Shown piece by piece: positions 1-64,000 of a DNA stretch of 64,000 bases. Source of the stretch: Rubritalea squalenifaciens DSM 18772 (GTDB taxonomy: Bacteria > Verrucomicrobiota > Verrucomicrobiia > Verrucomicrobiales > Akkermansiaceae); contig NZ_FQYR01000003.1 in assembly GCF_900141815.1 (NCBI RefSeq), positions 1 to 64,000 of the forward strand, written 5' to 3'. A program made the position numbers and the translations under genes. The notes under the pieces were generated by a model, which saw only the letters and a program-made list of their open reading frames with translations, did not search any database and had not been told where the DNA came from. Every line of letters begins with the position of its first letter. Position 1 is the first letter of the stretch.

Positions 1-258
1 CAGCAGCTTTTGCGCAGGAGGCTCGTCGCCGGGTACTACCGGGTATTCATCACGCTCGCGTTTGCGGTTCTGGACCCAGGTGGCGAAGGTCTGGTATTTG
101 ACGCCGTGAAGGGCGGCAAACTTCGTTCCTGACAGAGGGCTCTTTTCGAAGGTATCCAGCAGGGCCTCCCGATGTTTCTTGTCCAGACGAACCCGGCCGA
201 TGCAGTCGGTCTTAATGAGGGGATTTCCCGGCGAATTCGTAGACGTCATAGTTGTCAT
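1..258 (-). CDS. IS66-family accessory protein TnpA-like, partial
   Basis: An open frame of 86 codons begins at an ATG at 258 and runs off the left edge of the window without a stop. The product has a basic segment around residues 22-40 (RVRLDKKHREALLDTFEKS) followed by a short helix-turn-helix-like stretch (KFAALHGVKYQTFATWVQ) near residues 46-63. This layout is typical of the small TnpA/OrfA proteins that precede tnpB and tnpC in IS66 elements, where they are needed for transposition. A second in-frame ATG at codon 4 is possible. The gene reads away from an IS66-type end whose tip is at 328, the expected position for the first gene of such an element. The rest of the element lies left of the window. 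The family call rests on pattern and context, not on a search. Confidence 0.7.
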   Translation of the reverse strand, partial: MTTMTSTNSPGNPLIKTDCIGRVRLDKKHREALLDTFEKSPLSGTKFAALHGVKYQTFATWVQNRKRERDEYPVVPGDEPPAQKLL

Positions 259-270
259 GCTATGACGTCT
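241..270. repeat. 11-bp inverted repeat over the tnpA start
   Basis: AGACGTCATAG (241-251) and CTATGACGTCT (260-270) are perfect inverted copies separated by 8 bases. The repeat covers the tnpA-like start codon at 258. It could be an operator or a hairpin in the 5' leader that limits transposase translation; this role is inferred. Confidence 0.55.
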
Positions 271-301
271 ATGAAATCGACGTTACAACGGCGAAGCGCA
301 A

Positions 302-328
302 ACCGAGGGTCGATGATTTAGCGCTTAC
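302..328 (-). repeat. IS66-type terminal inverted repeat, tip at 328
   Basis: Read from 328 leftward on the minus strand the sequence begins GTAAGCGCTAAATCATCGAC. It is identical over at least 27 bases to the sequence starting at 710 on the plus strand. GTAAGCG is the usual outermost sequence of IS66 elements, so the element belonging to this end extends left and contains the tnpA-like gene. Confidence 0.7.
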
Positions 329-331
329 GTT

Positions 332-510
332 TCAGGTGGTAACTGCGGTAGAGAGGGTGTGAGAGGCGGTAACAATGAGACCTGCGAAGGGCTGCCCTCC
401 GCCCGAGAGTACCTTGTCCAGGCAACCGTGGGCCCGGCTGGCGTGCCAGTCGTAGAGCACTCCGGCCTGTGGGCTGGTGTAGATCCAGAAGTAGCCCTGG
501 CTGGTGCCGC
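332..510 (-). pseudogene. IS66 transposase (TnpC) internal fragment
   Basis: On the minus strand one frame reads GTSQGYFWIYTSPQAG, then LYDWHASRAHGCLDKVL, closely resembling the DDE domain of IS66 TnpC where 'GY-W-Y' is followed by 'FDW...SR...CL'. The match fades after about residue 50 and the frame stops at 332. The fragment has no start and is cut at 510/511, exactly where another GTAAGCGC end begins. It is a dead remnant, probably split by a later IS66 insertion. Confidence 0.65.
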
Positions 511-709
511 GTAAGCGCTCAATAGAGGCCCCTTTGATTTAGCTTGGCGCAGATGTTGCAACGTCAGTTTTCATAAGAGTCGTATGTTGGTGACTACGGC
601 ACTTATGACTCAGGCTGCCTTGGCTGCCGCAGACCCGGCCTGCAGGAGGGCGATCCAGGCTTTCGGCAGCAGCTCGCGCAGGTTGTCCCGGCTGGTCATG
701 CCGGGTATC
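511..709 (-). pseudogene. Second IS66 remnant: element end plus TnpC C-terminus
   Basis: GTAAGCGCTC at 511-520 looks like another IS66 tip. Reading on the minus strand from 709 to 610, one frame gives PGMTSRDNLRELLPKAW and ends AAAKAA followed by a TGA stop, matching the usual C-terminus of IS66 TnpC proteins. Only about 33 codons survive. The fragment is bounded on the right by the GTAAGCGC end at 710, so at least three IS66 ends (328, 511, 710) are packed into 400 bp. It cannot encode an active enzyme. Confidence 0.6.
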
Positions 710-736
710 GTAAGCGCTAAATCATCGACCCTCGGT
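710..736 (+). repeat. IS66-type terminal inverted repeat, tip at 710
   Basis: The sequence from 710 is identical, in inverted orientation, to 302-328. Its interior would lie to the right, yet the right side is the 3' end of a 610-codon gene that ends inside this repeat. Either a deletion adjacent to the IS joined this end to the gene, or the gene is cargo of an IS66-like unit whose other end is not recognisable here. Confidence 0.65.
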
Positions 737-2549
737 GTGAGGGACGCTCAGCCTCCACGTTGGACGCGAAAAGTGACCGCCAGAACCATGATGGAAGTGG
801 GCTTTGATGTTTAAGGCAGGCAAGGACGTAGATCGACTGCATTCCTGTTACCTTCGCCACGATCTCATCGGGGAACTTTGTTGCCTCGACGAAATTCCGT
901 ACAGATTGTTCAGGCGCGTCACGGTCTAGATGGAAGGGTACTCCATGCCCTGATTGAACGGGGCCTGAGATGATTTCGTCGAACCAGCTATGTGGAGGTA
1001 GCCAGCCCATGAGTTCGATAGCTGTGAAGTCCGCATTCTCGGGTGCGTCTCTGGTGAGCGAGATGATATGCTCCCTCATCAGTTGGCTGCCTTCCTCGGG
1101 GGAACTCAAGGAGAGGATCTCCGCCAACATCAGGAGCAAATAGCTTGGTAGCGATTCGGGACGGGCTGGCTCAATATCCACCAGAGATTCAAAAAGTGAT
1201 TCCCATGAATTCCTGAAATCGATCCAGGGTAGATCACTGATTTTGAACTGCCTAAGTCTGAGTCGGGTGAGGGTCTCTTGCAGCCAATCGTCGATTTCTG
1301 TACCTTTGCCGACGGAACCCAAAGCGCGCCACACTAAGAACATCTCGATGTGTTGAATATCCAACATGGGACGACAACAGGCTGGGTTAGCGTTCCTGAA
1401 TGCCTCTATCCAGTCAGTGCATTCACCGAGGTGTTTTTCGAGCAGTTCTAGCGCTTCCTTGTCGTCTATTTCGGTTAGCAACTCATGAGTCATCATTGAG
1501 AGTAGCCCAAGACGGCCCAGATGCCAGAATGCGAGGTATGAGCTGGCGGCATCATTTGCCAGACCGTCTTCGATCATCAGCGAATCTTCCGCCGCCAGAT
1601 GGTGGGCGTTCTCCTGATAGAAGGTGTGTAGCGTGTCGAAGTAGAACTTGTATGTCACATCCATGACAACATCGCCCGCTTTCTTTTGGTCTTTTTCGGA
1701 CACGCGCTTGCCAGTTTCCCAGACTGCAAGAACGGCCCATTCTATGAGATCAATCCATCCGATGATAGCTCCGCCCGTGGGTTCATCCTTGGCATCCTTT
1801 TTGAGATGATTCTTCAGGATAATCAAAAGGACTGGCACCATCCGCATTGATCGCTCGTCAGATGGCGAGGCGAGAACTGTCGCCAGGAAGGCTTTCCACT
1901 CTGGGATCAGTAACTCTCTCCAGTAGGGCGACATCGCATCAAATTCCTCAAGTTGGCCGCAAAGATAGGTGAACTTTCTGAAGAGGTTTTCCGGGAGGAG
2001 AGATGGGCTCATCAAGTGTTGTTCGACTAGCCCGGTCAGGGTCGTCAGGTTCCACCGCTCAAAACTCCTAATCGCGTTATCGCCGATTTTGGTGCCCATT
2101 CCGGAACAGAGGCGCTCGTAGTCTTCAATTCCTTCCTCGGCGTCATCTTTATTGTAAGCTAGTATCACGATTACCTCTGTTACATCTGCTAGTCGACTGT
2201 CCCGTAGATCAGGAAACGATGCTCGCTGGAGGTCTGAGGAAGTTCGTTCGTCGACGAATGTCCTTGATGTTAGCTTCTTCGCCTTGAGGACAAAGATGCG
2301 CAGTTTGGTGCGGTCCTCAGATAGGAATGCGAAGTCGATGCCGTGCTCGTTTTCTTTGATTGGTTGGGGTAGCTGATCACGTCCCTCTCGGAAATATGGG
2401 ATGCGTATTGGTGTATTGCCTGCTTCCAATTCCAGCTGAGATATAACCCTGTCCAGCCCATAGCGGGGGCCTCTCTTTGTTGCCGCAGTCTCCTCACTCA
2501 GGCTGTGAAGATAGTTGCTGAGGTAATCTGTGTTGGACGCCGAACTCAC
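717..2549 (-). CDS. Unrecognised helical protein with nuclease-like N-terminus
   Basis: This 610-residue protein matches no family I can name with confidence. Its first ~200 residues resemble the N-terminal restriction-endonuclease-like domain of some phage-defence proteins. There is an acidic pair at E68/D72 (HGIDFAFL), then a strand ending FVLKAKKL (K89, K91) where PD-(D/E)XK enzymes carry (D/E/Q)xK, then a strand EVIVILAYN and a segment WNLTTLTGLVEQHL followed by LLPENLFRKF. The usual acidic or Gln residue before the catalytic Lys is Lys here, so activity is uncertain. The remaining ~400 residues are predicted helical with no clear motif. It overlaps the upstream 632-codon gene by 4 bp (ATGA), implying coupled translation and related roles. 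The last residues are encoded by an IS66 end, so the native C-terminus may be lost. Confidence 0.6.
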   Translation of the reverse strand: MSSASNTDYLSNYLHSLSEETAATKRGPRYGLDRVISQLELEAGNTPIRIPYFREGRDQLPQPIKENEHGIDFAFLSEDRTKLRIFVLKAKKLTSRTFVDERTSSDLQRASFPDLRDSRLADVTEVIVILAYNKDDAEEGIEDYERLCSGMGTKIGDNAIRSFERWNLTTLTGLVEQHLMSPSLLPENLFRKFTYLCGQLEEFDAMSPYWRELLIPEWKAFLATVLASPSDERSMRMVPVLLIILKNHLKKDAKDEPTGGAIIGWIDLIEWAVLAVWETGKRVSEKDQKKAGDVVMDVTYKFYFDTLHTFYQENAHHLAAEDSLMIEDGLANDAASSYLAFWHLGRLGLLSMMTHELLTEIDDKEALELLEKHLGECTDWIEAFRNANPACCRPMLDIQHIEMFLVWRALGSVGKGTEIDDWLQETLTRLRLRQFKISDLPWIDFRNSWESLFESLVDIEPARPESLPSYLLLMLAEILSLSSPEEGSQLMREHIISLTRDAPENADFTAIELMGWLPPHSWFDEIISGPVQSGHGVPFHLDRDAPEQSVRNFVEATKFPDEIVAKVTGMQSIYVLACLKHQSPLPSWFWRSLFASNVEAERPSHRGSMI

Positions 2550-4444
2550 GAGGTTTTCTCCTTTCTGCGCAGTGATGCGGCCAACAGATCCTGATGCTGC
2601 CTGATCGAGATGTTTTTAAGTTTTCTCCCGTCTGCATCGCTTATATCGAGTCGCGGGAATTCCATGCTGTTTGAAATGCTTTGGAAAGGGGTTGATGGCG
2701 TCAAGGCTCCATTGTAAAATGAACTAAAGCCCTCCGACCCGTATATAATCTTGGACGGCTTGAAGAATTTGAGCAGCGAACTTGCCTGTTTCATGCCGTC
2801 ATTGATTGCCTTCGCTCTACGACGAGTGGTGACCCGTGCGGCTAGTCTGTGTCCCGGCACGATCATCTGACCGATTGGGCTCTTGGCGGCCTCGCGAAGA
2901 CCGTCAAAGTAAGCGTCCACTTTGGCTATCACCGATTTCACCAAGTTCGAATTTTCCGCAGCTTCATTGAGCAGAGGCGCTGTAGACCCAGGCAGGTTGC
3001 ATGCTTGATAGACCAATTCACCCGTATAAGCGATCTGGAGATCTTCTGATCCGCTTTCGATGCGCGGCAGAAGAGAAAGTAGGAAACGCATGGTGCCAGC
3101 TCCTTCCATGTAGATATGACGGGTCTCGAACATCGCTAAAGCAACGGATTCATCACAAAAGCAGCCAAGCACTTCATCATTAAACTTGTAGTCTGGACAG
3201 AGTTTCAGGAGTTGGAATCCGTATTGTCTGGCTGAACGCTCTGGGGAGAATATGTAGTCAGTGACCAACGTAGAGAGCGTGGCGAGGATGCCCCGCGACT
3301 CATCGCCCGAGTAGCCCGCTCTATTGGAAAACATCGACTCAAGAGCGTAGGGGTTTCGTTCGATTAGATCACTGCAAAGAGACTTAAATTGTTCCTCATC
3401 TGCTCTGTATATCGCCGCAGCTGTTTCTGCAACACGGGCCCAGATCCCTTTGTGTTCATCGGCTATCGGTTGGAGTTCGATTAAAAGGTGACTGAGTGGT
3501 AGCAGATTCTCCGGCGTGAAAGCATCGCCTTCGTTTCTCCAGCCTCGTGCGAGTGAGTCAGCTACAATATATTGCTCGACGGGGACAAGAGCTGAGAATT
3601 CCAAGCTCTTTAGCCATTCGGAGGCCAGGGATAAGCTGGTTGAATCGCATGGTCTGGAGAAGAGCACGCAGACAAGGCGAAGCCCGTCTTCCCGCTCATT
3701 GGCTAATGAGGGGTTTATGTCCCTAAACAACTTGCTGAGGATTGTAGAAGACGGGAGTGACAGGATGATGGTCGTGCGCCACGAGCGAACGAAGAGCGTG
3801 CGGTCTTCTGGGCGTCTGGATTGTCGGAATTTGTTGGAAGTGGCTTCGATGAATTCTGGCGCTGAATCCCGCAGAGTTCCCAAAGCCTGTGCTGCCAGTT
3901 CGATGCCTTTGTCATCCGCAGAATCACGCCATGCTAGAATCGCCTTAACTGCCCGTTGATGGTCAGCTTCGAACCATTTCTCGAAGTAGTCGAACAATGG
4001 ACCGTTCGCCAAGTCTCCGCTGGCTTTCTCCAAGAGCCGAGGGAACCAGGATGTGGTGAATGTATCGGTAAGGGTAAGCAGGAGCGCTGTACCAGGAAAC
4101 AAACGTAAGATCTGAAAGAATGTGCTCTGATCAACAGCTATTAGATTCTCAAGATGTCGGGATCTCTCTTCCTCTTCAAGCTGTGAAAGGTAATGGTTCC
4201 ACAAGTTGCAAAGGAGTATGGAGGTGTCTGGATTCGCCGCCCCCAGCAGAAAGGTGAACCGGTAGAGCTCCTCGTAGGGTGATTCAGCCGTGAACAATAA
4301 AGCCCCGAATTGCTTCAAAAACTTGGGGTCGGATTCGCTCAACCCAAGGCCCTTGCTCGGTAAGTCTTTAGGGATCTGTTGTTGGCTCTTGGGATCCGCT
4401 AGATCGGACTCATTGATGAGCTTGATGAAGGCTGTGGTATCCAT
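2546..4444 (-). CDS. Unrecognised large helical protein
   Basis: A 632-residue soluble protein with no signal peptide, no transmembrane segment and no P-loop or catalytic motif that I can see. It is rich in Leu, Ser, Glu and Arg and looks like an all-helical HEAT/TPR-type scaffold, with a more basic C-terminal tail (HRLAARVTTRRRAKA near residue 530). The ATG at 4444 lies 3 nt after the stop of a 48-codon ORF, and the gene's TGA overlaps the ATG of the next gene. The three ORFs thus form one translationally coupled unit. Placement in an integrative element beside a nuclease-like partner suggests an anti-phage or anti-plasmid role, but this is inference from context alone. Confidence 0.6.
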   Translation of the reverse strand: MDTTAFIKLINESDLADPKSQQQIPKDLPSKGLGLSESDPKFLKQFGALLFTAESPYEELYRFTFLLGAANPDTSILLCNLWNHYLSQLEEEERSRHLENLIAVDQSTFFQILRLFPGTALLLTLTDTFTTSWFPRLLEKASGDLANGPLFDYFEKWFEADHQRAVKAILAWRDSADDKGIELAAQALGTLRDSAPEFIEATSNKFRQSRRPEDRTLFVRSWRTTIILSLPSSTILSKLFRDINPSLANEREDGLRLVCVLFSRPCDSTSLSLASEWLKSLEFSALVPVEQYIVADSLARGWRNEGDAFTPENLLPLSHLLIELQPIADEHKGIWARVAETAAAIYRADEEQFKSLCSDLIERNPYALESMFSNRAGYSGDESRGILATLSTLVTDYIFSPERSARQYGFQLLKLCPDYKFNDEVLGCFCDESVALAMFETRHIYMEGAGTMRFLLSLLPRIESGSEDLQIAYTGELVYQACNLPGSTAPLLNEAAENSNLVKSVIAKVDAYFDGLREAAKSPIGQMIVPGHRLAARVTTRRRAKAINDGMKQASSLLKFFKPSKIIYGSEGFSSFYNGALTPSTPFQSISNSMEFPRLDISDADGRKLKNISIRQHQDLLAASLRRKEKTS

Positions 4445-4447
4445 GGC

Positions 4448-4594
4448 TTACGGTTCGCCCCGGAAGGCGCGTTGTTGGAGGAAGGCGAAGAGTTCGCCTG
4501 ATTCATTCTGCTGGTCCGATAATCGATCTGCTACCGTAGTGCATTGTTTTGCGATGCGGGCTCCATGATTAGCAGTATCCTTGATGAAACTCAA
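4448..4594 (-). CDS. Possible 48-aa first gene of the operon (TTG start) or gene remnant
   Basis: On the minus strand a frame is open from 4612 to a TAA at 4448-4450, with no ATG. A TTG at 4594 gives a 48-residue product ending FLQQRAFRGEP, and GGAAAAG lies 8 nt upstream as a plausible ribosome-binding site. The hydrophilic, helix-prone sequence (AKQCTTVADRLSDQQNESGE) and the 3-nt gap to the next ATG favour a real coupled small gene. The alternative is the 3' stub of a larger deleted gene, since no conventional start exists. An inverted repeat and a TATATA box lie just upstream. Confidence 0.4.
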   Translation of the reverse strand: MSFIKDTANHGARIAKQCTTVADRLSDQQNESGELFAFLQQRAFRGEP

Positions 4595-4611
4595 CCTGTA
4601 ATCTTTTCCAA

Positions 4612-4663
4612 ACTATCAGTTCGTGAGCGTTTCATGAGAGATATATAGGGTGACACTGATAGT
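4612..4663 (-). promoter_or_regulatory. Promoter region with 9-bp inverted repeat
   Basis: ACTATCAGT (4612-4620) and ACTGATAGT (4655-4663) are perfect inverted copies flanking 34 bp that include TATATA on the minus strand, a good -10 candidate for the operon starting at 4594. TTGGAT just upstream is a weak -35 with a rather long spacer of 19 bp. The arrangement suggests a regulator binding both sides of the promoter. The assignment is from sequence pattern only. Confidence 0.45.
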
Positions 4664-4775
4664 GTGATCCAATGAAAGAAAAACCAAAGAAGGTCTGGAT
4701 ATAGCAAAGCAAGAATTCATGAAGCTATACTTTGAATCAGAGGTGCAGGAAATTATCAGCATTCTTCATGAAGCT

Positions 4776-4813
4776 AAAAAAATGCCGCACCTCCCCGGAG
4801 GGAGGTACGGCAT
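4776..4813 (-). terminator. Rho-independent terminator of the DUF932 gene
   Basis: On the minus strand a strong hairpin (arms ATGCCG and ACCTCCC with complements, loop of 4 bases) is followed directly by seven T residues. It lies 29 bp after the DUF932 stop and separates that operon from the divergent-context defence-like operon. Confidence 0.85.
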
Positions 4814-4841
4814 GGTGTCAGGGGGATAGGTTGTTTATTTA

Positions 4842-5615
4842 CTAACACAATGCGTATTTGGCGTCGAACAGGCCTTGGAGGGCTTCTCCTCGTTTCACCT
4901 GTAGCTCGGGTGAAATCTTCTTCGTGGCTTCGGTGAAGGCGTTGAAGAGGCTCCAGGCGGTTCGACGTTCAAAACATTCGTGGTCGGGCTTGCGCCACTG
5001 GCCGACAACCTCCGGTATCTGTGAGTTGGTAATCGCCCCGGCATCTACGGCACGTACGATCAAGTCGTGTGCCTGTAGGTCGGTTACGCGCGACTGCTTG
5101 TAGAGCGATATGCGCTCGTCCATGCTCTGCAGCCTGTCTCCTAACTTTCCGATGGCCCGGTTGGTCAGGTGGCGCAGATCCCGGGCGGCGAAGCGAGTGT
5201 GCTTGCGCTGGATCTTCACCATCCCGGAGAACGCGAGATTGTCACAGATCATGACTCTCGTGCCTGCCACCAGGCCAGCCGGGAAGGTCTTGTCGTGCGA
5301 GTTCCTGATCCCGATCACCCAGCTGTAGTCCTCGTGGGTCGAGCCGTGCTTCGCCACTTCGATCACGCCGAAGTAACGTGCGCCTTCATGGCTGAGAGCG
5401 TGGGTCTCGGATAGGATCTCCAGTCCGCTGTCCCAGAGCTGGCTTTCCACTTCCTCCAGCAGGTGCCGGTGAGGCATGGGATACCAGGTGATGGTCGATG
5501 CCGGTGTGGGGATGCGGTAGACGTCACCCCGCTCCACGGTATTGGCTCCGCAGTGCAGCAGGAGGTTCGGGTTGGCGTTACGTCTGTGGTTGTCGATTTC
5601 GATAATGTTATTCAT
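4842..5615 (-). CDS. DUF932 domain protein (phage/plasmid type)
   Basis: The 257-residue protein carries the DUF932 pattern: a central SWVIGIRNSHDKTFPAG segment followed by VMICDNLAFSG and a basic helical stretch, then a C-terminal WSLFNAFTEATKK motif. DUF932 proteins are common on plasmids, phages and integrative elements and are often linked to DNA metabolism or anti-restriction, but their biochemical role is not established. The ATG at 5615 follows GAAAGAAGACCG, a usable ribosome-binding site. A strong terminator follows. The 125-bp gap before it contains a hairpin, so it may be transcribed both with the upstream operon and on its own. Confidence 0.8.
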   Translation of the reverse strand: MNNIIEIDNHRRNANPNLLLHCGANTVERGDVYRIPTPASTITWYPMPHRHLLEEVESQLWDSGLEILSETHALSHEGARYFGVIEVAKHGSTHEDYSWVIGIRNSHDKTFPAGLVAGTRVMICDNLAFSGMVKIQRKHTRFAARDLRHLTNRAIGKLGDRLQSMDERISLYKQSRVTDLQAHDLIVRAVDAGAITNSQIPEVVGQWRKPDHECFERRTAWSLFNAFTEATKKISPELQVKRGEALQGLFDAKYALC

Positions 5616-5652
5616 CGGTCTTCTTTCTCATGTTGATGGTTTTTGAAATGCG

Positions 5653-5687
5653 AAGAGCCGCGCTCCTGGGATGGAGTCGCGGCTCTT
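5653..5687. repeat. Strong hairpin between small membrane gene and DUF932
   Basis: AAGAGCCGCG (5653-5662) and CGCGGCTCTT (5678-5687) form a 10-bp stem extended by CTCC/GGAG. There is no T-run directly after it on either strand, so it is more likely an mRNA-stabilising or attenuating hairpin than a full terminator. Confidence 0.5.
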
Positions 5688-5740
5688 TCGCGTAGTCTTG
5701 TTTGTTATCCAAAAGGAAGGCGTGCTTCCTTGTACGTGGC

Positions 5741-5914
5741 TCAGCGGTTTCTGCGGTCGATCTTCAGCAGCAGGTAGATGATCGCCAGCAAGGCGAGTAC
5801 TACCACCCACAGGTCCTTGATGATCCACAGGATGAGCGCGATGTAACAGATACCAGCAAAGGCACTGTATGTGGGCGGCAGGCTGTTTCTCCTGCGGTGC
5901 CTTCTATTTCCCAT
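5741..5914 (-). CDS. 57-aa small membrane protein
   Basis: A short frame from the ATG at 5914 to TGA at 5741 encodes 57 residues: a basic N-terminus (MGNRRHRRRN), then one or two hydrophobic helices (FAGICYIALILWIIKDL and VVVLALLAIIYLLL) and a charged end KIDRRNR. The positive-inside rule puts both ends in the cytoplasm if it is a hairpin. It overlaps the lipoprotein gene by 11 bp, so it belongs to the same operon. No family is recognised. Confidence 0.6.
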   Translation of the reverse strand: MGNRRHRRRNSLPPTYSAFAGICYIALILWIIKDLWVVVLALLAIIYLLLKIDRRNR

Positions 5915-6128
5915 GGCGGTCTCCTTTCTCTTTCATGATGGTGGCGATGCCCCGGATGAGGGCGACCGCGATCAGTGAAATGGCCAGCACCTTGATGCCT
6001 TCACCCAGCGGGTTGTAGTCCGGGGCCTGGATGATGACCTCACGCTGTACAGGAGGTTTCTTTTTCTCCTCCTGCTTGCAGCTGGTGAAAGCCAGAGACA
6101 GTGCAAGTACGGGTAGTAACAGCTTCAT
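5904..6128 (-). CDS. Small lipoprotein with C-terminal membrane helix
   Basis: From the ATG at 6128 (preferred over an upstream start at 6155) the 74-residue product begins MKLLLPVLALSLAFTSC, a clear lipoprotein signal with lipobox FTSC. After a charged linker (QEEKKKPP) there is a second hydrophobic helix (IKVLAISLIAVALIRGIATI) and a basic tail. A lipid anchor plus a transmembrane segment in one small protein is unusual. Its ATG overlaps the nuclease stop by 4 bp, and its end overlaps the next small membrane gene, indicating a coupled operon. Function unknown. Confidence 0.6.
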   Translation of the reverse strand: MKLLLPVLALSLAFTSCKQEEKKKPPVQREVIIQAPDYNPLGEGIKVLAISLIAVALIRGIATIMKEKGDRHGK

Positions 6129-6946
6129 GCCGCCGCTCCTTTCCACGCCTTGCACTCGGCCAGGTACTCACACCCGGCACACATGAAGGAAGGCGAGCAG
6201 GTGTAGTCACCCGACTTCACCGCCTCCACATGTCTATGCATCAGTTCGATGGTGTTGGCTATCTCCTCGTCGGAGACTGGATCCATCCGGGTGACGTGCA
6301 CTTTGGGAACCTTGGTCTTCACCAGATGGTGCAGCTCAAGACCACATTCCTTCTCACCCGTACAGTGACGGTAGAGGATGGCGTAGACTCCAAGCTGCGT
6401 ACTGTGCACAAGCTTGGCACATCCGTCTGACGGTGACTTGGCCGCCGTCTTGTAGTCGACGATACGGCGGTCCCCATGCACGAGGTCGAGGATTCCCATC
6501 AGCGGAGGAAGTTCTTCCAGCTCGGCGTCGAGGCGTACCTCGATACCAGCTATGGAGTCATCCTCATTGATTAGGCTGGAAGAGACGTAGGCATCTATCA
6601 GAGCCCATGCCTTGTCCCGGATGTCGAGTGCCACCTCGTCGTCTTCCCAGTCGACCGGGTTCTTCTGCAACTCGCGGTCCCATGCTTCGTCCAGTACCAG
6701 TCTGAGTTCCTCGTACTGGTGTTTCTCGTTGCTCCAGCGCCAGTGGTTGAAACGCTGGAGCACGGCATGCACGACCTTGCCCAGGTGAAGGGCTGGCGTG
6801 CTCTGCGAGGGGATACGGGCGATGTAGCGAAAGTAGTGCTTCCTCCTGCACTGCTGCCAGCACGACAAGCGTGAGGCGGACAGGTACTCCAGTGCATGGG
6901 TTACATCCGGCACACGTTCTTCCACAGGCTTGGCAAGGGCGCTCAT
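6125..6946 (-). CDS. Cas4/AddB-like PD-(D/E)XK nuclease with Fe-S cysteines
   Basis: The 273-residue protein has the RecB/Cas4 nuclease core: LHLGKVVHAVL with H60, GILD (D154), VDYKT (D164, K166) and STQLGVY (Q184). Cys29/Cys33 near the N-terminus and C250, C256-x2-C259-x5-C265 at the C-terminus match the cysteine spacing that holds a 4Fe-4S cluster in AddB and Cas4 enzymes. Such enzymes process DNA ends with exonuclease activity. There is no cas1/cas2 nearby, so a CRISPR adaptation role is unlikely; plasmid or phage-type recombination is more probable. The gene overlaps both neighbours by 4 bp (ATGA junctions). Confidence 0.8.
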   Translation of the reverse strand: MSALAKPVEERVPDVTHALEYLSASRLSCWQQCRRKHYFRYIARIPSQSTPALHLGKVVHAVLQRFNHWRWSNEKHQYEELRLVLDEAWDRELQKNPVDWEDDEVALDIRDKAWALIDAYVSSSLINEDDSIAGIEVRLDAELEELPPLMGILDLVHGDRRIVDYKTAAKSPSDGCAKLVHSTQLGVYAILYRHCTGEKECGLELHHLVKTKVPKVHVTRMDPVSDEEIANTIELMHRHVEAVKSGDYTCSPSFMCAGCEYLAECKAWKGAAA

Positions 6947-7452
6947 CGCGCTCCTCCTTTCCTCGCCTGCTTACGCGGGGCTGGGTATAGCTCGAAGAGC
7001 AGGTCGATCAGCCCGGACGCCTCCAGCTTGTTGAGCTGGTGCAGGGACTTGGCGAAGCGCTGGTCAGCCAGAAGCTCCACCTCTCCGGGATCGATGCGAC
7101 GCTCGTCGATGATCTTGTTGATCAGGTCACGTTGCTTGGGCGAGCACACCCAGCTAGGCTGTTGCATGTTCACCACGTTAGCTGGCTGCTGTGTCTGCTG
7201 CTGAACTGGTGCTTGAGGAGTCACAGCGGAAGCAGTGTTGGTCTCCATACCGTAGTCACCCGGCGGGACGAACCCTGGCTGCAGTATCTGTTGGTCGACG
7301 TTTTGCTGGAGTGTCGCGTACAAGCGGGCGATCTCCTGCGGTATGTCGGCAGCGGATGAGATCTCCACCTCAATGGAGGCCGAGAACGAATGCGAAGAAT
7401 AGCCGGGCAGCCCCAGCTTCTTCGAGTAGTTGGTGGTCAGGTTGATGGCCAT
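6943..7452 (-). CDS. Putative ssDNA-binding/recombination accessory protein
   Basis: A 169-residue protein: an N-terminal beta-rich segment (residues ~1-50, with FSASIEVEISS), a Gln/Pro/Thr-rich linker (~residues 75-100), and a C-terminal helical module reading SPKQRDLINKIIDERRI then FAKSLHQLNKLEASGLIDLL. That module resembles the 'KQ..LI..L..E.....L..LT..EAS.LI..L' tail found on several ssDNA-binding and single-strand annealing proteins of phages and plasmids. The immediate nuclease partner fits a recombination role. GAAAGG precedes the ATG by about 8 nt. It is the first gene of the overlapping operon. The functional call is inference. Confidence 0.5.
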   Translation of the reverse strand: MAINLTTNYSKKLGLPGYSSHSFSASIEVEISSAADIPQEIARLYATLQQNVDQQILQPGFVPPGDYGMETNTASAVTPQAPVQQQTQQPANVVNMQQPSWVCSPKQRDLINKIIDERRIDPGEVELLADQRFAKSLHQLNKLEASGLIDLLFELYPAPRKQARKGGAR

Positions 7453-7752
7453 CGTGTTGTTTCCTTTCTGGTTGGATTAAACGAAAAACACCGCATGACC
7501 AGATGGCCAGCGGCGTCGAGTAGAGTAGGAGCTACGCTCCCCCTATCGTTTATTTATAACACGGGGAGGATGGAAATTGCGGAGGCGGCTGATGAAGGTC
7601 ATCGAGGCCGGCAGTGTGCTAATTTTGGGGTAGAGAGAACGTCGAAGTCCTCTCACATCAGCCCGGTAGCGAGGCTTCGACTGTCAGTTGAAGGTTGAAT
7701 GGTCATGGCGAATTGAACTAGCGGCGGGGCAGGTGTTGAGAGCAATGTCTTG
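7453..7752. other. 300-bp intergenic region upstream of the nuclease operon
   Basis: It must hold the promoter for the operon starting at 7452 and the 3' end of the SUKH-like gene. AT-rich CGTTTATTTATAACACG near 7545-7563 is the best promoter-like part. A short inverted repeat GGAGCTACGCTCC lies at 7528-7540. No gene is supported here. Confidence 0.35.
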
Positions 7753-8439
7753 TTATGCCTTGGTTGTTTGTGGGCGCCGCCTGAGCAACCTGTGGAGCTC
7801 CGCAGTCTTGTGCTTCGTAGTGTCAATGGCTCCTCGATCCCCATCAATCCAGTAATCAAGCAGCCAGAACTCAGGTCCGATGTAGCAAAGCTCCTGCCAC
7901 GCGGCCAAGAAATCAGAGAATGAGGGCGAGATCACGCTACTCTCATCATCGTCGTGAACGAGGTAGACCACCGGCGGATCTTCAGCATCTCTCTCAGGAT
8001 CTAGACCGAGGCAGTCACCATTGCCGACATGCAGGAACACTGCGCATCTGCACCAAAGCTCCAAGCCTGCCTTGCCGACAACATCCGCCATGTATTCGTC
8101 GTCAGCGTCGGCACCCGAGTTGCCCGGATAGATCTGTTCAGCATGCTCGAATCGTGCTCCACCGTAAATATAATCGTTGTCCTCGAACACCTCGTTTAGG
8201 CTCGGTAGCTCGTCAGGCGACGGAGTCCAAACGTAGGGACAATTCACTCTAGCAGAGCCCTCACTCCAAAGTTGCCGCAAAGAAGCTGGCAATCCATTCG
8301 GCCAGCGGGCAGCCAGCTTATCAATCTGCTGCGACTCGAGTGGCGGATCAATCTCAATGGTGATGTCGATCTCGCCAGGTAGCATCCGGAGTCCTTCCGA
8401 AAACGCCCTCGCGCACTCAGTCCAGTCGTGGTAGTTCAT
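7753..8439 (-). CDS. SMI1/KNR4 (SUKH)-like protein
   Basis: The 228-residue protein shows the SUKH pattern: LPASLRQLWSEGSAR near residue 50 (the family's 'LP..l..ly...nG' motif), a central aromatic/acidic part with EHAEQIYPG, then AVFLHVGNGDCLGLDP and VVYLVHDDDESS followed by SFSDFLAAW. SUKH proteins are widespread as immunity proteins for polymorphic or contact-dependent toxins. No toxin gene is adjacent, so this may be an orphan immunity gene or have another cellular role. No signal peptide, so it is cytoplasmic. No obvious ribosome-binding site is seen before the ATG. Confidence 0.7.
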   Translation of the reverse strand: MNYHDWTECARAFSEGLRMLPGEIDITIEIDPPLESQQIDKLAARWPNGLPASLRQLWSEGSARVNCPYVWTPSPDELPSLNEVFEDNDYIYGGARFEHAEQIYPGNSGADADDEYMADVVGKAGLELWCRCAVFLHVGNGDCLGLDPERDAEDPPVVYLVHDDDESSVISPSFSDFLAAWQELCYIGPEFWLLDYWIDGDRGAIDTTKHKTAELHRLLRRRPQTTKA

Positions 8440-8746
8440 AGCGAGGATTTCTTAGCATAACAGTATTAGATCACTTACCCGTTTTTAATATGCACTCGCA
8501 GGGATCGGCGGATTTGAGGTGATCGTTTTGGTTAAATTTCTTATGTAGGGTAAGGGATTGCGCAACATGGTGTCGAGTGTGGAATACTCGTTTTTTGGGT
8601 TAACATTTATCCCCATTATCATGACCTTTACTGTTGTCCAACAGACTCTGTTTGGAGCAGACAACGCACTTGAGGCTAGGTCATGAATGGGACGTCCGGG
8701 GGCATGTCGATGACATTTACCTTGATGGTTCTAGAATCTTGTCAGT
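8440..8746. other. 307-bp intergenic region
   Basis: AT-rich spacer between two minus-strand genes. CGAGT (8574-8578) and ACTCG (8586-8590) form a weak hairpin followed by TTTTTT on the plus strand, but no plus-strand gene precedes it. No coding frame of interest is seen. It contains the unmarked promoter of the SUKH-like gene on its left side. Confidence 0.3.
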
Positions 8747-9445
8747 CTATTCTTTCGCTGGAACAATGCCACTCTTTCCTCGCCACTTGCCGTGCTCAGA
8801 AATGGCGCGGAAGCGGAAGGTGGTGAATTTGTGGTGGAAGTCCTTATGTTTACGTTCGGCCATGGCATGCCGCTCTGCTCCCGGGCAAGAGTTCCTGCCG
8901 TGAACCATATCAGTCATCTCCCGCTGGGAACGCCATACAGAGATGGTGCTAAAGGTGCGGGGTGGGCGTACAGCAGCCATAGCCAGAGTCGTGCCAGGGT
9001 GGTCACGCACAAGTTCCTCCACAGGCTTCCCCCAATGGATGAAGCGGGAGAGTTGGGTAAGATTCAAGCGTGCCAGCGTAACCGCGACGATTGGCTGCTC
9101 CGGATCTGCATCTACCACCGCTGGGGGTAGGTCTTTGAAGTCAGAAAACTCCCCCCATTGGCGGAGAAACTCCAGCCGCACATGCCACCCCTCGGCCAAC
9201 TTGCGCCCCAGCTTTGTTCCTGTCAGGTAATCATCCAGTGCCTGCTCACTCTCCCAAGAGGCGAATACCGCAAGCTTCCGCATCTGCAGGCGTGCCGGGG
9301 AAAGGATGGGCGAGCCCAATCTCATGGCCGCCATGCACTCCGCATGGAGCAGCCCGGCTGTATTCCGCCTGGTGGGAGGGCGCAGCATGACACCGAGCGT
9401 GGTCGCAGCTGTAGTCTCCAGAAGGTGTAGGCTAAAGATTTGCAT
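8747..9445 (-). CDS. Spheroidene monooxygenase (CrtA)-like protein
   Basis: The 232-residue protein resembles CrtA-type spheroidene monooxygenase homologues. After an N-terminal lead there is LAVFASWESEQALDDYL, then WHVRLEFLRQWGEF, then VTLARLNLTQLSRFIHW, then FSTISVWRSQREMTDM and a C-terminal arginine-rich strand TFRFRAISEHGKW. These correspond to two ferredoxin-like halves of the family. Bona fide CrtA oxidises carotenoids, but many bacteria without carotenoid clusters carry such homologues of unknown substrate. It starts 1 bp after the YndJ-like gene stops, so the two are co-transcribed. Confidence 0.6.
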   Translation of the reverse strand: MQIFSLHLLETTAATTLGVMLRPPTRRNTAGLLHAECMAAMRLGSPILSPARLQMRKLAVFASWESEQALDDYLTGTKLGRKLAEGWHVRLEFLRQWGEFSDFKDLPPAVVDADPEQPIVAVTLARLNLTQLSRFIHWGKPVEELVRDHPGTTLAMAAVRPPRTFSTISVWRSQREMTDMVHGRNSCPGAERHAMAERKHKDFHHKFTTFRFRAISEHGKWRGKSGIVPAKE

Positions 9446-9446
9446 T

Positions 9447-10139
9447 TCAGAATGAGTGACCTTTCAGGGAGGAGTGTGAAGGCGGACGCCCCCAAGCAAA
9501 TGCTACAAAACCAAGCCCGACGTGGCCAAGCGCGTTTACGATTCCATGGTAGCGTACCATTTCAGGTATGTCGAAGACCGGTCTTCCCCAGGCCCACGCC
9601 AGCGCTGGCACCATCGTCACCAGTGGTACGCTGAGTGCCACGATCACTAGCCGTAACGGCCTGCAGGCGATGCGCACTGGCCGCCCAAATACAACAGCAA
9701 TCCACTGTACCGTAAAGATCACCGCGTAGCTTGTCGCTGCGATCTCGTCACAGTAGCGATAACCAAGGATTCCGGCCGCTGTCACCAAATATGCCACCGG
9801 GTGGGCTAACAAAAGGAAGCGTAGAATGGCCAGTGCCCGCCTGCTGACTACCATGCGGCATGAAAGAGCTGTCACAGTTAGTGCACCGTAGCCTGCAAAG
9901 GCAAAGTGAGCTGCTGTTATCCATGTCCACGGCGCCCCAAATCCGAGAAGAGTGGACCCGCTGAGAAATACGCCCAGCCATACCAAACTACCGACAACGA
10001 AAATCCAAGCCGACGCTAGCGCCACCTCTTCCGGCAGCACCTTGGATCGCGAGAACGCTCGTCTTAGCAGGACTGAACCAACCGTGATCGCTACTACAGT
10101 AGGAATTACGAGTATGAGGAAGACAGCGGAGTAGCTCAT
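9447..10139 (-). CDS. YndJ-like integral membrane protein
   Basis: A 230-residue membrane protein with about seven hydrophobic segments starting at residue 4 (AVFLILVIPTVVAITVGSVL). The C-terminal part DIPEMVRYHGIVNALGHVGL is the most conserved motif of the YndJ family (PF14158-like), with a His-Gly-x-x-Asn-Ala signature. Function of the family is unknown. It is directly followed by the CrtA-like gene, forming a two-gene unit that is out of place beside plasmid-type genes and may be cargo. Confidence 0.65.
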   Translation of the reverse strand: MSYSAVFLILVIPTVVAITVGSVLLRRAFSRSKVLPEEVALASAWIFVVGSLVWLGVFLSGSTLLGFGAPWTWITAAHFAFAGYGALTVTALSCRMVVSRRALAILRFLLLAHPVAYLVTAAGILGYRYCDEIAATSYAVIFTVQWIAVVFGRPVRIACRPLRLVIVALSVPLVTMVPALAWAWGRPVFDIPEMVRYHGIVNALGHVGLGFVAFAWGRPPSHSSLKGHSF

Positions 10140-10213
10140 GGAATAAACACTTGGACGACGGCTCTATCAGGCGGTTTTTCTACTACGTGCTAGCTTACTT
10201 GTGTTCTCAGGGG

Positions 10214-10729
10214 TTAGCCTTTAGGAATCAAGGATTCAACAGGTTTGGCACCTTTTTGTGTGTTTTCAGATTGCTTAACTAGCTGGGAAATCCACACCCT
10301 TAATTGATCAGAAACTTGGTCATCGGGAATGAAAAACATTCGAGTCTGCTGATGTCTTCCAGTTGGTTGTGATCTGCTAAAGGTCATTATCAAATGGCCC
10401 TTTGTAATATCGTTGTACCTAATATCTTCATACGACCACTTTTTAAAATCTTTGATTTCATGAGTGCCAGACCAGAGCTTTACAAAATCCTTAATATCTA
10501 TGGGATTCGTTTTGGGCGGTTTCGTTGTACGGGTTGTTACATTTGCTTGATCCTTCAGCCTAAGGCTCTGAATCCATATATGCTTTTGTCCAACCTTGGT
10601 GCGATAGGCAATACAATGGGTGTAGTGATAATTATCCAATTTGGAATCCTCAGCTGAGACCAAGGAAGGGATGTATACCCCCAATAAGAGAAGGATGAAG
10701 CGCATATAAGAAATTGTTTGTAACCGCAT
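10214..10729 (-). CDS. Secreted hypothetical protein
   Basis: 171 residues with a signal peptide. The likely mature start follows LLLLGVYIPSLVSA near residue 27; translation could begin at codon 1 or at the internal Met at codon 9 (MRFILLLLG). The mature part is Lys/Thr/Gln-rich and has no recognised motif. Two tandem SHK-type segments are not present. The gene is more AT-rich than its neighbours, consistent with acquired DNA. Confidence 0.5.
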   Translation of the reverse strand: MRLQTISYMRFILLLLGVYIPSLVSAEDSKLDNYHYTHCIAYRTKVGQKHIWIQSLRLKDQANVTTRTTKPPKTNPIDIKDFVKLWSGTHEIKDFKKWSYEDIRYNDITKGHLIMTFSRSQPTGRHQQTRMFFIPDDQVSDQLRVWISQLVKQSENTQKGAKPVESLIPKG

Positions 10730-10834
10730 ATTTAGTGAGTGGTCCTACTATGTATACCATGCTCTACTCGTTGCTTTTGTCGAGGATATGGCTTCGCCAG
10801 ACATCAAAGCTTTTCGTTTCGGTAACATCTAGGG

Positions 10835-11113
10835 CTACGACTTACTGTGCCTAGCTACCGGGAGGGCCTTGGCGGCAGTCAGCCCTTCATAGAGTTCCGC
10901 CACGGAGGTCTTGAGAGCTGCGGCTAACAGGAGCACCTCGGCGTCATTGAGCCGACGGATGCCATACTCGATTTTGGAGAGGGTTGCCCGGCTGATGTCC
11001 CAGCCTAGGCGGTTGCATGCACCTGCCAGCTGATCCTGAGTCATGCCAGCTTCGCTACGTATCTTGCTGATGCGTGTTCCTAGCAGGTTCTGGCTGGTGT
11101 TGTCGTTGGTCAT
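10835..11113 (-). CDS. XRE-family helix-turn-helix regulator
   Basis: The 92-residue protein is essentially one Cro/C1-type HTH domain: LGTRISKIRSEAGMTQDQLA, then the recognition helix region ISRATLSKIEYGIRRLNDAE and LLLAAALKTSVAELY. It would act as a dimeric repressor. Two copies of GCTCC-N6-GGAGC lie directly upstream (11115 and 11161), one touching its start and one in front of the divergent lipoprotein gene, so it probably controls both itself and that operon. Confidence 0.8.
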   Translation of the reverse strand: MTNDNTSQNLLGTRISKIRSEAGMTQDQLAGACNRLGWDISRATLSKIEYGIRRLNDAEVLLLAAALKTSVAELYEGLTAAKALPVARHSKS

Positions 11114-11114
11114 T

Positions 11115-11130
11115 GCTCCGGAAATGGAGC
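11115..11130. promoter_or_regulatory. Operator copy 1 (GCTCC-N6-GGAGC)
   Basis: GCTCC at 11115-11119 and GGAGC at 11126-11130 are inverted copies with a 6-bp spacer. The site touches the start codon of the XRE gene, well placed for autorepression. A second copy with the same spacing begins 46 bp away. Confidence 0.65.
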
Positions 11131-11159
11131 TTGACCCTAACGTTTTATCTTGCTGCTAT

Positions 11160-11177
11160 TGCTCCGATATAGGAGCA
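11160..11177. promoter_or_regulatory. Operator copy 2 (TGCTCC-N6-GGAGCA)
   Basis: TGCTCC (11160-11165) and GGAGCA (11172-11177) flank GATATA. It lies 20 bp upstream of the lipoprotein start at 11197, where a repressor would block that promoter. Same half-site and spacing as copy 1. Confidence 0.65.
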
Positions 11178-11196
11178 TTTTAATCCCTCTGTAAAA

Positions 11197-11628
11197 ATGA
11201 AAGTGATCGTAAGAAGTGTGGTAGTCGTCTTGAGTCTTATTGTGTTTGGAACCCAGATATCGTGTTCCAATGACAAGGAACTCAGGGAGCTAAGAAACGA
11301 AAAAGCGCAGCTACAAACAGAGCAGCGTACCTTGCTACAACAGAAGCAGAACCTGCAGTGGGAGTTCCAGCAGGTAGACCGACTCAGACGCCAAGCCTAC
11401 AATGCTGGGGAGCGAGGTGGTGGTCAGTTTCTAGGAGGACTCGTGAATGATAATGCCGGTCAGGCTCTGGGGGGCCTGATAGATTCTGCCGCTGCAAGCC
11501 AGCAACAAGACAAGCATCAGGCACGTTGTTATGCGATACGGCAGCAGATTTTCCAAATCGACCAACGTTCTTATGTCATCAACGTTCAGATTGGTGAGAT
11601 AGATAGGAAGATAGCCAACTTAAATTAG
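11197..11628 (+). CDS. Coiled-coil lipoprotein
   Basis: 143 residues. MKVIVRSVVVVLSLIVFGTQ leads into a lipobox-like ISC (Cys23), so it is probably lipid-anchored. Residues ~27-65 form a Glu/Gln/Arg/Leu heptad coiled coil (ELRELRNEKAQLQTEQRTLL). A Gly-rich middle (GGGQFLGGLVNDNAG) and a second helical part with one Cys follow. No catalytic motif is seen. It is 11 nt upstream of the GYF_2 gene and divergent from the XRE gene, which likely regulates both. Confidence 0.6.
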   Translation: MKVIVRSVVVVLSLIVFGTQISCSNDKELRELRNEKAQLQTEQRTLLQQKQNLQWEFQQVDRLRRQAYNAGERGGGQFLGGLVNDNAGQALGGLIDSAAASQQQDKHQARCYAIRQQIFQIDQRSYVINVQIGEIDRKIANLN

Positions 11629-11639
11629 AAAGAACGGTT

Positions 11640-12968
11640 ATGGCTGATGTTTACTATTACCTGGGGGCTGACAATGAGCCTGTCGGCCCGTTGCCCCTGA
11701 CGGAGTTGGAGAGATTCACAGATCTCGGTGTGATCACAGGAGAGACACTGGTTGCCTGTGCAGGAGGTGATGATTGGCTGCCTCTTGATGAGGTAGTAGG
11801 CCTGAAGGAGCCCATGAAGGATGTACTGCCGTCCTTACCCCGGATGGATCAGACTGAAGGGGTGAAGACCGATCTTCCGGAAAGCCTGAAGCATGCGACC
11901 TGGAACTCCGACCCTTCGGCGGAGGCAAGCCGTGAGCAGCTCAAGTCGTTCGTCTCACTGAAATTCTGGAACAGTATCGAGAAATTCACCTTGGCTGGGG
12001 TAGCCAGTTTTCTTCTCCTGCATATTGTCTTGATGGGAGAAGGAATAATACCCGATGGGCTGCTGATACTGGGCATGCTGGTGACACTGGCGGTGTTTGG
12101 TATTATGGGGCTGATGCACATAGTGGTTTTCTTCAGGTGCTGGAGAAGCATCCCTGCGCAATTCAGGACGATGGGGCCAAGAAAAGCAGTGTACCCGCTT
12201 TTTATTCCGCTGTGGCATATATGGTGGTATTTTGTCAGTCTGCGAGGTCTGGTGAAAAGTATCGAGAGCTGGGAGAAGCACTGTGAAATAGAGTCGCAGG
12301 ATGATTCACTACGACTAGCTACTGTCTGGGCGGCTCTGTGGGGGCTTACCTGCTATGTGTTCAGCTTTCTTCTGCGGTCGGAATGGCTTGCCAGTGCCTT
12401 GTACAACGCTGGTTGCATAGCGCTGATCTTTCTGGGATACCGGCTATTCAAGCCGCTGGTGTGGAGAATAAATACCTTGAGGGGAGAACCCATCCTGGAG
12501 GGTTCGTGGCTGGGGGCTCTGGTGGCAGGACAGGGTGCTGCCGAGAAAAAACGCACTGGAGTTGTCTCTGCTAGTGTGGTGATCACGCTGGCTGCTTTAT
12601 TGGGAGTATTCCTGCCTAATTACGTGGAAGAGCCTCAGGCTCACGCGGCAGCTAATCCTCAAGTACAGATGCCGGAATACCAACTGCCAGAACAAGTGGC
12701 CGCTCCAGTCATCCCCCGGCAGGACAAGATCACAGAAGCCGATCTGATCCAGATACGCCTCCAGCTGGAACTCATGAGGGAGGAGATGAATGCCGTAAGG
12801 GCTAGGCTGGCTCAACTGGGTAGAAATTATTCCTATGCCAGTAGCCAGATAGAGGCCGACTACATCCAGAGGGAGATGAATCTCTGCCGCCAGAGGGAGA
12901 CGCAGATATCGATGAAAGTGATCGAAGTCATGGCCTTTCTTGCCAAGCACTCCGACGAGCTGGAGTAG
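11640..12968 (+). CDS. GYF_2-domain multi-pass membrane protein
   Basis: 442 residues. The first ~55 match the GYF_2 (DUF4339) fold: YYYLGADNEPVGPLPLTELE with the W at GDDWLPL. Several hydrophobic segments follow (SFLLLHIVLMGEGIIPDGLL, TLAVFGIMGLMHIVVFFRCW and a later VVITLAALLGVFLP). Residues ~375-442 form a Glu/Arg-rich coiled coil likely exposed on the far side. GYF_2 modules bind Pro-rich peptides and are common in verrucomicrobial membrane proteins. It is co-transcribed with the coiled-coil lipoprotein, suggesting a complex at the envelope. Function unknown. Confidence 0.6.
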   Translation: MADVYYYLGADNEPVGPLPLTELERFTDLGVITGETLVACAGGDDWLPLDEVVGLKEPMKDVLPSLPRMDQTEGVKTDLPESLKHATWNSDPSAEASREQLKSFVSLKFWNSIEKFTLAGVASFLLLHIVLMGEGIIPDGLLILGMLVTLAVFGIMGLMHIVVFFRCWRSIPAQFRTMGPRKAVYPLFIPLWHIWWYFVSLRGLVKSIESWEKHCEIESQDDSLRLATVWAALWGLTCYVFSFLLRSEWLASALYNAGCIALIFLGYRLFKPLVWRINTLRGEPILEGSWLGALVAGQGAAEKKRTGVVSASVVITLAALLGVFLPNYVEEPQAHAAANPQVQMPEYQLPEQVAAPVIPRQDKITEADLIQIRLQLELMREEMNAVRARLAQLGRNYSYASSQIEADYIQREMNLCRQRETQISMKVIEVMAFLAKHSDELE

Positions 12969-13003
12969 TTTTGTGGAGGTCTTTATACAGGCTTTTCAGG
13001 GCT

Positions 13004-13135
13004 GTTTCACTTCTCGGTAAAAAGTGAGACTAAACTTTGTTCTGTACTAGACCCAAAGTGAAACACGTAAGTCATTGTTATATCAACAGATTCGTGTTTT
13101 TGGATGTTTCATTTTTCCCGGAATAAGTGAAACAT
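13004..13135. repeat. Cluster of GTTTCACTT / AAGTGAAAC half-sites
   Basis: Five related 9-mers occur within 130 bp: GTTTCACTT (13004), AAGTGAGAC (13022), AAGTGAAAC (13056), GTTTCATTT (13106) and AAGTGAAAC (13125). The last two make a near-perfect inverted repeat (ATGTTTCATTT with AAGTGAAACAT). The pattern fits iterons, recombinase sites or operator clusters. It sits in the gap between the GYF_2 gene and a truncated helicase, so it may mark the edge of a module. Confidence 0.5.
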
Positions 13136-13228
13136 GCGTTAAGGGGTCACAGCGCATCACCCTTAGGGCCGAAATCCCGAGTTGAGGTGTGTATCGAGGC
13201 CCCGTACCAGCTCCCGCAGGAGATGATG

Positions 13229-13248
13229 CCGCGTGATAAATCACGCGG
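13229..13248. repeat. Perfect 8-bp inverted repeat at helicase remnant edge
   Basis: CCGCGTGA (13229-13236) and TCACGCGG (13241-13248) are perfect inverted copies around TAAA. They lie within about 50 bp of where helicase similarity begins and could be linked to the event that removed its 5' part. Confidence 0.4.
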
Positions 13249-14288
13249 CGACCTCTGCAACATCAGGTACAGCGCCCGCTACACACCACGCCCCCGCCGA
13301 AGTCGTCTCCCTCGCCCGCCAGATCCCGGAGGACTACGTGGACTTCTTCCTGAGAAGGGTACTGGACATCGACGAGCCGTTCGGAGGTATCCAGGTCCTG
13401 TTCATGGGAGACTTCATGCAGCTTCCCCCGGTATCGTCAGCGGACCACGGATACTTCGACTGGGCGTTCTACTCCCACTCGTGGGTGTCCGCCAACATCA
13501 AGTGCGTGGCACTCACCAAGGTATACAGGCAGGCAGACGGCCCCTTTGTGGAGATGCTCAACCGTATCCGCATGGGAGATCCTCCCACACCCGAGCAATG
13601 GGAGTTGCTGAGAGGATGCCTGGTGCCTGCAGACGAACTGAGCGAGGCCACCTTCATCACCCCGTACAACAGGAAGGTGGACTCCGTGAACCAGTACCAC
13701 CTGGCCAAGCTCCCTGGCGACCCCATCCATATCCCGGCCATATTCGACATACGAGACAACCATATAAGGGGGAACATGACACGAGAGGTGGTTCGCAAAC
13801 AACTGTGCGATACCACGATCATGCGATCCACGTTGTCCCTGAAGATCGGCTGCCGGGTGATGCTGCTGAAGAACGACGTGGCACTGTCCTATGTGAACGG
13901 GTCGCAGGGCATACTGGAGAACATCAACTACGACCAGAGCGAAGAGCGCAAGATCGTATCCCTGACCATCTACCTGGACAGATGTCTGGTGCCGATAACC
14001 CTGGACCAGATCGAGCGTGGCGAGGACCCGCGCAGGGTGACCGTGCACAGGCACACCTCCACCCGAGGCAACCACGAGCCCGAGGAGGACGTGGCGCACG
14101 TGGAGGATCCTGAGACAGGGGAGCTGGTGGGATGGGACGCTGCCATCGAGGAGGTCAAGGACCAGCAGGTGAAGGTGTGTTACTCCGACACCCGCAGCTG
14201 CAGAAAGGCCCTGTTCCGTCCGCTACGCTCGATGGTCGCGGTACGGATACCATCCTCCCCGGGTGGAGAGAGGGTGACGCCATCCTGA
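13233..14288 (+). pseudogene. PIF1-type DNA helicase, truncated at both ends
   Basis: From about codon 20 the 351-codon frame matches the middle of PIF1-family helicases: PFGGIQVLFMGDFMQLPPVS (motif III region), VALTKVYRQ (motif IV), FITPYNRKVDSVN, and LKIGCRVMLLKND followed by YVNGSQG. The N-terminal Walker A and most of Walker B (IDE) are absent, and the C-terminal 'TIHKSQG' motif VI is missing; the end of the frame runs over the antisense 3' end of the BspA-like gene. An enzyme without the ATP-binding site cannot work, so this is a remnant. The ATG given is only the first in frame. Confidence 0.75.
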
Positions 14289-16450
14289 GTCCAGTCGGTC
14301 AGGTTGGTGCTGGTCCACACCTCGTAGGTGATGCCTGGGGTGTCACCCCGGAAGGTTAGTCCAGCTGTGGTCTCGGCCAGCTCGATGCCCGGGAGGTTGT
14401 TGCGGTTGCTTGTGTTTGGGTTGAGCTGGAGCGCGTACTCCATCAGCAGGGTGACCCCGTCCCCGTTGGTGTCCGAATTGAGCGAACTGGTGTAGTCGAC
14501 CCGGTGCTGCAGAAGCCAGCTGGCCGCCGGGTAGGTACTCTGGTCGATTTCCACCTGATTGTACATTACCGTTCCCGGGGCGTCCGGGTATCCAGGTGAC
14601 TGCGTCCACGGCTCGACATCGAACCCGGTGTTACCGCTGAGATAGTAGATGGTGAAGCCCGGACTGTACGCTGTGAAGAAGACCTGTGTCCCGTAGGCCT
14701 CCGGAGCATTCCCGAGGAAGTAGGCGCTCTCCAGGTTTCTACATCCGTCGAAGGTCAGGAACTCGATGCACGTGACCGATGCAGGAAGGACGACACTTTT
14801 CAGCGACGAACATAATTTGAAGGCATAGCTGCCGAGTGTCTCCACTCCACCCGGGATGACGATGTGCTGCAGGTTCTGACACCATTCGAAGGTGCGGTCC
14901 TGGATCGCGGTGATGCCTTCGGACAGGTGTACGGTTTCGAGACTCCAACAATCTTGGAAGGTGGCGTACCCGAGGGTCGTCACGGTGTCCGGCAGATACA
15001 CGGTAGTCAGGAGGAAGCACTTGCTGAAGGCATAGGCGCCCACTGTCTGGACTCCTTCGGGAAGCTCTATACTGGTCAGGCCCTCGCATAACTGGAAGGC
15101 CCCGTATAGAACGCCCTGCAGTCCTCCGGGGAAAGCTATTGAAGTTAGCTTGTGGCTTGTGACGAATGAATCCGAGCCAATGTAGAGTACTCCGGGAGGT
15201 ACGTTGTAGTGTCCTGGTCTGCCGGGCGGGTAGCGTACTAGTGTAGTGGCATCCTTGCTGAACAACACTCCGTCCACGCTCGTGTAGGTGTTGTTCGCCG
15301 GGTCTGTCTGGATGGACAACAGGCTTGAGCAGTTTGTGAAGGCTGATGGCTCAAGGCTGCTGATACTTGAAGGCAGACTGATGGCGACCAGTGAACTGCA
15401 GTCCCGGAAACACCCCGTGAGGATCTCTGTAACGCTCGAAGGGATCGTGATACTAGCCAGGCTGTCGCAGCTGTCGAAGGCGAATTCACCGAGGTAGGAC
15501 ACCGATCCCGGGATGGTGATGCCGGTCAGGTGGGTACAGGAGCTGAAGCTGTGGTCGCTTATGGTCGTAACTCCTGCTGGCACCGTAAAGTTCCCCAGGC
15601 TAGCCAAGCCACCGGGAGCGACGACGAGCTTCTTCATGTCTGCCGTGTAGATGACTCCGTCGACACTCGTATAGCTGGTGTTGCCGGGTTCAAGAACGAT
15701 GGATTGTAAGTTGGGACACCCGGCGAAGGCGGCAGTGGCCAGGGAAGACAGACCGCTCGGCAGTGTTAAGGTCTCCAATAGGGTGCATCCACGGAATGAC
15801 TCCAAACCGATAGAGGCAAGGCTGTCCGGCAGAGTAATGCTGGTGAGGCTGGAGCAGTGTTGGAAGGCCTGGTTCTCGATCACGTCCAGCCCGGCAGGTA
15901 GTGATACGCTCGACAGGCTGGAGCATCCCCGGAAGAGTGATTCGGGGATGGTCGTTATGCCGGATGGGATGGCTATAGAGCTGAGGCTGGTACATCCTGA
16001 GAATGCGCTCGTACCCAAGGATGTCAGATTCTGCGGCAGTATCACGTTATCCAGCAGCGTGCAGTTCGAGAAGGCTCCCAGACCGATGGTCTCTACGGTG
16101 GAGGGCAGTTCTACACCCGTGAGGGCCGGGCAGTTGGAGAAAGCGGTGATGCCTATCGTGGTCACGCCCTCGGGGATGATTACCGAAGTGAGCTGTGTAC
16201 ATCTGTCGAAGGCCTGATAGCCGATGGTCGTGACAGGGAGCCCCTCGATGTCCGCCGGGATGGTCACCGGACCTGACACATTACGCTCGCACAAGGTGAT
16301 GGTCACCGAGGTATCATCGACAAGCTCGTAGGTAAGCGGCCCAATGGTGCCAGCGCGTATGCAAGCAGGAGCCATGGCCAAGATAGCCACCCATGCGCAA
16401 AGCAGGAAGGTCGCGGCAGAACGTAAGGAGTGTGAAGCGGGATGAGTCAT
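14180..16450 (-). CDS. BspA-like secreted leucine-rich repeat protein
   Basis: 756 residues with a signal peptide (hydrophobic AATFLLCAWVAILAMAPACI). Residues ~60-620 are a long run of BspA-type LRR_5 repeats with the recurring pattern IPxGVTTIGxxAFxxCxxL. Two insertions read NTYTSVDGV(I/L), typical of the family. Residues ~655-690 contain an EF-hand-like loop SDTNGDGVTLLMEYALQL, and the final ~80 residues look like a beta-rich verrucomicrobial C-terminal region ending LQLRVSE. Such proteins mediate adhesion or surface interactions. It is on the opposite strand to the helicase remnant and overlaps its 3' frame. It has no operon partner. Confidence 0.8.
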   Translation of the reverse strand: MTHPASHSLRSAATFLLCAWVAILAMAPACIRAGTIGPLTYELVDDTSVTITLCERNVSGPVTIPADIEGLPVTTIGYQAFDRCTQLTSVIIPEGVTTIGITAFSNCPALTGVELPSTVETIGLGAFSNCTLLDNVILPQNLTSLGTSAFSGCTSLSSIAIPSGITTIPESLFRGCSSLSSVSLPAGLDVIENQAFQHCSSLTSITLPDSLASIGLESFRGCTLLETLTLPSGLSSLATAAFAGCPNLQSIVLEPGNTSYTSVDGVIYTADMKKLVVAPGGLASLGNFTVPAGVTTISDHSFSSCTHLTGITIPGSVSYLGEFAFDSCDSLASITIPSSVTEILTGCFRDCSSLVAISLPSSISSLEPSAFTNCSSLLSIQTDPANNTYTSVDGVLFSKDATTLVRYPPGRPGHYNVPPGVLYIGSDSFVTSHKLTSIAFPGGLQGVLYGAFQLCEGLTSIELPEGVQTVGAYAFSKCFLLTTVYLPDTVTTLGYATFQDCWSLETVHLSEGITAIQDRTFEWCQNLQHIVIPGGVETLGSYAFKLCSSLKSVVLPASVTCIEFLTFDGCRNLESAYFLGNAPEAYGTQVFFTAYSPGFTIYYLSGNTGFDVEPWTQSPGYPDAPGTVMYNQVEIDQSTYPAASWLLQHRVDYTSSLNSDTNGDGVTLLMEYALQLNPNTSNRNNLPGIELAETTAGLTFRGDTPGITYEVWTSTNLTDWTQDGVTLSPPGEDGIRTATIERSGRNRAFLQLRVSE

Positions 16451-16628
16451 GGAGCCAGTATCTTGAACGTGCCATGAACCGTTGTTGGTGTCCTACGAGC
16501 GAGACTACTTCCATATGCGATCTACGACACGCGGATATTCATAGGGAGGCTTCCTCCGGGTGTCGATGAGATAAGGTACGAGGGGCTGGTGACAATATCG
16601 CTCGAGGCAGTCTGTATTTTTGGGTAAC
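16451..16628. other. Divergent intergenic region
   Basis: Spacer between the BspA-like gene (minus) and the 78-codon plus-strand gene. It must carry two divergent promoters. GGAGGCTTCCTCC at 16543-16555 is a compact palindrome that could be an operator. Nothing else is supported. Confidence 0.3.
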
Positions 16629-16865
16629 ATGCTGACCATACAGGATGCCGAAATATGCGTATCTACTCATGGGCTTCTCGATACGCTCGCTGGTTGTAAA
16701 GTAGCTGCCGGGCACAATCCTGACGATATAGACCCTAGTGACTTCGTGCTTATCTTCGACAAAGAAGAACACCACGAGGTCTACCTCAAGTCCGAGTTTC
16801 TCCGGGATAATTGTGGCACTGAAGAATCCGGCGGTGCTAAGCAGCATCTATTAGAGGGTCAATAG
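16629..16865 (+). CDS. 78-aa acidic protein of unknown function
   Basis: Starting at the ATG at 16629 (a TTG three codons upstream is possible) the product begins MLTIQDAEICVSTHGLLDTL and contains PDDIDPSDFVLIFDKEEHHE, then VYLKSEFLRDNCGTEE and ends LLEGQ. No family is recognised. The last ~31 codons recur 281 bp downstream with the same frame and stop position. The 13 or so differences are concentrated at third codon positions, which supports this frame as coding rather than the opposite-strand frame. A large hairpin begins right at the stop codon. Confidence 0.5.
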   Translation: MLTIQDAEICVSTHGLLDTLAGCKVAAGHNPDDIDPSDFVLIFDKEEHHEVYLKSEFLRDNCGTEESGGAKQHLLEGQ

Positions 16866-17034
16866 GTTACGAGGACGATAAAAAGTATATATGCGTACGC
16901 GCGTGCAACTATGATTTTTCTAGTTTGGCGTGCGTGCGTATATAGGAATCTATCGTCCTTGTAACTATCTAAGGTTCTAGAATATCCTGCTTAGCACCGC
17001 CACATTTTCTGATTAAGGACACTGTACTCGGTGA
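16770..17034 (+). repeat. Large structured tandem element, copy 1
   Basis: A ~265-bp unit repeated once, 281 bp downstream. It contains nested inverted repeats: an outer stem GGCGGTGCTAAGCAG (16830-16844) with its exact complement at 16987-17001, an inner stem of 15 bp (16866-16880 with 16951-16965, one G-T pair), and a central imperfect stem TATATATGCGTACGCGCG against CGTGCGTGCGTATATA around a ~17-nt loop. Folded, it gives one ~170-nt hairpin directly after the 78-codon gene. The conserved core is almost identical between copies. It could be a structured RNA, a mobile palindromic unit or a protein-binding cruciform. Confidence 0.7.
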
Positions 17035-17050
17035 TATAAGGTTTCACTGG

Positions 17051-17314
17051 CACCACAAGGTCTACCTCAAGTCCGAGTTTCTCCGGGATAACTGTGGTAC
17101 CGAAGAAACCGGCGTCGCACAACAGGATCTCTTAGAGGGTCAATAAGTTACAAGGACGATAAAAAGTATATATGCGTACGCGCGTGCAACTATGATTTTT
17201 CTAGTTTGGCGTGCGTGCGTATATAGGAATCTATCGTCCTTGTAACTCTCTAAGGGTCTAGGACATCAGGTTGTGCGGCGCCACATTTCCTGATTAAGGA
17301 CATTGTACCCGGAA
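17051..17314 (+). repeat. Large structured tandem element, copy 2
   Basis: Same layout as copy 1. The inner stem (17147-17161 with 17232-17246) is a perfect 15-bp match, repairing the G-T pair of copy 1. The outer stem is GGCGTCGCACAAC (17111-17123) paired with GTTGTGCGGCGCC (17270-17282). This differs from the copy 1 stem at many positions on both arms yet still pairs, with one wobble. That is covariation and points to selection for the folded form. The 5' part also repeats the coding tail of the 78-codon gene with the stop kept. Confidence 0.7.
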
Positions 17315-17330
17315 AACCATCTGGTACAAT
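17303..17330 (+). promoter_or_regulatory. Promoter overlapping an inverted repeat
   Basis: TTGTAC (17303-17308) and TACAAT (17325-17330) with a 16-bp spacer form a good sigma-70 promoter. The same bases make a 7-bp inverted repeat, TTGTACC with GGTACAA. The next ATG is at 17334, only 4 nt after the -10 box, so the transcript would start at or just after the start codon (leaderless) or the true start is further in. Confidence 0.5.
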
Positions 17331-17333
17331 AGG

Positions 17334-17594
17334 ATGAAATCTCACCCCCGGTTTCTTTCCAGGCAGATGCCAGGTAGCCGACGAATCACTATTCTCTCGA
17401 GCGAACTCCTCTCACCCGGACTCCACGAACTGGAGCTGGAGATCAGGCCTGACCTTGTAGCGTCCCGTATCTGTGTAAGGGCACAGCTAGAGCCCGAGCG
17501 GATGACAGTAAGAGGGGACGGGGAGTGGTGGTACTGCGTCGAGCGAGCGTGTCTGGTACCCCACGTGCTGAGCGTGCATATAGCAGAAAAATAA
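17334..17594 (+). CDS. 86-aa hypothetical protein
   Basis: A basic N-terminus (MKSHPRFLSRQMPGSRR) is followed by a beta-prone stretch LHELELEIRPDLVASRICVR and GEWWYCVERACLVP. No signal peptide, membrane segment or known motif is visible. The close promoter and the lack of a leader leave the start uncertain; the ATG at codon 12 is an alternative. It may be a small island-encoded regulator or effector, but this cannot be told from the sequence. Confidence 0.45.
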   Translation: MKSHPRFLSRQMPGSRRITILSSELLSPGLHELELEIRPDLVASRICVRAQLEPERMTVRGDGEWWYCVERACLVPHVLSVHIAEK

Positions 17595-17628
17595 TGGCAG
17601 CCCCTTCTGTCGTCTGTCTGGGGCTGCC
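17591..17628 (-). terminator. Terminator of the AlpA-like gene
   Basis: GGCAGCCCC (17596-17604) and GGGGCTGCC (17620-17628) form a 9-bp GC-rich stem. On the minus strand it is followed by ATTATTTTT, so it ends transcription of the AlpA-like gene. On the plus strand no T-run follows. Confidence 0.7.
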
Positions 17629-17646
17629 GTGTTGTGCCATCTTTCT

Positions 17647-17826
17647 CTATGGCTGGTTGTTTGCTAATCCCTCGATGTCTTCTTCCCGGTAGCGTATCGA
17701 GCGAACACCTACCAATATGGGCTGGAGTTGTCCACGCTGCTCCATCCTCTTGAGTGTGGAGATGGATACTCCCAGTCGTTGAGAAGCATGCCTGCGAGTG
17801 ATCAGCTTTGTTTTGTCTTTGTACAT
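17647..17826 (-). CDS. AlpA/excisionase-like DNA-binding protein
   Basis: A 59-residue protein from the ATG at 17826 to TAG at 17647. It has the winged-helix pattern of the MerR-like excisionase/AlpA group: LITRRHASQRLGVSISTLKR, then MEQRGQLQPILVGVRSIRYR and EEDIEGL. Such proteins direct integrase or activate excision genes. It lies two genes from the integrase in the same element, so an excision or recombination directionality role is plausible. No Shine-Dalgarno site is visible before the ATG. Confidence 0.7.
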   Translation of the reverse strand: MYKDKTKLITRRHASQRLGVSISTLKRMEQRGQLQPILVGVRSIRYREEDIEGLANNQP

Positions 17827-17935
17827 GTTTTGTGGTACTAGATAGCGAGCAGATTAAACCTTCAGTCTTCTACTGGTGCTCGTCGTCCAGTGTGAAGCAT
17901 TCATAGCAGCACATAGGGGATCATGCAAATTATTT

Positions 17936-17963
17936 TGGAAACAATATTCATATTATGTTTCCA
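17936..17963. promoter_or_regulatory. 8-bp inverted-repeat operator
   Basis: TGGAAACA (17936-17943) and TGTTTCCA (17956-17963) are perfect inverted copies around an AT-rich 12-bp spacer. It is 32 bp upstream of the HTH gene at 17996, a good place for autoregulation, and also within the divergent promoter region of the AlpA-like gene. Confidence 0.6.
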
Positions 17964-17995
17964 TTTGAGATCGAGACAGATATGATCCGGCTGTC

Positions 17996-18889
17996 ATGAG
18001 AGCTAGTAAAACAGACGAACAACATGCCTTGATAAAGTTGAGAGAGCTTCTGAAGTTGTCACAGCGTAATCTGGTAGCGGGGTTTTCAGGCCCCTATATC
18101 GGGTCGGTCGAGCGAGGAAGAGCGAAGGTTTCTAGAAAACTTTCCGAAGCTATACGGAAAGAGCATGGCGCATGGATTCAGCCCGGCTTTGATGTCACGG
18201 ATGTGTATGAGGCTTTCGGGCCGGAGTGGGAGCAGGAGCAGCATGTAGTGAAGAAAATGTCCGAAGGTAAGGTATTGTTTACCGGCGATTACAAGTCTGG
18301 CGAGGACCTGAGGGCTGCACTGCAGAGGGAGGAGGAGGGGCTAGCAGGTAAGAAAAGTGTGCACGCCGTCCATGTGATGCCCGGCAAGCTCACCTTGAAG
18401 AGGTACAGCGAGGACTCCAAAGCCGAATACTTGAGCCATCGCATGCGCCACGAGGAAGATCCAAAGAGGCACAGACTTGAGAAACAAAAACTCAATGTGC
18501 TGGTGGAGATGTTGCTGGATATGTCTCCCGACTATGAAAGCGAGCTGAAGATGTACCGCAGCCTGTCGACAGCGATAGAGCAGGTCATAGCCAAGCATGA
18601 TCTTAAAGACAAGGTGAAGGCGGCATACGAGGCTCGCATCCAGTCCTTGCTGGACCTCTTTCCCGGCTTTGAAGGCGCAAAGAAGGTTAATGTAATAGCG
18701 GTTACAAAGCTCATGCATAGGCAGAAAACTCCGATGGATACTCCTCCTAAGAGCGATAGCTTTATCGATGCTCTAGTAACTCCGCAGGACTTCGAGTTAT
18801 TCAAGGACTGGTCCCGGGAGGCGATGGACAAGGAAACATGGCTAAGAATCTATGACGAGGCTTCAGAGGCTGCGAGAGGAGAGGACTAG
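17996..18889 (+). CDS. HTH-domain protein of unknown function
   Basis: 297 residues. The first ~60 look like a divergent HTH: LIKLRELLKLSQRNLVAGFS, then GPYIGSVERGRAKVSRKLSE. The rest is charged and helical (lysine/glutamate-rich, for example KSGEDLRAALQREEEG), with no catalytic motif recognised. It starts at an ATG inside GTCATGAG and has no strong ribosome-binding site. A perfect inverted repeat lies upstream. Its stop overlaps that of the convergent integrase by 4 bp. It is probably an island regulator; confidence in the DNA-binding part is moderate. Confidence 0.55.
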   Translation: MRASKTDEQHALIKLRELLKLSQRNLVAGFSGPYIGSVERGRAKVSRKLSEAIRKEHGAWIQPGFDVTDVYEAFGPEWEQEQHVVKKMSEGKVLFTGDYKSGEDLRAALQREEEGLAGKKSVHAVHVMPGKLTLKRYSEDSKAEYLSHRMRHEEDPKRHRLEKQKLNVLVEMLLDMSPDYESELKMYRSLSTAIEQVIAKHDLKDKVKAAYEARIQSLLDLFPGFEGAKKVNVIAVTKLMHRQKTPMDTPPKSDSFIDALVTPQDFELFKDWSREAMDKETWLRIYDEASEAARGED

Positions 18890-20208
18890 AACTCTGGTAC
18901 AATACGCTTTTTCTTGTCCACGTAGTAGCTCGAAGTGATCTGGATATTACTGTGTCTAAGGAATAGTGAAGCGGCGTGGATGCCGTGCTCAGCCGCGATC
19001 ACTGATCCGACTTCCTTGCGCAGCTCATGGATTGGCTTCTTGGCGGTGACACCTTGCATCCTGAGCCAGTTTCTCAGGTGGTCGAGTGATTTGCGGCAGC
19101 GGTAACGGCGGTGCGTATCGTTGTTTGTAGGGGCTGATTCTGAGTCGATCACAAAAATACCAGAGGATTGTTTCTTGTACTCGGCTAATAAGGTTACTGT
19201 GCTATCGGACAAGTCGATGGCTCCCTCAGAATCATCAGATTTTGGCTGATGGTACGCGGTCGCCTGCACATGAAGTGTACAGGAGTCGAGATCGATGGAG
19301 GACCACAATAAGTGGTCGATTTCGCTTACCCGGAGACCGCAGCGTAGCGCGAGTTGCAGAATCAGATAGGCGTTCGGGTGAGATGTCCTAAGCTGTCTGT
19401 CGGCCAAGTCTAAGATGCGTCGCGCATCGATCTTGCTCCTGTATCGAGTCGTCCCGGCGTTAAGCTGTGAAAGTTCGGCGAAGGGGAGGGGCGTAGGTAG
19501 CTCTATCAGGTTTTCTAAAAGAGGGAGTAGCTTACGGCTGAACAAAGCCTTGCTGTTCCTGATACAGCTGTTGGCGGTGGTAATGGCGCTCTTCCTAGCT
19601 GAGGCATCTTGGGAGTGACGGCTGATGTAGTCTGCGCGCCAGGCGGATACGCGCTCAGGGGTGATGAGTGATAGCTCTACTTGGTCAACACTGGCTACCC
19701 ATTTTTTGTGAGCAGGTCCATAAAAGCGTTTGGCGATGGAGAGTCCTTCTAGTTCCGATACGATGCGCCTGAAGGCCCTGACATAGGTGCTGATAGTTTC
19801 AGGACGTGCAGTACTCAGCCTGCTGGCGTGCTCTATCAGGTCTCCGACAGTTTTACCTTTGGTGCTGGTGTCCGGTGTCTGCTTGTCAGCCAGATCTGGA
19901 CGGTGTGTCTCCAGGGCGTGTAACCAACCATAGTCCACGATGTCCTGATAGATGTCCCTGGCCTTGCGTGCAGCCAACTCTTTGTCGGGTGACTCAAGAC
20001 TGAAGTATTCGCGCCTGCCCTTGTACGAGAAACGAACAGAATAGTTGGGGCATGATGCTCCGCGTGCCTTGGGTTTGTATATCTTCTCCTTCCAGTACGC
20101 GATGCTCGTCTTCGATTGTGTGGCCGGGCGGCGGACTGGGGCCGGGTCGCTGATCTGCTTGCCATTTGCTTGCCACTTTTGAAGGGTCTGGTGTGGTATT
20201 TTCTGCAT
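18886..20208 (-). CDS. Tyrosine recombinase / integrase
   Basis: 440 residues. A SAM-like core-binding part (~residues 110-260) is followed by the catalytic domain: LALRCGLRVSEIDHLLW with the first Arg, IHELRKEVGS with the His-x-x-Arg pair, LRHSNIQ with the second His, and the tyrosine nucleophile in SSYYVDKK (Y428 or Y429). All key residues are present. Residues ~60-80 (YSVRFSYKGRREYFSL) look like an arm-binding domain. It lies next to a tRNA-Tyr 3' fragment, the usual attachment site arrangement, so it should integrate and excise the element lying to the left. GGTGATCATG occurs twice between gene and tRNA and may be arm sites. Confidence 0.9.
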   Translation of the reverse strand: MQKIPHQTLQKWQANGKQISDPAPVRRPATQSKTSIAYWKEKIYKPKARGASCPNYSVRFSYKGRREYFSLESPDKELAARKARDIYQDIVDYGWLHALETHRPDLADKQTPDTSTKGKTVGDLIEHASRLSTARPETISTYVRAFRRIVSELEGLSIAKRFYGPAHKKWVASVDQVELSLITPERVSAWRADYISRHSQDASARKSAITTANSCIRNSKALFSRKLLPLLENLIELPTPLPFAELSQLNAGTTRYRSKIDARRILDLADRQLRTSHPNAYLILQLALRCGLRVSEIDHLLWSSIDLDSCTLHVQATAYHQPKSDDSEGAIDLSDSTVTLLAEYKKQSSGIFVIDSESAPTNNDTHRRYRCRKSLDHLRNWLRMQGVTAKKPIHELRKEVGSVIAAEHGIHAASLFLRHSNIQITSSYYVDKKKRIVPEF

Positions 20209-20316
20209 ACCCCTGACTACACCCGGTGATCATGATTGGTAGTAAAATGTATTGTGCTACAAGGGGTTGTGGGTTCTTGTGAGGTCGTGGGTGATCATGC
20301 GAGATCTGGTAACAGT

Positions 20317-20375
20317 GTAGACTGTAAATCTGCTCACGAAAGTGTACACTGGTTCGAATCCAGTCCTGCCCACCA
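20317..20375 (+). other. tRNA-Tyr 3' fragment, attachment site (att)
   Basis: The stretch contains an anticodon arm with CTGTAAA loop (GTA anticodon, Tyr), a class II variable arm (CACGAAAGTG), a T-arm (ACTGGTTCGAATCCAGT) and an acceptor strand CCTGCCCA with CCA to 20375. The matching 5' half (a D-arm and GGGCAGG) is absent upstream, so this is not a full tRNA. It marks the right boundary of an integrative element; an intact tRNA-Tyr is expected at the left end outside the window. Confidence 0.8.
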
Positions 20376-20381
20376 CCTTTC

Positions 20382-20418
20382 AAAAAAGGACTCATGAGTT
20401 GCTCATGAGTCCTTTTTT
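20382..20418. terminator. Bidirectional terminator after the tRNA fragment
   Basis: A perfect 17-bp stem, AAAAAAGGACTCATGAG with its complement CTCATGAGTCCTTTTTT, around TTG. The T-run works on either strand. It probably is the native terminator of the tRNA-Tyr gene. Confidence 0.85.
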
Positions 20419-20553
20419 GTTGTCCCACCCAGTCCAGGCTGTGAGCAGCTCTCGGCGGCGGAGTCTTTCATTGAGTGTATCACTACTGGTCCAAATACCG
20501 TCGTGTAATGATTTTGAAGGATGAGGGAATAAAGCTGGGGCGCATTTCTCTCA

Positions 20554-20958
20554 TTGTATGTAGGCAGAATTCTGTTTGCTCTAACGACTATGTTGCTGAT
20601 TTCAAAACTGCTGTTAGTGCTTAGCATGACCATCTCACTGGTGAATCCAGTGTGTTGTTGCAGTGGTGTTGAGAGTCAGCAGACGGAACAAACCTCGTCC
20701 TGTTGTGGGGGTGAGGAACCCGGGGATAATGGGCACGAAAAAGATGGGACGCGCTTCTGTGATTGCCATCAAGATCAGTCGGCTCAGCTAGACAGTCCCG
20801 AGCTGCCTGCTCCCAATGAGCAAAGCCTGTTGGCCAAGCACGGTTGGGAGGTCATGCCTAGAACGAGGCTGCTTCCTAACAAGTTATTGCACTTAGCTAC
20901 CACGGTACAGCCTCCTCCTTTGAATCTTTCTCAAAGTTATTGCGTGTATTTGCTTTGA
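20554..20958 (+). CDS. Cys-rich secreted/membrane-anchored protein
   Basis: 134 residues. After a hydrophobic N-terminus (LLISKLLLVLSMTISLV; start at 20554 or at the ATG at 20590) there is a VCCCSG motif, then SSCCGGEEPGD and RFCDCHQD. Nine cysteines and a His lie within ~60 residues, a metal-binding composition. It heads the metal-efflux gene cluster and may bind copper or a related metal in the envelope. No known family is identified. Its product could also be a small regulator-like chaperone of the pump; inference from context. Confidence 0.55.
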   Translation: MYVGRILFALTTMLLISKLLLVLSMTISLVNPVCCCSGVESQQTEQTSSCCGGEEPGDNGHEKDGTRFCDCHQDQSAQLDSPELPAPNEQSLLAKHGWEVMPRTRLLPNKLLHLATTVQPPPLNLSQSYCVYLL

Positions 20959-21252
20959 TCGATTTTTGTGAGAATCGGGCACCTTGTGTGTGCCTCAGAC
21001 ACCTTAACGAGAGGTGATGACGGACTAATTTCTATAGATCCGTGTCGCAAGGTTAGGGATTCTATATCCTTGGTTTCTCCGTAACTACCTGATAGATTAG
21101 GGTAGTATGTACCAGGTGTCCCTAGATGAAGCTGTGAAGTCAGTAGCACTGTCTGGGCTTCTCTATTTGATCAAGTCTTCGTGTGCCAGCTGCCTTAATG
21201 ATGCAGCTGGCCACTCAAAAATCATTTTCAATTCAAAGCAATACATCAAAAT
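20959..21252. other. 294-bp intergenic region in the metal cluster
   Basis: AT-rich spacer. No coding frame or clear terminator is supported. AGCTGCCTTAATGATGCAGCT (21188-21208) contains a 7-base inverted pair, which could be an operator for the downstream genes. Confidence 0.3.
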
Positions 21253-21540
21253 ATGAAATCAATTATCGTCGTCATCCTCAGCGCGCTGAGTTTCCTCCTT
21301 GTAGCCTGCAACCAAAGCACGGAAGCCAAGACTGAGGCTCAAACCAAGCCTAGTGAAGTCAGTGCAGAGTATCCACTGGATGTGTGTGTGGTCTCCGGAA
21401 AGAAATTAGGCTCGATGGGGGACCCCTATGTAGTTACTTATGAAGGGCAGGAAGTGCGCTTCTGTTGCTCTCACTGCGAGCCCAAATTTCAGAAGGATCC
21501 AGCCAGCTACCTGGCCAAGCTCAAGAAGGGAAAGGAGTAA
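21253..21540 (+). CDS. TRASH/YHS-like metal-binding lipoprotein
   Basis: 95 residues. MKSIIVVILSALSFLLVAC is a lipoprotein signal with Cys19. The mature part has CVVSGKKLGSMGDPYVVTY and VRFCCSHCEPKFQKDPASYL, the YHS/TRASH arrangement of cysteines that binds copper or similar metals. It fits a metal capture or delivery role for the efflux system that follows 118 bp downstream. No conserved start problem is visible. Confidence 0.7.
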   Translation: MKSIIVVILSALSFLLVACNQSTEAKTEAQTKPSEVSAEYPLDVCVVSGKKLGSMGDPYVVTYEGQEVRFCCSHCEPKFQKDPASYLAKLKKGKE

Positions 21541-21658
21541 TCTGATTTAGATATTTAAATCGTTGTAATCTATTCGGCGGATTGTGGCCGTGCCAAATGA
21601 AGGGAGTCCGCAATTCGCCATATCGCACGTCACACAAAATCTTTGATACTCGATCACC

Positions 21659-22972
21659 ATGAAGAAATCAGCGTTCATTCTAACCAGTCTGGGAATCGCG
21701 AGTTTATTATCCTCTTGCCAAAATACCTCACCCACGTTGGTTGAACCCATCGGGGGATTGGGAGTCAAGGGGGCTGATACCAGCGAAGCGAGGGCCTATA
21801 CAGTGTCCTCAAGTGCTAGTGTAGATGACCTGATTGACTTGATGGAAAAGCATCAGCCGGCCTTGATCTCTGCTGCCGCAGAAGTAGAGCGGCTTCGTGC
21901 CCAGTCCGTGGTAGATGCATCTCTGCCAGACCCAATGGTTAAATTGACTGCAGGTGATATGGCCGAGACCGCCGCAGGTAAAGTCGAGGCGATGATAGGC
22001 GTGGAGCAGAAAATTCCTCATCTGGGTAAGCTCAGTGCACTAAAAGGCCGCACCCTGGAACAGGTGAAAGCGGCGTCAGCCGCACGGCAAACGATATCCT
22101 TGAAGCTGGCCTATCAGTTACGTAATGCCTACTGGAGTTACTATCAGGACCATCAGAGCATCGGGATTCACCAGCAGAACAAGGCGCTCCTGAATGACCT
22201 CCGCCAGAGTGTGGAGGCCAGGGTTGCCGCTGGTGGAGCAGCTCAAGAGGATCTGTTGAGAATCTCTACGGAGATTGCCAAAGTAGATCGTGAGATTATC
22301 CAGCTACGGAGAAATCTGGCAACTTATCGTGCTACACTGAATACCCTGCTGTTCAGGCCTCCGTCTTCGAATCTTCCGGCCCCGAGGTATAGTGGGGCTA
22401 CGCTGAGTAACCAGGAAATGCACGTGGTAGCGAATAGCCATCCGGAAATTCGCCAGGCACTTGCCCAGATGAGGGCTGCGGAGCAGAGCATTCGCTTGGC
22501 AAAGCTCCAGCGATCACCTGATTTTGTGGCTGGTCTGAGCTATGGTGCGGTCTCTTCTTCTGGTTTGGCGCCTTCCGCCAATGGCCGTGATCAAGTCATG
22601 GGGACCATTGGAATGAGCATTCCTCTCTGGGAAAAGAAAAACCGGGCTGTGGAGGCTAGTGCACGCTCTGCCTTGGATGCGGCGAAAGCTGGTACCAGTG
22701 TGGTCAGGCAAAATTTGCGATCTGAAGCGGCCTCTGCTGCAGCGGACATTTCCGCTCAGCAGGAGCTCATCAGTCTGTTTGACAAGCGGATCATTCCCGA
22801 CAGCAAGCAGGCCTTTGAATTGTCTACGACGGCTTACTCGAACGGTAAGTCATCCTTCACGGACGTGATCGATACCTGGCGGCAGCTGCTGAACTATGAG
22901 CTACAGCAAGTGGCTAACAAAGCTTCTTTGGGGAAAGCGACCGCGCGATTCAAGTACGCAACGAATAGTTAA
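21659..22972 (+). CDS. TolC/CusC-like outer-membrane efflux lipoprotein
   Basis: 437 residues with lipoprotein signal (SLGIASLLSSC, Cys20). Two long helical repeats typical of outer membrane efflux proteins follow: one with ALISAAAEVERLRAQ and one with HPEIRQALAQMRAAEQSIRL; the latter resembles the conserved 'hP......A.....A' of the family. It forms the trimeric outer-membrane channel of a tripartite pump. It is 24 bp upstream of the adaptor gene, and AAAGGAG precedes that gene, so they are co-transcribed. Confidence 0.85.
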   Translation: MKKSAFILTSLGIASLLSSCQNTSPTLVEPIGGLGVKGADTSEARAYTVSSSASVDDLIDLMEKHQPALISAAAEVERLRAQSVVDASLPDPMVKLTAGDMAETAAGKVEAMIGVEQKIPHLGKLSALKGRTLEQVKAASAARQTISLKLAYQLRNAYWSYYQDHQSIGIHQQNKALLNDLRQSVEARVAAGGAAQEDLLRISTEIAKVDREIIQLRRNLATYRATLNTLLFRPPSSNLPAPRYSGATLSNQEMHVVANSHPEIRQALAQMRAAEQSIRLAKLQRSPDFVAGLSYGAVSSSGLAPSANGRDQVMGTIGMSIPLWEKKNRAVEASARSALDAAKAGTSVVRQNLRSEAASAAADISAQQELISLFDKRIIPDSKQAFELSTTAYSNGKSSFTDVIDTWRQLLNYELQQVANKASLGKATARFKYATNS

Positions 22973-22996
22973 CATACCAAATTTAAAGGAGTAATC

Positions 22997-24940
22997 ATGA
23001 AACGATTATTGAAACTAGTACCAATCCTTCTGGTGCTTGGTGTCACCTTTTACGTCGGCTGGTGGATCGGTCATCCTGGATCGGAAAAGGCTGACCAGAC
23101 GGAGAAGGCGAGTGATACCTGGTGGACATGCTCCATGCATCCTCAAATCAAGCAGCCCAGCCCCGGCTTATGCCCGATCTGCAATATGGACCTTATCCCG
23201 ATGAGTGGAGGGGGAGAAGAGGATGGACCTACGACACTCACGGTAAGTGAGTCGACCGCGAAGGCCCAGAACATCAGGATTAGCCCCGTAGTAGCTCGTC
23301 ATGCAGCGCGAAACATCGATTTGGTAGGAACTGTTGCCGCGGACGAGAGAACCTTGTCACGCGTGACTGCCAGGGTATCCGGCCGGATAGATCGCTTGTT
23401 TGTAGACTACACAGGCGTGCCAGTGCGTAAGGGCGATCATTTGGCGAGTATCTATTCTCCGTCACTCTTAGTGGCTCAGCAGGAGCTGATACAGGCCAAG
23501 AGAAACCTCGATGCAGGATCAGGTGCGAATGCTTCATTGCAAAGTACTCGTCAGGCGCTTTATCGCGCTGCTCGCGAAAAGCTCAGGCTTCTGGAGCTGA
23601 CAGAGGATCAAATCAATGACATCGAAAAACAAGCTAGCCCGAGTGACCACCTGACCTTGTATGCTCCACAGTCTGGTATCGTGTTAGACCTGAATGTCAG
23701 GGAGGGAGACTATATCCAGACTGGACAGGTTCTGTTCTCTCTGGCGGATCTATCGAGCGTGTGGGTGAATTTGGAGGCCTATGAGCAGGATTTGCCATGG
23801 CTGCGGTTTGCTCAAGAAGTGAGCTTCACGACTCAGGCTGCTCCAGGAGAGACATTTCAGGGTCGCATCGCTTTTATCGATCCGGTTGTGGATCCGGCAA
23901 CCCGCACTGCTCGAGTCAGGGTCAATGTCAAAAACCCTGATGGGCTGCTGAAGCCGGGGATGTTTGTCCGCGGTGCGGTGACTTCTACTCTAACAGGTAA
24001 AGGTTATCTGCTGGAAGCCTCACTGAAGGGCAAGTGGGTCTCACCAATGCATCCGGAAATCATCAAGGATGGTCCGGGTAAATGCGATATCTGTGGCATG
24101 GATTTGGTTCCAGCTGAGCAGCTTGGATTCCGAATGGATGAGGGGGGTGCCAAAGCTCCATTATTGGTGCCAGCATCTGCGGTGCTGCGGACTGGGGGTC
24201 GCGCTATTGTCTACAAGAGGCTCAAGCCTGAAGGAGAGTCTCTTAAATTCCAAGGGACTGAAATTATCTTGGGACCAAGAGTGGGGGATTCATACATCGT
24301 AGCGGGTGGTCTCAGCGAAGGAGATTTTGTGGTCACGCAAGGAGCCTTCAAGATCGACTCTGAGCTGCAGATCAGAGCTAAGCAGAACATGATGTCCATG
24401 CCTGCATCCTATGCAGGACCTCCTGTACCCAGCAAAGCCTTGGATAAGGGCCAGCTCAAGGCTCTCAATGATCTACTGGTGACGTACATGAGTCTGACAC
24501 GTCATTTAGCCCACGACCGTGAGGCAGAAGCTGCCAAGCTCATCCCGGATTTGATTAAACAAGGTCAGGTCATGAAACAACCAGCCATCCAATCAGCTAC
24601 CCGGGCTTTTGAGGGAAAGCGTAACAGGGATCAAATCACCCAGGGATTGCCTGCGCTCACAGCTGCGTTGGCGGATGTTGTGCGGAACCGTGCAGCCGAC
24701 CAGTTAGAGACTCCCGTTTATCTTGTCCATTGCCCGATGGCGATGAATGACAAAGGGGCAGACTGGCTACAAATCAATCAAGAGGTGGAAAATCCTTACT
24801 TCGGATCAGAGATGTTCAGCTGTGGCTTGGTGAAGGCTCAGCTCACCGTGAAGGGGGATAAATCGGCACAAGGCCAGGACTCTGAACCCCAGGTTGAACC
24901 CAATCGACCAGAAGGGGGACATGAAGGGCACAATCACTAA
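22997..24940 (+). CDS. CusB-like RND periplasmic adaptor with two metal-binding modules
   Basis: 647 residues, long for CusB (~400). After a single N-terminal membrane anchor (LVPILLVLGVTFYVGWWI), residues ~42-69 form a heavy-metal-binding domain (TCSMHPQI then CPICNMDLIPM). The lipoyl/hairpin and beta-barrel parts follow (ENIRISP-like strand, VTARVSGRID, QSGIVLDLNVREGDYIQTG, VWVNLEAYEQDL). A second metal module (SPMHPEIIKDGPGKCDICGM, ~residues 346-366) is inserted after the barrel, then a membrane-proximal part. The C-terminus is a DUF3347 domain (LVTYMSLTRHLA and CPMAMNDKGADWLQ). It links the pump to the TolC-like channel and probably passes copper or silver to it. Confidence 0.9.
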   Translation: MKRLLKLVPILLVLGVTFYVGWWIGHPGSEKADQTEKASDTWWTCSMHPQIKQPSPGLCPICNMDLIPMSGGGEEDGPTTLTVSESTAKAQNIRISPVVARHAARNIDLVGTVAADERTLSRVTARVSGRIDRLFVDYTGVPVRKGDHLASIYSPSLLVAQQELIQAKRNLDAGSGANASLQSTRQALYRAAREKLRLLELTEDQINDIEKQASPSDHLTLYAPQSGIVLDLNVREGDYIQTGQVLFSLADLSSVWVNLEAYEQDLPWLRFAQEVSFTTQAAPGETFQGRIAFIDPVVDPATRTARVRVNVKNPDGLLKPGMFVRGAVTSTLTGKGYLLEASLKGKWVSPMHPEIIKDGPGKCDICGMDLVPAEQLGFRMDEGGAKAPLLVPASAVLRTGGRAIVYKRLKPEGESLKFQGTEIILGPRVGDSYIVAGGLSEGDFVVTQGAFKIDSELQIRAKQNMMSMPASYAGPPVPSKALDKGQLKALNDLLVTYMSLTRHLAHDREAEAAKLIPDLIKQGQVMKQPAIQSATRAFEGKRNRDQITQGLPALTAALADVVRNRAADQLETPVYLVHCPMAMNDKGADWLQINQEVENPYFGSEMFSCGLVKAQLTVKGDKSAQGQDSEPQVEPNRPEGGHEGHNH

Positions 24941-24964
24941 TTTGAATATTCACGAAACCAATTC

Positions 24965-27900
24965 ATGAGTTCATTGATACAGTTCTGCCTGCGGCAAAAG
25001 CTTGTCGTCATTCTCTTGTTGGCCTTTTTCGTAGGCTGGGGAATACGTGTGGCTCCGTTTGACTGGGAGACAAAGATCATTCCTCGCGATCCTGTGGCGG
25101 TCGACGCCATTCCGAATCTGGGCGATAACCAACAGATCGTCTTTACGCCCTGGTCCGGGCGTTCACCGAAGGATGTAGATGATCAGATTACTTACCCGAT
25201 GACGGTTGCCTTGATGGGGGTTCCGGGAGTGAAAGAGGTGAGGTCGTATTCCTATTTCGGTTTCTCCTCAATCTACCTGGTCTTTGAGGAGGATATTGAT
25301 TTCTATTGGTCCCGCTCCCGGGTTCTGGAGAAACTCAATTCCTTGCCCAGCGGAACCTTACCTGAGGGGGCGACCCCGGCACTCGGCCCGGATGCTACCG
25401 GACTGGGGCAGATATTCTGGTATACGCTGGAGGGACTGGATCCTGATGGAAATAGAGTGGGAGGCTGGGACCTGGATGAACTGAGAGCCATCCAAGACTG
25501 GCAAGTACGGTACGCTCTTCAGGGAACACCGGGAGTCGCGGAAGTTTCCTCCATTGGGGGATATGTGCGGGAGTACCAGGTGGATATAGACCCGGACGCC
25601 TTGAGGTCTCAGAAAATCACTTTGGTACAGGTGGCCAATGCAGTGCGAGCCTCGAACAAGGAGACGGGTGCTCGTAACCTCTCGATCAATGGCGTGGAGT
25701 ATATCATCCGCGGAGTAGGTTATGTCAAAGAGCTTGATGACATCCGCAAGGCGGTCGTGGCCTCTCGCAACGGGACTCCCATCACTGTAGGGGATGTGGC
25801 CAGTGTCTCGCTGGGGCCGGCACAGCGCAGAGGCGCTCTGGATAAGAATGGCCAAGAAGCAGTGGGAGGAGTGGTAGTAGCCCGCTTTGGAGAGAACCCA
25901 CTGGAGGTTATTCAAAAGACGAAAGCGAATATCGAGAATCTGACCAGCGGCTTACCTCAGCGTGCTGTAATCCTGTGGGATAAAACAACACCAATGGAAG
26001 TCCGTGAGTTTTTTGCTGAACTGGAGCTTCCTGAGTCTGCGAGTGAGAAGGAAAAGACCACTCAGCTTACGAAGTATCTTCAGAGTCATCCTCGCGATCA
26101 ATGGCCTGAGTGGGCGACACTTTCCAAGGTGACCCTGGTGCCATTCTATGACCGCACGGGATTGATTGGTGAAACACTGGGGACTCTCAATGATGCTCTC
26201 TATCAGCAGATCCTGATTACGATCATTGTGGTGGTTATCATGGTCCTGCATTTGCGCTCGTCCATATTGATCAGTGCCATGCTGCCCTTGGCCGTGCTGA
26301 TTACATTTATCGCGATGAAGCTCTTTGGAGTGGATGCCAATGTCGTTGCGCTCGCAGGGATTGCGATCGCTATTGGTACCGTGGTGGACATCGGGATTGT
26401 GCTCACGGAAAATATTTTGAAGCATCTGAAGGAAGCTGATCCTGATGAATCCAGACTGGAGGTAATCCAACGAGCGTCCACAGAAGTAGCCTCAGCGGTG
26501 ACAACTTCCGTGGCCACCACGGTGACCTCATTCCTCCCAGTGTTTCTTTTGACTGGAGAAAATGGCAGGTTGTATCGACCTCTGGCGTTTACCAAGACCT
26601 TCGCTCTGAGTGCGTCTTTGATTGTAGCCATTACGATTATTCCACCGGTGGCGCACATGCTCATGCGGAGGTGGTCAAAGCAGAAAGAGTCGGAAAAACG
26701 GCCAAGCTTGATTGGCAAGATCATGAAGTCCAGATCGACTAATCTAGGGATCTCGATAGCTGTTGCTATGGTCGTAGGGTGGCTCTTGGCTGGCGACTGG
26801 GCCCCACTGGGGCTGGACAGGGCACATCTGTCTAATTTCTTCTTTGTATTCCTGATCGTAGGCTCGCTGCTGTTCTTCTTCTGGTTATTCCAGAAGGTCT
26901 ATGTGCGGGTGCTTCGCTGGTGCTTGGGAAACAAAGTTTTGTTCCTCAGTGTACCGATGGTTCTGCTGATGCTGGCTTTAGTGATCTGGAAAGGCTTTGC
27001 TCCTGTGGTGAGCTGGATCCCAGGTGGAACAGCCGTTGCTGAGAGTACTTTTGGGAAAGATCTTCAGAATCATTTCCCGGGGCTGAAGAACGAGAATAGG
27101 CCAAGACTGGATGAGGGGTCATTCCTACTTATGCCAACTACCAGTACTCATGCTGATATTGGGGAAGCCATGGATGCCCTGCGCCAGTTGGATGAAGCAG
27201 TCTCGAAAATTCCAGAGGTGACTTTAGTTGTCGGCAAGTTGGGGCGGGCTGAATCAGCGCTCGATCCAGCGCCTATATCCATGTTCGAAAACGTGATTCA
27301 GTATGCACCTGAGTTCAAACAGGACGAGCATGGGCGGCCGATCAAGTACCGCTACGATGAAGACACCGAATCCTATGTTTATAGTGATCAAGGAGAGTTG
27401 ATTCCAGATGAGTCAGGTAGACCATTCCGCCAATGGAGGCCACACATCAAGTCGCCTGACGACATCTGGCGTGAGATCGAGAAAGCGGCCTTTGTGCTCG
27501 GGACGACTTCCGCGCCTAAGCTCATGCCGATTGAAACGCGTCTAGTCATGCTGCAGACAGGCATGAGGGCTCCAATGGGGCTTAAGATCAAAGGCCCAGA
27601 TCTGGATACCATCGAGAAAGTGGGAGTTGAGATTGAAACCTTGCTCAAAGACTCGGGTGTCGATGGTCTGAATCCAGCCACGGTGATTGCCGACAGGATT
27701 GTTGGTAAGCCTTACCTGGAGGTTATTCCTGATCGCGAAGCTGCCGCCCGTTATGGGCTGAATGTGGCAGACATTCACGATGCCCTGGAGATGGCTGTGG
27801 GAGGCAAACCAGTGACGACAACCATCGAGGGGAGAGAGCGTTTCTCTGTCCGGGTCCGCTACATGAGGGAAAAGAGGGACAACATTGAAGATCTCCAACA

Positions 27901-28753
27901 GGTGCTGCTCACCGCTCAAGATGGAGCTCTCATTCCTCTCTCTCAGATTGCACGTGTGCATTATGTGAGAGGTCCGCAAATGATCAAAAGTGAGGACACC
28001 TTCCTGACTGGCTATGTGACCTTTGATAAGATGGACGACGCAGCTCAGCTCGATGTTATCGAGCGGGTGAAGGATTATCTGGAGAAGATGCAGGAAGAGC
28101 GACGTTTAATCCTTCCACCGGGAGTGTCCTATCGCTTTGCAGGCTCCTATGAGGAGAAGCAAGAGTTCGACCGGAACATGCGGTTGATCTTACCAGTGAC
28201 ACTTTTTGTGATCTTTGTGATCCTTTATCTGCAGTTCCGTTCGGTACCGACAACATTGACACTGCTGACCGCGATTGCCGTGGCCTGCTCAGGAGGTTTC
28301 CTCATGCTTTGGTTGTATGCACAGCCTGGCTTCCTTGATATCAATCTGTTTGGAGCTAACCTGCGTGATCTGTTTCAAGTGAGAGAGGTGGCATTATCCA
28401 CGGCCGTATGGGTGGGCTTCATCGCATTGTTTGGTATTGCCACGGATGATGGTGTGGTCATCACTACCTATCTGAAGCAGTCTATCGAGAAGCATAGCCC
28501 CAGTGACAAAGAGGGGATCAGAAAAGCTGTGGTAGAAGCCGGAGCACGACGTGTAAGGCCTTGTCTGATGACCACCGCGACCACTCTGCTGGCGCTCCTG
28601 CCGGTTCTGACCTCAACCGGGCGTGGCTCAGATATCATGCTGCCGATGGCGATTCCGGTATTTGGTGGAATGACTATCGAACTGCTGACAATGTTTGTCG
28701 TCCCGACGCTCTACTGCTGGCAGAAAGAGCTGAGATTGAAGCGACAGAAATAA
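24965..28753 (+). CDS. CusA/CzcA-family heavy-metal RND pump
   Basis: 1262 residues, about 200 longer than CusA (~1050). It has the HME-RND layout of two repeats: N-terminal helix, porter domain with TPWSGRSPKDVDDQITYPMT, then helices TM2-6 containing AIAIGTVVDIGIVLTEN, and a second set with GIATDDGVVITTYLKQ. The proton-relay Asp/Glu pattern is present though altered from the usual GAMVDAAIVMIEN. Extra sequence lies in the first half (FAELELPESASEKEKTTQLT) and around residue 780-850. It exports metal ions, probably Cu/Ag, from periplasm or cytoplasm. It is 24 bp after the adaptor gene, so it is the third member of one tripartite operon. Confidence 0.9.
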   Translation: MSSLIQFCLRQKLVVILLLAFFVGWGIRVAPFDWETKIIPRDPVAVDAIPNLGDNQQIVFTPWSGRSPKDVDDQITYPMTVALMGVPGVKEVRSYSYFGFSSIYLVFEEDIDFYWSRSRVLEKLNSLPSGTLPEGATPALGPDATGLGQIFWYTLEGLDPDGNRVGGWDLDELRAIQDWQVRYALQGTPGVAEVSSIGGYVREYQVDIDPDALRSQKITLVQVANAVRASNKETGARNLSINGVEYIIRGVGYVKELDDIRKAVVASRNGTPITVGDVASVSLGPAQRRGALDKNGQEAVGGVVVARFGENPLEVIQKTKANIENLTSGLPQRAVILWDKTTPMEVREFFAELELPESASEKEKTTQLTKYLQSHPRDQWPEWATLSKVTLVPFYDRTGLIGETLGTLNDALYQQILITIIVVVIMVLHLRSSILISAMLPLAVLITFIAMKLFGVDANVVALAGIAIAIGTVVDIGIVLTENILKHLKEADPDESRLEVIQRASTEVASAVTTSVATTVTSFLPVFLLTGENGRLYRPLAFTKTFALSASLIVAITIIPPVAHMLMRRWSKQKESEKRPSLIGKIMKSRSTNLGISIAVAMVVGWLLAGDWAPLGLDRAHLSNFFFVFLIVGSLLFFFWLFQKVYVRVLRWCLGNKVLFLSVPMVLLMLALVIWKGFAPVVSWIPGGTAVAESTFGKDLQNHFPGLKNENRPRLDEGSFLLMPTTSTHADIGEAMDALRQLDEAVSKIPEVTLVVGKLGRAESALDPAPISMFENVIQYAPEFKQDEHGRPIKYRYDEDTESYVYSDQGELIPDESGRPFRQWRPHIKSPDDIWREIEKAAFVLGTTSAPKLMPIETRLVMLQTGMRAPMGLKIKGPDLDTIEKVGVEIETLLKDSGVDGLNPATVIADRIVGKPYLEVIPDREAAARYGLNVADIHDALEMAVGGKPVTTTIEGRERFSVRVRYMREKRDNIEDLQQVLLTAQDGALIPLSQIARVHYVRGPQMIKSEDTFLTGYVTFDKMDDAAQLDVIERVKDYLEKMQEERRLILPPGVSYRFAGSYEEKQEFDRNMRLILPVTLFVIFVILYLQFRSVPTTLTLLTAIAVACSGGFLMLWLYAQPGFLDINLFGANLRDLFQVREVALSTAVWVGFIALFGIATDDGVVITTYLKQSIEKHSPSDKEGIRKAVVEAGARRVRPCLMTTATTLLALLPVLTSTGRGSDIMLPMAIPVFGGMTIELLTMFVVPTLYCWQKELRLKRQK

Positions 28754-28903
28754 CTGAGTTAAGTTAGAAAGACGAATGCATGGGCTGGTAGTCTCTCCAG
28801 TCCATGTTGTCGATAGGCTAGATTCTTCTGAGGGCGATGCCTGTAATGAGAATTCTGGAGGAGGGTTGATTACAAAACTGACTCAGTTGAGACATGAAAG
28901 TGA

Positions 28904-29497
28904 TCATAGTTTGAATATGGCAATATGGCGGTCGACAGATTTTCCCGGGGCATCTGGGAGAGGACGGGAATGGGGGTTTCGTATGGTATGAACGAGCTTG
29001 GCTCCCAATGACTGAATGGCTTGTAGAGCGAGAAAGTGCTCCCGGTCAAAATAGGAAGTAATGATGAGCAGCCCCTCGCTTTTGAGTGAGTGGAGAGCTT
29101 GGTCGTAGATTCGATGCCAAGTAAGGTCTCCATTCCAGAAATTCTGGTGGCGCATGAAGGCTACGTCGAACGGCTGACTGAGTTCGTCAACTTGATGGAG
29201 CTTTGAGGCGTCCTGAACGAGGAAGGCTGCCTGGGCGCCTTGTAATGATTTCCATCTGAGATTGGCCTCTGCAATCTCTCTGTCTCGGATATCGACTCCG
29301 ATCATGGTCAGTTCAGCAGCACAGGGGGAGAGGATTCTGTGGAGCACACCTGTTTCGTCAGCCCGGCCGCATGCGAGATTGAGAATCCTGAGATTTGACA
29401 GTTCAGACTTCAGGTATGGACGTAAGAGAGAGTCCAGCAGAGTGTGGAGTGTATCGAGATCGCTTTCGGTGTGTTGATTGGAAAAATCTAAGTCCAT
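28904..29497 (-). CDS. Class I SAM-dependent methyltransferase
   Basis: 197 residues with LRILNLACGRADETG (motif I, here LACGRA), MIGVDIRDREIAEANLRW (motif II acidic residue), LVQDASKLH and FDVAFMRHQNFWNG (motif IV). The SAM-binding fold is clear, the substrate is not. It is transcribed opposite to the metal operon and converges with it, and is divergent from the NahK-like kinase (about 60 bp). Confidence 0.75.
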   Translation of the reverse strand: MDLDFSNQHTESDLDTLHTLLDSLLRPYLKSELSNLRILNLACGRADETGVLHRILSPCAAELTMIGVDIRDREIAEANLRWKSLQGAQAAFLVQDASKLHQVDELSQPFDVAFMRHQNFWNGDLTWHRIYDQALHSLKSEGLLIITSYFDREHFLALQAIQSLGAKLVHTIRNPHSRPLPDAPGKSVDRHIAIFKL

Positions 29498-29557
29498 GTG
29501 AATTATGCCCCCAAAACATTGAAATAACTATGTCTGTGGGCTGCTTTCAGGTTTGCC

Positions 29558-30751
29558 TTGGAGGTATTCCATGCTACGACAGAGGAGTTATTAACTCAAC
29601 ACCAAGTCGCAGTGAACCCTTTCAACTCAGTAAACCAAGACGTGCAGAGCACGATTGAAACCATCAGTAACGAATTCGCGATTGCGGGTGAGTTTGTGGA
29701 GGGACACGAGATCAACTCGGGCTTGATTAATACGACCTACATTGCCACCTATGAAATGCCCAGTGGGGAGGTTCAGCGATACATTCTGCAGCGTATCAAT
29801 GAGAAGGTGTTCAAAGACCCACTAGCAGTTATGCATAATGTGGAATGTGTTACCCGTCATATCAACTGGAAGGTTTTGAGGGTGAAGAAAGATTTGGGTG
29901 GTCAAACTCTTAACCTCTACCCAGCTCGTGGTGGTCGCTTTTTCGCAGTAGGCAAGGGCGGCGGCATTTGGCGCTGCTATAACTACATCGAGGGATGTCA
30001 TACTTATGATATCGTGGAAAATACCCGCCAGGCTTATCAGGCTGCTCGGGCATTTGGTGCGTTCCAGGACCTCGTCTGCGATATTCCCGTCCAGGAAATT
30101 CTGGAGACGATCCCTGATTTCCACAATACGCCGAAGCGATACCAGCGACTCATGGAGGTGGTAGAGAAGGACCCATGTGGGAGGCTGAAAAATGTCTCAG
30201 CTGAAGTGGACTTTGTCCGTCAGCGTGAAAAGGTGTGCGGTCGTCTGATCGCACTGATGGAGGAGGGCTTGCTGCCTCGTCGTATTACTCACAATGATAC
30301 GAAGCTGAACAATGTCATGATTGATGCCGAGACAGATGAGGCGGTCTGTGTGATCGACTTGGATACCGTGATGCCTGGTCTCTCACTCTACGATTTTGGT
30401 GATTTGGTGAGAACGGCAACCAGCCCGGCGGCAGAGGATGAGACAGATCTCAGCAAGGTGGAGATGAGAATGCCGATGTTCGAAGCATTGGCTGAGGGCT
30501 ATATGGACGGGTGTGACTGCCTGACCAAAACTGAAATCGACCACCTAGTCTACGGTGGTAAAGTGATCACTCTAGAGACAGGTATTCGTTTCTTGACCGA
30601 TTACCTTGAGGGGGATGTTTATTTCAAAGCTCAGAGGGAAGGTCACAACTTGGATCGCTGCCGTACCCAGTTAAAACTCGTGGAACGCATCGAGGAAAAA
30701 GAAGAAGCCATGAACGCCTTTGTGCGCAGAGTGGCCAAAGGAAGGCGGTAA
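29558..30751 (+). CDS. NahK-like sugar kinase (APH fold)
   Basis: 397 residues. It has the aminoglycoside phosphotransferase-type fold: INSGLINTTYIATYE near the N-terminus, RYILQRINEKVFKDP, the catalytic loop ITHNDTKLNNVMID (Asp at THND), and VIDLDTVMPGLSLYDFGDLV (metal-binding DxD). This set matches the N-acetylhexosamine 1-kinase group, which phosphorylates GlcNAc/GalNAc at C1. The start is a TTG at 29558; a GTG at about codon 19 is a good alternative. No sugar-pathway partner gene is adjacent. Confidence 0.7.
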   Translation: MEVFHATTEELLTQHQVAVNPFNSVNQDVQSTIETISNEFAIAGEFVEGHEINSGLINTTYIATYEMPSGEVQRYILQRINEKVFKDPLAVMHNVECVTRHINWKVLRVKKDLGGQTLNLYPARGGRFFAVGKGGGIWRCYNYIEGCHTYDIVENTRQAYQAARAFGAFQDLVCDIPVQEILETIPDFHNTPKRYQRLMEVVEKDPCGRLKNVSAEVDFVRQREKVCGRLIALMEEGLLPRRITHNDTKLNNVMIDAETDEAVCVIDLDTVMPGLSLYDFGDLVRTATSPAAEDETDLSKVEMRMPMFEALAEGYMDGCDCLTKTEIDHLVYGGKVITLETGIRFLTDYLEGDVYFKAQREGHNLDRCRTQLKLVERIEEKEEAMNAFVRRVAKGRR

Positions 30752-30774
30752 TGAATATGGCCTTGGTAACTTTG

Positions 30775-31200
30775 CTACCAAGAAATACCCGCAGGTGGGC
30801 TATGTTCTAGACTGCTATCTACTGAGCCTACTCCAGAATCATATTCTTGGCAGAAGACCATGACTTCACCATGAGGTAGAATTGTGTTGGCTAGAGTATA
30901 GCTTCCTGATGATTGGGGGCATACAGGCATTTTAGGAAGTGCTTTATCGGCACCCACGAGATCTTGCATGGCAAGAGGTGAGCCTATGGATAGCTGGCCT
31001 ACATTTTGAGTCGAACGAATCGCTTTATGGATTTGATTCAAATTGGTGATGCATGCCGAGCGATTGGAGTGATTGATGTAATATTTTCCAGCCATAATCA
31101 AAGTTGAAACCAGTAAAATGATTACAGCGACAATGATGGTTAGCTCGATGATAGTTACACCTCTGCGTGATGCGGAAGCATTCAGGGATTGGGGGGACAT
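30775..31200 (-). CDS. Prepilin-like (type II pseudopilin) protein
   Basis: 141 residues. After an N-terminal leader SASRRG, the mature end VTIIELTIIVAVIILLVSTL is a type IV prepilin N-methylation segment with Glu at position +5. The rest has INLNQIHKAI-like helix and a Cys-containing C-terminal domain (CPQSSGSYTL, CQEYDSG). Verrucomicrobia and planctomycetes encode many such orphan pseudopilins. It would be processed by a prepilin peptidase. No secretion-system gene lies beside it. Confidence 0.75.
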   Translation of the reverse strand: MSPQSLNASASRRGVTIIELTIIVAVIILLVSTLIMAGKYYINHSNRSACITNLNQIHKAIRSTQNVGQLSIGSPLAMQDLVGADKALPKMPVCPQSSGSYTLANTILPHGEVMVFCQEYDSGVGSVDSSLEHSPPAGISW

Positions 31201-31277
31201 GATATACGAGGGGGGTTAGACTAATTTCCCTCTAACATCATCTGTAAATCAAGGTTTATTACTCTTTGTGAAACAAT

Positions 31278-31295
31278 ATTAACTTATGTGTTAAT
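31278..31295. promoter_or_regulatory. 6-bp inverted repeat near pseudopilin promoter
   Basis: ATTAAC (31278-31283) and GTTAAT (31290-31295) flank TTATGT about 80 bp upstream of the pseudopilin start. A regulator site is possible, but the match is short. Confidence 0.3.
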
Positions 31296-31327
31296 CAAAA
31301 GATATGTCCAGTTAACGCTCTCCGTAG

Positions 31328-32614
31328 TCATGCAAAGATCTCAACAACAGGCGATGAGTTATTGCCAATGGTGAATGGCCTCCCTGACGGAGAATGAATT
31401 TTTTCATTAGTTGGGATACCCAAAGCGTGTGCAATAGTTGCATTGAGCTGCTTTGGTTCTACCGGCTTATCCTTGACTCTGAGGCCTTTTGAATCTGTTC
31501 GGCCGTAGGAGGTGCCTCCTTTGATTCCACCTCCTGCTAGTACACAAGAATAGGCTGCAGGATAGTGGTCTCTGCCGTTCTGATGCTCCGCAACGATCTC
31601 TGGCGAACGCCCGAACTCGGTAGCCAGAACGACCAAGGTGTTCTGGAGAAGTCCTCGAGAGTGAAGGTCCTTGATCAAAGTGGCATAGGCTATGTCTAAT
31701 ATCTGGCAGCGTGCTTCCACTGAGGTGAAGTTGTCATAGTGAGTATCCCAGCCTCCCAAGGTGACTTCGACAAAGCGTACCCCGTGTTCGACCAGTCTTC
31801 TGGCTAGCAAGCATCCCTGACCAAAGTGATTTTTCCCATAGTCGTTCTTGAGCGTTTCGGGTTCCTTATTGATATCAAATGCTTTGAGGTCTTTAGATTG
31901 CATCAATCTTATAGCCTCTTCATAGAGGTTGTCGTACTCCTTGATTGTGGGGTGGGAAAACTGGTCGTGGAAGTTTTTGTTCAAAGTGTCTGCCAGAGCT
32001 AGCCGGCGATTGAAATCATCTTCACTACAAGTATGCGCGCGTGTGGAGTTTTTGAGACCTTGGTCTGGACGGCCCAAGGGGACACCAGAGTATCTAGCGC
32101 CGAAGAACCCACCAGAGGCTTGATCGGGTGAGCCACCAATCGAGACAAAGCCCGGAATGTCAGGATTTTTCCTGCCTTTAAGCTTGTTTACCCAGGCTCC
32201 AAGAGATGGATGGCTAATCGTGCCGCGCATGGCATAGGAACGGTGAAGCATGTACTGACCTTGTTCGTGGGCACCTTGCTTGGATGTCATCGAGTTGATC
32301 ACACAGGCGTGGTTCATTACTTTGGCAGTCTCAGGGAGGTATTGTGTGATCTGAATGCCATCGGCGGCAGTAGCGATGCTCTCGACAGGTCCTTGGATTT
32401 CCTTTTTGTTAGGCTTGGGGTCGAAGGTGTCGATGTGCGACATGCCTCCAGCCATGTTGAGAAAGATGACATGGTCTGCTTTACCTGCACCATTGGCCGT
32501 TGACTTGGCAAATGCCGGAGATGCGATGGTAGAGCCTAGCATGGGAAGCACTGTAACGCCCAGGTAGGACTTGGCGGCATTGGTTATAAATCTGCGTCGG
32601 GTGATCTCGTTCAT
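31328..32614 (-). CDS. DUF1501 (sulfatase-like fold) protein
   Basis: 428 residues with a twin-arginine leader (ITRRRFITNAAKSYLGV). The DUF1501 body includes DHVIFLNMAGGMSHIDTFDP, LHRSYAMRG, VRFVEVTLGGWDTHYDN and TLVVLATEFGRSPE, a alkaline phosphatase-like fold with likely metal ligands. In Planctomycetota and Verrucomicrobiota DUF1501 genes sit beside DUF1549/DUF1553 genes, as here (11 bp apart). The pair is thought to be exported, but no function has been established. Confidence 0.85.
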   Translation of the reverse strand: MNEITRRRFITNAAKSYLGVTVLPMLGSTIASPAFAKSTANGAGKADHVIFLNMAGGMSHIDTFDPKPNKKEIQGPVESIATAADGIQITQYLPETAKVMNHACVINSMTSKQGAHEQGQYMLHRSYAMRGTISHPSLGAWVNKLKGRKNPDIPGFVSIGGSPDQASGGFFGARYSGVPLGRPDQGLKNSTRAHTCSEDDFNRRLALADTLNKNFHDQFSHPTIKEYDNLYEEAIRLMQSKDLKAFDINKEPETLKNDYGKNHFGQGCLLARRLVEHGVRFVEVTLGGWDTHYDNFTSVEARCQILDIAYATLIKDLHSRGLLQNTLVVLATEFGRSPEIVAEHQNGRDHYPAAYSCVLAGGGIKGGTSYGRTDSKGLRVKDKPVEPKQLNATIAHALGIPTNEKIHSPSGRPFTIGNNSSPVVEIFA

Positions 32615-32624
32615 GGCTTTAGGC

Positions 32625-34538
32625 TTATTGGACGAAGAGAAATTCTCTGGTGAGTAACAGGGCTGAAATGATGTTAGGGTAGGCTTTGTCCCCAGTCTGG
32701 GCGACTTCCTCTTTCATGATGTCCATCTCCAGAGCGGTTGGAGTGCGGGAGAGAATGGAGAGAAAGATCACTCTGATTTTGTCTTCTGGACTTGAGTAGG
32801 AAGATAATCTTTTATTAAGGGCAGCGGATTCGTTTGAGACGACCATAGTTTCCACCTGACCATTGAGGGTATCAAGAATTTGGCCAACGTTTGGTTCGCG
32901 GCTGGATGAGTCGACAAGGAGTCGGTCGGATTGTCCGAACTCCCTGAGGAAATGACCAGCAGGTGCCGGGGTGGGGAGTTCCGAGGCTCTGGCTAGCCCT
33001 GATGCCGGTCCGGGGCGGGAACCACCGTTCATCATCCTATCTTGTTTGCCCTTGCTGTCTTCGGCTTCAGCGATGAGTTTATCGAGATACTTTTCGAGTT
33101 TGTCGGCGCTATCCAGAGAGAGTATTTCCCTGCTTAGCGTAGCCATGTTTTTACCTTCTAGATTAAGCTGCTTGCCATTTAGATAGATGGCTTTGGAGAA
33201 TGTACGGCTGGGTAGCTGATCCGGGTGCTCGCTCGTGAGAGTGACCAGTGAGTCCCAGACCTGCTCCGCGCTCATACGTTGCAGTTGCCTTCCGTGAAAA
33301 TCATAGGCCACAGACGGATCTCTAAGGTCTGGGCTAGTGGAGAAAGTGTAGGTGCGCGTGAGCAGAAGGACGTGCTGGAATTTTTGCAAATCGTAATCCA
33401 AGTCTTGCATTAACTTGATCAAGAAGCGGGTGAGTTCAGGTGATGCCGTTTTCTCTGGCTCTACATACTCATCGACGGGTTCGTATAGTCCTGTGCCCAT
33501 GATTCTCTTCCACATGCGATTTACGATCACGGAGGCAAAGCGTGGGTTTTCAGGGGAAACCAGCCACTCGGAAAAGCGTTTTTTGCCATCTTCAGCATCG
33601 CGCCGGTCAGACATCCGGATCATTTTTCCAAAGGGTGTGCGAGCACCCACCCATTCACCAGGGTCAGCATCGCGGTATTGATAGTCACTGGGTAATTTGA
33701 TTCGGCCTGAACCTGGATTTTCGAGTGAGGTATAGTAGATGGAATCTCCCAGTTGACGGAGTAGCTGGTACTTGGGGTTTTTGCGATTATCCTCTTTGTT
33801 GAGTGATCGGTAGAGTTCCCTGTAGGATTGCCCGTTGATTTCAGATTGCTTGTTCGAGAATGCGGCTAGTCGGAAATAGTCTCTTCTCTCCCAGTCTTCG
33901 TAGGGGTGGTCGTGACACTGAGCGCATTCCATGCGGGTGCCGGTAAAAGTACGCATGGTATTGGCCAAGTTATCCAGAGGCATGCCTTTGTCTCTGATGT
34001 AGTAGCCTACTGCTCCGTCCTCCCAGATTGATCCTTCAGCGGTGATGAGTTCGCTCGTGAGCTTGTCCCAGGGCTTGTTGTAGGCAATGGATTCTCTGAG
34101 AAAATCGATATAGGCAGCAGCCGAAGCTCCACGTCTGGTGAAATTCTCTTGGACTCTGAGTAAGTCGAATAGCCAGTTCGTCACGGATGAGCGGTATCCG
34201 GGGCTTGCCATGTAATAGTTGATGAGCAGTTTGCGCTTGTCTGGTGAGCTGGATTCCAAGAATGCGACAGATTCATCGAAGGTGGGGATACGTCCAGCAA
34301 CAACAAGTGCGGTGCGACGCAGAAAAATTTCATCTGAAATACCATCGGGCACAGTGAGCTGCTTTCTTTTGAAGAGAGCTGCGACATGCTGGTCGATCTT
34401 ATGTGCAGCAGCCTCCATGTGCTCCCTGCTGCCTGGACTAATCTTCTTGTTTTGACCGTAGACAGACAGCATTAGGCTGGCTCCAAGCAAAGCTGAGAGT
34501 AGGCATTTTACTGGCTGCATGAGTGAGGAGCGTAGCAT
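32625..34538 (-). CDS. DUF1549/DUF1553 secreted protein
   Basis: 637 residues with a signal peptide (VKCLLSALLGASLMLSVYG). The N-terminal half is DUF1549 (LRRTALVVAGRIPTFDES, VTNWLFDLLRVQENF), with the CxxCH motif ECAQCHDHPYEDW near residue 205, which suggests a bound heme. The C-terminal half is DUF1553 (RFASVIVNRMWKRIMGTGLY and QRMSAEQVWDSL). A Ser/Pro/Gly-rich linker occurs near residue 525. It is transcribed with DUF1501 and probably acts together with it in the periplasm. Family function unknown. Confidence 0.85.
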   Translation of the reverse strand: MLRSSLMQPVKCLLSALLGASLMLSVYGQNKKISPGSREHMEAAAHKIDQHVAALFKRKQLTVPDGISDEIFLRRTALVVAGRIPTFDESVAFLESSSPDKRKLLINYYMASPGYRSSVTNWLFDLLRVQENFTRRGASAAAYIDFLRESIAYNKPWDKLTSELITAEGSIWEDGAVGYYIRDKGMPLDNLANTMRTFTGTRMECAQCHDHPYEDWERRDYFRLAAFSNKQSEINGQSYRELYRSLNKEDNRKNPKYQLLRQLGDSIYYTSLENPGSGRIKLPSDYQYRDADPGEWVGARTPFGKMIRMSDRRDAEDGKKRFSEWLVSPENPRFASVIVNRMWKRIMGTGLYEPVDEYVEPEKTASPELTRFLIKLMQDLDYDLQKFQHVLLLTRTYTFSTSPDLRDPSVAYDFHGRQLQRMSAEQVWDSLVTLTSEHPDQLPSRTFSKAIYLNGKQLNLEGKNMATLSREILSLDSADKLEKYLDKLIAEAEDSKGKQDRMMNGGSRPGPASGLARASELPTPAPAGHFLREFGQSDRLLVDSSSREPNVGQILDTLNGQVETMVVSNESAALNKRLSSYSSPEDKIRVIFLSILSRTPTALEMDIMKEEVAQTGDKAYPNIISALLLTREFLFVQ

Positions 34539-34644
34539 GGTTATACGTTTCTACGCTATAACTTGCACACGGTTACAACTTTAGGCAAGTAGACTATTCT
34601 TGAGCGAAAGAGCTACGTAGTGCCGGCATTTCGGGAAATAAAAA

Positions 34645-34671
34645 GCGAGAGCCCTATGGTGAGGCTCTCGC
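34645..34671 (-). terminator. Terminator of the 804-codon gene
   Basis: On the minus strand GCGAGAGCC and its complement GGCTCTCGC form a 9-bp stem with 9-nt loop, followed by TTTTTATTT. It lies about 35 bp after the stop at 34706. Confidence 0.85.
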
Positions 34672-34705
34672 TGAATCTTACGAGGAGTAGATGAGTGTGC
34701 TCTAG

Positions 34706-37120
34706 TTATTGGTAGCTCAGTTGAGCAGATGCCGTGGTGGCATCGCCAGCGACTACGCGTACCCAGTGTGCAGCAAAATCCTCAGGAAAAGTGTGTTTAA
34801 ATGTTTCTCCAGCTTTGACTTCGAAGGTTTGGTAACGGGCAAAGTCACCAGTGCCGAGATAGTCGATTTCAACACCGAAGCGAATAGTCTTGTCAGACTC
34901 ATGGCTGATCTCGATTTGCTTTTGCTCGTAGCCAAGCATCAGGTAGGGGTCAGATGCCTGGCCTTTGCTTACCTTGGTCTCAAGCCATGGCCCGCCATGG
35001 CCCTTCGGTTTGCCGAATTTCCAGAGATCGTCTACTTCGCCCAAGAAAAGAGAGTGCTGGTCGTCCAGTCTCAGGTTGTGCTCTGATGAATTATCTGAGC
35101 TGGAGCCTGAGAAAACGAGCATTCCACGCCATGAGCAGAAATCATGGATGTGTTTGCTGTGGCTGCTGATCGGCTTCATTTGCCAGAAGTTGATGAAGTG
35201 GCCTGGCTTCGGGCGGGGGAGTTCGTAGAAAGTGCCGTGCAGGTTCATGTGGGTGCGTTCAGTCACGACCTCTCGAATGTGGCGGACTTTGTTCACAGTG
35301 GCGTCGAATGCCTTGTGTCCTTTAGGTAAACGCAGCCTAGTTTGCTTGCCATTGGCATCTTTGAAGTCGATGTAGGCGGAAGCTTTGTCTAGGCCGACGC
35401 GTTTGTCTGCTTTGATAGAAATAGATGAGTACACCTTTTGCTCAGTAGGGCTTGTTGCTCGAGCTTGGGCATCCAGCTTGCCATCGACTTCGATCAGTTT
35501 GCCTCCTTCTAGATAGGCGTCGAGCTTCATCTCAGAACCTTCTGGCAGTTGTAGGGTTGTTCCAGCCGGGGCTTTGGTCGTGATTTCAGCTAGCGCTTCG
35601 AACTTGTCGTCCATGGACTGGTTCGGATATTTGCTGGAAAGGTGAAAGTAGGCACTGGCTCGGTCAGTTGCGTCCAAAGGCTTTAGACGAACCCACTGGG
35701 TGTCAGGGAGGATCTCCTTGAGTGATACCGCGAGATAGCCTGTGTCCTGATGATGTGCGTTACCGCTATATGTCTCATATTCAGGTTTGTTTTTGGTGAG
35801 GATAAGGCAGGGGATGGTGACTGTTTTCCAAGTGGACCAGTTTCCAGTTCCTTCCTTATCCGTTTGAATTTCTACCCGGACATTGTAGCCGCCTTTGTGG
35901 CGAAGATGAAGGGTGCCTGACTCAAAGCCACCCGTAAAGAAGGGTTCACTCGTGGTCTCGGCATCAAAGGAGTCATCAATCCAGACGCCGCCAAATCCTG
36001 ACTTAGGTCCCCATTGGCTGAGCTCGGAGTAGTCACCGATCCACAGATTAGACTGGGCTTGTTTGACGAATGCGTTGTCAAATTTTGAGGCATCGTCCTT
36101 GCCCATGACCAGCTTGCCATTGAACATGGCATAGTCCACGGGCATCTTGGTGTAGGTGCCGACGGGCTTGATGCCTCCGTAGTTGGATGAGGAGAATGTC
36201 TGTGGGAATTCAAAGAAGAGCCCATGCATGTGGCCTAGGAATTTGCCTTCCTCGATTTCCCGGATGCGTGGCCACTCTGTATTCCAGCCGTGCGCGGCGT
36301 CTTGGGTATAAGAGGATTTCGGCATGCGAAATTTACTCCATTTGTCATCATCTAGCAGGAAAAGACGGACTGACTTTTGATCCCAACCGGTGGCCCAGAG
36401 GCGGTCCTCGTCTGCAGAGTTTCCTTCTAGGCCGCCAGGACCAGTGACTTCCACGAACTGGTTGCGAGCAATGACGGACCAGTCCTTACCATCCCAAGAG
36501 GCAAGGCAGCCGGAGGGGAAAGTTTGTTTTGGTTCTCCATTGTTAGAAATAACGAGTCGGCCATTGGATGTGTAGGCTCCTTTGCCGTGGTAGCCGGGTA
36601 AGTGAGTACGGGAAATGGAGATGGGGTCCTTGATGATAGGGGTAACCTTGAGTGTGTTCACATCCACTTCGTATAGGCCGTCCTCCATCGTGAAGTGGTA
36701 GATTTTGTTCTCCGGGTCAGTGAGGTGTCTGGCGGTAGCGGTGATACGACCAGGCATGGCCTTTTTCGGGTCGATGGTACGAACCTTGCCGCTCTTATCG
36801 ATAGCGTGGTGACCGATGAAAAGCTGCTGGCTTTCAGGGTGGATCATCCTGTTGGCGGGAGTGCCGCCCACGGACTCCGGGCGTATGGTAAGATTCCAAT
36901 CCTTGTCGATCTGGCGAAGTTTATCTGTGGAGCCATAGGGGAGATGGGGGCCGTAGGTATTTGTCCACAGTGATCCAGCCCATGGGACAACAGCTCCAAT
37001 TCCGACTTCGCCTTCCATATTGGTGTGGGCGAGGTGTGGATAGACTCCGGAAAACGAAGTTGGCTCAGCGTAGGCGATGGAGAATCCTGTTAAAAGTGAA
37101 GTAGCGATTAGTTTGTGCAT
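34706..37120 (-). CDS. Large secreted protein of unknown function
   Basis: 804 residues with a short signal peptide (KLIATSLLTGFSIAYAEPT). The N-terminal ~370 residues look like a beta-propeller-type repeat region (recurring W-D and G-K-L/V-M blades, e.g. GIGAVVPWAGSLWTN, RLVISNNGEPKQTF, LDDDKWSKFRMP); the rest is beta-rich with a repeat VEIQTDKEGTGNWSTW. No catalytic motif is recognised. It is transcribed separately from the AraC regulator that starts 106 bp away on the other strand; this placement suggests control of a carbohydrate-related exported protein. Confidence 0.55.
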   Translation of the reverse strand: MHKLIATSLLTGFSIAYAEPTSFSGVYPHLAHTNMEGEVGIGAVVPWAGSLWTNTYGPHLPYGSTDKLRQIDKDWNLTIRPESVGGTPANRMIHPESQQLFIGHHAIDKSGKVRTIDPKKAMPGRITATARHLTDPENKIYHFTMEDGLYEVDVNTLKVTPIIKDPISISRTHLPGYHGKGAYTSNGRLVISNNGEPKQTFPSGCLASWDGKDWSVIARNQFVEVTGPGGLEGNSADEDRLWATGWDQKSVRLFLLDDDKWSKFRMPKSSYTQDAAHGWNTEWPRIREIEEGKFLGHMHGLFFEFPQTFSSSNYGGIKPVGTYTKMPVDYAMFNGKLVMGKDDASKFDNAFVKQAQSNLWIGDYSELSQWGPKSGFGGVWIDDSFDAETTSEPFFTGGFESGTLHLRHKGGYNVRVEIQTDKEGTGNWSTWKTVTIPCLILTKNKPEYETYSGNAHHQDTGYLAVSLKEILPDTQWVRLKPLDATDRASAYFHLSSKYPNQSMDDKFEALAEITTKAPAGTTLQLPEGSEMKLDAYLEGGKLIEVDGKLDAQARATSPTEQKVYSSISIKADKRVGLDKASAYIDFKDANGKQTRLRLPKGHKAFDATVNKVRHIREVVTERTHMNLHGTFYELPRPKPGHFINFWQMKPISSHSKHIHDFCSWRGMLVFSGSSSDNSSEHNLRLDDQHSLFLGEVDDLWKFGKPKGHGGPWLETKVSKGQASDPYLMLGYEQKQIEISHESDKTIRFGVEIDYLGTGDFARYQTFEVKAGETFKHTFPEDFAAHWVRVVAGDATTASAQLSYQ

Positions 37121-37226
37121 AGGCTATTACATACGGTAGGAGGGCTAGTCTTTTAACTAGATAGAGTAGTCGAAATACGACATTTGTTTGTCCTTGGTGG
37201 GGGGTGTTGTGTTAAGGTAGTTTAGA

Positions 37227-38105
37227 GTGAAAGATAGAAATGAGCTTATTTATGAGGACTGGCTGGGCGTGAAGCCACAGCTTTTATGGGCCTTGGAAAG
37301 GAGTATGGATGCGACTTCGGCTCAAAAGATGGGGACGATTATACGCAGCCATGATCATACAGCATGGTACATTATTGAGGGCAGAGCTGTAGTTCAAAAT
37401 GAACTAGGTGAAGTCATTGCTGGAGCTGGAGAGTGGCTGTTTCCTGCTCAGGGGGAGAGGAGACAGGTGTTTGAAGGGCCGTTGACGTTTTACTCAGTCA
37501 ATTTTACCGCCAAATGGCGAGACTTCAAACCGCTGTATCCACTTGAAAAATCCCTTGTAATGAAAGGGAGCGTGCTACCCATCCTAGAAGAGAAGGCTAA
37601 ATCTATTTGTGACGAAGTCTTCGCGAGACTGGGGAGGGAGAGCTGGTATTTAGGAGTGCATGCCTGCAAGCTAGCTGATTGGCTGGCGATCCAGCGAATG
37701 AAAGCAGAGTGGCTAGAAGCCTACGCCGAGGCGATGAATGTGCTCGGTGTGGAGCATTATGCTCCATCCAAGATGGATCCCCGATATCAGCAGGCTCAGC
37801 AGATCATGGAAAATCATGACTGGAGCCAGAAACTCACGATGGAGGAACTTGCTCAGAAGGTTGGATTGAGCAGGAGGCAGTTAGAGAGAATCTATCAAGA
37901 GCAGCTAGGCCGTTCACCAATGTCTGTCTTCGAAGATTTCAAATTGGAGAGATCCAAGTCGCTGCTCTTGACTCCGGGCGTTCTGATGAAGGAGGTAGCG
38001 TACGAAATGGGGTTCAATGATATCTCGAATTTCAATCGTTGGTTCTTCCGTCTTACCAAGGTGAAACCGGGTGCGTTTCGAGAGTCATTCCAAATTGGTT
38101 TTTAG
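37227..38105 (+). CDS. AraC-family transcriptional regulator
   Basis: 292 residues. The C-terminal ~100 are the AraC double-HTH: MEELAQKVGLSRRQLERIYQ and MKEVAYEMGFNDISNFNRWF with FRLTKVKPGAFR. The N-terminal part is a cupin-like sensor (HDHTAWYIIEGRAVVQNELG). It is an activator type sensing a small molecule. The divergent 804-codon gene and the convergent epimerase gene are candidate targets. The start codon could be GTG at 37227. Confidence 0.85.
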   Translation: MKDRNELIYEDWLGVKPQLLWALERSMDATSAQKMGTIIRSHDHTAWYIIEGRAVVQNELGEVIAGAGEWLFPAQGERRQVFEGPLTFYSVNFTAKWRDFKPLYPLEKSLVMKGSVLPILEEKAKSICDEVFARLGRESWYLGVHACKLADWLAIQRMKAEWLEAYAEAMNVLGVEHYAPSKMDPRYQQAQQIMENHDWSQKLTMEELAQKVGLSRRQLERIYQEQLGRSPMSVFEDFKLERSKSLLLTPGVLMKEVAYEMGFNDISNFNRWFFRLTKVKPGAFRESFQIGF

Positions 38106-38111
38106 ATCTAC

Positions 38112-38138
38112 CAAGAAGCCCCACTCGGAGGCTTCTTG
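38112..38138. terminator. Hairpin between convergent genes
   Basis: CAAGAAGCC (38112-38120) and GGCTTCTTG (38130-38138) form a 9-bp stem between the AraC gene and the convergent epimerase. There is no clear T-run, so the terminator call is weak. Confidence 0.45.
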
Positions 38139-38149
38139 AAAGGGGGATC

Positions 38150-39043
38150 TTAGGCGTCGATCTTGCGATAGGCGGCCATGAGCTTTTCCAGACCTTCTTT
38201 ACCTTTGGCGCTGACTCCGTGCTCCATGCCGATGACACCTTGGTAGCCCTTGTCTCTAAGCCATTTGGTGACCGCTACATAATCAAGCTTGCCTGATCCA
38301 GGTTCCTTTCTGCCAGGAACATCACCGTACTGCAAGTAGGCTGCTTGGCTCCATGTTTTCTCGGCATTAGGTATGGGGTCATTGCCGATTTGCCCTTCGT
38401 GATAGAAATCTGCGAGTAGCTTGCAGGACTTGCGGTTGACCGCTGAACAGAGTTTGAAGCCGTCTTCGAAACTGCGTAGTATCGGCGCCCCACCCTTGAT
38501 CCCATGAGAGAGGGGTTCCAGCACCATGATGATGCCGTGCTCCTCCACGATGTCGCAGCAGCGTTTCATCAGATCGGCTGAGGTGGCGATTTGCTTATCC
38601 AAGTCTTCGTCTCCCTTGCGGATGCCTGGCACCATGGTCATGTGCGTCTGGCCCGTGCGCTTGGCAGTCTCCACACCCAATCGCATGTCATTGAGGATAC
38701 TTTCCTGCTCTTCTTTATTAGCTGTAGCAAAATGCACGCCGTTGCCCCCACTGATGACGGTCACCCCGAGGGTGATTCCTTTTTCTTTTGCGAATGCGGC
38801 GACTTCTTCTTGAAGCTTGGCTGAGCGCTTGATCAAGCCGTTATCTTCCCAAGCTCTGAAGCCTAGTTCGTAGGCGAATTCCATTCCCTTCACATATCCT
38901 CTTGGAGCAGTGGGGAGTAGGCCGGGATGCGGCGCGAAGAGTGATTTGAACGGAGTAGTATTCATATCTTTGGAAAATGCGGATGGGGCTGCGGCTGCTG
39001 AGGCGCCGGCGACGAGTAGTTTGGAGAAGTGACGTCTATTCAT
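38150..39043 (-). CDS. Sugar phosphate isomerase/epimerase-type TIM barrel, exported
   Basis: 297 residues with a Tat-type leader (MNRRHFSKLLVAGASAAAAP). The barrel has GFRAWEDNGLI, TVISGGNGVHFATA, HGIIMVLEPLSHGI (Glu), KLLADFYHEGQIG (Asp/His/Glu metal ligands) and VIGMEHGVSAKG. This is the AP-endonuclease family 2/hydroxypyruvate isomerase-like type common in Planctomycetota and Verrucomicrobiota. The substrate is unknown. It converges with the AraC gene. Confidence 0.8.
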   Translation of the reverse strand: MNRRHFSKLLVAGASAAAAPSAFSKDMNTTPFKSLFAPHPGLLPTAPRGYVKGMEFAYELGFRAWEDNGLIKRSAKLQEEVAAFAKEKGITLGVTVISGGNGVHFATANKEEQESILNDMRLGVETAKRTGQTHMTMVPGIRKGDEDLDKQIATSADLMKRCCDIVEEHGIIMVLEPLSHGIKGGAPILRSFEDGFKLCSAVNRKSCKLLADFYHEGQIGNDPIPNAEKTWSQAAYLQYGDVPGRKEPGSGKLDYVAVTKWLRDKGYQGVIGMEHGVSAKGKEGLEKLMAAYRKIDA

Positions 39044-39100
39044 AATCTTCTATAGGCTATGTACTAGAATGATAGATGCATTTTATCTATGACGAATAAA

Positions 39101-39133
39101 AAAGCCCTGACTGGAGTAAGCAGACAGGGCTTT
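39101..39133 (-). terminator. Terminator of thrC
   Basis: AAAGCCCTG (39101-39109) and CAGGGCTTT (39125-39133) form a stem; on the minus strand it ends in CTTTTTTATT. It is 23 bp after the thrC stop at 39156. Confidence 0.85.
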
Positions 39134-39155
39134 AAAATTTAGTTAGGCTGGTTGA

Positions 39156-40448
39156 TTAGCCAAGAAATTTTAGAATCTCTGTCGGGTCCTTGCTCACGAG
39201 ATGAGATTCTTTTGGGTGATCTGCCAGTGAGGCGAGACGCTCAGGCACCTCGATGTTTCCGGCTCCGAGCTCTTCTTCCATCGTAGGAAGGAACTTGGAT
39301 GGGTGAGCGGTTTCCAGAATGATGGTCTCAGCATCAGGTACGGCCTGGCGCCAGATCTCTGCAGCCAGAATGCCGACAGCTCCATGTGGGTCGATCATGT
39401 AGCCTGTACCTTCTTTAACAGCACGGATCGCTTCACGTGTCTCGTCATCGGAGAAGGCGAGACCGGAGATACTCTCACGCATCGCTTCCCAGGAGTCACC
39501 GAAGAGGTTCTTCATGCGGGCGAAGTTTGAGGGGGCTCCCACGTCCATCGCATTAGAGATGGTGGCATGTGATGGCTGAGGATCGTATTCACCTTCGGCC
39601 AGATAGCGCGGCACCGTATCGTTGATATTGGTAGCGGCGATCCAGTGAGCCACAGGGAGACCCAGCTTTTCAGCGAGCAAGCCCGCGGTGAGATTGCCGA
39701 AGTTTCCAGATGGAATCACGAAAGTCGGAAGCACGCCTTCCGGTAGCTGGCGGGCAGCATGGAAGTAGTAGAACGACTGAGGAATCAGACGCGAAATATT
39801 GATCGAGTTAGCGCTGGTCAGATTGTACTTCAGGGAAAGCTCACGATCGAGGAAAGTGGCTTTCACCATCGCTTGGCAGTCATCGAAAGTCCCATCGACT
39901 TCCAGAGCGGTAATGTTTCCGCCTAGTGTCGTGAGCTGTTTCTCCTGAAGCGCAGACACGCCGCCTTTAGGGTAGAGGATGATCACACGCGTACCGGGAA
40001 CGTTGTGGAATGCCGAGGCAACCGCACCACCTGTGTCGCCAGAAGTGGCTACGAGGATGGTGAGGTCTTTGTCGTCCCCTTTGGTGAGGTAAGCCATGGT
40101 GCGAGCCATGAAGCGCGCGCCGAAGTCCTTGAATGCTAGGGTGGGGCCGTGGAAGAGCTCCAGGATATGAGTCTGTGGAGCTATGGTTACCAGTGGCGCA
40201 TCAAAGTTGATCGCCTCTGAAACGATCTCTTTCAGGTCCGTGTCAGGAATGGAATCACCCAGGATCTGCTTGGCCACATGGAAGCCGAGTTCAGCCAGTG
40301 GCATCTCACGCCAGTTCTCCCAGAAGGGTTCTGGGAGTGGCTCGATGGACTCAGGCATGTAAAGTCCGTTGTCCGCTGGGAGGGACCGGATCACTGCTTC
40401 CTTGAGATCAACGAACTTGTCTGGTGAATTAGTGGAATAGAATTTCAC
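39156..40448 (-). CDS. thrC: Threonine synthase
   Basis: 430 residues, E. coli-type length. Catalyses O-phosphohomoserine to threonine. Pyridoxal phosphate lysine is in LAFKDFGARFMA (K107); the phosphate-binding loop is near ATSGDTGGAVASAF and substrate motif SANSINISRLIPQ is present. The ThrC signature YFHAARQ and GNFGNLTAGLLAE are also seen. It is 43 bp downstream of thrB, the preceding enzyme, and both are read on the minus strand with a hairpin between them. Confidence 0.95.
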   Translation of the reverse strand: MKFYSTNSPDKFVDLKEAVIRSLPADNGLYMPESIEPLPEPFWENWREMPLAELGFHVAKQILGDSIPDTDLKEIVSEAINFDAPLVTIAPQTHILELFHGPTLAFKDFGARFMARTMAYLTKGDDKDLTILVATSGDTGGAVASAFHNVPGTRVIILYPKGGVSALQEKQLTTLGGNITALEVDGTFDDCQAMVKATFLDRELSLKYNLTSANSINISRLIPQSFYYFHAARQLPEGVLPTFVIPSGNFGNLTAGLLAEKLGLPVAHWIAATNINDTVPRYLAEGEYDPQPSHATISNAMDVGAPSNFARMKNLFGDSWEAMRESISGLAFSDDETREAIRAVKEGTGYMIDPHGAVGILAAEIWRQAVPDAETIILETAHPSKFLPTMEEELGAGNIEVPERLASLADHPKESHLVSKDPTEILKFLG

Positions 40449-40468
40449 GATAAGATGAGTCTGTTACG

Positions 40469-40489
40469 GTTGGCTCATAGAGCCAACCT
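40469..40489. repeat. Hairpin between thrB and thrC
   Basis: GGTTGGCT (40469-40476) and AGCCAACC (40482-40489) form a perfect stem with a 5-nt loop in the thrB-thrC gap. There is no T-run on the minus strand. It may tune relative expression of the two genes. Confidence 0.5.
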
Positions 40490-40491
40490 TG

Positions 40492-41451
40492 TTAGATTAC
40501 GTGAACGCCGTTCTTGTTGATCGGAGAAACGTGCTGCTGGTTACCCAGGCCGGCATCGGTGAATACCTTGGACACGGCAGCGGCCACCTTCTTGGCTGTA
40601 TCCTTGCCTTCACAAAGAGCGAAGACGGAGGGGCCGGCACCAGAGATGGAGAAGCCGAGGGCTCCGTTTGCAAGCGCAGAACGCTTGGCTTTGTAGAACT
40701 CAGGGATCAGTTTCTGGCGTCGTGGCTCGGCGATCACATCGTGGATAGAACGTGAAATCATACCATAGTCCTCTTGAATGAGGCCGCAAATCAGACCTCC
40801 GAGGTTACCGATCTGCTGGGTCGCGTTCTCCAGTGGGATTTCTTTGGGAAGAATTTCACGGGCGACCTTAGTGAGGATTTCGATATCCGGGTGGACCACT
40901 GCAGCGTACAGGTTCTTGGGTACGGGTAGCTGGGCGATATCCAGTTCCTGATTGGAGCGGATGAAAACGATGCCCCCAAGCAGGGAAGGGCCTACGTTAT
41001 CCGCGTGGTAGGCGCCATCTGCAGAGGCTTCACCAGTCATAGCGAATGGTAGGAGCTGCAGCTTGGAGAGAGGCTCGCCGATAAGCTTGTTCACGGCATA
41101 GACGCCAGCTACTGCGGAAGCAGCAGAGGAGCCAAGGCCCGAACCAAAAGGCATTTTCTTGTGGATTTCCATCTCGATGCCGCGGTCAGTCATGCCGAGG
41201 TGGCGCAGGAGATCCAGAGCGGCAACGCCCGCTGTGTTGCCTTCGACGGTCTTAGGTAGTTTACCGTCGTCACCGGTAATCTTGGTAATTCGAAGGCCAG
41301 GTTTGTCAGAGTGTCTTACTACGACTTCGTCACCGGGTTCATTGATGGCGAAGCCCAGAACATCGTAACCGCAGGCCACATTTGCAACAGTGGCTGGCGC
41401 GAATACGCGGACTTCTTTAGGCTCTTGTTTTACCATAGTGCGGCGGGTCAT
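40492..41451 (-). CDS. thrB: Homoserine kinase
   Basis: 319 residues. GHMP kinase motifs: VANVACGYDVLGFAI, PFGSGLGSSAASAVAGV (ATP-binding glycine loop) and GFSISGAGPSVFALCEG near the C-terminus. Phosphorylates homoserine, giving the ThrC substrate. The ATG at 41451 or the one five codons later (MVKQEP) may be used; there is no strong ribosome-binding site for either. Confidence 0.95.
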   Translation of the reverse strand: MTRRTMVKQEPKEVRVFAPATVANVACGYDVLGFAINEPGDEVVVRHSDKPGLRITKITGDDGKLPKTVEGNTAGVAALDLLRHLGMTDRGIEMEIHKKMPFGSGLGSSAASAVAGVYAVNKLIGEPLSKLQLLPFAMTGEASADGAYHADNVGPSLLGGIVFIRSNQELDIAQLPVPKNLYAAVVHPDIEILTKVAREILPKEIPLENATQQIGNLGGLICGLIQEDYGMISRSIHDVIAEPRRQKLIPEFYKAKRSALANGALGFSISGAGPSVFALCEGKDTAKKVAAAVSKVFTDAGLGNQQHVSPINKNGVHVI

Positions 41452-41550
41452 AGCAGGGACTGGTAGGATAGCATAGCGAAATTTGAGTCATGGACACGAA
41501 AAATGACGCAGATTGGAAAGATCTGCTTTGCTGGCACCTGTTGATTGCTC

Positions 41551-42057
41551 TTAGAAGAACAGGAAGCGCTTCTTGCGGGGGCGCTTTTTCTCATACTTGC
41601 CATCTCCTACGGAGAGGACCTGGACGCGGACTTTCGTGATTCCGTGCTCGTGGAAGCCGAGTTTCTTGGCAGCTCTTGGAGTCAGGTCGATGATGCGTCC
41701 GGGGATGAATGGGCCGCGGTCGTTGAGGCGAAGTTTGAGTTCCTTCCCATTGGAGAGATTGGTGACTTTGACACGGCAGGGAAGTGGCAGTGTCTTGTGA
41801 GCTCCGGTGACGTGCCAGGCCTGGACTTTCTCTCCTAGTGAGGTGTTGCCGCGCTTGAGTCCAAACCAGGAAGACTCGTTGTACCAGGAGGCCTCACCTG
41901 TTTCGTCATAATAGAGGGCTTGGTTGACAGACATCGGGGTATAGTGAACACTGCGGACCGTATAGGGTCTAGTCATGTAGCCGTCATAGCCGGAGGGGGA
42001 AGCGCAGGAGGCTAACAGAATAATCGGCAGGAGCAATGCGAGGAAAACGGGCTTCAT
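41551..42057 (-). CDS. RlpA-like septal ring protein
   Basis: 168 residues with a lipoprotein signal (FLALLLPIILLASC). The double-psi beta-barrel of RlpA is present: GEASWYNESSWFGLKR, KTLPLPCRVKVTNLSNGKEL, LRLNDRGPFIPGRIIDLTP with the catalytic Asp-Arg (NDRGPF) and AAKKLGF. Members are lytic transglycosylases or septal proteins. It ends with a basic tail KKRPRKKRF. No SPOR domain is seen. Confidence 0.8.
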   Translation of the reverse strand: MKPVFLALLLPIILLASCASPSGYDGYMTRPYTVRSVHYTPMSVNQALYYDETGEASWYNESSWFGLKRGNTSLGEKVQAWHVTGAHKTLPLPCRVKVTNLSNGKELKLRLNDRGPFIPGRIIDLTPRAAKKLGFHEHGITKVRVQVLSVGDGKYEKKRPRKKRFLFF

Positions 42058-42175
42058 GGTCTGGATGATGAAGGCTCGCAGCTGAAGTGTTAAGCGAGAA
42101 GTTCTGTCGTGGCGAAAATGTTTGGAGTTCGCTATGAGCTTGTTTTTGAATGAAGAGATTGGCTAGAGTGCTGTC

Positions 42176-43783
42176 ATGCGCGTTTTTGCTACCCTTATTC
42201 TGCTGTTGTCTACGCTGTGCCAGGCGAAAATAGCTCCGCTATGTGAAAAGTTCATGAATAGCCAAGGGGTGTATCATCTGTCTATCGACAATAGTCAGCA
42301 GTTAGGAGTAGCTGTAGTCTATAAAGACAAGGTGGGGATTCCTTGGGATGGTGATGGAGATGGGCCTAGAATGTCTCGTGTGTTTGCTTCACGTCTGGAT
42401 TGGCCAAAGATAGAGCTTACTGGACCAAAGGAAGCCAAAGTAAAGCCGGGTGGTAAAGAGCCTATCGTTCTAGGTTTCGTAACCTATCATGGACAAGAGA
42501 AGGATTGGACGGCTGAGGTCTGGTGGTGCTATGAAGACTATATTTATAAGTACGCGAGTCATCAGGCGAAATGGGTCCAAGTCGGAGTCTACCCGTCGAA
42601 AGACATTCTAGTGGATTTGAAATGGCTGGATACCAATCATGAGAATTTGAAGAAGGTGATCATCGGGGAAGGTTGTCCCAGTGATTTTGGGATTAAGAAA
42701 GACAAGCTGAAGGCGCTGGTAGAGCAGGGCTTCATGAATTGGTTGCCTGCCATGGTTAAGTTAGGTGAGGGAAAAGTCGCGAACGATGGCGAATTGCTCG
42801 CAGTGGCACTAATTCGTGAATTTATGGAGGTCGTGCCCCTAGAGAAGGGAGAGGTGAAGGCGGATGATGAATCGCTGTTGGAGTGCTACGTGAATCTCTT
42901 GAGGGCACTTAAGATGGTGGAGGAGGATCAGGAGGTGACTTCCAAGTTGGATCCCAAGCAGCTGGAGGTCTTTTATACTAGTATCGATAAGCTTGTCCGC
43001 TCGTTCAGAGAGTCATCGATTACTCCGAGCATGTATTCCCTCTACGAGGACTATAAGGTGCGGCTTTACCAGAGGCTTTTGCAGCAAGATCCAGAAGTTG
43101 ATTTACTGCAGGAGGTTCAGGTGGCTCTGCATCATTTTGATGCCGAGGGGGCTCCCAGGCTCTACGGTACCTATTTGGCGGGCTTGAAGGGTGAAAAAGG
43201 TTACTCGTCTGCAAATCACGAACGGTTGAGCCGGGCGCTGAAACACCTGCAGTCAGTAGAGAGCATAGAGAAGCCAAACGGCTATACCGTGATGCCTGCG
43301 ATAGAGGCTTTTTATGAGGAGATAGATACCGAGGTGCTTTCCTATCAGCATAAGAAGCTCAGTCCCTCGCAGCAGCTACTCTTCAACGACTACTGCCGAC
43401 GCGAAAAAGACAAGCTGCTGGAGTCTGGTGAGATGTCCGACATCATTGACTTCATGCGCTTGGTGCTCAGGCAGGAGAAAGCGAAGGAGGTTGAATTTTT
43501 GCTGAACCTTTTTTCAGTGCGGAAGCATGTGGGGGATTTGCAGTTGTTGGGGGAGTTGCTGGACTCGGATTATGTGAAAAATCAGGGGGTAGTGGCAGTG
43601 AAGCCGGTATTGGAGCACATGGGCAAGCGTAAGGAAAAGGAAGTCGTCTGGTTGGTTTCTAGTTTACTGGAGCACAAGGACGAAAAGGTGCAGAAGATAG
43701 CGCATGATTTTCTGGTTGAAAGAGTTGGGGTTGATCACGGTAAGACGGTCAAGGCCTGGAGGGATTGGTACAATCAGGAGTGA
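42176..43783 (+). CDS. Secreted protein of unknown function
   Basis: 535 residues with a signal peptide (VFATLILLLSTLCQA). The N-terminal part is beta-rich (e.g. TYHGQEKDWTAEVWWCYED), the C-terminal ~250 residues are helical with HEAT-like character (HDFLVERVGV and EVVWLVSSLLEHKDEK). No known domain is found. It sits 60 bp upstream of lpxI but has no obvious metabolic link to it. Confidence 0.5.
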   Translation: MRVFATLILLLSTLCQAKIAPLCEKFMNSQGVYHLSIDNSQQLGVAVVYKDKVGIPWDGDGDGPRMSRVFASRLDWPKIELTGPKEAKVKPGGKEPIVLGFVTYHGQEKDWTAEVWWCYEDYIYKYASHQAKWVQVGVYPSKDILVDLKWLDTNHENLKKVIIGEGCPSDFGIKKDKLKALVEQGFMNWLPAMVKLGEGKVANDGELLAVALIREFMEVVPLEKGEVKADDESLLECYVNLLRALKMVEEDQEVTSKLDPKQLEVFYTSIDKLVRSFRESSITPSMYSLYEDYKVRLYQRLLQQDPEVDLLQEVQVALHHFDAEGAPRLYGTYLAGLKGEKGYSSANHERLSRALKHLQSVESIEKPNGYTVMPAIEAFYEEIDTEVLSYQHKKLSPSQQLLFNDYCRREKDKLLESGEMSDIIDFMRLVLRQEKAKEVEFLLNLFSVRKHVGDLQLLGELLDSDYVKNQGVVAVKPVLEHMGKRKEKEVVWLVSSLLEHKDEKVQKIAHDFLVERVGVDHGKTVKAWRDWYNQE

Positions 43784-43844
43784 GGTGATTTTTTGACCCT
43801 TAGGCCTGATTGAGGGGTTGATTGATCGTGGCGATGCGGATTGA

Positions 43845-44678
43845 ATGAGCGCGATGAGCGAGAAGACGATTGGAATCATTGCCGGCAACGGGATCTATCC
43901 AGAGACTTTCGTGGCTTCAGCCCGCGAGAAAGTCCCCGGTGTGAAGCTTGTGGTGGCGGGTTTTCATGGAGAGACCAAGGAGGACTTGGCTCAGAAAGTG
44001 GATGCCATGGAATGGTTTCGCGTCGGTCAGCTCGGAAAGTTGATCAAGTTTTTCCGGAGTCAGGGAGTCAGTGAGGCGATCATGGTGGGGCAAATTGCAC
44101 CACGTAATCTCTTTGATCTGAGGCCGGACATGCGCACGCTGATGATGCTCGCCAAGGTGAAGGAGCGTAATGCCGAGTCCCTCTTTGGTGCCGTGGCTGA
44201 TGAGCTGGAGAAGGATGGTATCCGCCTGCTAAATGCGACTACTTATCTTGAACACCTCTTGCCTGAGCCGGGTCACGTGGCTGGTCCAAAGCTCAAGAAA
44301 CGTGCGATGGAGGATGCTGAGTTTGGCTTCAGGACGGCCAAGGAGACCAGCCGCATGGACATCGGCCAGAGCGTGGTGGTGCGCCATGGGACGGTTCTCG
44401 CAGTAGAAGCTTTTGAAGGCACGAATGCCTGCATCAAGCGTGGTGGTGAGCTGGGTCGTGGGAAAAGCTGTACCCTGGCCAAGGTTTCCAAGCCTAATCA
44501 GGATTTCCGTTTTGATGTTCCTGTCATCGGCGCTCTGACCATCGAGGCCTGCAAGGAGGCTGGCGTGGGCGTGATTGCCTGTGAGGCCCGTAAGACGCTT
44601 TTGTTGGGCAGAGAGGATGTCGACAGGCTCTGTAATGAGTACGGAATCACCATTGTAGCCTTGGATGGCGATGCTTGA
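43845..44678 (+). CDS. lpxI: UDP-2,3-diacylglucosamine pyrophosphatase LpxI-like
   Basis: 277 residues. The LpxI pattern is clear: IGIIAGNGIYPETFV at the N-terminus, VVAGFHGETKEDL, VGQLGKLIKFFRSQGVSEAI, then DIGQSVVVRHGTVLAVEAFEGT and FDVPVIGALTIEACKEA. It hydrolyses UDP-2,3-diacylglucosamine to lipid X in lipid A synthesis and implies an LPS-bearing outer membrane. Start at 43845 or at the ATG three codons later. Confidence 0.85.
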   Translation: MSAMSEKTIGIIAGNGIYPETFVASAREKVPGVKLVVAGFHGETKEDLAQKVDAMEWFRVGQLGKLIKFFRSQGVSEAIMVGQIAPRNLFDLRPDMRTLMMLAKVKERNAESLFGAVADELEKDGIRLLNATTYLEHLLPEPGHVAGPKLKKRAMEDAEFGFRTAKETSRMDIGQSVVVRHGTVLAVEAFEGTNACIKRGGELGRGKSCTLAKVSKPNQDFRFDVPVIGALTIEACKEAGVGVIACEARKTLLLGREDVDRLCNEYGITIVALDGDA

Positions 44679-44748
44679 TTTGACGCTAGATTAGGTAATC
44701 TGGCTTAACGGCTTGCCAGCAGCTATCAGCTTTGCGTAAAAACTGCCC

Positions 44749-45666
44749 ATGAAAATCAAGGCAGGAGTCGCTGGAACAGGTTCGATGGGGAGAAATCACG
44801 CTCGCGTGTATTCATTGTTAGAGGGTGCGGAGCTGACAGCGATCTATGATCAGGATATCGAGAGAGCCAAGGCTGTAGCAGATGAGTTCGGTGGCGTGGC
44901 AGTCTCCTCCCTTGAAGAGCTTGCGGCAAATGCCCAGGCGATCAGTGTGGCGGTGCCTACTGTGGCGCACCGTGAGGTGGGTACCAAGCTGATGGAACTG
45001 GGCTGTGACGTGCTGATGGAAAAGCCGATCGCCAATACTCTGGAAGATGCTACTGCCTTGATCGAGAAATCCCATGAGCTGAACCGTATTTTACAGGTGG
45101 GGCACATCGAGCGTTTCAACCCAGTCATGCGTGAGCTTGAGAAGCGTCTGACCGAGCCGAAGTTCATCGAGGCGCACCGACTTTCACCTTTCCCTAATAG
45201 AAGCATGGACATCGGCGTTGTACTCGATGTGATGATTCATGATCTCGAAATTATCCTGCACTTGGTCAAAAGCCCGGTGGTGAGCATTGATGCCGTCGGG
45301 GTGAATGTTCTGACTCACCGTGAAGACATCGCCAATGCCCGTATTCGTTTTGAAAATGGCTGTGTGGCGAATGTGACCGCCAGCCGCATTTCTCCCGAGA
45401 GAATGCGTAAGCTGCGTGTGTTCCAGGGAGATTGCTACCTCTCACTCGATTATCAGGGACAGAGCGGGGAGATGTATTGGAAAGAGGGCATGGAAATCAA
45501 GAAGGGCGAGGTGGAGATCGAGAAAGACGAGCCGCTGAAGCTTGAGCTGGATGCCTTTGTGGGCTGTGTGGCGCGTGGCGAGACCCCGGCTGTCACAGGT
45601 CAGCATGGGGCTGCAGCCTTGGATGTGGCCTTGGAGATTACTAACAAGATCGCCGCAGGAATCTAA
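44749..45666 (+). CDS. Gfo/Idh/MocA-family oxidoreductase
   Basis: 305 residues with the NAD(P)-binding start AGVAGTGSMGRNHARVYS, then VAVPTVAHREVGTKLMELGC and EKPIANTLEDA (the conserved EKP loop), and a C-terminal domain with IHDLEIILHL. This gene often lies beside lpxI in LPS-synthesis regions, where members oxidise UDP-sugars. It is 70 bp after lpxI and 39 bp before rex. Confidence 0.85.
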   Translation: MKIKAGVAGTGSMGRNHARVYSLLEGAELTAIYDQDIERAKAVADEFGGVAVSSLEELAANAQAISVAVPTVAHREVGTKLMELGCDVLMEKPIANTLEDATALIEKSHELNRILQVGHIERFNPVMRELEKRLTEPKFIEAHRLSPFPNRSMDIGVVLDVMIHDLEIILHLVKSPVVSIDAVGVNVLTHREDIANARIRFENGCVANVTASRISPERMRKLRVFQGDCYLSLDYQGQSGEMYWKEGMEIKKGEVEIEKDEPLKLELDAFVGCVARGETPAVTGQHGAAALDVALEITNKIAAGI

Positions 45667-45705
45667 AAGTATAGATTCTGGCGAGGAAAGCGTGTAGAGT
45701 ATTCA

Positions 45706-46338
45706 TTGGTGGATAATAAAGTGGAAATACCTCGTAAGGCGATTTACCGCCTTTCCATATACAGCCGTTGCTTGAAGCGTTTGCTGGAAAACGGGATTGA
45801 GACTGTCAGTTCATCCGCTCTGGCATCCGCCGCCGGGGTGAAGCCAGCCCAGCTGCGCAAGGACTTGGCCTATTTCGGCCAGTTCGGTACCCGGGGGCTC
45901 GGATATCCTGTAGAAGTCCTGCTGAATACGATCCGTGAAGTGCTGGGGCGTGCCAAGCTGCAGCCAGTAGTTCTGGTGGGGGCGGGTAACCTGGGACGCG
46001 CGCTCTTGCGTTACGATGGTTTCCGCAAGGAAGGTTTTGAAGTGCTGGCAGCTTTCGATGCCAAGCCTGATGAGATCGATGAAAGCCGTATCCCTGTACC
46101 TGTCTACAGCGATGATGGGCTGGAAGACTTTATCAAAGAGAACAAGGTGCGCATGGCGATCGTCTGTGTGCCTGCCGAGCATGGGCAGGCAGTGGCCAAC
46201 AAGCTGGTCGATGCCGGTGTGCAGGCCATCCTGAATTTCTCACCCATCGTGCTTCAGGTGCCTGAGCATGTCGTGGTGACCCGCGTGGATCTCGCGATCG
46301 AGCTGGAGAACCTGAGTTTCTTCATTGATCGAGATTAG
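45706..46338 (+). CDS. rex: Redox-sensing transcriptional repressor Rex
   Basis: 210 residues. An N-terminal winged-helix (SRCLKRLLENGIETVSSSAL, VKPAQLRKDLAYFGQFGTRG) precedes a Rossmann NAD(H)-binding fold (PVVLVGAGNLGRALLRY with GxGNLG, and AFDAKPDEI). It represses respiratory and fermentative genes when NADH is low. The start is TTG at 45706 or GTG at 45709, with GAGGAAAG upstream. Confidence 0.9.
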   Translation: MVDNKVEIPRKAIYRLSIYSRCLKRLLENGIETVSSSALASAAGVKPAQLRKDLAYFGQFGTRGLGYPVEVLLNTIREVLGRAKLQPVVLVGAGNLGRALLRYDGFRKEGFEVLAAFDAKPDEIDESRIPVPVYSDDGLEDFIKENKVRMAIVCVPAEHGQAVANKLVDAGVQAILNFSPIVLQVPEHVVVTRVDLAIELENLSFFIDRD

Positions 46339-46377
46339 GGTGTAACGTCACTCTGTATTCTGGTTATTCTGATTTGA

Positions 46378-46653
46378 ATGAATGATTCAAGAGAGCAGCT
46401 TATTGTGAGGCTTCGATCTGAAGCTGGTAAATGCTCCGCAATTGAGCTGGTGATTTTATGTCAAAACGATATGGGCGGAGTCATTTCTCCGTCTCAGTTT
46501 ATCCATCTTTTTTTTGATGCATTTCCTCATATACCCCTCAGGGCTATTATTCGTGCTACAGGGTGGAAATACTTTCGTGACGAAGGCTTCTCTGATGATG
46601 TTTTCAGTGAATTGCTAGATCCTTGGATCAATAAGCAGATTCCATTCAAATGA
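46378..46653 (+). CDS. 91-aa hypothetical protein
   Basis: Hydrophilic N-terminus (MNDSREQLIVRLRSEAGKCS), then an aromatic-rich part FIHLFFDAFPHIPLRAI and RATGWKYFRDEGFSDD. No family is recognised. ATG at 46378 is 39 bp after rex; a convergent terminator follows the next gene. It may be a small immunity-type protein, but that is not supported. Confidence 0.5.
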   Translation: MNDSREQLIVRLRSEAGKCSAIELVILCQNDMGGVISPSQFIHLFFDAFPHIPLRAIIRATGWKYFRDEGFSDDVFSELLDPWINKQIPFK

Positions 46654-46782
46654 ATCTAAAGAGAGTTCAGAAGCCTCGTGATTATATCAGATTATGATCA
46701 ATTGACAGACCGGGGCTATTCGGGTGAACACTTGCGTGAGTGTATGTGGTTACCCTTGTCGTATGCTCAGGGGGAATAAAAA

Positions 46783-46807
46783 ATGCGCCGCGTGTTAGGC
46801 GGCGCAT
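46783..46807 (-). terminator. Terminator of rpoD
   Basis: ATGCGCCGC (46783-46791) and GCGGCGCAT (46799-46807) form a 9-bp stem; on the minus strand it is followed by TTTTTTATT. It ends rpoD transcription. Confidence 0.9.
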
Positions 46808-46833
46808 GGGAAAGTCTGGGGCTGCTGGGCAGC

Positions 46834-48756
46834 TTACATGTTTGGAAGCTCGATGAAGCCTTCCAGTTTGCGGATACGGGTCGGGTGACGCATCTTACGG
46901 AGGGCTTTGGCCTCGATCTGACGGATACGCTCACGAGTCACCTGGAACTGGCGGCCTACTTCCTCAAGAGTACGGCTGTAGCCGTCCTTGAGACCGAAGC
47001 GCTGCTCGAGAACTTCACGCTCACGCTCGGTGAGGGTGTCGAGAACGTCGACGATCTTCTCCTTGAGCATGGCGAAGCCGGCTTCTTCCATTGGGTTCTC
47101 AGCGGCTTTATCCTCGATGAAGTCACCGAATGAGGTGTCATCGGAATCACCGACTGGAGCCTGAAGGGAGATAGGCTGCTGAGCCATCTTGAGAACGGCG
47201 CGAACACGCTCGACCGGAAGGTGGATTTCCTCCGCGATTTCATCTGGAGTTGGTTCACGGCCATACTCCTGAACGAGCTGCTTCTGCACGCGCATGAGCT
47301 TGTTGATGGTCTCGATCATGTGAACCGGGATACGGATCGTACGGGCCTGGTCCGCGATGGAGCGGGTGATGGCCTGACGGATCCACCAGGTAGCGTAGGT
47401 GGAGAACTTGTAACCGCGGCGGTACTCGAACTTCTCAACCGCCTTCATGAGGCCCATGTTACCTTCCTGAATGAGGTCGAGGAAGGAGAGACCACGGTTG
47501 GTGTACTTCTTGGCGATGGAGATTACGAGACGAAGGTTGGCTTCCACCATTTCAGTCTTGGCCTTGTAGGCCATCTTCATCCAGTGGCGGAGGTCCTTGT
47601 TGTTATCGGCAAAGCCTTCGGCGGTGTGCCAGGAAAGCTGCTGAGTTTCACGAAGTTTGGTTTCGAACTCTTTGTCGTCCGGGTTGGTCTGAAGCTTGCG
47701 CTGGTACTTCCAGAATTTCTTCTGATATTCTTCCACTTCCTCACAGAAATCTTCCACGACCTTCTGCTTGTAGTAGAAGCGCTGGTAGAGACGTGCGATG
47801 GAGGTAAGTTGCTTCTCAAGCTCTTCTTCGAGCTTGTTCACGCTTCGAGGGTTCTTGGCGTGAAGCTTGCGGAAGACCTTGTCTGTGTCTTCGTGGCACT
47901 GGCGGAGTTGATCGCAGAGCTTTGGCAGCGTCTTCATGTAGCGCTCGCGAGACTCAATCTTCTTGTCCAGGATCACACGGTCAAAGCGCTCTTTGCCCTT
48001 CATGAGCTTGTCCGCGAGTTCCAGATAAGATTCGGCAACAAAGCCGAAACGGTGCAGGTACTTCTGCACGGTGAGTTCAGCGTCTTCGATACGCTTGGAA
48101 ATTTCCACTTCCTGCTCACGGGTGAGGAGAGGGACCTGACCCATCTGCTTGAGGTACATGCGTACTGGATCGTCGAGGATGTCGAGCTTCTGCTCGGACT
48201 TCGGCTCGTCGTCACTGCTGCTGTCACGCTTGCGGTCCTGGTAACGGTCCACCTCGGAGGCGTCGATGATGTCGAACTCCATGGAGCGGAGACGCTCAAG
48301 GATGGCTTCTACGTCTGCCGGCTCGACGAGATCGTTAGGAAGGATCTCGTTGATATCGTCGTAGGTAAGGTAGTCCTGCTCTTTAGCCAGCTTGATAAGC
48401 TCACGTACCTTTTCCTGGATCTCAGGAGTGTCGATACGGTTCTTGGGTGCCTTCTTAGCACGCTTGGCTTTTTCCGCTGCTTCAGCTTCGAGCAGGGCTT
48501 CGAGTTTGGAAAGTTGCTTCTTCGGCTTTGCCTCTGTTCCCGCGTCCTCGGCCTTTGGTGTGGCTGCTTCCTCTTTGGCAACTTCTTCGGCCTTAGTGGC
48601 TTTGGTTGTCTTCTTAGGAGCTTTCTTGGCTGCTTTTTTGGCGGTTGTCTTCTTCGCTACTTTTTTGGCGGCTGTCTTCTTAGTCGCCGTTTTCTTTGCG
48701 GTTGTTTTGGTAGCCGCCTTTTTTGCGGCTTTCTTCGCTGCTTTCTTTGCTGCCAT
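46834..48756 (-). CDS. rpoD: Primary sigma factor RpoD with Lys/Ala-rich N-terminus
   Basis: 640 residues from the ATG at 48756 (a GTG 17 codons upstream is also open). The first ~75 residues are almost only Lys, Ala and Thr in KAAKK repeats, a histone-H1-like tail absent from E. coli RpoD. Sigma 1.1-like helices follow; region 1.2 is [20 protein letters not shown]; region 2 is [20 protein letters not shown] then [14 protein letters not shown]; region 4 has [18 protein letters not shown] and [17 protein letters not shown]. It is the housekeeping factor. No Shine-Dalgarno site is clear. Confidence 0.9.
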
Positions 48757-49047
48757 AAGAGATTGTTTGTTCAGTGAACTGGTTTGAGCGACGAGGGCAC
48801 ACGTCACCCATAATATGGGCTGCGCAGTCGCGCAGCGGTTCGGAATCTTGTGTACCTATTAGAATTCGTCAAGGCATTTCGTGGTTTAGGCTACATAACT
48901 TTTTCGTTACTAACGGATCTTTGACTCTGATGGTTACAGAGGAATACCTGAGTGAAATGAGTGATGAGTTAATGTTGACTAATTTACCTTGAATTAAATT
49001 TGACCTGAGGCCTATGTTGAATCCTTAAGAATTAACTCAACATTACC

Positions 49048-49602
49048 ATGTCAGTTTCTGCGCTACACTACCCAGCAAAAATCGTTCCATTCATAGAGTA
49101 TTTGCAAGGTCTAACGACCAGACCACCGATCGATGATCTGGTGGCAAAGATGAAGAAGTTTGATATCTCCATGCAGGAACTTGGCAGCTTCGTGCAGTTT
49201 CATGATCGGGGGTACCGTCGCAACGTGGTTTTCGAGAATGAGCATGTGCAGCTACTGTGTTTGTGCTGGAAGAGCGGTCAGCGCAGTCCTATCCATGATC
49301 ATGCGCAGTCGATCTGTGCGGTGAAGATCGTCGAGGGGGTAGCTTCTGAGACGCTCTTTGAAATGACACCCAGCGGTTACATCAAGGCGGTGTCCACGGT
49401 GGACTATGGTGAAGGGGTGATTGGTTCAGAAGATGATGATACTCATCAGGTGGCAAACCTTCAGGAGGAAGGGCAGGATCTGGTTACTCTGCATTGCTAT
49501 GCGCCGCCGCTGAGGAAGATGAAGACCTACTCCATCGATTCCAAGTTTTCCCAGATGTACGAGCCTGTGAATGAAATGCATATCTATGGCAGTGGAATCT
49601 AA
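49048..49602 (+). CDS. cdo: Cysteine dioxygenase
   Basis: 184 residues with the cupin motifs of type I cysteine dioxygenase: iron ligands H83, H85 (SPIHDHAQS) and H133 (DTHQVANL). Both residues of the Cys-Tyr crosslink found in the mammalian enzyme appear at C90 and Y151. It converts cysteine to cysteine sulfinate. It is 8 bp upstream of the sulfur-compound exporter gene, so the two are co-transcribed. Confidence 0.85.
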   Translation: MSVSALHYPAKIVPFIEYLQGLTTRPPIDDLVAKMKKFDISMQELGSFVQFHDRGYRRNVVFENEHVQLLCLCWKSGQRSPIHDHAQSICAVKIVEGVASETLFEMTPSGYIKAVSTVDYGEGVIGSEDDDTHQVANLQEEGQDLVTLHCYAPPLRKMKTYSIDSKFSQMYEPVNEMHIYGSGI

Positions 49603-49610
49603 CGAATGAG

Positions 49611-50792
49611 GTGATGGCTCCAGTAAATATCACAGGGCGGCAGGGGATGACTCTGTACGAGCTGATCGAATCCCAAGGATATCTTTCTCTGGATTCGATG
49701 GAGGGTAGTCTCGAGGTCCATCGCCCGCCCAGTCTGGAGGGGAGCAAGTGGGCTCTCGCTCCGGGGATTCTTTTGGCCGCACTGCTGACTGTTTCAGCGG
49801 CTCTGCTCAGCAAGGCGCCGTTTCCTCCATTCACCATGAAGGGGGCTGCTCTTGAGCATCCACTGGGAGTGTCGGTTCTGGCAATTCTTCTTGGTCTGGT
49901 GTTTGGCTCCACGGTTAAGTTGAGCAAGCGTGTGAAGCTGGGCTGCAAGTGGGTGGCCTACTGGCTGATTCCTGTCGCGATTGTCTGTTTGGGTGGAAAA
50001 ATGGAAATGGCAGCGCTGCAAGGTGTGGCCGGGAAGATGGTTCTTGGTGTTATCGCTATTATGGCTGTCGCCCTAGGTGGTGGCGTGATCTTTGGCCGCT
50101 TGTTCGGGTTGGGGAAAAGGACGTCTTACTTGTTAGGCGTCGGCTCCGCGGTGTGCGGAAGCAGTGCCGTGATGGCTGTTGCGCCTGTGACGGAAGCTGA
50201 TGATGAAGAGGTTGTCCTCGCGGTGGGAGCGGTGAATCTGGTGGGCTTGATTGCCATGATGGCTTGCGTGGTGGCACTCTGGATCGTGCCGTTGGATGCT
50301 TCCTTTTATGGAGCCTGGGCAGGATCGACGATTCATGCGGTGCCTCAGGTGATCGCTGCTGGTCAGAGCCACGGGGCGGATGCGGCCTCTATGGCGACAC
50401 TGGTAAAACTCCTTCGGGTATCCTTGCTGGTGCCGGTCGTGATCGGAACCGCCTTTGTCTTTGGTAGGGCAAAGAATGGTCAAAAGGGTTTTCAGAAAGA
50501 GAGGCTGGTAGGGGTGGTTCCCTGGTTTGTCTGGGGCTTCGCTATCGTGGTGGCCATCAAGGCACTGGGCTGGCTGCCTGAGCTTGTCTTTGAAAATGGT
50601 AATACGGTGGATGTCAGCCAGGTCATGAGCGATGTCAGCAAGTGGCTGCTTGCTCTGGCGATGGCTGCGATCGGCTTTCAGGTGAATTTGAAATCCATGG
50701 CTAAGAGTGGCGGCAAGGCCATGCTGGCTGCCGTATGTACCTGGGGCGTGATGGCTGCGTCGGCGTTCTTGCTGCTTGGCCTTTTGGTGTGA
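49611..50792 (+). CDS. YeiH/UPF0324-family sulfate/sulfite exporter-like protein
   Basis: 393 residues. After a ~50-residue soluble extension there are about ten hydrophobic segments: ILLAALLTVSAALLSKAPF, VLAILLGLVFGSTV, VLGVIAIMAVALGGGVIFGR and the family signature GVGSAVCGSSAVMAVAPV. Later come WAGSTIHAVPQVIAAG and a final AAVCTWGVMAASAFLLLGLL. UPF0324 members are proposed sulfate or sulfite exporters. Coupling to cysteine dioxygenase suggests disposal of sulfite from cysteine catabolism. Confidence 0.75.
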   Translation: MMAPVNITGRQGMTLYELIESQGYLSLDSMEGSLEVHRPPSLEGSKWALAPGILLAALLTVSAALLSKAPFPPFTMKGAALEHPLGVSVLAILLGLVFGSTVKLSKRVKLGCKWVAYWLIPVAIVCLGGKMEMAALQGVAGKMVLGVIAIMAVALGGGVIFGRLFGLGKRTSYLLGVGSAVCGSSAVMAVAPVTEADDEEVVLAVGAVNLVGLIAMMACVVALWIVPLDASFYGAWAGSTIHAVPQVIAAGQSHGADAASMATLVKLLRVSLLVPVVIGTAFVFGRAKNGQKGFQKERLVGVVPWFVWGFAIVVAIKALGWLPELVFENGNTVDVSQVMSDVSKWLLALAMAAIGFQVNLKSMAKSGGKAMLAAVCTWGVMAASAFLLLGLLV

Positions 50793-50814
50793 GCTGAGCC
50801 AAAGACGCAAAAAA

Positions 50815-50839
50815 GCCCCGACTCATGCGAGCGGGGCTG
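50815..50839 (-). terminator. Terminator of murA
   Basis: AGCCCCG and its complement CGGGGCT (50833-50839) form a stem extended by CTC/GAG. On the minus strand it ends in TTTTTTG. It lies between the convergent exporter and murA genes. Confidence 0.85.
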
Positions 50840-50860
50840 ATTCAAAAGTATTGATGGAGC

Positions 50861-52135
50861 CTAGCTTTGCACACGTTCCACGTTAGCGCCGAGCATTAGA
50901 AGCTTTTCATCGATGTGCTCGTAGCCTCGGTCGATGTGGTAGAGGCGGTTGATTTCTGTAGAGCCTTTGGCTGTGAGGGCTGAGAGTACCAGTGCTGCGG
51001 AAGCTCGGAGGTCGGAAGCCATCACTGGAGCGGCTGACAGCTGCTCGCCGCCTTCGATGACAGCACGGCCATTGTCGACCTTGATATTGGCTCCCATACG
51101 GGACATTTCCGCGCAGTGCATGAATCGCTGAGGGAAGATGGTGTCCTCGATCACGGAGATGCCTGGAGTCACTGCGAAGAGGGAAGTGAACTGAGCCTGC
51201 ATGTCAGTAGGGAAGCCGGGGTGTGGAGCTGTGGTGATCTTGCAGCCCTTCGGGTTCTCACCTGGAGCTACGCGGACAGAGGTGCCGTTCTTGTTGAACT
51301 CAACTGTGTGTCCTGCTTCGAGAAGTTTCTCGGTGACAGGCTTGAGATCAGCTTCGCAGACGCGGTGGAGGGTGATGCCCTCTGGTCCGGCAGCCATCGC
51401 TCCTGCTACCATGAAGGTACCGGCTTCGATACGGTCAGGAATGATGGTGTGCTCCACTCCGTGAAGTTTCTCCACGCCATGGATGGTGATGCGGCGGGTG
51501 CCAGCGCCTTCGATCTTGGCGCCCATGCCGATGAGGAAATTAGCGAGGTCGACCACCTCTGGCTCGGCGGCGGCGGATTCGATGACGGTGGTTCCCTTGG
51601 CGAGAACGGCAGCCATCATCAGGTTGTCTGTGCCGAGAACGGTCGGGCCGTGCTTGCCGCTGAGGTCGACTGTGGTGCCGATCAGGCCCTCTGGGGCACG
51701 CATGTCCATGTTGCCGCCTTCCATGTCGATCTGGGTGCCGATCGCTTTGAGACCTTTGATGTGAAGATCCACAGGACGGTCGCCGATCACACAGCCGCCT
51801 GGCAGGGAGACGCGTGCTTTGCCCAGGCGGGCGAGTAATGGCCCCATCACGCAGATGGAGGCGCGCATCTTGCGTACCAATTCATAAGGAGCGTCATGGG
51901 AGATGTTCTTGGCTGAGATGCGGACGGTGCCGCTGGAGCGTTCCACCTCGGCACCGAGAGCCGAGAGAATCTGGATCATGTAGTTGGTGTCGGAAACATC
52001 GGGCACGCGGCGGATGATGACATCTTCATCAGTGAGAAGTGATGCCGCGAGAATAGGGAGTGATGCATTTTTAGCACCGGAAATATTAATGGATCCGTTG
52101 AGAGTGCTGCCGCCGTGAACGATGAGTTTATCCAT
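50861..52135 (-). CDS. murA: UDP-N-acetylglucosamine 1-carboxyvinyltransferase
   Basis: 424 residues, standard length. [19 protein letters not shown] at the start, catalytic C115 in [13 protein letters not shown], and the loop [12 protein letters not shown]-like sequence [18 protein letters not shown]. It catalyses the first step of peptidoglycan precursor synthesis. C115 predicts fosfomycin sensitivity. It is 45 bp upstream of prmC but may be transcribed with it. Confidence 0.95.
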
Positions 52136-52179
52136 GATCGGAAATAGTGATAGATTCTGAGATTGAGCTAAAGGAAGAG

Positions 52180-53019
52180 TTACGATTTGGAGGCGGTGGG
52201 AAAGCGGAGGATTCCTGATAGGTCCGGGTAGGTCTTGATATCGGTGAATCCAGTTGCAGAGAGCAGTTTCTCGACTTCCTCGTTTTGGTGGATCCCTATC
52301 TCGAGGGCAATGATACCGCCGGGATTGAGATAAGAAGGTGCTTCTTGAATGAAAGTGCGGATGATGTCCAGCCCGTCTTGCCCACCAAATAGGGCCAAGT
52401 CCGGATCGTGAGCCAGTTCAGGGGCCAGGCTCGGCCGATCGGTTTCGGGTACGTAGGGGAGATTGGCCACGATGAGATCATAGCCGCCCTCGATTTGGCT
52501 GAAGAGATCGCTGTGGACGAAGCGGATATTCTGCGCGTCCAGAGCTGTGGCGTTTTGTTCAGCTAAGGAGAGCGCGTCCGTGGAGACATCCGCACAGGTG
52601 ACTGCAGCCGAAGGGATTTCCTTGGCCAGGGTGATGCCCAGCACGCCAGAGCCGGTTCCCATGTCTAGAATCGCTGGTGACTCGGGCAACTTGAAGCGTT
52701 TGATCAGGATCTCAGCTAGTTCCTCGGTTTCAGGGCGGGGGATCAGAGCTCGGGCGTCTGTGTGGAAATCACGCAGGTAGAACTCGACTGTGCCGAGAAG
52801 GTGCTGGAGTGGGACTCCCTCGCCTCGCTGCTTGAGCATTACCCTCAGCGGCGCCAGCGCGGATTCATCCAGCGGCTCGTCGAAGCGGGTGTAGAGTTGG
52901 ATCTTGGAGCAATCGAGCTGATGGCAGATCATCAGCTGCATGTTGCGGCGGGCATCCTCGATTCCTTTTTTCTCCAGCCACGTGGTGCCGGCTTCGAGAG
53001 TGTCGAGGATGGTTTTCAT
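52180..53019 (-). CDS. prmC: Release factor glutamine methyltransferase
   Basis: 279 residues. ALIPRPETEELAEILI, ILDMGTGSGVLGITLA (SAM motif I), and the motif IV sequence ANLPYVPE, where canonical N5-Gln methyltransferases have NPPY. It methylates the GGQ Gln of release factors, and sits next to prfA (39 bp), its substrate. The NLPY change is seen in some PrmC. Confidence 0.9.
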   Translation of the reverse strand: MKTILDTLEAGTTWLEKKGIEDARRNMQLMICHQLDCSKIQLYTRFDEPLDESALAPLRVMLKQRGEGVPLQHLLGTVEFYLRDFHTDARALIPRPETEELAEILIKRFKLPESPAILDMGTGSGVLGITLAKEIPSAAVTCADVSTDALSLAEQNATALDAQNIRFVHSDLFSQIEGGYDLIVANLPYVPETDRPSLAPELAHDPDLALFGGQDGLDIIRTFIQEAPSYLNPGGIIALEIGIHQNEEVEKLLSATGFTDIKTYPDLSGILRFPTASKS

Positions 53020-53058
53020 GAGAACGTGAGATGGTCGATATGGATCAGGCGAATCGGA

Positions 53059-54135
53059 TTAATCCATGTTTGCCTCGGCGAGACGCTGCTCCATCTCAGC
53101 TTTCTGGAGGTTGTCGGTGAACTCGTTGAACGCGCCAGACATGATGCCCTCGATGTTGTGGGAGGTGTAGTTGATGCGGTGATCCGTTACACGGGACTGA
53201 GGGAAATTGTAGGTGCGGATTTTTTCCGAGCGGTCACCGGAGCCGATCAGGGCGCGGCGCTGGGCGGAGTACTTGGCTTCCTCCTCGCGTACCTTGGCTT
53301 CGTAGAGCTTGGTACGCAGAATCTCCATGGCCTTTTCCTTGTTCTGGGTCTGGGAACGGCCGTCCTGGGACTTGACCTGCAGGCCGGTAGGAAGGTGGGT
53401 AATCTGTACGGCGGAGTCAGTGGTGTTGACGTGCTGTCCGCCAGGACCACCAGAACGGGTGGCCTGAATGTGGAGATCCTCTGGTCTGATCACGATGTCC
53501 ACCTCTTCCGCTTCAGGCATCACGGCGACAGTCACGGTGGAGGTGTGGATACGACCTTGGGTCTCTGTGGCTGGGACACGCTGGACGCGGTGCACGCCGG
53601 ATTCATACTTGAGGAAGCGGAATACCTCTTCACCTGAAACTTTGAGAACGACTTCCTTGAAGCCACCTACTTCAGAGGGGGAGGAGTCGAGGTGCTCGAT
53701 CTTCCAGCCACGTGTTTCCGCATGGCGCTCGTACATACGCATGAGTTCACCCGCGAAAAGGGAAGCTTCGTCACCGCCGGCGCCGGCACGAATTTCAAGC
53801 AGGGCGTCACGGTCTTCGTTAGGATCGGCTGGCAGCAGGGAGTACTGGACCTTCTCTGAGAGAGTCTCGATCTTCTCCTGTAGCTCTGGGATTTCCATTT
53901 CCGCCATCTCGGCGATTTCAGGATCGTCCTCTTTGGCCAGTTGCTCATTCTCCTGGAGATTAGTACGCGCGTTCTCGAGCTCATCCCACATTTCCAGCAG
54001 TTCCTTGAGACGGCGGTGCTCGCGCATGGTCTCTGAGGCTCTCTTCTGGTCCGAGAAGAGGTCTGGGTCAGTGATGAGTTTTTCTACTTCAGCGAAGCGT
54101 TCGCGGCGTTTCTCGATGAGAGAGGCGTAATCCAT
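53059..54135 (-). CDS. prfA: Peptide chain release factor 1
   Basis: 358 residues from the ATG at 54135 (an upstream frame to 54183 adds 16 residues; the downstream start gives MDYASLIEKRRERF and the usual length). The GGQ motif is RSGGPGGQHVNTTDSAVQIT, the RF1-type stop-codon recognition region has RVPATETQGRIHTS, and the N-terminal coiled-coil is Glu/Arg rich. It terminates translation at UAA and UAG. Confidence 0.95.
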   Translation of the reverse strand: MDYASLIEKRRERFAEVEKLITDPDLFSDQKRASETMREHRRLKELLEMWDELENARTNLQENEQLAKEDDPEIAEMAEMEIPELQEKIETLSEKVQYSLLPADPNEDRDALLEIRAGAGGDEASLFAGELMRMYERHAETRGWKIEHLDSSPSEVGGFKEVVLKVSGEEVFRFLKYESGVHRVQRVPATETQGRIHTSTVTVAVMPEAEEVDIVIRPEDLHIQATRSGGPGGQHVNTTDSAVQITHLPTGLQVKSQDGRSQTQNKEKAMEILRTKLYEAKVREEEAKYSAQRRALIGSGDRSEKIRTYNFPQSRVTDHRINYTSHNIEGIMSGAFNEFTDNLQKAEMEQRLAEANMD

Positions 54136-54183
54136 GGCGGGAGATTCTAGGGAAGGAGCCTCTGGTGCAAGGTTAAATAACAC

Positions 54184-54416
54184 CCGAATAAGAGATTCTG
54201 ACGGGGCCTAATCTGATAAAGTGCTTTATCAGTACAAAGTAAAAACAAAAGGTGAAATATCCGTGATCCTGTGGCTACTCTTTCGACGTAGAGTTAATCT
54301 AAACGGGGCTCGCAAGGGCCTTTTGTTTACATAGTTTAGGTTAAGGTACAAAATGCGGAGAGGGGGAGGATCTATTGGTCCTCCCCCTTTTGCATTGTAG
54401 GTCTTGGTGTTACCTC
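54184..54416 (+). ncRNA. Possible small RNA with tandem terminator-like hairpins
   Basis: No gene lies in this 230-bp gap on the plus strand, yet it has two plus-strand terminator-like hairpins. GGCTC-GCAA-GGGCC (54307-54320) is followed by TTTTGTTT. GGGGGAGGA (54362-54370) with TCCTCCCCC is followed by TTTT. A perfect 9-bp palindrome, CTGATAAAG TG CTTTATCAG (54213-54232), lies upstream and may be an operator. Together they suggest a ~100-nt transcript, but no promoter is convincing. The second hairpin could also serve the minus-strand gene at 54417. Confidence 0.4.
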
Positions 54417-54854
54417 TCAGGCGTGTGGTACCTGAGCAGCCTCGATAGCGAAGGCGGTGTCTAAAAAGGCATTCTTGCCTTTGGTGATGATCCGGGTCTT
54501 CTCGAACGGGAACTCGTAGCGGTATTCGCTATTTGCCGGAGGTTCGTGCCTGCGGAGGCAGGCTGCTACGACCCGCTTGCGATAGACGGGTTCCACTTCG
54601 GCGGTAGAGATACAGATCTGCTCGTCGGCTTTGAGGAATTGTCTCCACATCAGCCACATCGGGTGATCGTGTATCCACATGCGGATATTGTCGGCGTCTC
54701 CGATGTAGAGCAGTCTTCGCATGGCTACGGTTCCAGCGTCTGGATTATAGCGGCATTTGTAGATGCAGTAGATACCCGAATAGGAAGGAATATCGGCTAC
54801 GCGTTCTTCACGCCAGTAGCCCTCAAAGTTTAGGGTGAATGATTTTTCTGCCAT
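54417..54854 (-). CDS. GIY-YIG-like domain protein
   Basis: 145 residues. SGIYCIYKCRY and RRLLYIGDADNIRMWIHDHP fit the GIY-YIG core, and VVAACLRRHEPPANSEYRY contains a Glu and Asn at positions expected for the catalytic centre. It is therefore a candidate nuclease or DNA-repair/recombination factor. No partner is adjacent. Start ATG at 54854; no strong ribosome-binding site. Confidence 0.6.
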   Translation of the reverse strand: MAEKSFTLNFEGYWREERVADIPSYSGIYCIYKCRYNPDAGTVAMRRLLYIGDADNIRMWIHDHPMWLMWRQFLKADEQICISTAEVEPVYRKRVVAACLRRHEPPANSEYRYEFPFEKTRIITKGKNAFLDTAFAIEAAQVPHA

Positions 54855-55107
54855 GACGTTGATAATCAGGGGTTTGTGTTATCATTTATTATAAAGTGTT
54901 TAGTCTCAATTGGCTAAACATTTTTACGAGTGAAAAACATGCGCCATTTTGGCGTGATGCGCCAAGTGGGGAGGCCTATGGGGCAATGCATGGCAGTGCT
55001 TTCGGCGAGTCTAAATTGCCGTCTATTTTGTAATTTCAATTCCTTGGGAACTATGTTCGCCTCTGCCCGACTTCAGGTGACCTGAAGATTCTCGGATACT
55101 CGACACG
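54855..55107. other. 253-bp divergent intergenic region
   Basis: Separates the GIY-YIG gene from the polyamine-linked cluster. GTTTAGTCTCAATTGGCTAAAC (54898-54919) is an imperfect inverted repeat with arms GTTTAG and CTAAAC. GCGCCATTTTGGCG (54950-54963) is another. Both may be regulatory. Confidence 0.4.
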
Positions 55108-56769
55108 ATGGCAGATACGCGCACAGGAGGCAGAGGCTGGATACTCGGCATCATCATTTTCATGATGGGGGGCTGTGGTCTCGCGTACGAATACACCTTT
55201 TCCAAGATTGCTGCGGACCTGTTGGGGAACTCCGTGCAGCAATGGGCGATCGTGATCGCCATCATGCTCTTCTGTATGGGGATGGGCGCGGAGATTCAGC
55301 GCCTTGTTAGTAATAAGCGGGTGATAAGCTTCTTGTTAGGATCGCAACTTTTGCTGGCTTTGTTAGGGGGCTTTGGTCCCTTGCTGATGCTCTGGTCCTT
55401 CGCGCATTTCCCGATGCATTTTGGCTTAGTCTACTATGGACTGGTCAGTGTGATCGGAACCTTGATCGGTTTTGAAATCCCTTTGATCACGAGAATCAAT
55501 GAGGACTACTCGGAGGATATCCGGGCGAACCTGGCCAGGGTGCTGAAGATGGATTACATCGGGGCTTTGGTTGGCGCACTCTTCTGGATCTTTGTGCTGC
55601 CCGTCTTTTTTAGCCTGCATGAGATTTCCTATGTGCTGGCCATGATCACCGTAGCCTCCACCTTGCTCTGCTGGTTTTTCTTTGGGCGTGGGGGTAAGAG
55701 CGCGATGCCAGTGCTGGCCTGTCTCGGTCTAACAGCTTCCACGCTCGGTTTCGGGATGTCCCGTTCGGACCGATGGTCCTTTGCCGCGGAGCAGGCCCTG
55801 TACATGGACAAGGTGATTTTCTCGACCACCACCAAGTACCAGCACATCGTGCTCACGGAGAGCAGGGCTGGGCACTTGCGCTGCTACATCAATGGCCACA
55901 TCCAGTTCTCTTCCACGGATGAGGCGATCTATCATGAGAACCTGGTGCATCCGGCCATGCAGCTTGCTGGGAGCAGAAAGCGTATCTTGGTGCTAGGCGG
56001 TGGTGATGGCATGGCCGTCAGGGAAATTCTGAAATACCCGGAGGTGCAAGAGATCGTACTGGTAGACTTGGATCCAGAAATGACCCGACTCGCAGCGGAA
56101 CACCCGATCCTCTCGGAGTTGAATGGTCACAGCCTTAGTAATGCCAAAGTCACCTTGGTGGAGAATCAAGGCAGCGGCGAGGGTGAGCAAACCTATCAGC
56201 TTGAGCTGCCCAATCAGCGTAGGATGACGGCGCCGGAGGTGGAGATGCCTCAGTTGACGATCATCAATCTAGACGCCAGTAGCTATGTGAACTCAGCGGC
56301 TGGGATGTTCGATGTCATCATTCTGGATTTCCCGGATCCCTCCAGCCCGGATCTGGCTAAACTTTACAGCGCGCATTTCTACGGGGCCTTAAAAGGCAAG
56401 CTGGCCGCGGACGGCATCATGGTGCAGCAATCCACCTCACCGTATCGCGCCAAGGAAGCTTTCCTCTGCATCGGTAGAACCATGGAGTCCGTGGGGTATA
56501 CGGCTGTTCCTTATCACGACCATGTGCCCTCCTTTGGTGAGTGGGGCTGGTGGATCGCTTCTCATTCCTCCCAGATCTCCGCGGATTCGATCAAGCAAGC
56601 GATGCGTTCTGTGCAGAAATTGCCCGCAGATACCCGCTATCTAACACCCGCATTAATTTCCAATAGCCTGGACTTCGGGAAAGGAGCCCTGGAGACCGAA
56701 CATAGGGATGTAACCACCATTTCACACTCGGCAGTTTTAGAATATTACCTGCAAGGGTGGAAGGAGTGA
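55108..56769 (+). CDS. Membrane spermidine synthase-like protein
   Basis: 553 residues. The first ~210 are seven or so membrane helices (GIIIFMMGGCGLAYEYTFS, LLLALLGGFGPLLMLW, YGLVSVIGTLIGFEIPLITR). The C-terminal ~330 form a polyamine aminopropyltransferase fold: QHIVLTESR, YINGHIQFSSTDEAIYHE, ILVLGGGDGMAVREILKY, EIVLVDLDPEM and FDVIILDFPDPSSPDLAKLY. It would transfer an aminopropyl group from decarboxylated AdoMet at the inner membrane. It begins a tight gene chain ending in AdoMet decarboxylase. Confidence 0.85.
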   Translation: MADTRTGGRGWILGIIIFMMGGCGLAYEYTFSKIAADLLGNSVQQWAIVIAIMLFCMGMGAEIQRLVSNKRVISFLLGSQLLLALLGGFGPLLMLWSFAHFPMHFGLVYYGLVSVIGTLIGFEIPLITRINEDYSEDIRANLARVLKMDYIGALVGALFWIFVLPVFFSLHEISYVLAMITVASTLLCWFFFGRGGKSAMPVLACLGLTASTLGFGMSRSDRWSFAAEQALYMDKVIFSTTTKYQHIVLTESRAGHLRCYINGHIQFSSTDEAIYHENLVHPAMQLAGSRKRILVLGGGDGMAVREILKYPEVQEIVLVDLDPEMTRLAAEHPILSELNGHSLSNAKVTLVENQGSGEGEQTYQLELPNQRRMTAPEVEMPQLTIINLDASSYVNSAAGMFDVIILDFPDPSSPDLAKLYSAHFYGALKGKLAADGIMVQQSTSPYRAKEAFLCIGRTMESVGYTAVPYHDHVPSFGEWGWWIASHSSQISADSIKQAMRSVQKLPADTRYLTPALISNSLDFGKGALETEHRDVTTISHSAVLEYYLQGWKE

Positions 56770-56785
56770 TCACGACTTGAATGCA

Positions 56786-57637
56786 ATGAAACACAGAAAA
56801 ACCACAATTCTAACATCGATCCTCGCCGGCGCCTCGCTGATGCTGGCCGGTTGTGGATCCAATGACAAAACCACCTACGTCACGACGATCGTGCAAAACG
56901 CCTCCGAAGGTCTGGACCTGCAGGCGGTGACCGATCTGGCGACCAAGGCGAAGAGCGCGGAAGATTTCGAGCAGAAGCTCAATGCCAAGGACAATGACTA
57001 CAACAACATGGACCTCGATGCCGATGGCAAGGTGGACTACATCAAGGTCACAGAGATCGCCAAAGACAAGCAGAAGGGTTTTTCTCTCACCACCGAGCTG
57101 AGTGCCGAGGAGGGTGAAGAGCAGGAAATCGCGACCATCCAATTCGAGCAGGAAGAGGGCAGTGACGATGTGACCGTCCAGACGCATGGCAACAGCCAGA
57201 TCTATGGGCATAACCATTACTACCATCACCGCACCTCCATGACCGATGTGCTGATCATGGGCTATCTCTTATCCTCTCACCGTCCCTATGCCTCCCCTTG
57301 GGGCTACAACCACTATCCCAGCTACTACAGCAGCTATCGCACTAGACCTTCCTCGGACTACTCCAGGAAGCTACGCAGCAAGCCTGGCTACAGCCGCATC
57401 AAGCGTAGCTCAAGTCCGGTAGTCAAGACGCCGATCAAGTCCCCGAACTTCAACAAGACGGCGACCAAGATCAAAGCGCCGCTGAATAACCCCACGAGCA
57501 GCCAGCGCAGTTTCCAGAAAAGGAATCCAGCCACTACCAGAGTGGTGAGTAAAGGCTTTGGAGGTAGCTCCAGTTCATCCCGGTTTGGCAGCTCCAGCTC
57601 ATCCCGTTCTCGCAGTTCCTTTGGAGGAGGCAAGTAG
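56786..57637 (+). CDS. Lipoprotein with Ser/Arg-rich tail
   Basis: 283 residues from the ATG at 56786 (upstream ATG at 56777 possible). The signal ILAGASLMLAGC is followed by a beta-rich domain with an EF-hand-like loop (NNMDLDADGKVDYIKVTE), a His-rich patch (NHYYHHRTSM) and a low-complexity basic C-terminus ending SSSSRSRSSFGGGK. It resembles the DUF4247-like lipoproteins that accompany DUF350 and spermidine-synthase-like genes, an assignment from context. Lipid-anchored to an envelope membrane. Confidence 0.55.
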   Translation: MKHRKTTILTSILAGASLMLAGCGSNDKTTYVTTIVQNASEGLDLQAVTDLATKAKSAEDFEQKLNAKDNDYNNMDLDADGKVDYIKVTEIAKDKQKGFSLTTELSAEEGEEQEIATIQFEQEEGSDDVTVQTHGNSQIYGHNHYYHHRTSMTDVLIMGYLLSSHRPYASPWGYNHYPSYYSSYRTRPSSDYSRKLRSKPGYSRIKRSSSPVVKTPIKSPNFNKTATKIKAPLNNPTSSQRSFQKRNPATTRVVSKGFGGSSSSSRFGSSSSSRSRSSFGGGK

Positions 57638-57657
57638 ACAGCAACCATTACAGAAAG

Positions 57658-58554
57658 ATGTTTGAACAAGTAACAGATTTATCGGGTATCCAGGAACTCG
57701 CCGATTGGAGAGTGCTGGTGTACGTATTGGTGTCCCTGCTGGTCCTGCTGGTGGCCAAGCTCATGTATTCCGTGACGGCTGGCTTCAAGCTCAAGGAGCA
57801 GCTCATTGACCATGACAATAAAGCGGTCGGCATCGCTTTTGCCGGCTACATGTTCTCCGTGTGTATCGTCATCACCGGAGTACTTTTCTCTCCCTCCAGT
57901 GTCATGCTGGATGGAGAACTGGGCGCCAAGTGGTTGTTAGATCTTGGGGGTACGGTGCTGTGGTCACTGATCGGCTGCGTGATGCTGATTCTGGCCCAGT
58001 GGATCAATGACAAGGCGATTTTCCGCAGCTTCTGCAACCGCAAGGAAATGGTGCAGGATGAAAATATGGGACTGGGAACCGCGCTGGCTGGCACCTATCT
58101 CGCCACAGCCCTGGTAGTTCGTTCCGCCATGTCTGGCGAGGGTGTGGGCAACTTCTGGCAGGACCTGCTGATCACCCTGATCTGGTTTGCCGTGACCCAG
58201 GCCTTACTGATTCTCTTCAGCTTCGTCTATCAGCGCGTTACCAAGTTTGACCTGCATCACGAGGTGGAGCGGGATAACCCGGCAGCGGGTATCGCCTTCG
58301 GTGGTGGCATCCTGGCATTCACGATTTTGCTCAGCTTCTACATCCAGCGATACGATGGTCTGTTAGGTCTCTTGATCTGGGCCTTGATCTCGGCGGTGAT
58401 TCTCATTTTTGCGAGAGCGCTCACCAACAGGCTCATCCTGCCAGGCAAGCGACTCGATGCCGAGATCTGTGAAGACAAGAACTGGGGCGCCGCGCTGATC
58501 GAGTTCGGTATCTCTCTCGGGGTGGCCTTCATTGTGGCTGGTTCATTTAATTAA
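57658..58554 (+). CDS. DUF350-type (YjfL-like) membrane protein
   Basis: 298 residues with eight or so hydrophobic helices in two related halves (VLVYVLVSLLVLLVAKLMYS and TLIWFAVTQALLILFSFVYQ). Each half contains a DNKAVGIAFAGYMFSV / DNPAAGIAFGGGILAF motif, the DUF350 signature. DUF350 proteins are repeatedly found with spermidine-synthase, potassium-channel and AdoMetDC genes and are thought to be part of a membrane process. The gene is 20 bp after the lipoprotein gene. Confidence 0.75.
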   Translation: MFEQVTDLSGIQELADWRVLVYVLVSLLVLLVAKLMYSVTAGFKLKEQLIDHDNKAVGIAFAGYMFSVCIVITGVLFSPSSVMLDGELGAKWLLDLGGTVLWSLIGCVMLILAQWINDKAIFRSFCNRKEMVQDENMGLGTALAGTYLATALVVRSAMSGEGVGNFWQDLLITLIWFAVTQALLILFSFVYQRVTKFDLHHEVERDNPAAGIAFGGGILAFTILLSFYIQRYDGLLGLLIWALISAVILIFARALTNRLILPGKRLDAEICEDKNWGAALIEFGISLGVAFIVAGSFN

Positions 58555-58566
58555 GGAGGAAGGCAC

Positions 58567-59346
58567 ATGGTAGCACTGAATACATTCCATCTCGGGGAAG
58601 AGCAGCGCCAGCTGTTTGCCGCGACCTTGTTGATCGACAAGATGGAGCGGGAGAAGAAGACTTACGATGTCCTGCTGGACAGTGGCGATGCCGATCTGGA
58701 GTGCACGCTGCAATGGCTGCTCATGAAGCAGCTGATCCAGATGAGCAAGGAGCACCGCTACGAGCTGTCTCCACGGGGACACGCCAAGGCCAAGGAATTT
58801 GCGACCAGATACCAGACCTTGCTGGCCTACTTTGATGTCTTTGCTCACGTGGACCTTGAGGCAGGTGAGTTTGCCATGGCTTCTCACGGTGACTTCAGTT
58901 CGGAGGCCGCCTGGCAGAGTTTTCTGGATCAGGAGCGCTGGCATGACATGCGCATCGCCGCCATCGAGCATCTGGGAGGCAGCGGGGTCGAGCTAGTGTT
59001 TGCCCACTTTGTGCGCGAGGACCGCTTTGACATGAGCCACGACCACTGGCAGTTCGAGCTGAAGCACGGAGTGCTCTGGGATGAGATCCCGGAGATCTGT
59101 AACTCGGCCATCCGCAAGTCTGAGCTGGCCTATCACGACGGTGAGCAAGAAGTCTCCGGTGATGCCGTAATGGATGACATCGTGGAGCAGGGCTTCGCCG
59201 TCCTGCGCGAGCGCTATCCATCAGATCCCACCCTGCATAGCAATCTACAGGCCTGGTACCCGAGAAGGGGCTATGTGAATCACGATTTGCCGGTGCCACT
59301 GCCGGGCTGGGAAAAGCCGATCTGGCAAACTCCGTGGACACTCTAG
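58567..59346 (+). CDS. Unknown protein of the polyamine-linked cluster
   Basis: 259 residues. The N-terminal 80 residues look like a winged-helix (LLIDKMEREKKTYDVLLDSG, LQWLLMKQLIQMSKE); the middle has HFVREDRFDMSHDHWQFE, the end has WYPRRGYVNHDLPVPLPGWE. A GGAGG lies about 8 bp upstream of the ATG. Only 4 bp separate it from the channel gene. No known family is recognised. Confidence 0.55.
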   Translation: MVALNTFHLGEEQRQLFAATLLIDKMEREKKTYDVLLDSGDADLECTLQWLLMKQLIQMSKEHRYELSPRGHAKAKEFATRYQTLLAYFDVFAHVDLEAGEFAMASHGDFSSEAAWQSFLDQERWHDMRIAAIEHLGGSGVELVFAHFVREDRFDMSHDHWQFELKHGVLWDEIPEICNSAIRKSELAYHDGEQEVSGDAVMDDIVEQGFAVLRERYPSDPTLHSNLQAWYPRRGYVNHDLPVPLPGWEKPIWQTPWTL

Positions 59347-59350
59347 AGGA

Positions 59351-60460
59351 ATGATTATCCAATTACTCAGAAGATGGATTCGGCGTGCCGGAGGTAGCCT
59401 GGGAGTTAGAGTCCTCAGGACCTTGCTCGGGGCGCTGGTGCTCAATCTCTTCTTTGGCGTCCTATTCTACCTGGCCGAGTCCGGGGTGCAGCAGGACCTC
59501 ACGCTGGAGGACTCCATCTGGTGGAGTATGGTCACCATGACTACGGTGGGCTACGGGGACTACTACCCGCAGACCTTCGTGGGGAGGTTCTTCGTGGGCT
59601 ATCCCTGCTTCCTCATTGGGATTGGCCTCATCGGTTTTTTGCTCGGGACATTAGCCGATAGCCTCATTGATTTTACATCCCGCAAAAGAAAAGGACTGAT
59701 TAAAATTCGTATGAAACAGCACATCATCATTTGCCACTGCCCTTCGGAAAACAAGGTGCTCCAAATTGTCGACGAGATCAAAGCCTCGCCGGAGCATTGT
59801 GATGCGCCCGTCGTCGTGGTGGCGGCCAATCTGGATGAGAGACCGGACTCCTTCCGCGAGAGAAACATCCTCTTCGTCAAGGGCGAGCCGACCAATGAAG
59901 AAACCCTCATCAGGGCCAACGTGCAGGAGGCTCAGGGAGTCTTCATTCTAGCCAAGGATCCGGCATCCACATCCAGCGATGCCTGCACCTTTGCCATTGG
60001 CACCATGATCGAGCATATCGAGGAAGAGACTGGCAACCCGATCCATACCGTCGCCGAGATGCTGAGCTCCCGCAGTCGCAGAATGGTGAGAAGATCCTCC
60101 ATCGATAGCATCGTGGTCTCCGAGGGGATTACCGATCGTGTGATGGTGCAGGAGTTCTTGCACCCCGGCATTCACAATGCCTTTGCCCAGCTGCTGACCA
60201 ATACGGAGGGCAGCCAGCTCTATGTGTGCCCGACCGCGCAGAAGGGCAGACGTCTGATCGATATCCAGTGCGCCGCCTTACAGTACAAGGACCACTTGCA
60301 GGTCATCGGCCTGATCCGCGGCGGGGATGCCATGCTGAACCCGGACAAGCAAGTTGCCGTGGAGGAGGGGGACATGCTGGTAGTGCTGGCCGAGTCCAAG
60401 AAGCAATTTACTGAATTCGAAAATGAACGCCACGTTCTCGCTGAATCCACAAGCGCCTGA
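59351..60460 (+). CDS. Potassium channel with RCK (TrkA-N) domain
   Basis: 369 residues. Two membrane helices enclose the filter [12 protein letters not shown] (signature TVGYGD), then an RCK Rossmann domain begins ([20 protein letters not shown]) that continues to residue ~330. The RCK NAD-binding motif is altered (CHCPSEN instead of GxGxxG), so ligand control may differ. It gates K+ flow. It overlaps the AdoMetDC gene by 38 bp. Confidence 0.85.
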
Positions 60461-60821
60461 TCCGAGCGCACACCACGCCCACGGCTGCCACCTCCTGCTG
60501 GAATGCTCCGGCTGCGAGCCGGATTTGCTGACCGATCTTCCCCTGTTAGAGCAGGTGCTGGAAAAGGCGGCTAGCGAAGCCGGTGCCACCGTGGTGAAAA
60601 CCTTCCTGCATGAGTTCAATCCGCACGGCCTCAGCGGAGTAGTCGTCATCGCCGAGAGCCACATCGCCATCCACACCTGGCCGGAGCACCACTACGCCGC
60701 CATCGATATCTTCACCTGCGGCATGCCTGAAGTCGCCGAGCGCATCTACGAAAAGCTCCTCGCCGCTTTCAAGCCCCACAAACACCAGATCAAACGCCTC
60801 GAGCGTAAACCGCCGGAGTAG
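60423..60821 (+). CDS. speD: S-adenosylmethionine decarboxylase proenzyme
   Basis: 132 residues. Self-cleavage site at E78-S79 in VVVIAESH; S79 becomes the pyruvoyl group. H84 (AIHTWPEHH) and C99 (FTCG) are the other active-site residues. It provides decarboxylated AdoMet for the membrane aminopropyltransferase at the start of the same cluster. It overlaps the channel gene by 38 bp in another frame. Confidence 0.9.
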
Positions 60822-60930
60822 GGGGAGTTTCTTTGGGTGAGTTCTCTATGACCAATTCAACCAGTAGACCAGAAGTTCATGCTCTTGCCGTATGGTAGGT
60901 GTGTAGTGTATGACCTTCGCCAGGTAGCCT

Positions 60931-61242
60931 ATGAAACTGTCGCCAATCATTGCCTTAGCTCTCTTCGTGGCCTCTTGTGCGTCACCGAGTATTGAGAATG
61001 CCGGTTCATGTGCATGCGCGGATCATTTCAACAGCCTTCAGACATCAGACCAGGGAACCGCTGATGCCAGACGCCATGTGAGAGACAACGGGTTTCGCAT
61101 TCTGCGCTATGATATGCCCGGAATCAGATCAGGCTACTGGGTGGATTATTACAGACCTTTTCGACATTTCGGCATCGAGGAGTCTAATGAGTATTTCGCC
61201 TCACTGGTGATCGGGCTACCTAAAGCTGGAGTACTTCGATGA
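60931..61242 (+). CDS. Small lipoprotein
   Basis: 103 residues. The signal ALALFVASC with Cys at residue 16 gives a lipoprotein. A CACAD motif is near residue 27. The rest is hydrophilic, with YWVDYYRPFRHFGIEES. No family is recognised. It ends 15 bp before an IS3 element, so its 3' end may have been altered. Confidence 0.5.
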   Translation: MKLSPIIALALFVASCASPSIENAGSCACADHFNSLQTSDQGTADARRHVRDNGFRILRYDMPGIRSGYWVDYYRPFRHFGIEESNEYFASLVIGLPKAGVLR

Positions 61243-61257
61243 CGACATCGTGTCTGG

Positions 61258-62133
61258 TTAGTTAATTACTGGTTTCATTGGTTTTGGCAAGCTAGGAAGG
61301 CTGTTTCCACGGGCTTGCGTGTATTTCTCGTGGATCATGTCCGGGCTGTCGTAACCGAGGTTGCTGTGCGGATGCACGGCGTTGTAGAGCTTTCTCCATC
61401 CCTCTATCACAACCTTCGCTTCCAGTACGCTAAGGAAGACCTCCTGGCTCAGGCATTCATCCCTCAGTCTCTGGTGGAAGCTTTCCACGAACCCGTTCTG
61501 CCAAGGGCTGCCCGGGTCTATATAAATGATCTTGATGGGATGGCTTGCCAGTGAGTCCTTCACGGTACGGGCTATAAACTCAGATCCGTTGTCTGAACGG
61601 ATATATTCCGGAGCCCCGTGTTCGGCGATAGCCTGGTGGAGGACTTCCACGACATCATTGCTCTGGAGCCCCCGGGCAACCCGGATGGCGAGGCAACGCC
61701 TCGTGCATTCATCTATCAGAATCATCAGCCTGAGGCTGCCTCCGTCGTCCGTGCGGTCGTGGACGAAGTCCCAGCTCCACACGTGGTTCGGCTTGCTTGC
61801 CGTGGTGGGAAGTCCCGTCGATTTCCCCTGCCTCCTGCGTTTCGGTGGCTTCCGGCTCACCTTGAGCCCTTCCTCGCGCCGGATTTTCTGTACAAGCTTC
61901 CTGCTGACCTCCCAGCCTTCCCGTGCAAGCAGGGCCCGGATACGGCGGTAGCCGTACCGGGGGAACTCCCAGCTCAGGTGGATTGCTCGCTTCCTGAGCT
62001 TGATCTGGTATGGGCTCCTTTGCTTCTCCTTGTAGTAGAAGCTGCTCTCACTGAGTCCCAGGTAGCGGCATGCCCTGCGGCAACTGCACAGCCCGGATTG
62101 GGAAACCTCCCGGACCGCCCGTCTCTCACCACT
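61258..62133 (-). CDS. IS3-family transposase OrfB
   Basis: The frame is open from about 62133, without its own ATG; the first GTG is at 61860, beginning SRKPPKRRR. The N-terminal part reads YRRIRALLAREGWEVSRKLV and the catalytic domain has SWDFVHDRTDDG (Asp), IRSDNGSEFIA (Asp) and GSPWQNGFVESFHQRLRDEC (Glu), so the DDE triad is intact. It is produced as an OrfAB fusion by a frameshift. OrfB lies in the +1 frame relative to orfA rather than the usual -1, so the element may be defective or use a different shift. Confidence 0.75.
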   Translation of the reverse strand, partial: SGERRAVREVSQSGLCSCRRACRYLGLSESSFYYKEKQRSPYQIKLRKRAIHLSWEFPRYGYRRIRALLAREGWEVSRKLVQKIRREEGLKVSRKPPKRRRQGKSTGLPTTASKPNHVWSWDFVHDRTDDGGSLRLMILIDECTRRCLAIRVARGLQSNDVVEVLHQAIAEHGAPEYIRSDNGSEFIARTVKDSLASHPIKIIYIDPGSPWQNGFVESFHQRLRDECLSQEVFLSVLEAKVVIEGWRKLYNAVHPHSNLGYDSPDMIHEKYTQARGNSLPSLPKPMKPVIN

Positions 62134-62392
62134 TTTTTGCGTTCACGTGCTCCAGCACCTTGATGTTCAGAAGTTGCTCCGCGACAATCTTCTTCAGCTC
62201 GGTGTTCTCCTTCTCTAGTTCCCGCAGACGCTTCGCGTCCGCGACCTCCATCCTGCCATATTTCCGCTTCCATCGGTAGTAGGTCTTGTCGCTGATGTTG
62301 TGGTCCTTGCAGACCTGGCGTACCGTCTTGCCGCCATCAGCCTCCCTTAGTATTCCTATGATCTGCTCTTCAGAGTGTGTCTGTTTCTGCAT
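62126..62392 (-). CDS. IS3-family OrfA
   Basis: 88 residues, with an HTH (HSEEQIIGILREADGGKTVR, NISDKTYYRWKRKYG) and a leucine-zipper-like segment (RLRELEKENTELKKIVAEQL). It ends at HVNAKKW, and the run A6G (CAAAAAAG) at 62131-62138 is a potential slippery site. Confidence 0.8.
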   Translation of the reverse strand: MQKQTHSEEQIIGILREADGGKTVRQVCKDHNISDKTYYRWKRKYGRMEVADAKRLRELEKENTELKKIVAEQLLNIKVLEHVNAKKW

Positions 62393-62461
62393 TGTATTCT
62401 CTTTCGTTCATACAATGTCTGACATCTTATGCACTCCAGATCTTCGGGGTCAGATCAGAAA

Positions 62462-63523
62462 TCAGTGACTAGCCTCTATATAGAGTGCAAACTTATCGGG
62501 ATTGCTCGATAGATGCGCAATCCGCATTTCTGAATCCAGAGAAGCTAAGGAGGGGCTTCCATGGCCAAATCGAGTAATTTCTACTCTTCTGAATCCTGCT
62601 TGATGAAGACTTTTTTCCAATGTGATGCTGTCATAGGCTGCCTTGTGGCCGATTAGACGTGTTAGCGTGTCTCCTCCACCGAAATAGTCCATGGTTAGCT
62701 CGAGGTTGGAAAGGTGAGTCGGCCACTCCTTCCAAATCTTTTTAACTTCTTCAAAGTATGTGCAGTCATCGGTAGCGTAGGCGTATAGCCATTTTTTAGC
62801 ATCGGGGACAACAATACGAATTTTTCCTTCAGGGAGCAGGCACCGTTTTGCTTGCCTGAGGATGTCCAAGCCTACATCTCTGTCAAAGTGTTCTAACACA
62901 TGCCCCATGTAGATGTATTGTACCGATTCGCTCTGGAAGGGCCATGGTTGCCTGATATCACAGCGTAGATCCGCATTTGGTGAGACGTCGACGGATGTCC
63001 ATTCGTTTATTCGGGATGATCCTGCACCGATGTTGAGTTTCAATGGTGAGTGATCCAGATGTGGATTAGCAATAGAAGAAGGAAGACTTTCTTTTAGGTT
63101 GGTATCTTCTAATATTAATTGTAACAGTCTAAGAAGAAGTTGATCGAGGTATGTTTCTCCGGGGAGTGAGTTGTGCTGATAGAGTTTTGTTTCCAGAGAT
63201 TCGAGAATGACGGAAATTAATTGAAGATGTCTGGAAAAGGGGCTGGGGGTAGATCGGGTGGTATCATCATTGACCAAAATTTCAGCATGGATGATTTTCT
63301 CTACAAATGCCTCTGTATTTTCTGCTAGCAGAAGGTTTAGTTTTCTAGTGATCTCTTGCTGGGTATTTTCTCCAGACAAACTGGAAATTATCTCTCTGAG
63401 TCCATCTATGTCGCTGGTAGCGATCCCCTTTCCTTGCGATCCGTATAACTCTAACAAACCAGCCTCTAGCCTTACACGAAAGTGAGGAGACAGTGTCCAA
63501 TGCTGAGAGTGGTTTGATGACAT
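62462..63523 (-). CDS. SAM-dependent methyltransferase with extra N-terminal part
   Basis: 353 residues. Residues ~165-353 form the methyltransferase: LKLNIGAGSSRINEWTSVDV (motif I), DIRQPWPFQSESVQYIYMGH, EHFDRDVGLDILRQAKRCLL, GKIRIVVPDAKKWLYAY. The first ~165 residues are helical and unassigned. The pattern is that of the cell-surface polysaccharide methyltransferases. The ATG at 63523 is 3 bp after the next gene's stop. Confidence 0.7.
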   Translation of the reverse strand: MSSNHSQHWTLSPHFRVRLEAGLLELYGSQGKGIATSDIDGLREIISSLSGENTQQEITRKLNLLLAENTEAFVEKIIHAEILVNDDTTRSTPSPFSRHLQLISVILESLETKLYQHNSLPGETYLDQLLLRLLQLILEDTNLKESLPSSIANPHLDHSPLKLNIGAGSSRINEWTSVDVSPNADLRCDIRQPWPFQSESVQYIYMGHVLEHFDRDVGLDILRQAKRCLLPEGKIRIVVPDAKKWLYAYATDDCTYFEEVKKIWKEWPTHLSNLELTMDYFGGGDTLTRLIGHKAAYDSITLEKSLHQAGFRRVEITRFGHGSPSLASLDSEMRIAHLSSNPDKFALYIEASH

Positions 63524-63526
63524 GAA

Positions 63527-64000
63527 TCAATCTATGTTTTGAGCAAGTAGGACCGTGCGACTATCGATCCAGCTGGGTTCACCGTTTTCCCATTCAACAC
63601 CCAGGGCTGTTTGTGCGGAAACTGTAGCGTTACGAAGTATGTCTAGGCAAGCTTTGCCGCGAAGATTGGCATTCGGGCGACTGGATAGACTGCGTTGAAT
63701 TTGAGTGCTGTGATTAGATTTGACTGTAAATTTGTTAGAATGGAGAAGTTTTTCCCACTGCTCTGGAGTGTAGCTTTGTATGGCTGTTGTTGCTAAGGTT
63801 TCCTCTAGTTGATCAAACAGTGCTCTGCCTTGCTCGTTTTCTGGAGGAGATACATCGACGAGCAGTATATAGGCACCTTTCTTACAGACTCTTTTAATTT
63901 CCTTAAGAACAGCTAATGTGTCAGTAATTTCGTGCAGGGATAATCGTGCTGCCACCAAGTCAAAAGAATCGTTTTCAAATGGCAGATTGCAAATGTCACC
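63527..64000 (-). CDS. SAM-dependent methyltransferase, partial
   Basis: The frame enters from the right window edge at 64000 (first residues GDICNLPFENDSFDL) and stops at 63527. It has a motif II/III layout, VAARLSLHEITDTLAVLKEI then GAYILLVDVSPPENEQ, typical of UbiE-like enzymes. The SAM-binding loop lies outside the window. A 158-codon part is visible. Confidence 0.7.
   Translation of the reverse strand, partial: GDICNLPFENDSFDLVAARLSLHEITDTLAVLKEIKRVCKKGAYILLVDVSPPENEQGRALFDQLEETLATTAIQSYTPEQWEKLLHSNKFTVKSNHSTQIQRSLSSRPNANLRGKACLDILRNATVSAQTALGVEWENGEPSWIDSRTVLLAQNID

Follow-up and report, generated by a model that had tools for sequence, protein, structure and literature searches.

Two large hairpins lie in tandem in the DNA analysed here (64,000 nucleotides of Rubritalea squalenifaciens DSM 18772, hereafter the window), and their outer stems differ between the copies at many positions but remain paired. 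The first-pass annotation of this DNA took the pattern as compensatory change and concluded that the folded form is likely selected. The question raised by the locus is whether selection for the fold, or some other process, gave rise to paired changes of this kind.

The hairpins themselves, which had been placed in two units of about 265 bp lying 281 bp apart, are real. The units (16770-17031 and 17051-17312) are 262 nt each, are 89% identical and have a start-to-start step of 281 bp. Each carries gene tail, hairpin and 3' flank, in agreement with the claim that the tail of a small gene was duplicated along with the hairpin. The features concerned are as follows.

16620..16865, + strand: small orphan ORF, 78 aa from ATG 16629 or 81 aa from TTG 16620
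16770..17031, + strand: unit copy 1 (gene tail, hairpin, 30-nt 3' flank)
16830..17001, + strand: hairpin 1, 172 nt; outer stem 16830-16844 with 16987-17001
16866..16965, + strand: conserved core of hairpin 1 (15-bp stem, internal loop, 17-bp stem, apical stem-loop); 1 difference from core 2 in 100 nt
17051..17312, + strand: unit copy 2; 31-codon tail with no ATG, GTG or TTG after the in-frame TAA at 16970
17111..17282, + strand: hairpin 2, 172 nt; outer stem 17111-17123 with 17270-17282
17147..17246, + strand: conserved core of hairpin 2
17334..17594, + strand: 86-aa ORF directly downstream of the hairpins; codon score -0.11 (low)

Inside the outer stem of each hairpin comes an internal loop that holds a short helix; further inwards follow a 15-bp stem, then a 7x6 internal loop, and finally a 17-bp stem with the apical stem-loop. 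The outer stem has 15 pairs in copy 1 and 13 in copy 2, one of them U.G; the inner 15-bp stem is perfect in copy 2 and contains one G.U in copy 1. The predicted pairing was as first described for both stems, including the divergence of the outer stem between copies that nevertheless stay paired. The 17-bp stem, which is rich in wobbles (four G.U pairs), and the apical stem-loop lie deeper in the hairpin and were absent from the earlier description. RNA folding gave minimum free energies of -94.4 kcal/mol for copy 1 and -97.4 kcal/mol for copy 2 (stretches of 193 and 196 nt, slightly longer than the hairpins), with z = -10.05 and -11.0, respectively, and 0 of 200 shuffles as good in each case. 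These are the two longest inverted repeats in the window (arms at most 250 apart). The statement that the hairpin directly follows the stop codon of the small gene was wrong: the 5' side of hairpin 1 spans the last 11 codons of the ORF, from GGC at 16830 to the stop TAG at 16863-16865, which sits where the internal loop meets the inner stem.

The unit copies differ at 28 of 262 columns, distributed as 8/90 in the flanks, 12/30 in the outer stem, 7/42 in the loops between and 1/100 in the core. Five of the 13 outer-stem pairs common to both copies have been changed on both sides and still pair, and none of the 13 is broken; copy 2 has lost the two innermost pairs of the outer stem. Because only 22 of 300,000 random placements of five changes per arm kept all 13 pairs, the co-change of the outer arms is real and is not due to chance. 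That part of the earlier inference stands. The step from co-change to selection is weakened, since the stem outruns the flanks, transversions are in excess and template switching would explain the pattern. Covariation analysis gave five co-changed pairs, a result reached by 15 of 500 shuffles and about the least that two sequences with five varying pairs allow; because no homologue was found, this covariation comes from two paralogous copies.

Plain compensatory evolution would slow a stem and would favour transitions through G.U. The outer stem, in contrast, changed faster than the flanks (12/30 versus 8/90, p = 2.6e-4; P = 4.5e-6 for at least 12 of 30 at the flank rate), and 8 of its 12 changes are transversions, compared to 1 of 8 in the flanks (p = 0.028), all of these being rough figures that rest on only eight flank changes. 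A transversion was needed on both sides in three of the five replaced pairs (G-C to U.G, U-A to A-U and A-U to C-G, copy 1 to copy 2). These double transversions count against point mutation, because single-step G.U intermediates do not give them. When every stem hit was modelled as instantly compensated, at least five changed pairs arose with P = 0.055, and when pairs and transversions were taken jointly, hit-and-compensate by point mutation gave P of about 0.0009, or 0.011 with smoothed rates, values that are again rough given the eight flank changes.

We consider it most probable, at roughly 0.45, that the locus is a tandem quasi-palindrome which was homogenised by template switching and is perhaps transcribed as a 3'-end hairpin, a reading derived from sequence. 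In an island that carries an integrase, a small orphan gene has a long quasi-palindrome at its 3' end, and this would have been duplicated once in tandem with the 281-bp step. The ancestral outer arms would have been imperfect inverted repeats, the 5' arm resembling that of copy 1 now and the 3' arm that of copy 2 now; they are not polarisable, because no outgroup was found. After the duplication, a template switch at the replication fork would have copied the 5' arm of copy 1 onto its 3' arm; in copy 2 the direction would have been the opposite, with the 3' arm as template for the 5' arm. Each copy would thereby have been left with a near-perfect but different outer stem, and a later C-to-T change would have produced the U.G pair in copy 2. 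As the four aligned arms read, two template-switch events and one point mutation would account for all twelve outer-stem changes. In copy 1 the arms agree over 15 positions and in copy 2 at 12 of 13, and mismatches lie directly inside; this is a continuous tract of mutually complementary arm bounded by mismatches, as looked for in a template-switch tract. If the small gene is transcribed, its + strand would give two very stable hairpins at and after the 3' end, which we infer to act as an mRNA 3'-end or stability element. It counts against this scenario that two independent homogenisations are needed, both ending in good stems, and that at least five changed pairs alone are not very rare (the P of 0.055 above), the case resting on the addition of the transversions.

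Template switching between hairpin arms has been reported to leave such compensatory patterns in RNA genes (PMC8794818), and several neighbouring amino-acid replacements have been reported where the arm is coding (PMC8604942). Homogenised inverted repeats share with the present locus multi-base, tract-like compensatory changes that make the arms identical and that can alter codons. The present locus differs in lying on a bacterial island, in consisting of a tandem pair of paralogues in which the events would have run in opposite directions, and in that no outgroup was found. The coded tails of the two copies read GGAKQH and GVAQQD. The locus is filed here as a putative new instance of a template-switch homogenised inverted repeat, which may also act as RNA where the small gene ends; as a duplicated hairpin with rewritten arms it is a neat and probably modest case.

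Folding of the two strands favoured the + strand, which is co-directional with the small gene: minimum free energies for copies 1 and 2 were -91.4 and -95.5 kcal/mol on the + strand compared to -74.9 and -75.9 kcal/mol on the - strand. The + strand was thus better by 16.5 and 19.6 kcal/mol, and by 18 kcal/mol for the copy 1 core alone. Seven G.T were found against one A.C in the core register columns 42-91 (p = 0.035); over all register columns there were 11 G.T and 5 A.C (p = 0.105), a weak strand bias. The core changed less than the flanks (1/100 versus 8/90, Fisher p = 0.014), although its near-identity could come from gene conversion between the copies and not from constraint. The near-fixed core and the better + strand fold leave moderate evidence for a possible function of the hairpins.

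Counting further against the main reading, no sigma-70-like promoter was detected upstream of the small ORF on the + strand in a scan for that promoter type, and the stems are followed by ACATTTTC and ACATTTCC, neither of which is a T-run. An intrinsic terminator was rejected, the T-run being absent and neither hairpin being listed by a terminator scan that takes loops of 3-8 only. A known Rfam family was also rejected, with 0 matches at the gathering threshold in the whole window; a lax search of 16500-17700 returned only 10 sub-threshold hits (best E 0.21), 8 of them to microRNA models. RNA 3'-UTR and terminator hairpins resemble the present structure in being stable + strand hairpins that overlap the stop codon of a small gene, but the hairpin here is far longer than an intrinsic terminator stem, lacks the T-run and is duplicated. 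The RNA repeats of type III toxin-antitoxin systems likewise form tandem arrays of structured units with a small ORF behind them, on mobile islands; they are short, however, compared to the 281-bp units found here, and the 86-aa ORF downstream belongs to no Pfam, NCBIfam, PHROGs or PADLOC family. No literature on a hairpin layout of this type was found.

Lack of homologues had been named in the first-pass annotation as evidence against its reading, and none that was convincing emerged from the genomes, Rfam, phages and plasmids searched. The unit has no copy beyond the tandem pair in its own genome (17 contigs, 96.7% complete), where a search for further copies had been advised. No relative of the hairpin was found by DNA search of 57 other related genomes, in phage and plasmid DNA, or by an exact viral pattern search. 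A covariance model (R1) detected nothing beyond the pair in 385 other genomes of the order, 259 of the family and 386 of the phylum, these being overlapping samples (386, 260 and 387 genomes including its own) scanned with stricter filters that lose weak matches.

Inverted-arm patterns were matched at 63 genome loci and 17 viral loci, and all 80 were scored with R1. Eight of the 80 gave matches at E up to 10, three of them nominally significant: L048 from Alistipes (50.4 bits, E 1.5e-8), L036 from Bacteroidetes (31 bits, E 6.6e-4) and L050 from Bacteroidales (24.5 bits, E 0.023). All three were rejected as homologues, since core identity was at most 14 nt in the four loci compared and lay mostly in letters that the pattern required; L048 and L036 are, in addition, long near-perfect palindromes that score on both strands. 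At face value the three count against a lack of homologues, and they are the nearest leads if their rejection is not accepted. On the Alistipes contig (L048:411-502) the near-perfect palindrome extends about 40 nt inward and 49 nt outward of the AGGACGATA arms, and it could be an assembly fold-back. A pattern match from Verrucomicrobiales (L076) lies between two genes and gave no R1 match. On a contig of Bacillus sp. SG-1 (L047:4755-5352), three inverted-arm pattern matches stand about 200-300 bp apart, with no R1 match at E up to 10.

The genomic island that surrounds the hairpins also carries a gene for a tyrosine integrase, one that resembles excisionase genes and the 3' fragment of a tRNA-Tyr.

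17647..17826, - strand: excisionase / MerR-like HTH small protein
18886..20208, - strand: tyrosine integrase of the island
20319..20425, + strand: tRNA-Tyr 3' fragment with following hairpin; direct repeat of the intact tRNA-Tyr on contig C8

The tRNA-Tyr fragment matches contig C8 (6688-6795, L137) at 99 of 108 positions, the first 64 being identical, and to judge by this similarity the repeat is the probable attachment site of the island; ARAGORN found no whole tRNA in the window. The window begins at the first base of contig C3 and takes in only one end of the island; the distance between the hairpins and the 3' end of the integrase gene is 1.6 kb. At E 1e-40 or better, related integrases were present in 53 of 268 other genomes of the order. 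No hairpin as extreme was found in six longer stretches around such integrases (L138-L143), five of which surround integrases also having a short locus; the 30 short loci (L095-L124, L095 being the integrase of the own genome) have flanks of no more than about 1.5 kb, slightly too short to include an equivalent position. The most extreme values in the hairpin scan were those of the hairpins in this window (-7.4, -5.3 and -5.1 sd), followed by L141 (-4.4 sd).

A structured RNA under selection, with point changes in the stem compensated since the fold is needed and the core fixed by a sequence-specific partner, is possible but on the whole doubtful. It is consistent with the five co-changed and no broken pairs, with the P of 0.055 obtained if every hit is compensated, with the near-invariant core and with the + strand advantage of 16-20 kcal/mol, but it would have to accommodate a stem that is faster and not slower than the flanks, double transversions in three of five pairs, two uncompensated changes in the 3' arm of copy 2 and the lack of a convincing homologue in the genomes, phages and plasmids searched. 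Should the fold be selected, the locus would represent a 172-nt hairpin RNA, outside every Rfam family, that belongs to a bacterial genomic island. It is unlikely that the locus is an inert palindrome or the remnant of a fold-back, without function and with its pairing kept by mutation alone. The orphan status of the unit in its genome fits this explanation, as does a copy 2 tail with no standard start codon, and template switching would explain the arms; the low rate of change in the core and the lean of the core wobbles to one strand argue against it, unless both came from gene conversion. A more elaborate proposal, also quite unlikely, is that the island carries a new RNA whose 100-nt core is fixed and whose outer stems are deliberately divergent and unit-specific (orthogonal, each hairpin folding on itself); this RNA would overlap and control the end of the small gene or form the RNA part of a defence or immunity module.

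Very unlikely is a folded single-stranded DNA site that would serve island recombination, replication or transfer, attC-like with unit-specific stems. The setting beside the integrase of a tRNA-Tyr-associated island suggests such a site, as do the repetition of gene tail and hairpin as a unit and the fold of copy 1 as single-stranded DNA (z = -7.88, copy 1 alone having been folded as DNA); the six longer stretches around related integrases, in contrast, hold no equally extreme hairpin. Integron attC sites are bounded by boxes with the consensus RYYYAAC ... GTTRRRY, and these are absent from both strands of 16780-17050 and 17061-17331. According to PMC2727003, attC sites have AAC/GTT ends and a length of 57-142 nt, a range exceeded by the 172 nt found here. 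No integron integrase scored over the TIGR02249 cut-off in the genome; there were 5 weaker matches, as general tyrosine recombinases give, and 14 of 14 control genomes also gave weak matches with none over the cut-off. What the locus shares with attC sites is an imperfect palindrome that closes a small gene, recurs together with the gene end and keeps its stems paired although they differ; unlike an attC site, it has no R boxes, is longer and is conserved in its inner core and not at its ends. Identity with attC was rejected on boxes, length and integrase. A mobile fold-back element (MITE) was rejected as well, the genome having no copy beyond the pair and inspection by eye revealing no duplication on either side of the hairpin. 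In a test for a retron, no reverse transcriptase match was found among the 19 window proteins scanned with Pfam, a subset of the ORFs. Homogenisation by template switching is the reading retained, and the locus provides a compact warning: compensatory change between two copies is usually taken as a sign of a selected RNA fold, and template switching explains it here at least as well.

The small ORF had no match in Pfam, NCBIfam, PHROG or PADLOC, its search against 58 genomes returned only itself and the copy 2 tail, and no relatives were found among viral contigs, genome contigs, plasmids and phages. Its codon score of 0.087 is below the right-frame median (0.12) and close to the 90th percentile of wrong-frame windows (0.09), about one in ten of which match it; an overlapping antisense ORF (16539-16847) scored 0.073. 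Third codon positions hold 8 of the 13 differences in the shared coding stretch (p = 0.035), and 5 of the 13 lie in the rewritten stem. By these sequence measures it is plausible that the small ORF is coding. The 86-aa ORF at 17334..17594 had no relatives in 58 genomes or viral contigs and may not be a gene. Single-sequence fold predictions of the two small ORFs reached a mean pLDDT of 45 and 44, and because these values are too poor the predicted folds are unfit for a fold search. That the 3' arm could have arisen by convergence on the gene tail, read in minus-strand translation, was considered and dropped, the similarity outside the stem being slight by eye.

Other genes in the window were also recorded. 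A 297-aa gene had no relatives in 288 genomes of the order or in plasmids. Two adjacent proteins of 610 and 632 aa (717-4444, - strand) have no Pfam match and were assigned by PADLOC to OloB (E 6.8e-28) and OloA (E 1.4e-17); we take them to be a likely Olokun-type defence pair on the same island, and no literature on Olo defence proteins was found. At 13233-14288 (+ strand) there is a Pif1/Dda-like helicase fragment whose match to the Pfam PIF1 profile begins at position 120 of 223; its N-terminal part is apparently missing, and it is possibly a remnant in the island. A 756-aa BspA-type leucine-rich-repeat protein (14180-16450, - strand) adjoins the small gene and the hairpins. Just outside the tRNA fragment, three ORFs (21659-28753, + strand) resemble by eye an outer-membrane efflux protein, a membrane-fusion protein and a 1262-aa RND pump of the heavy-metal efflux type.
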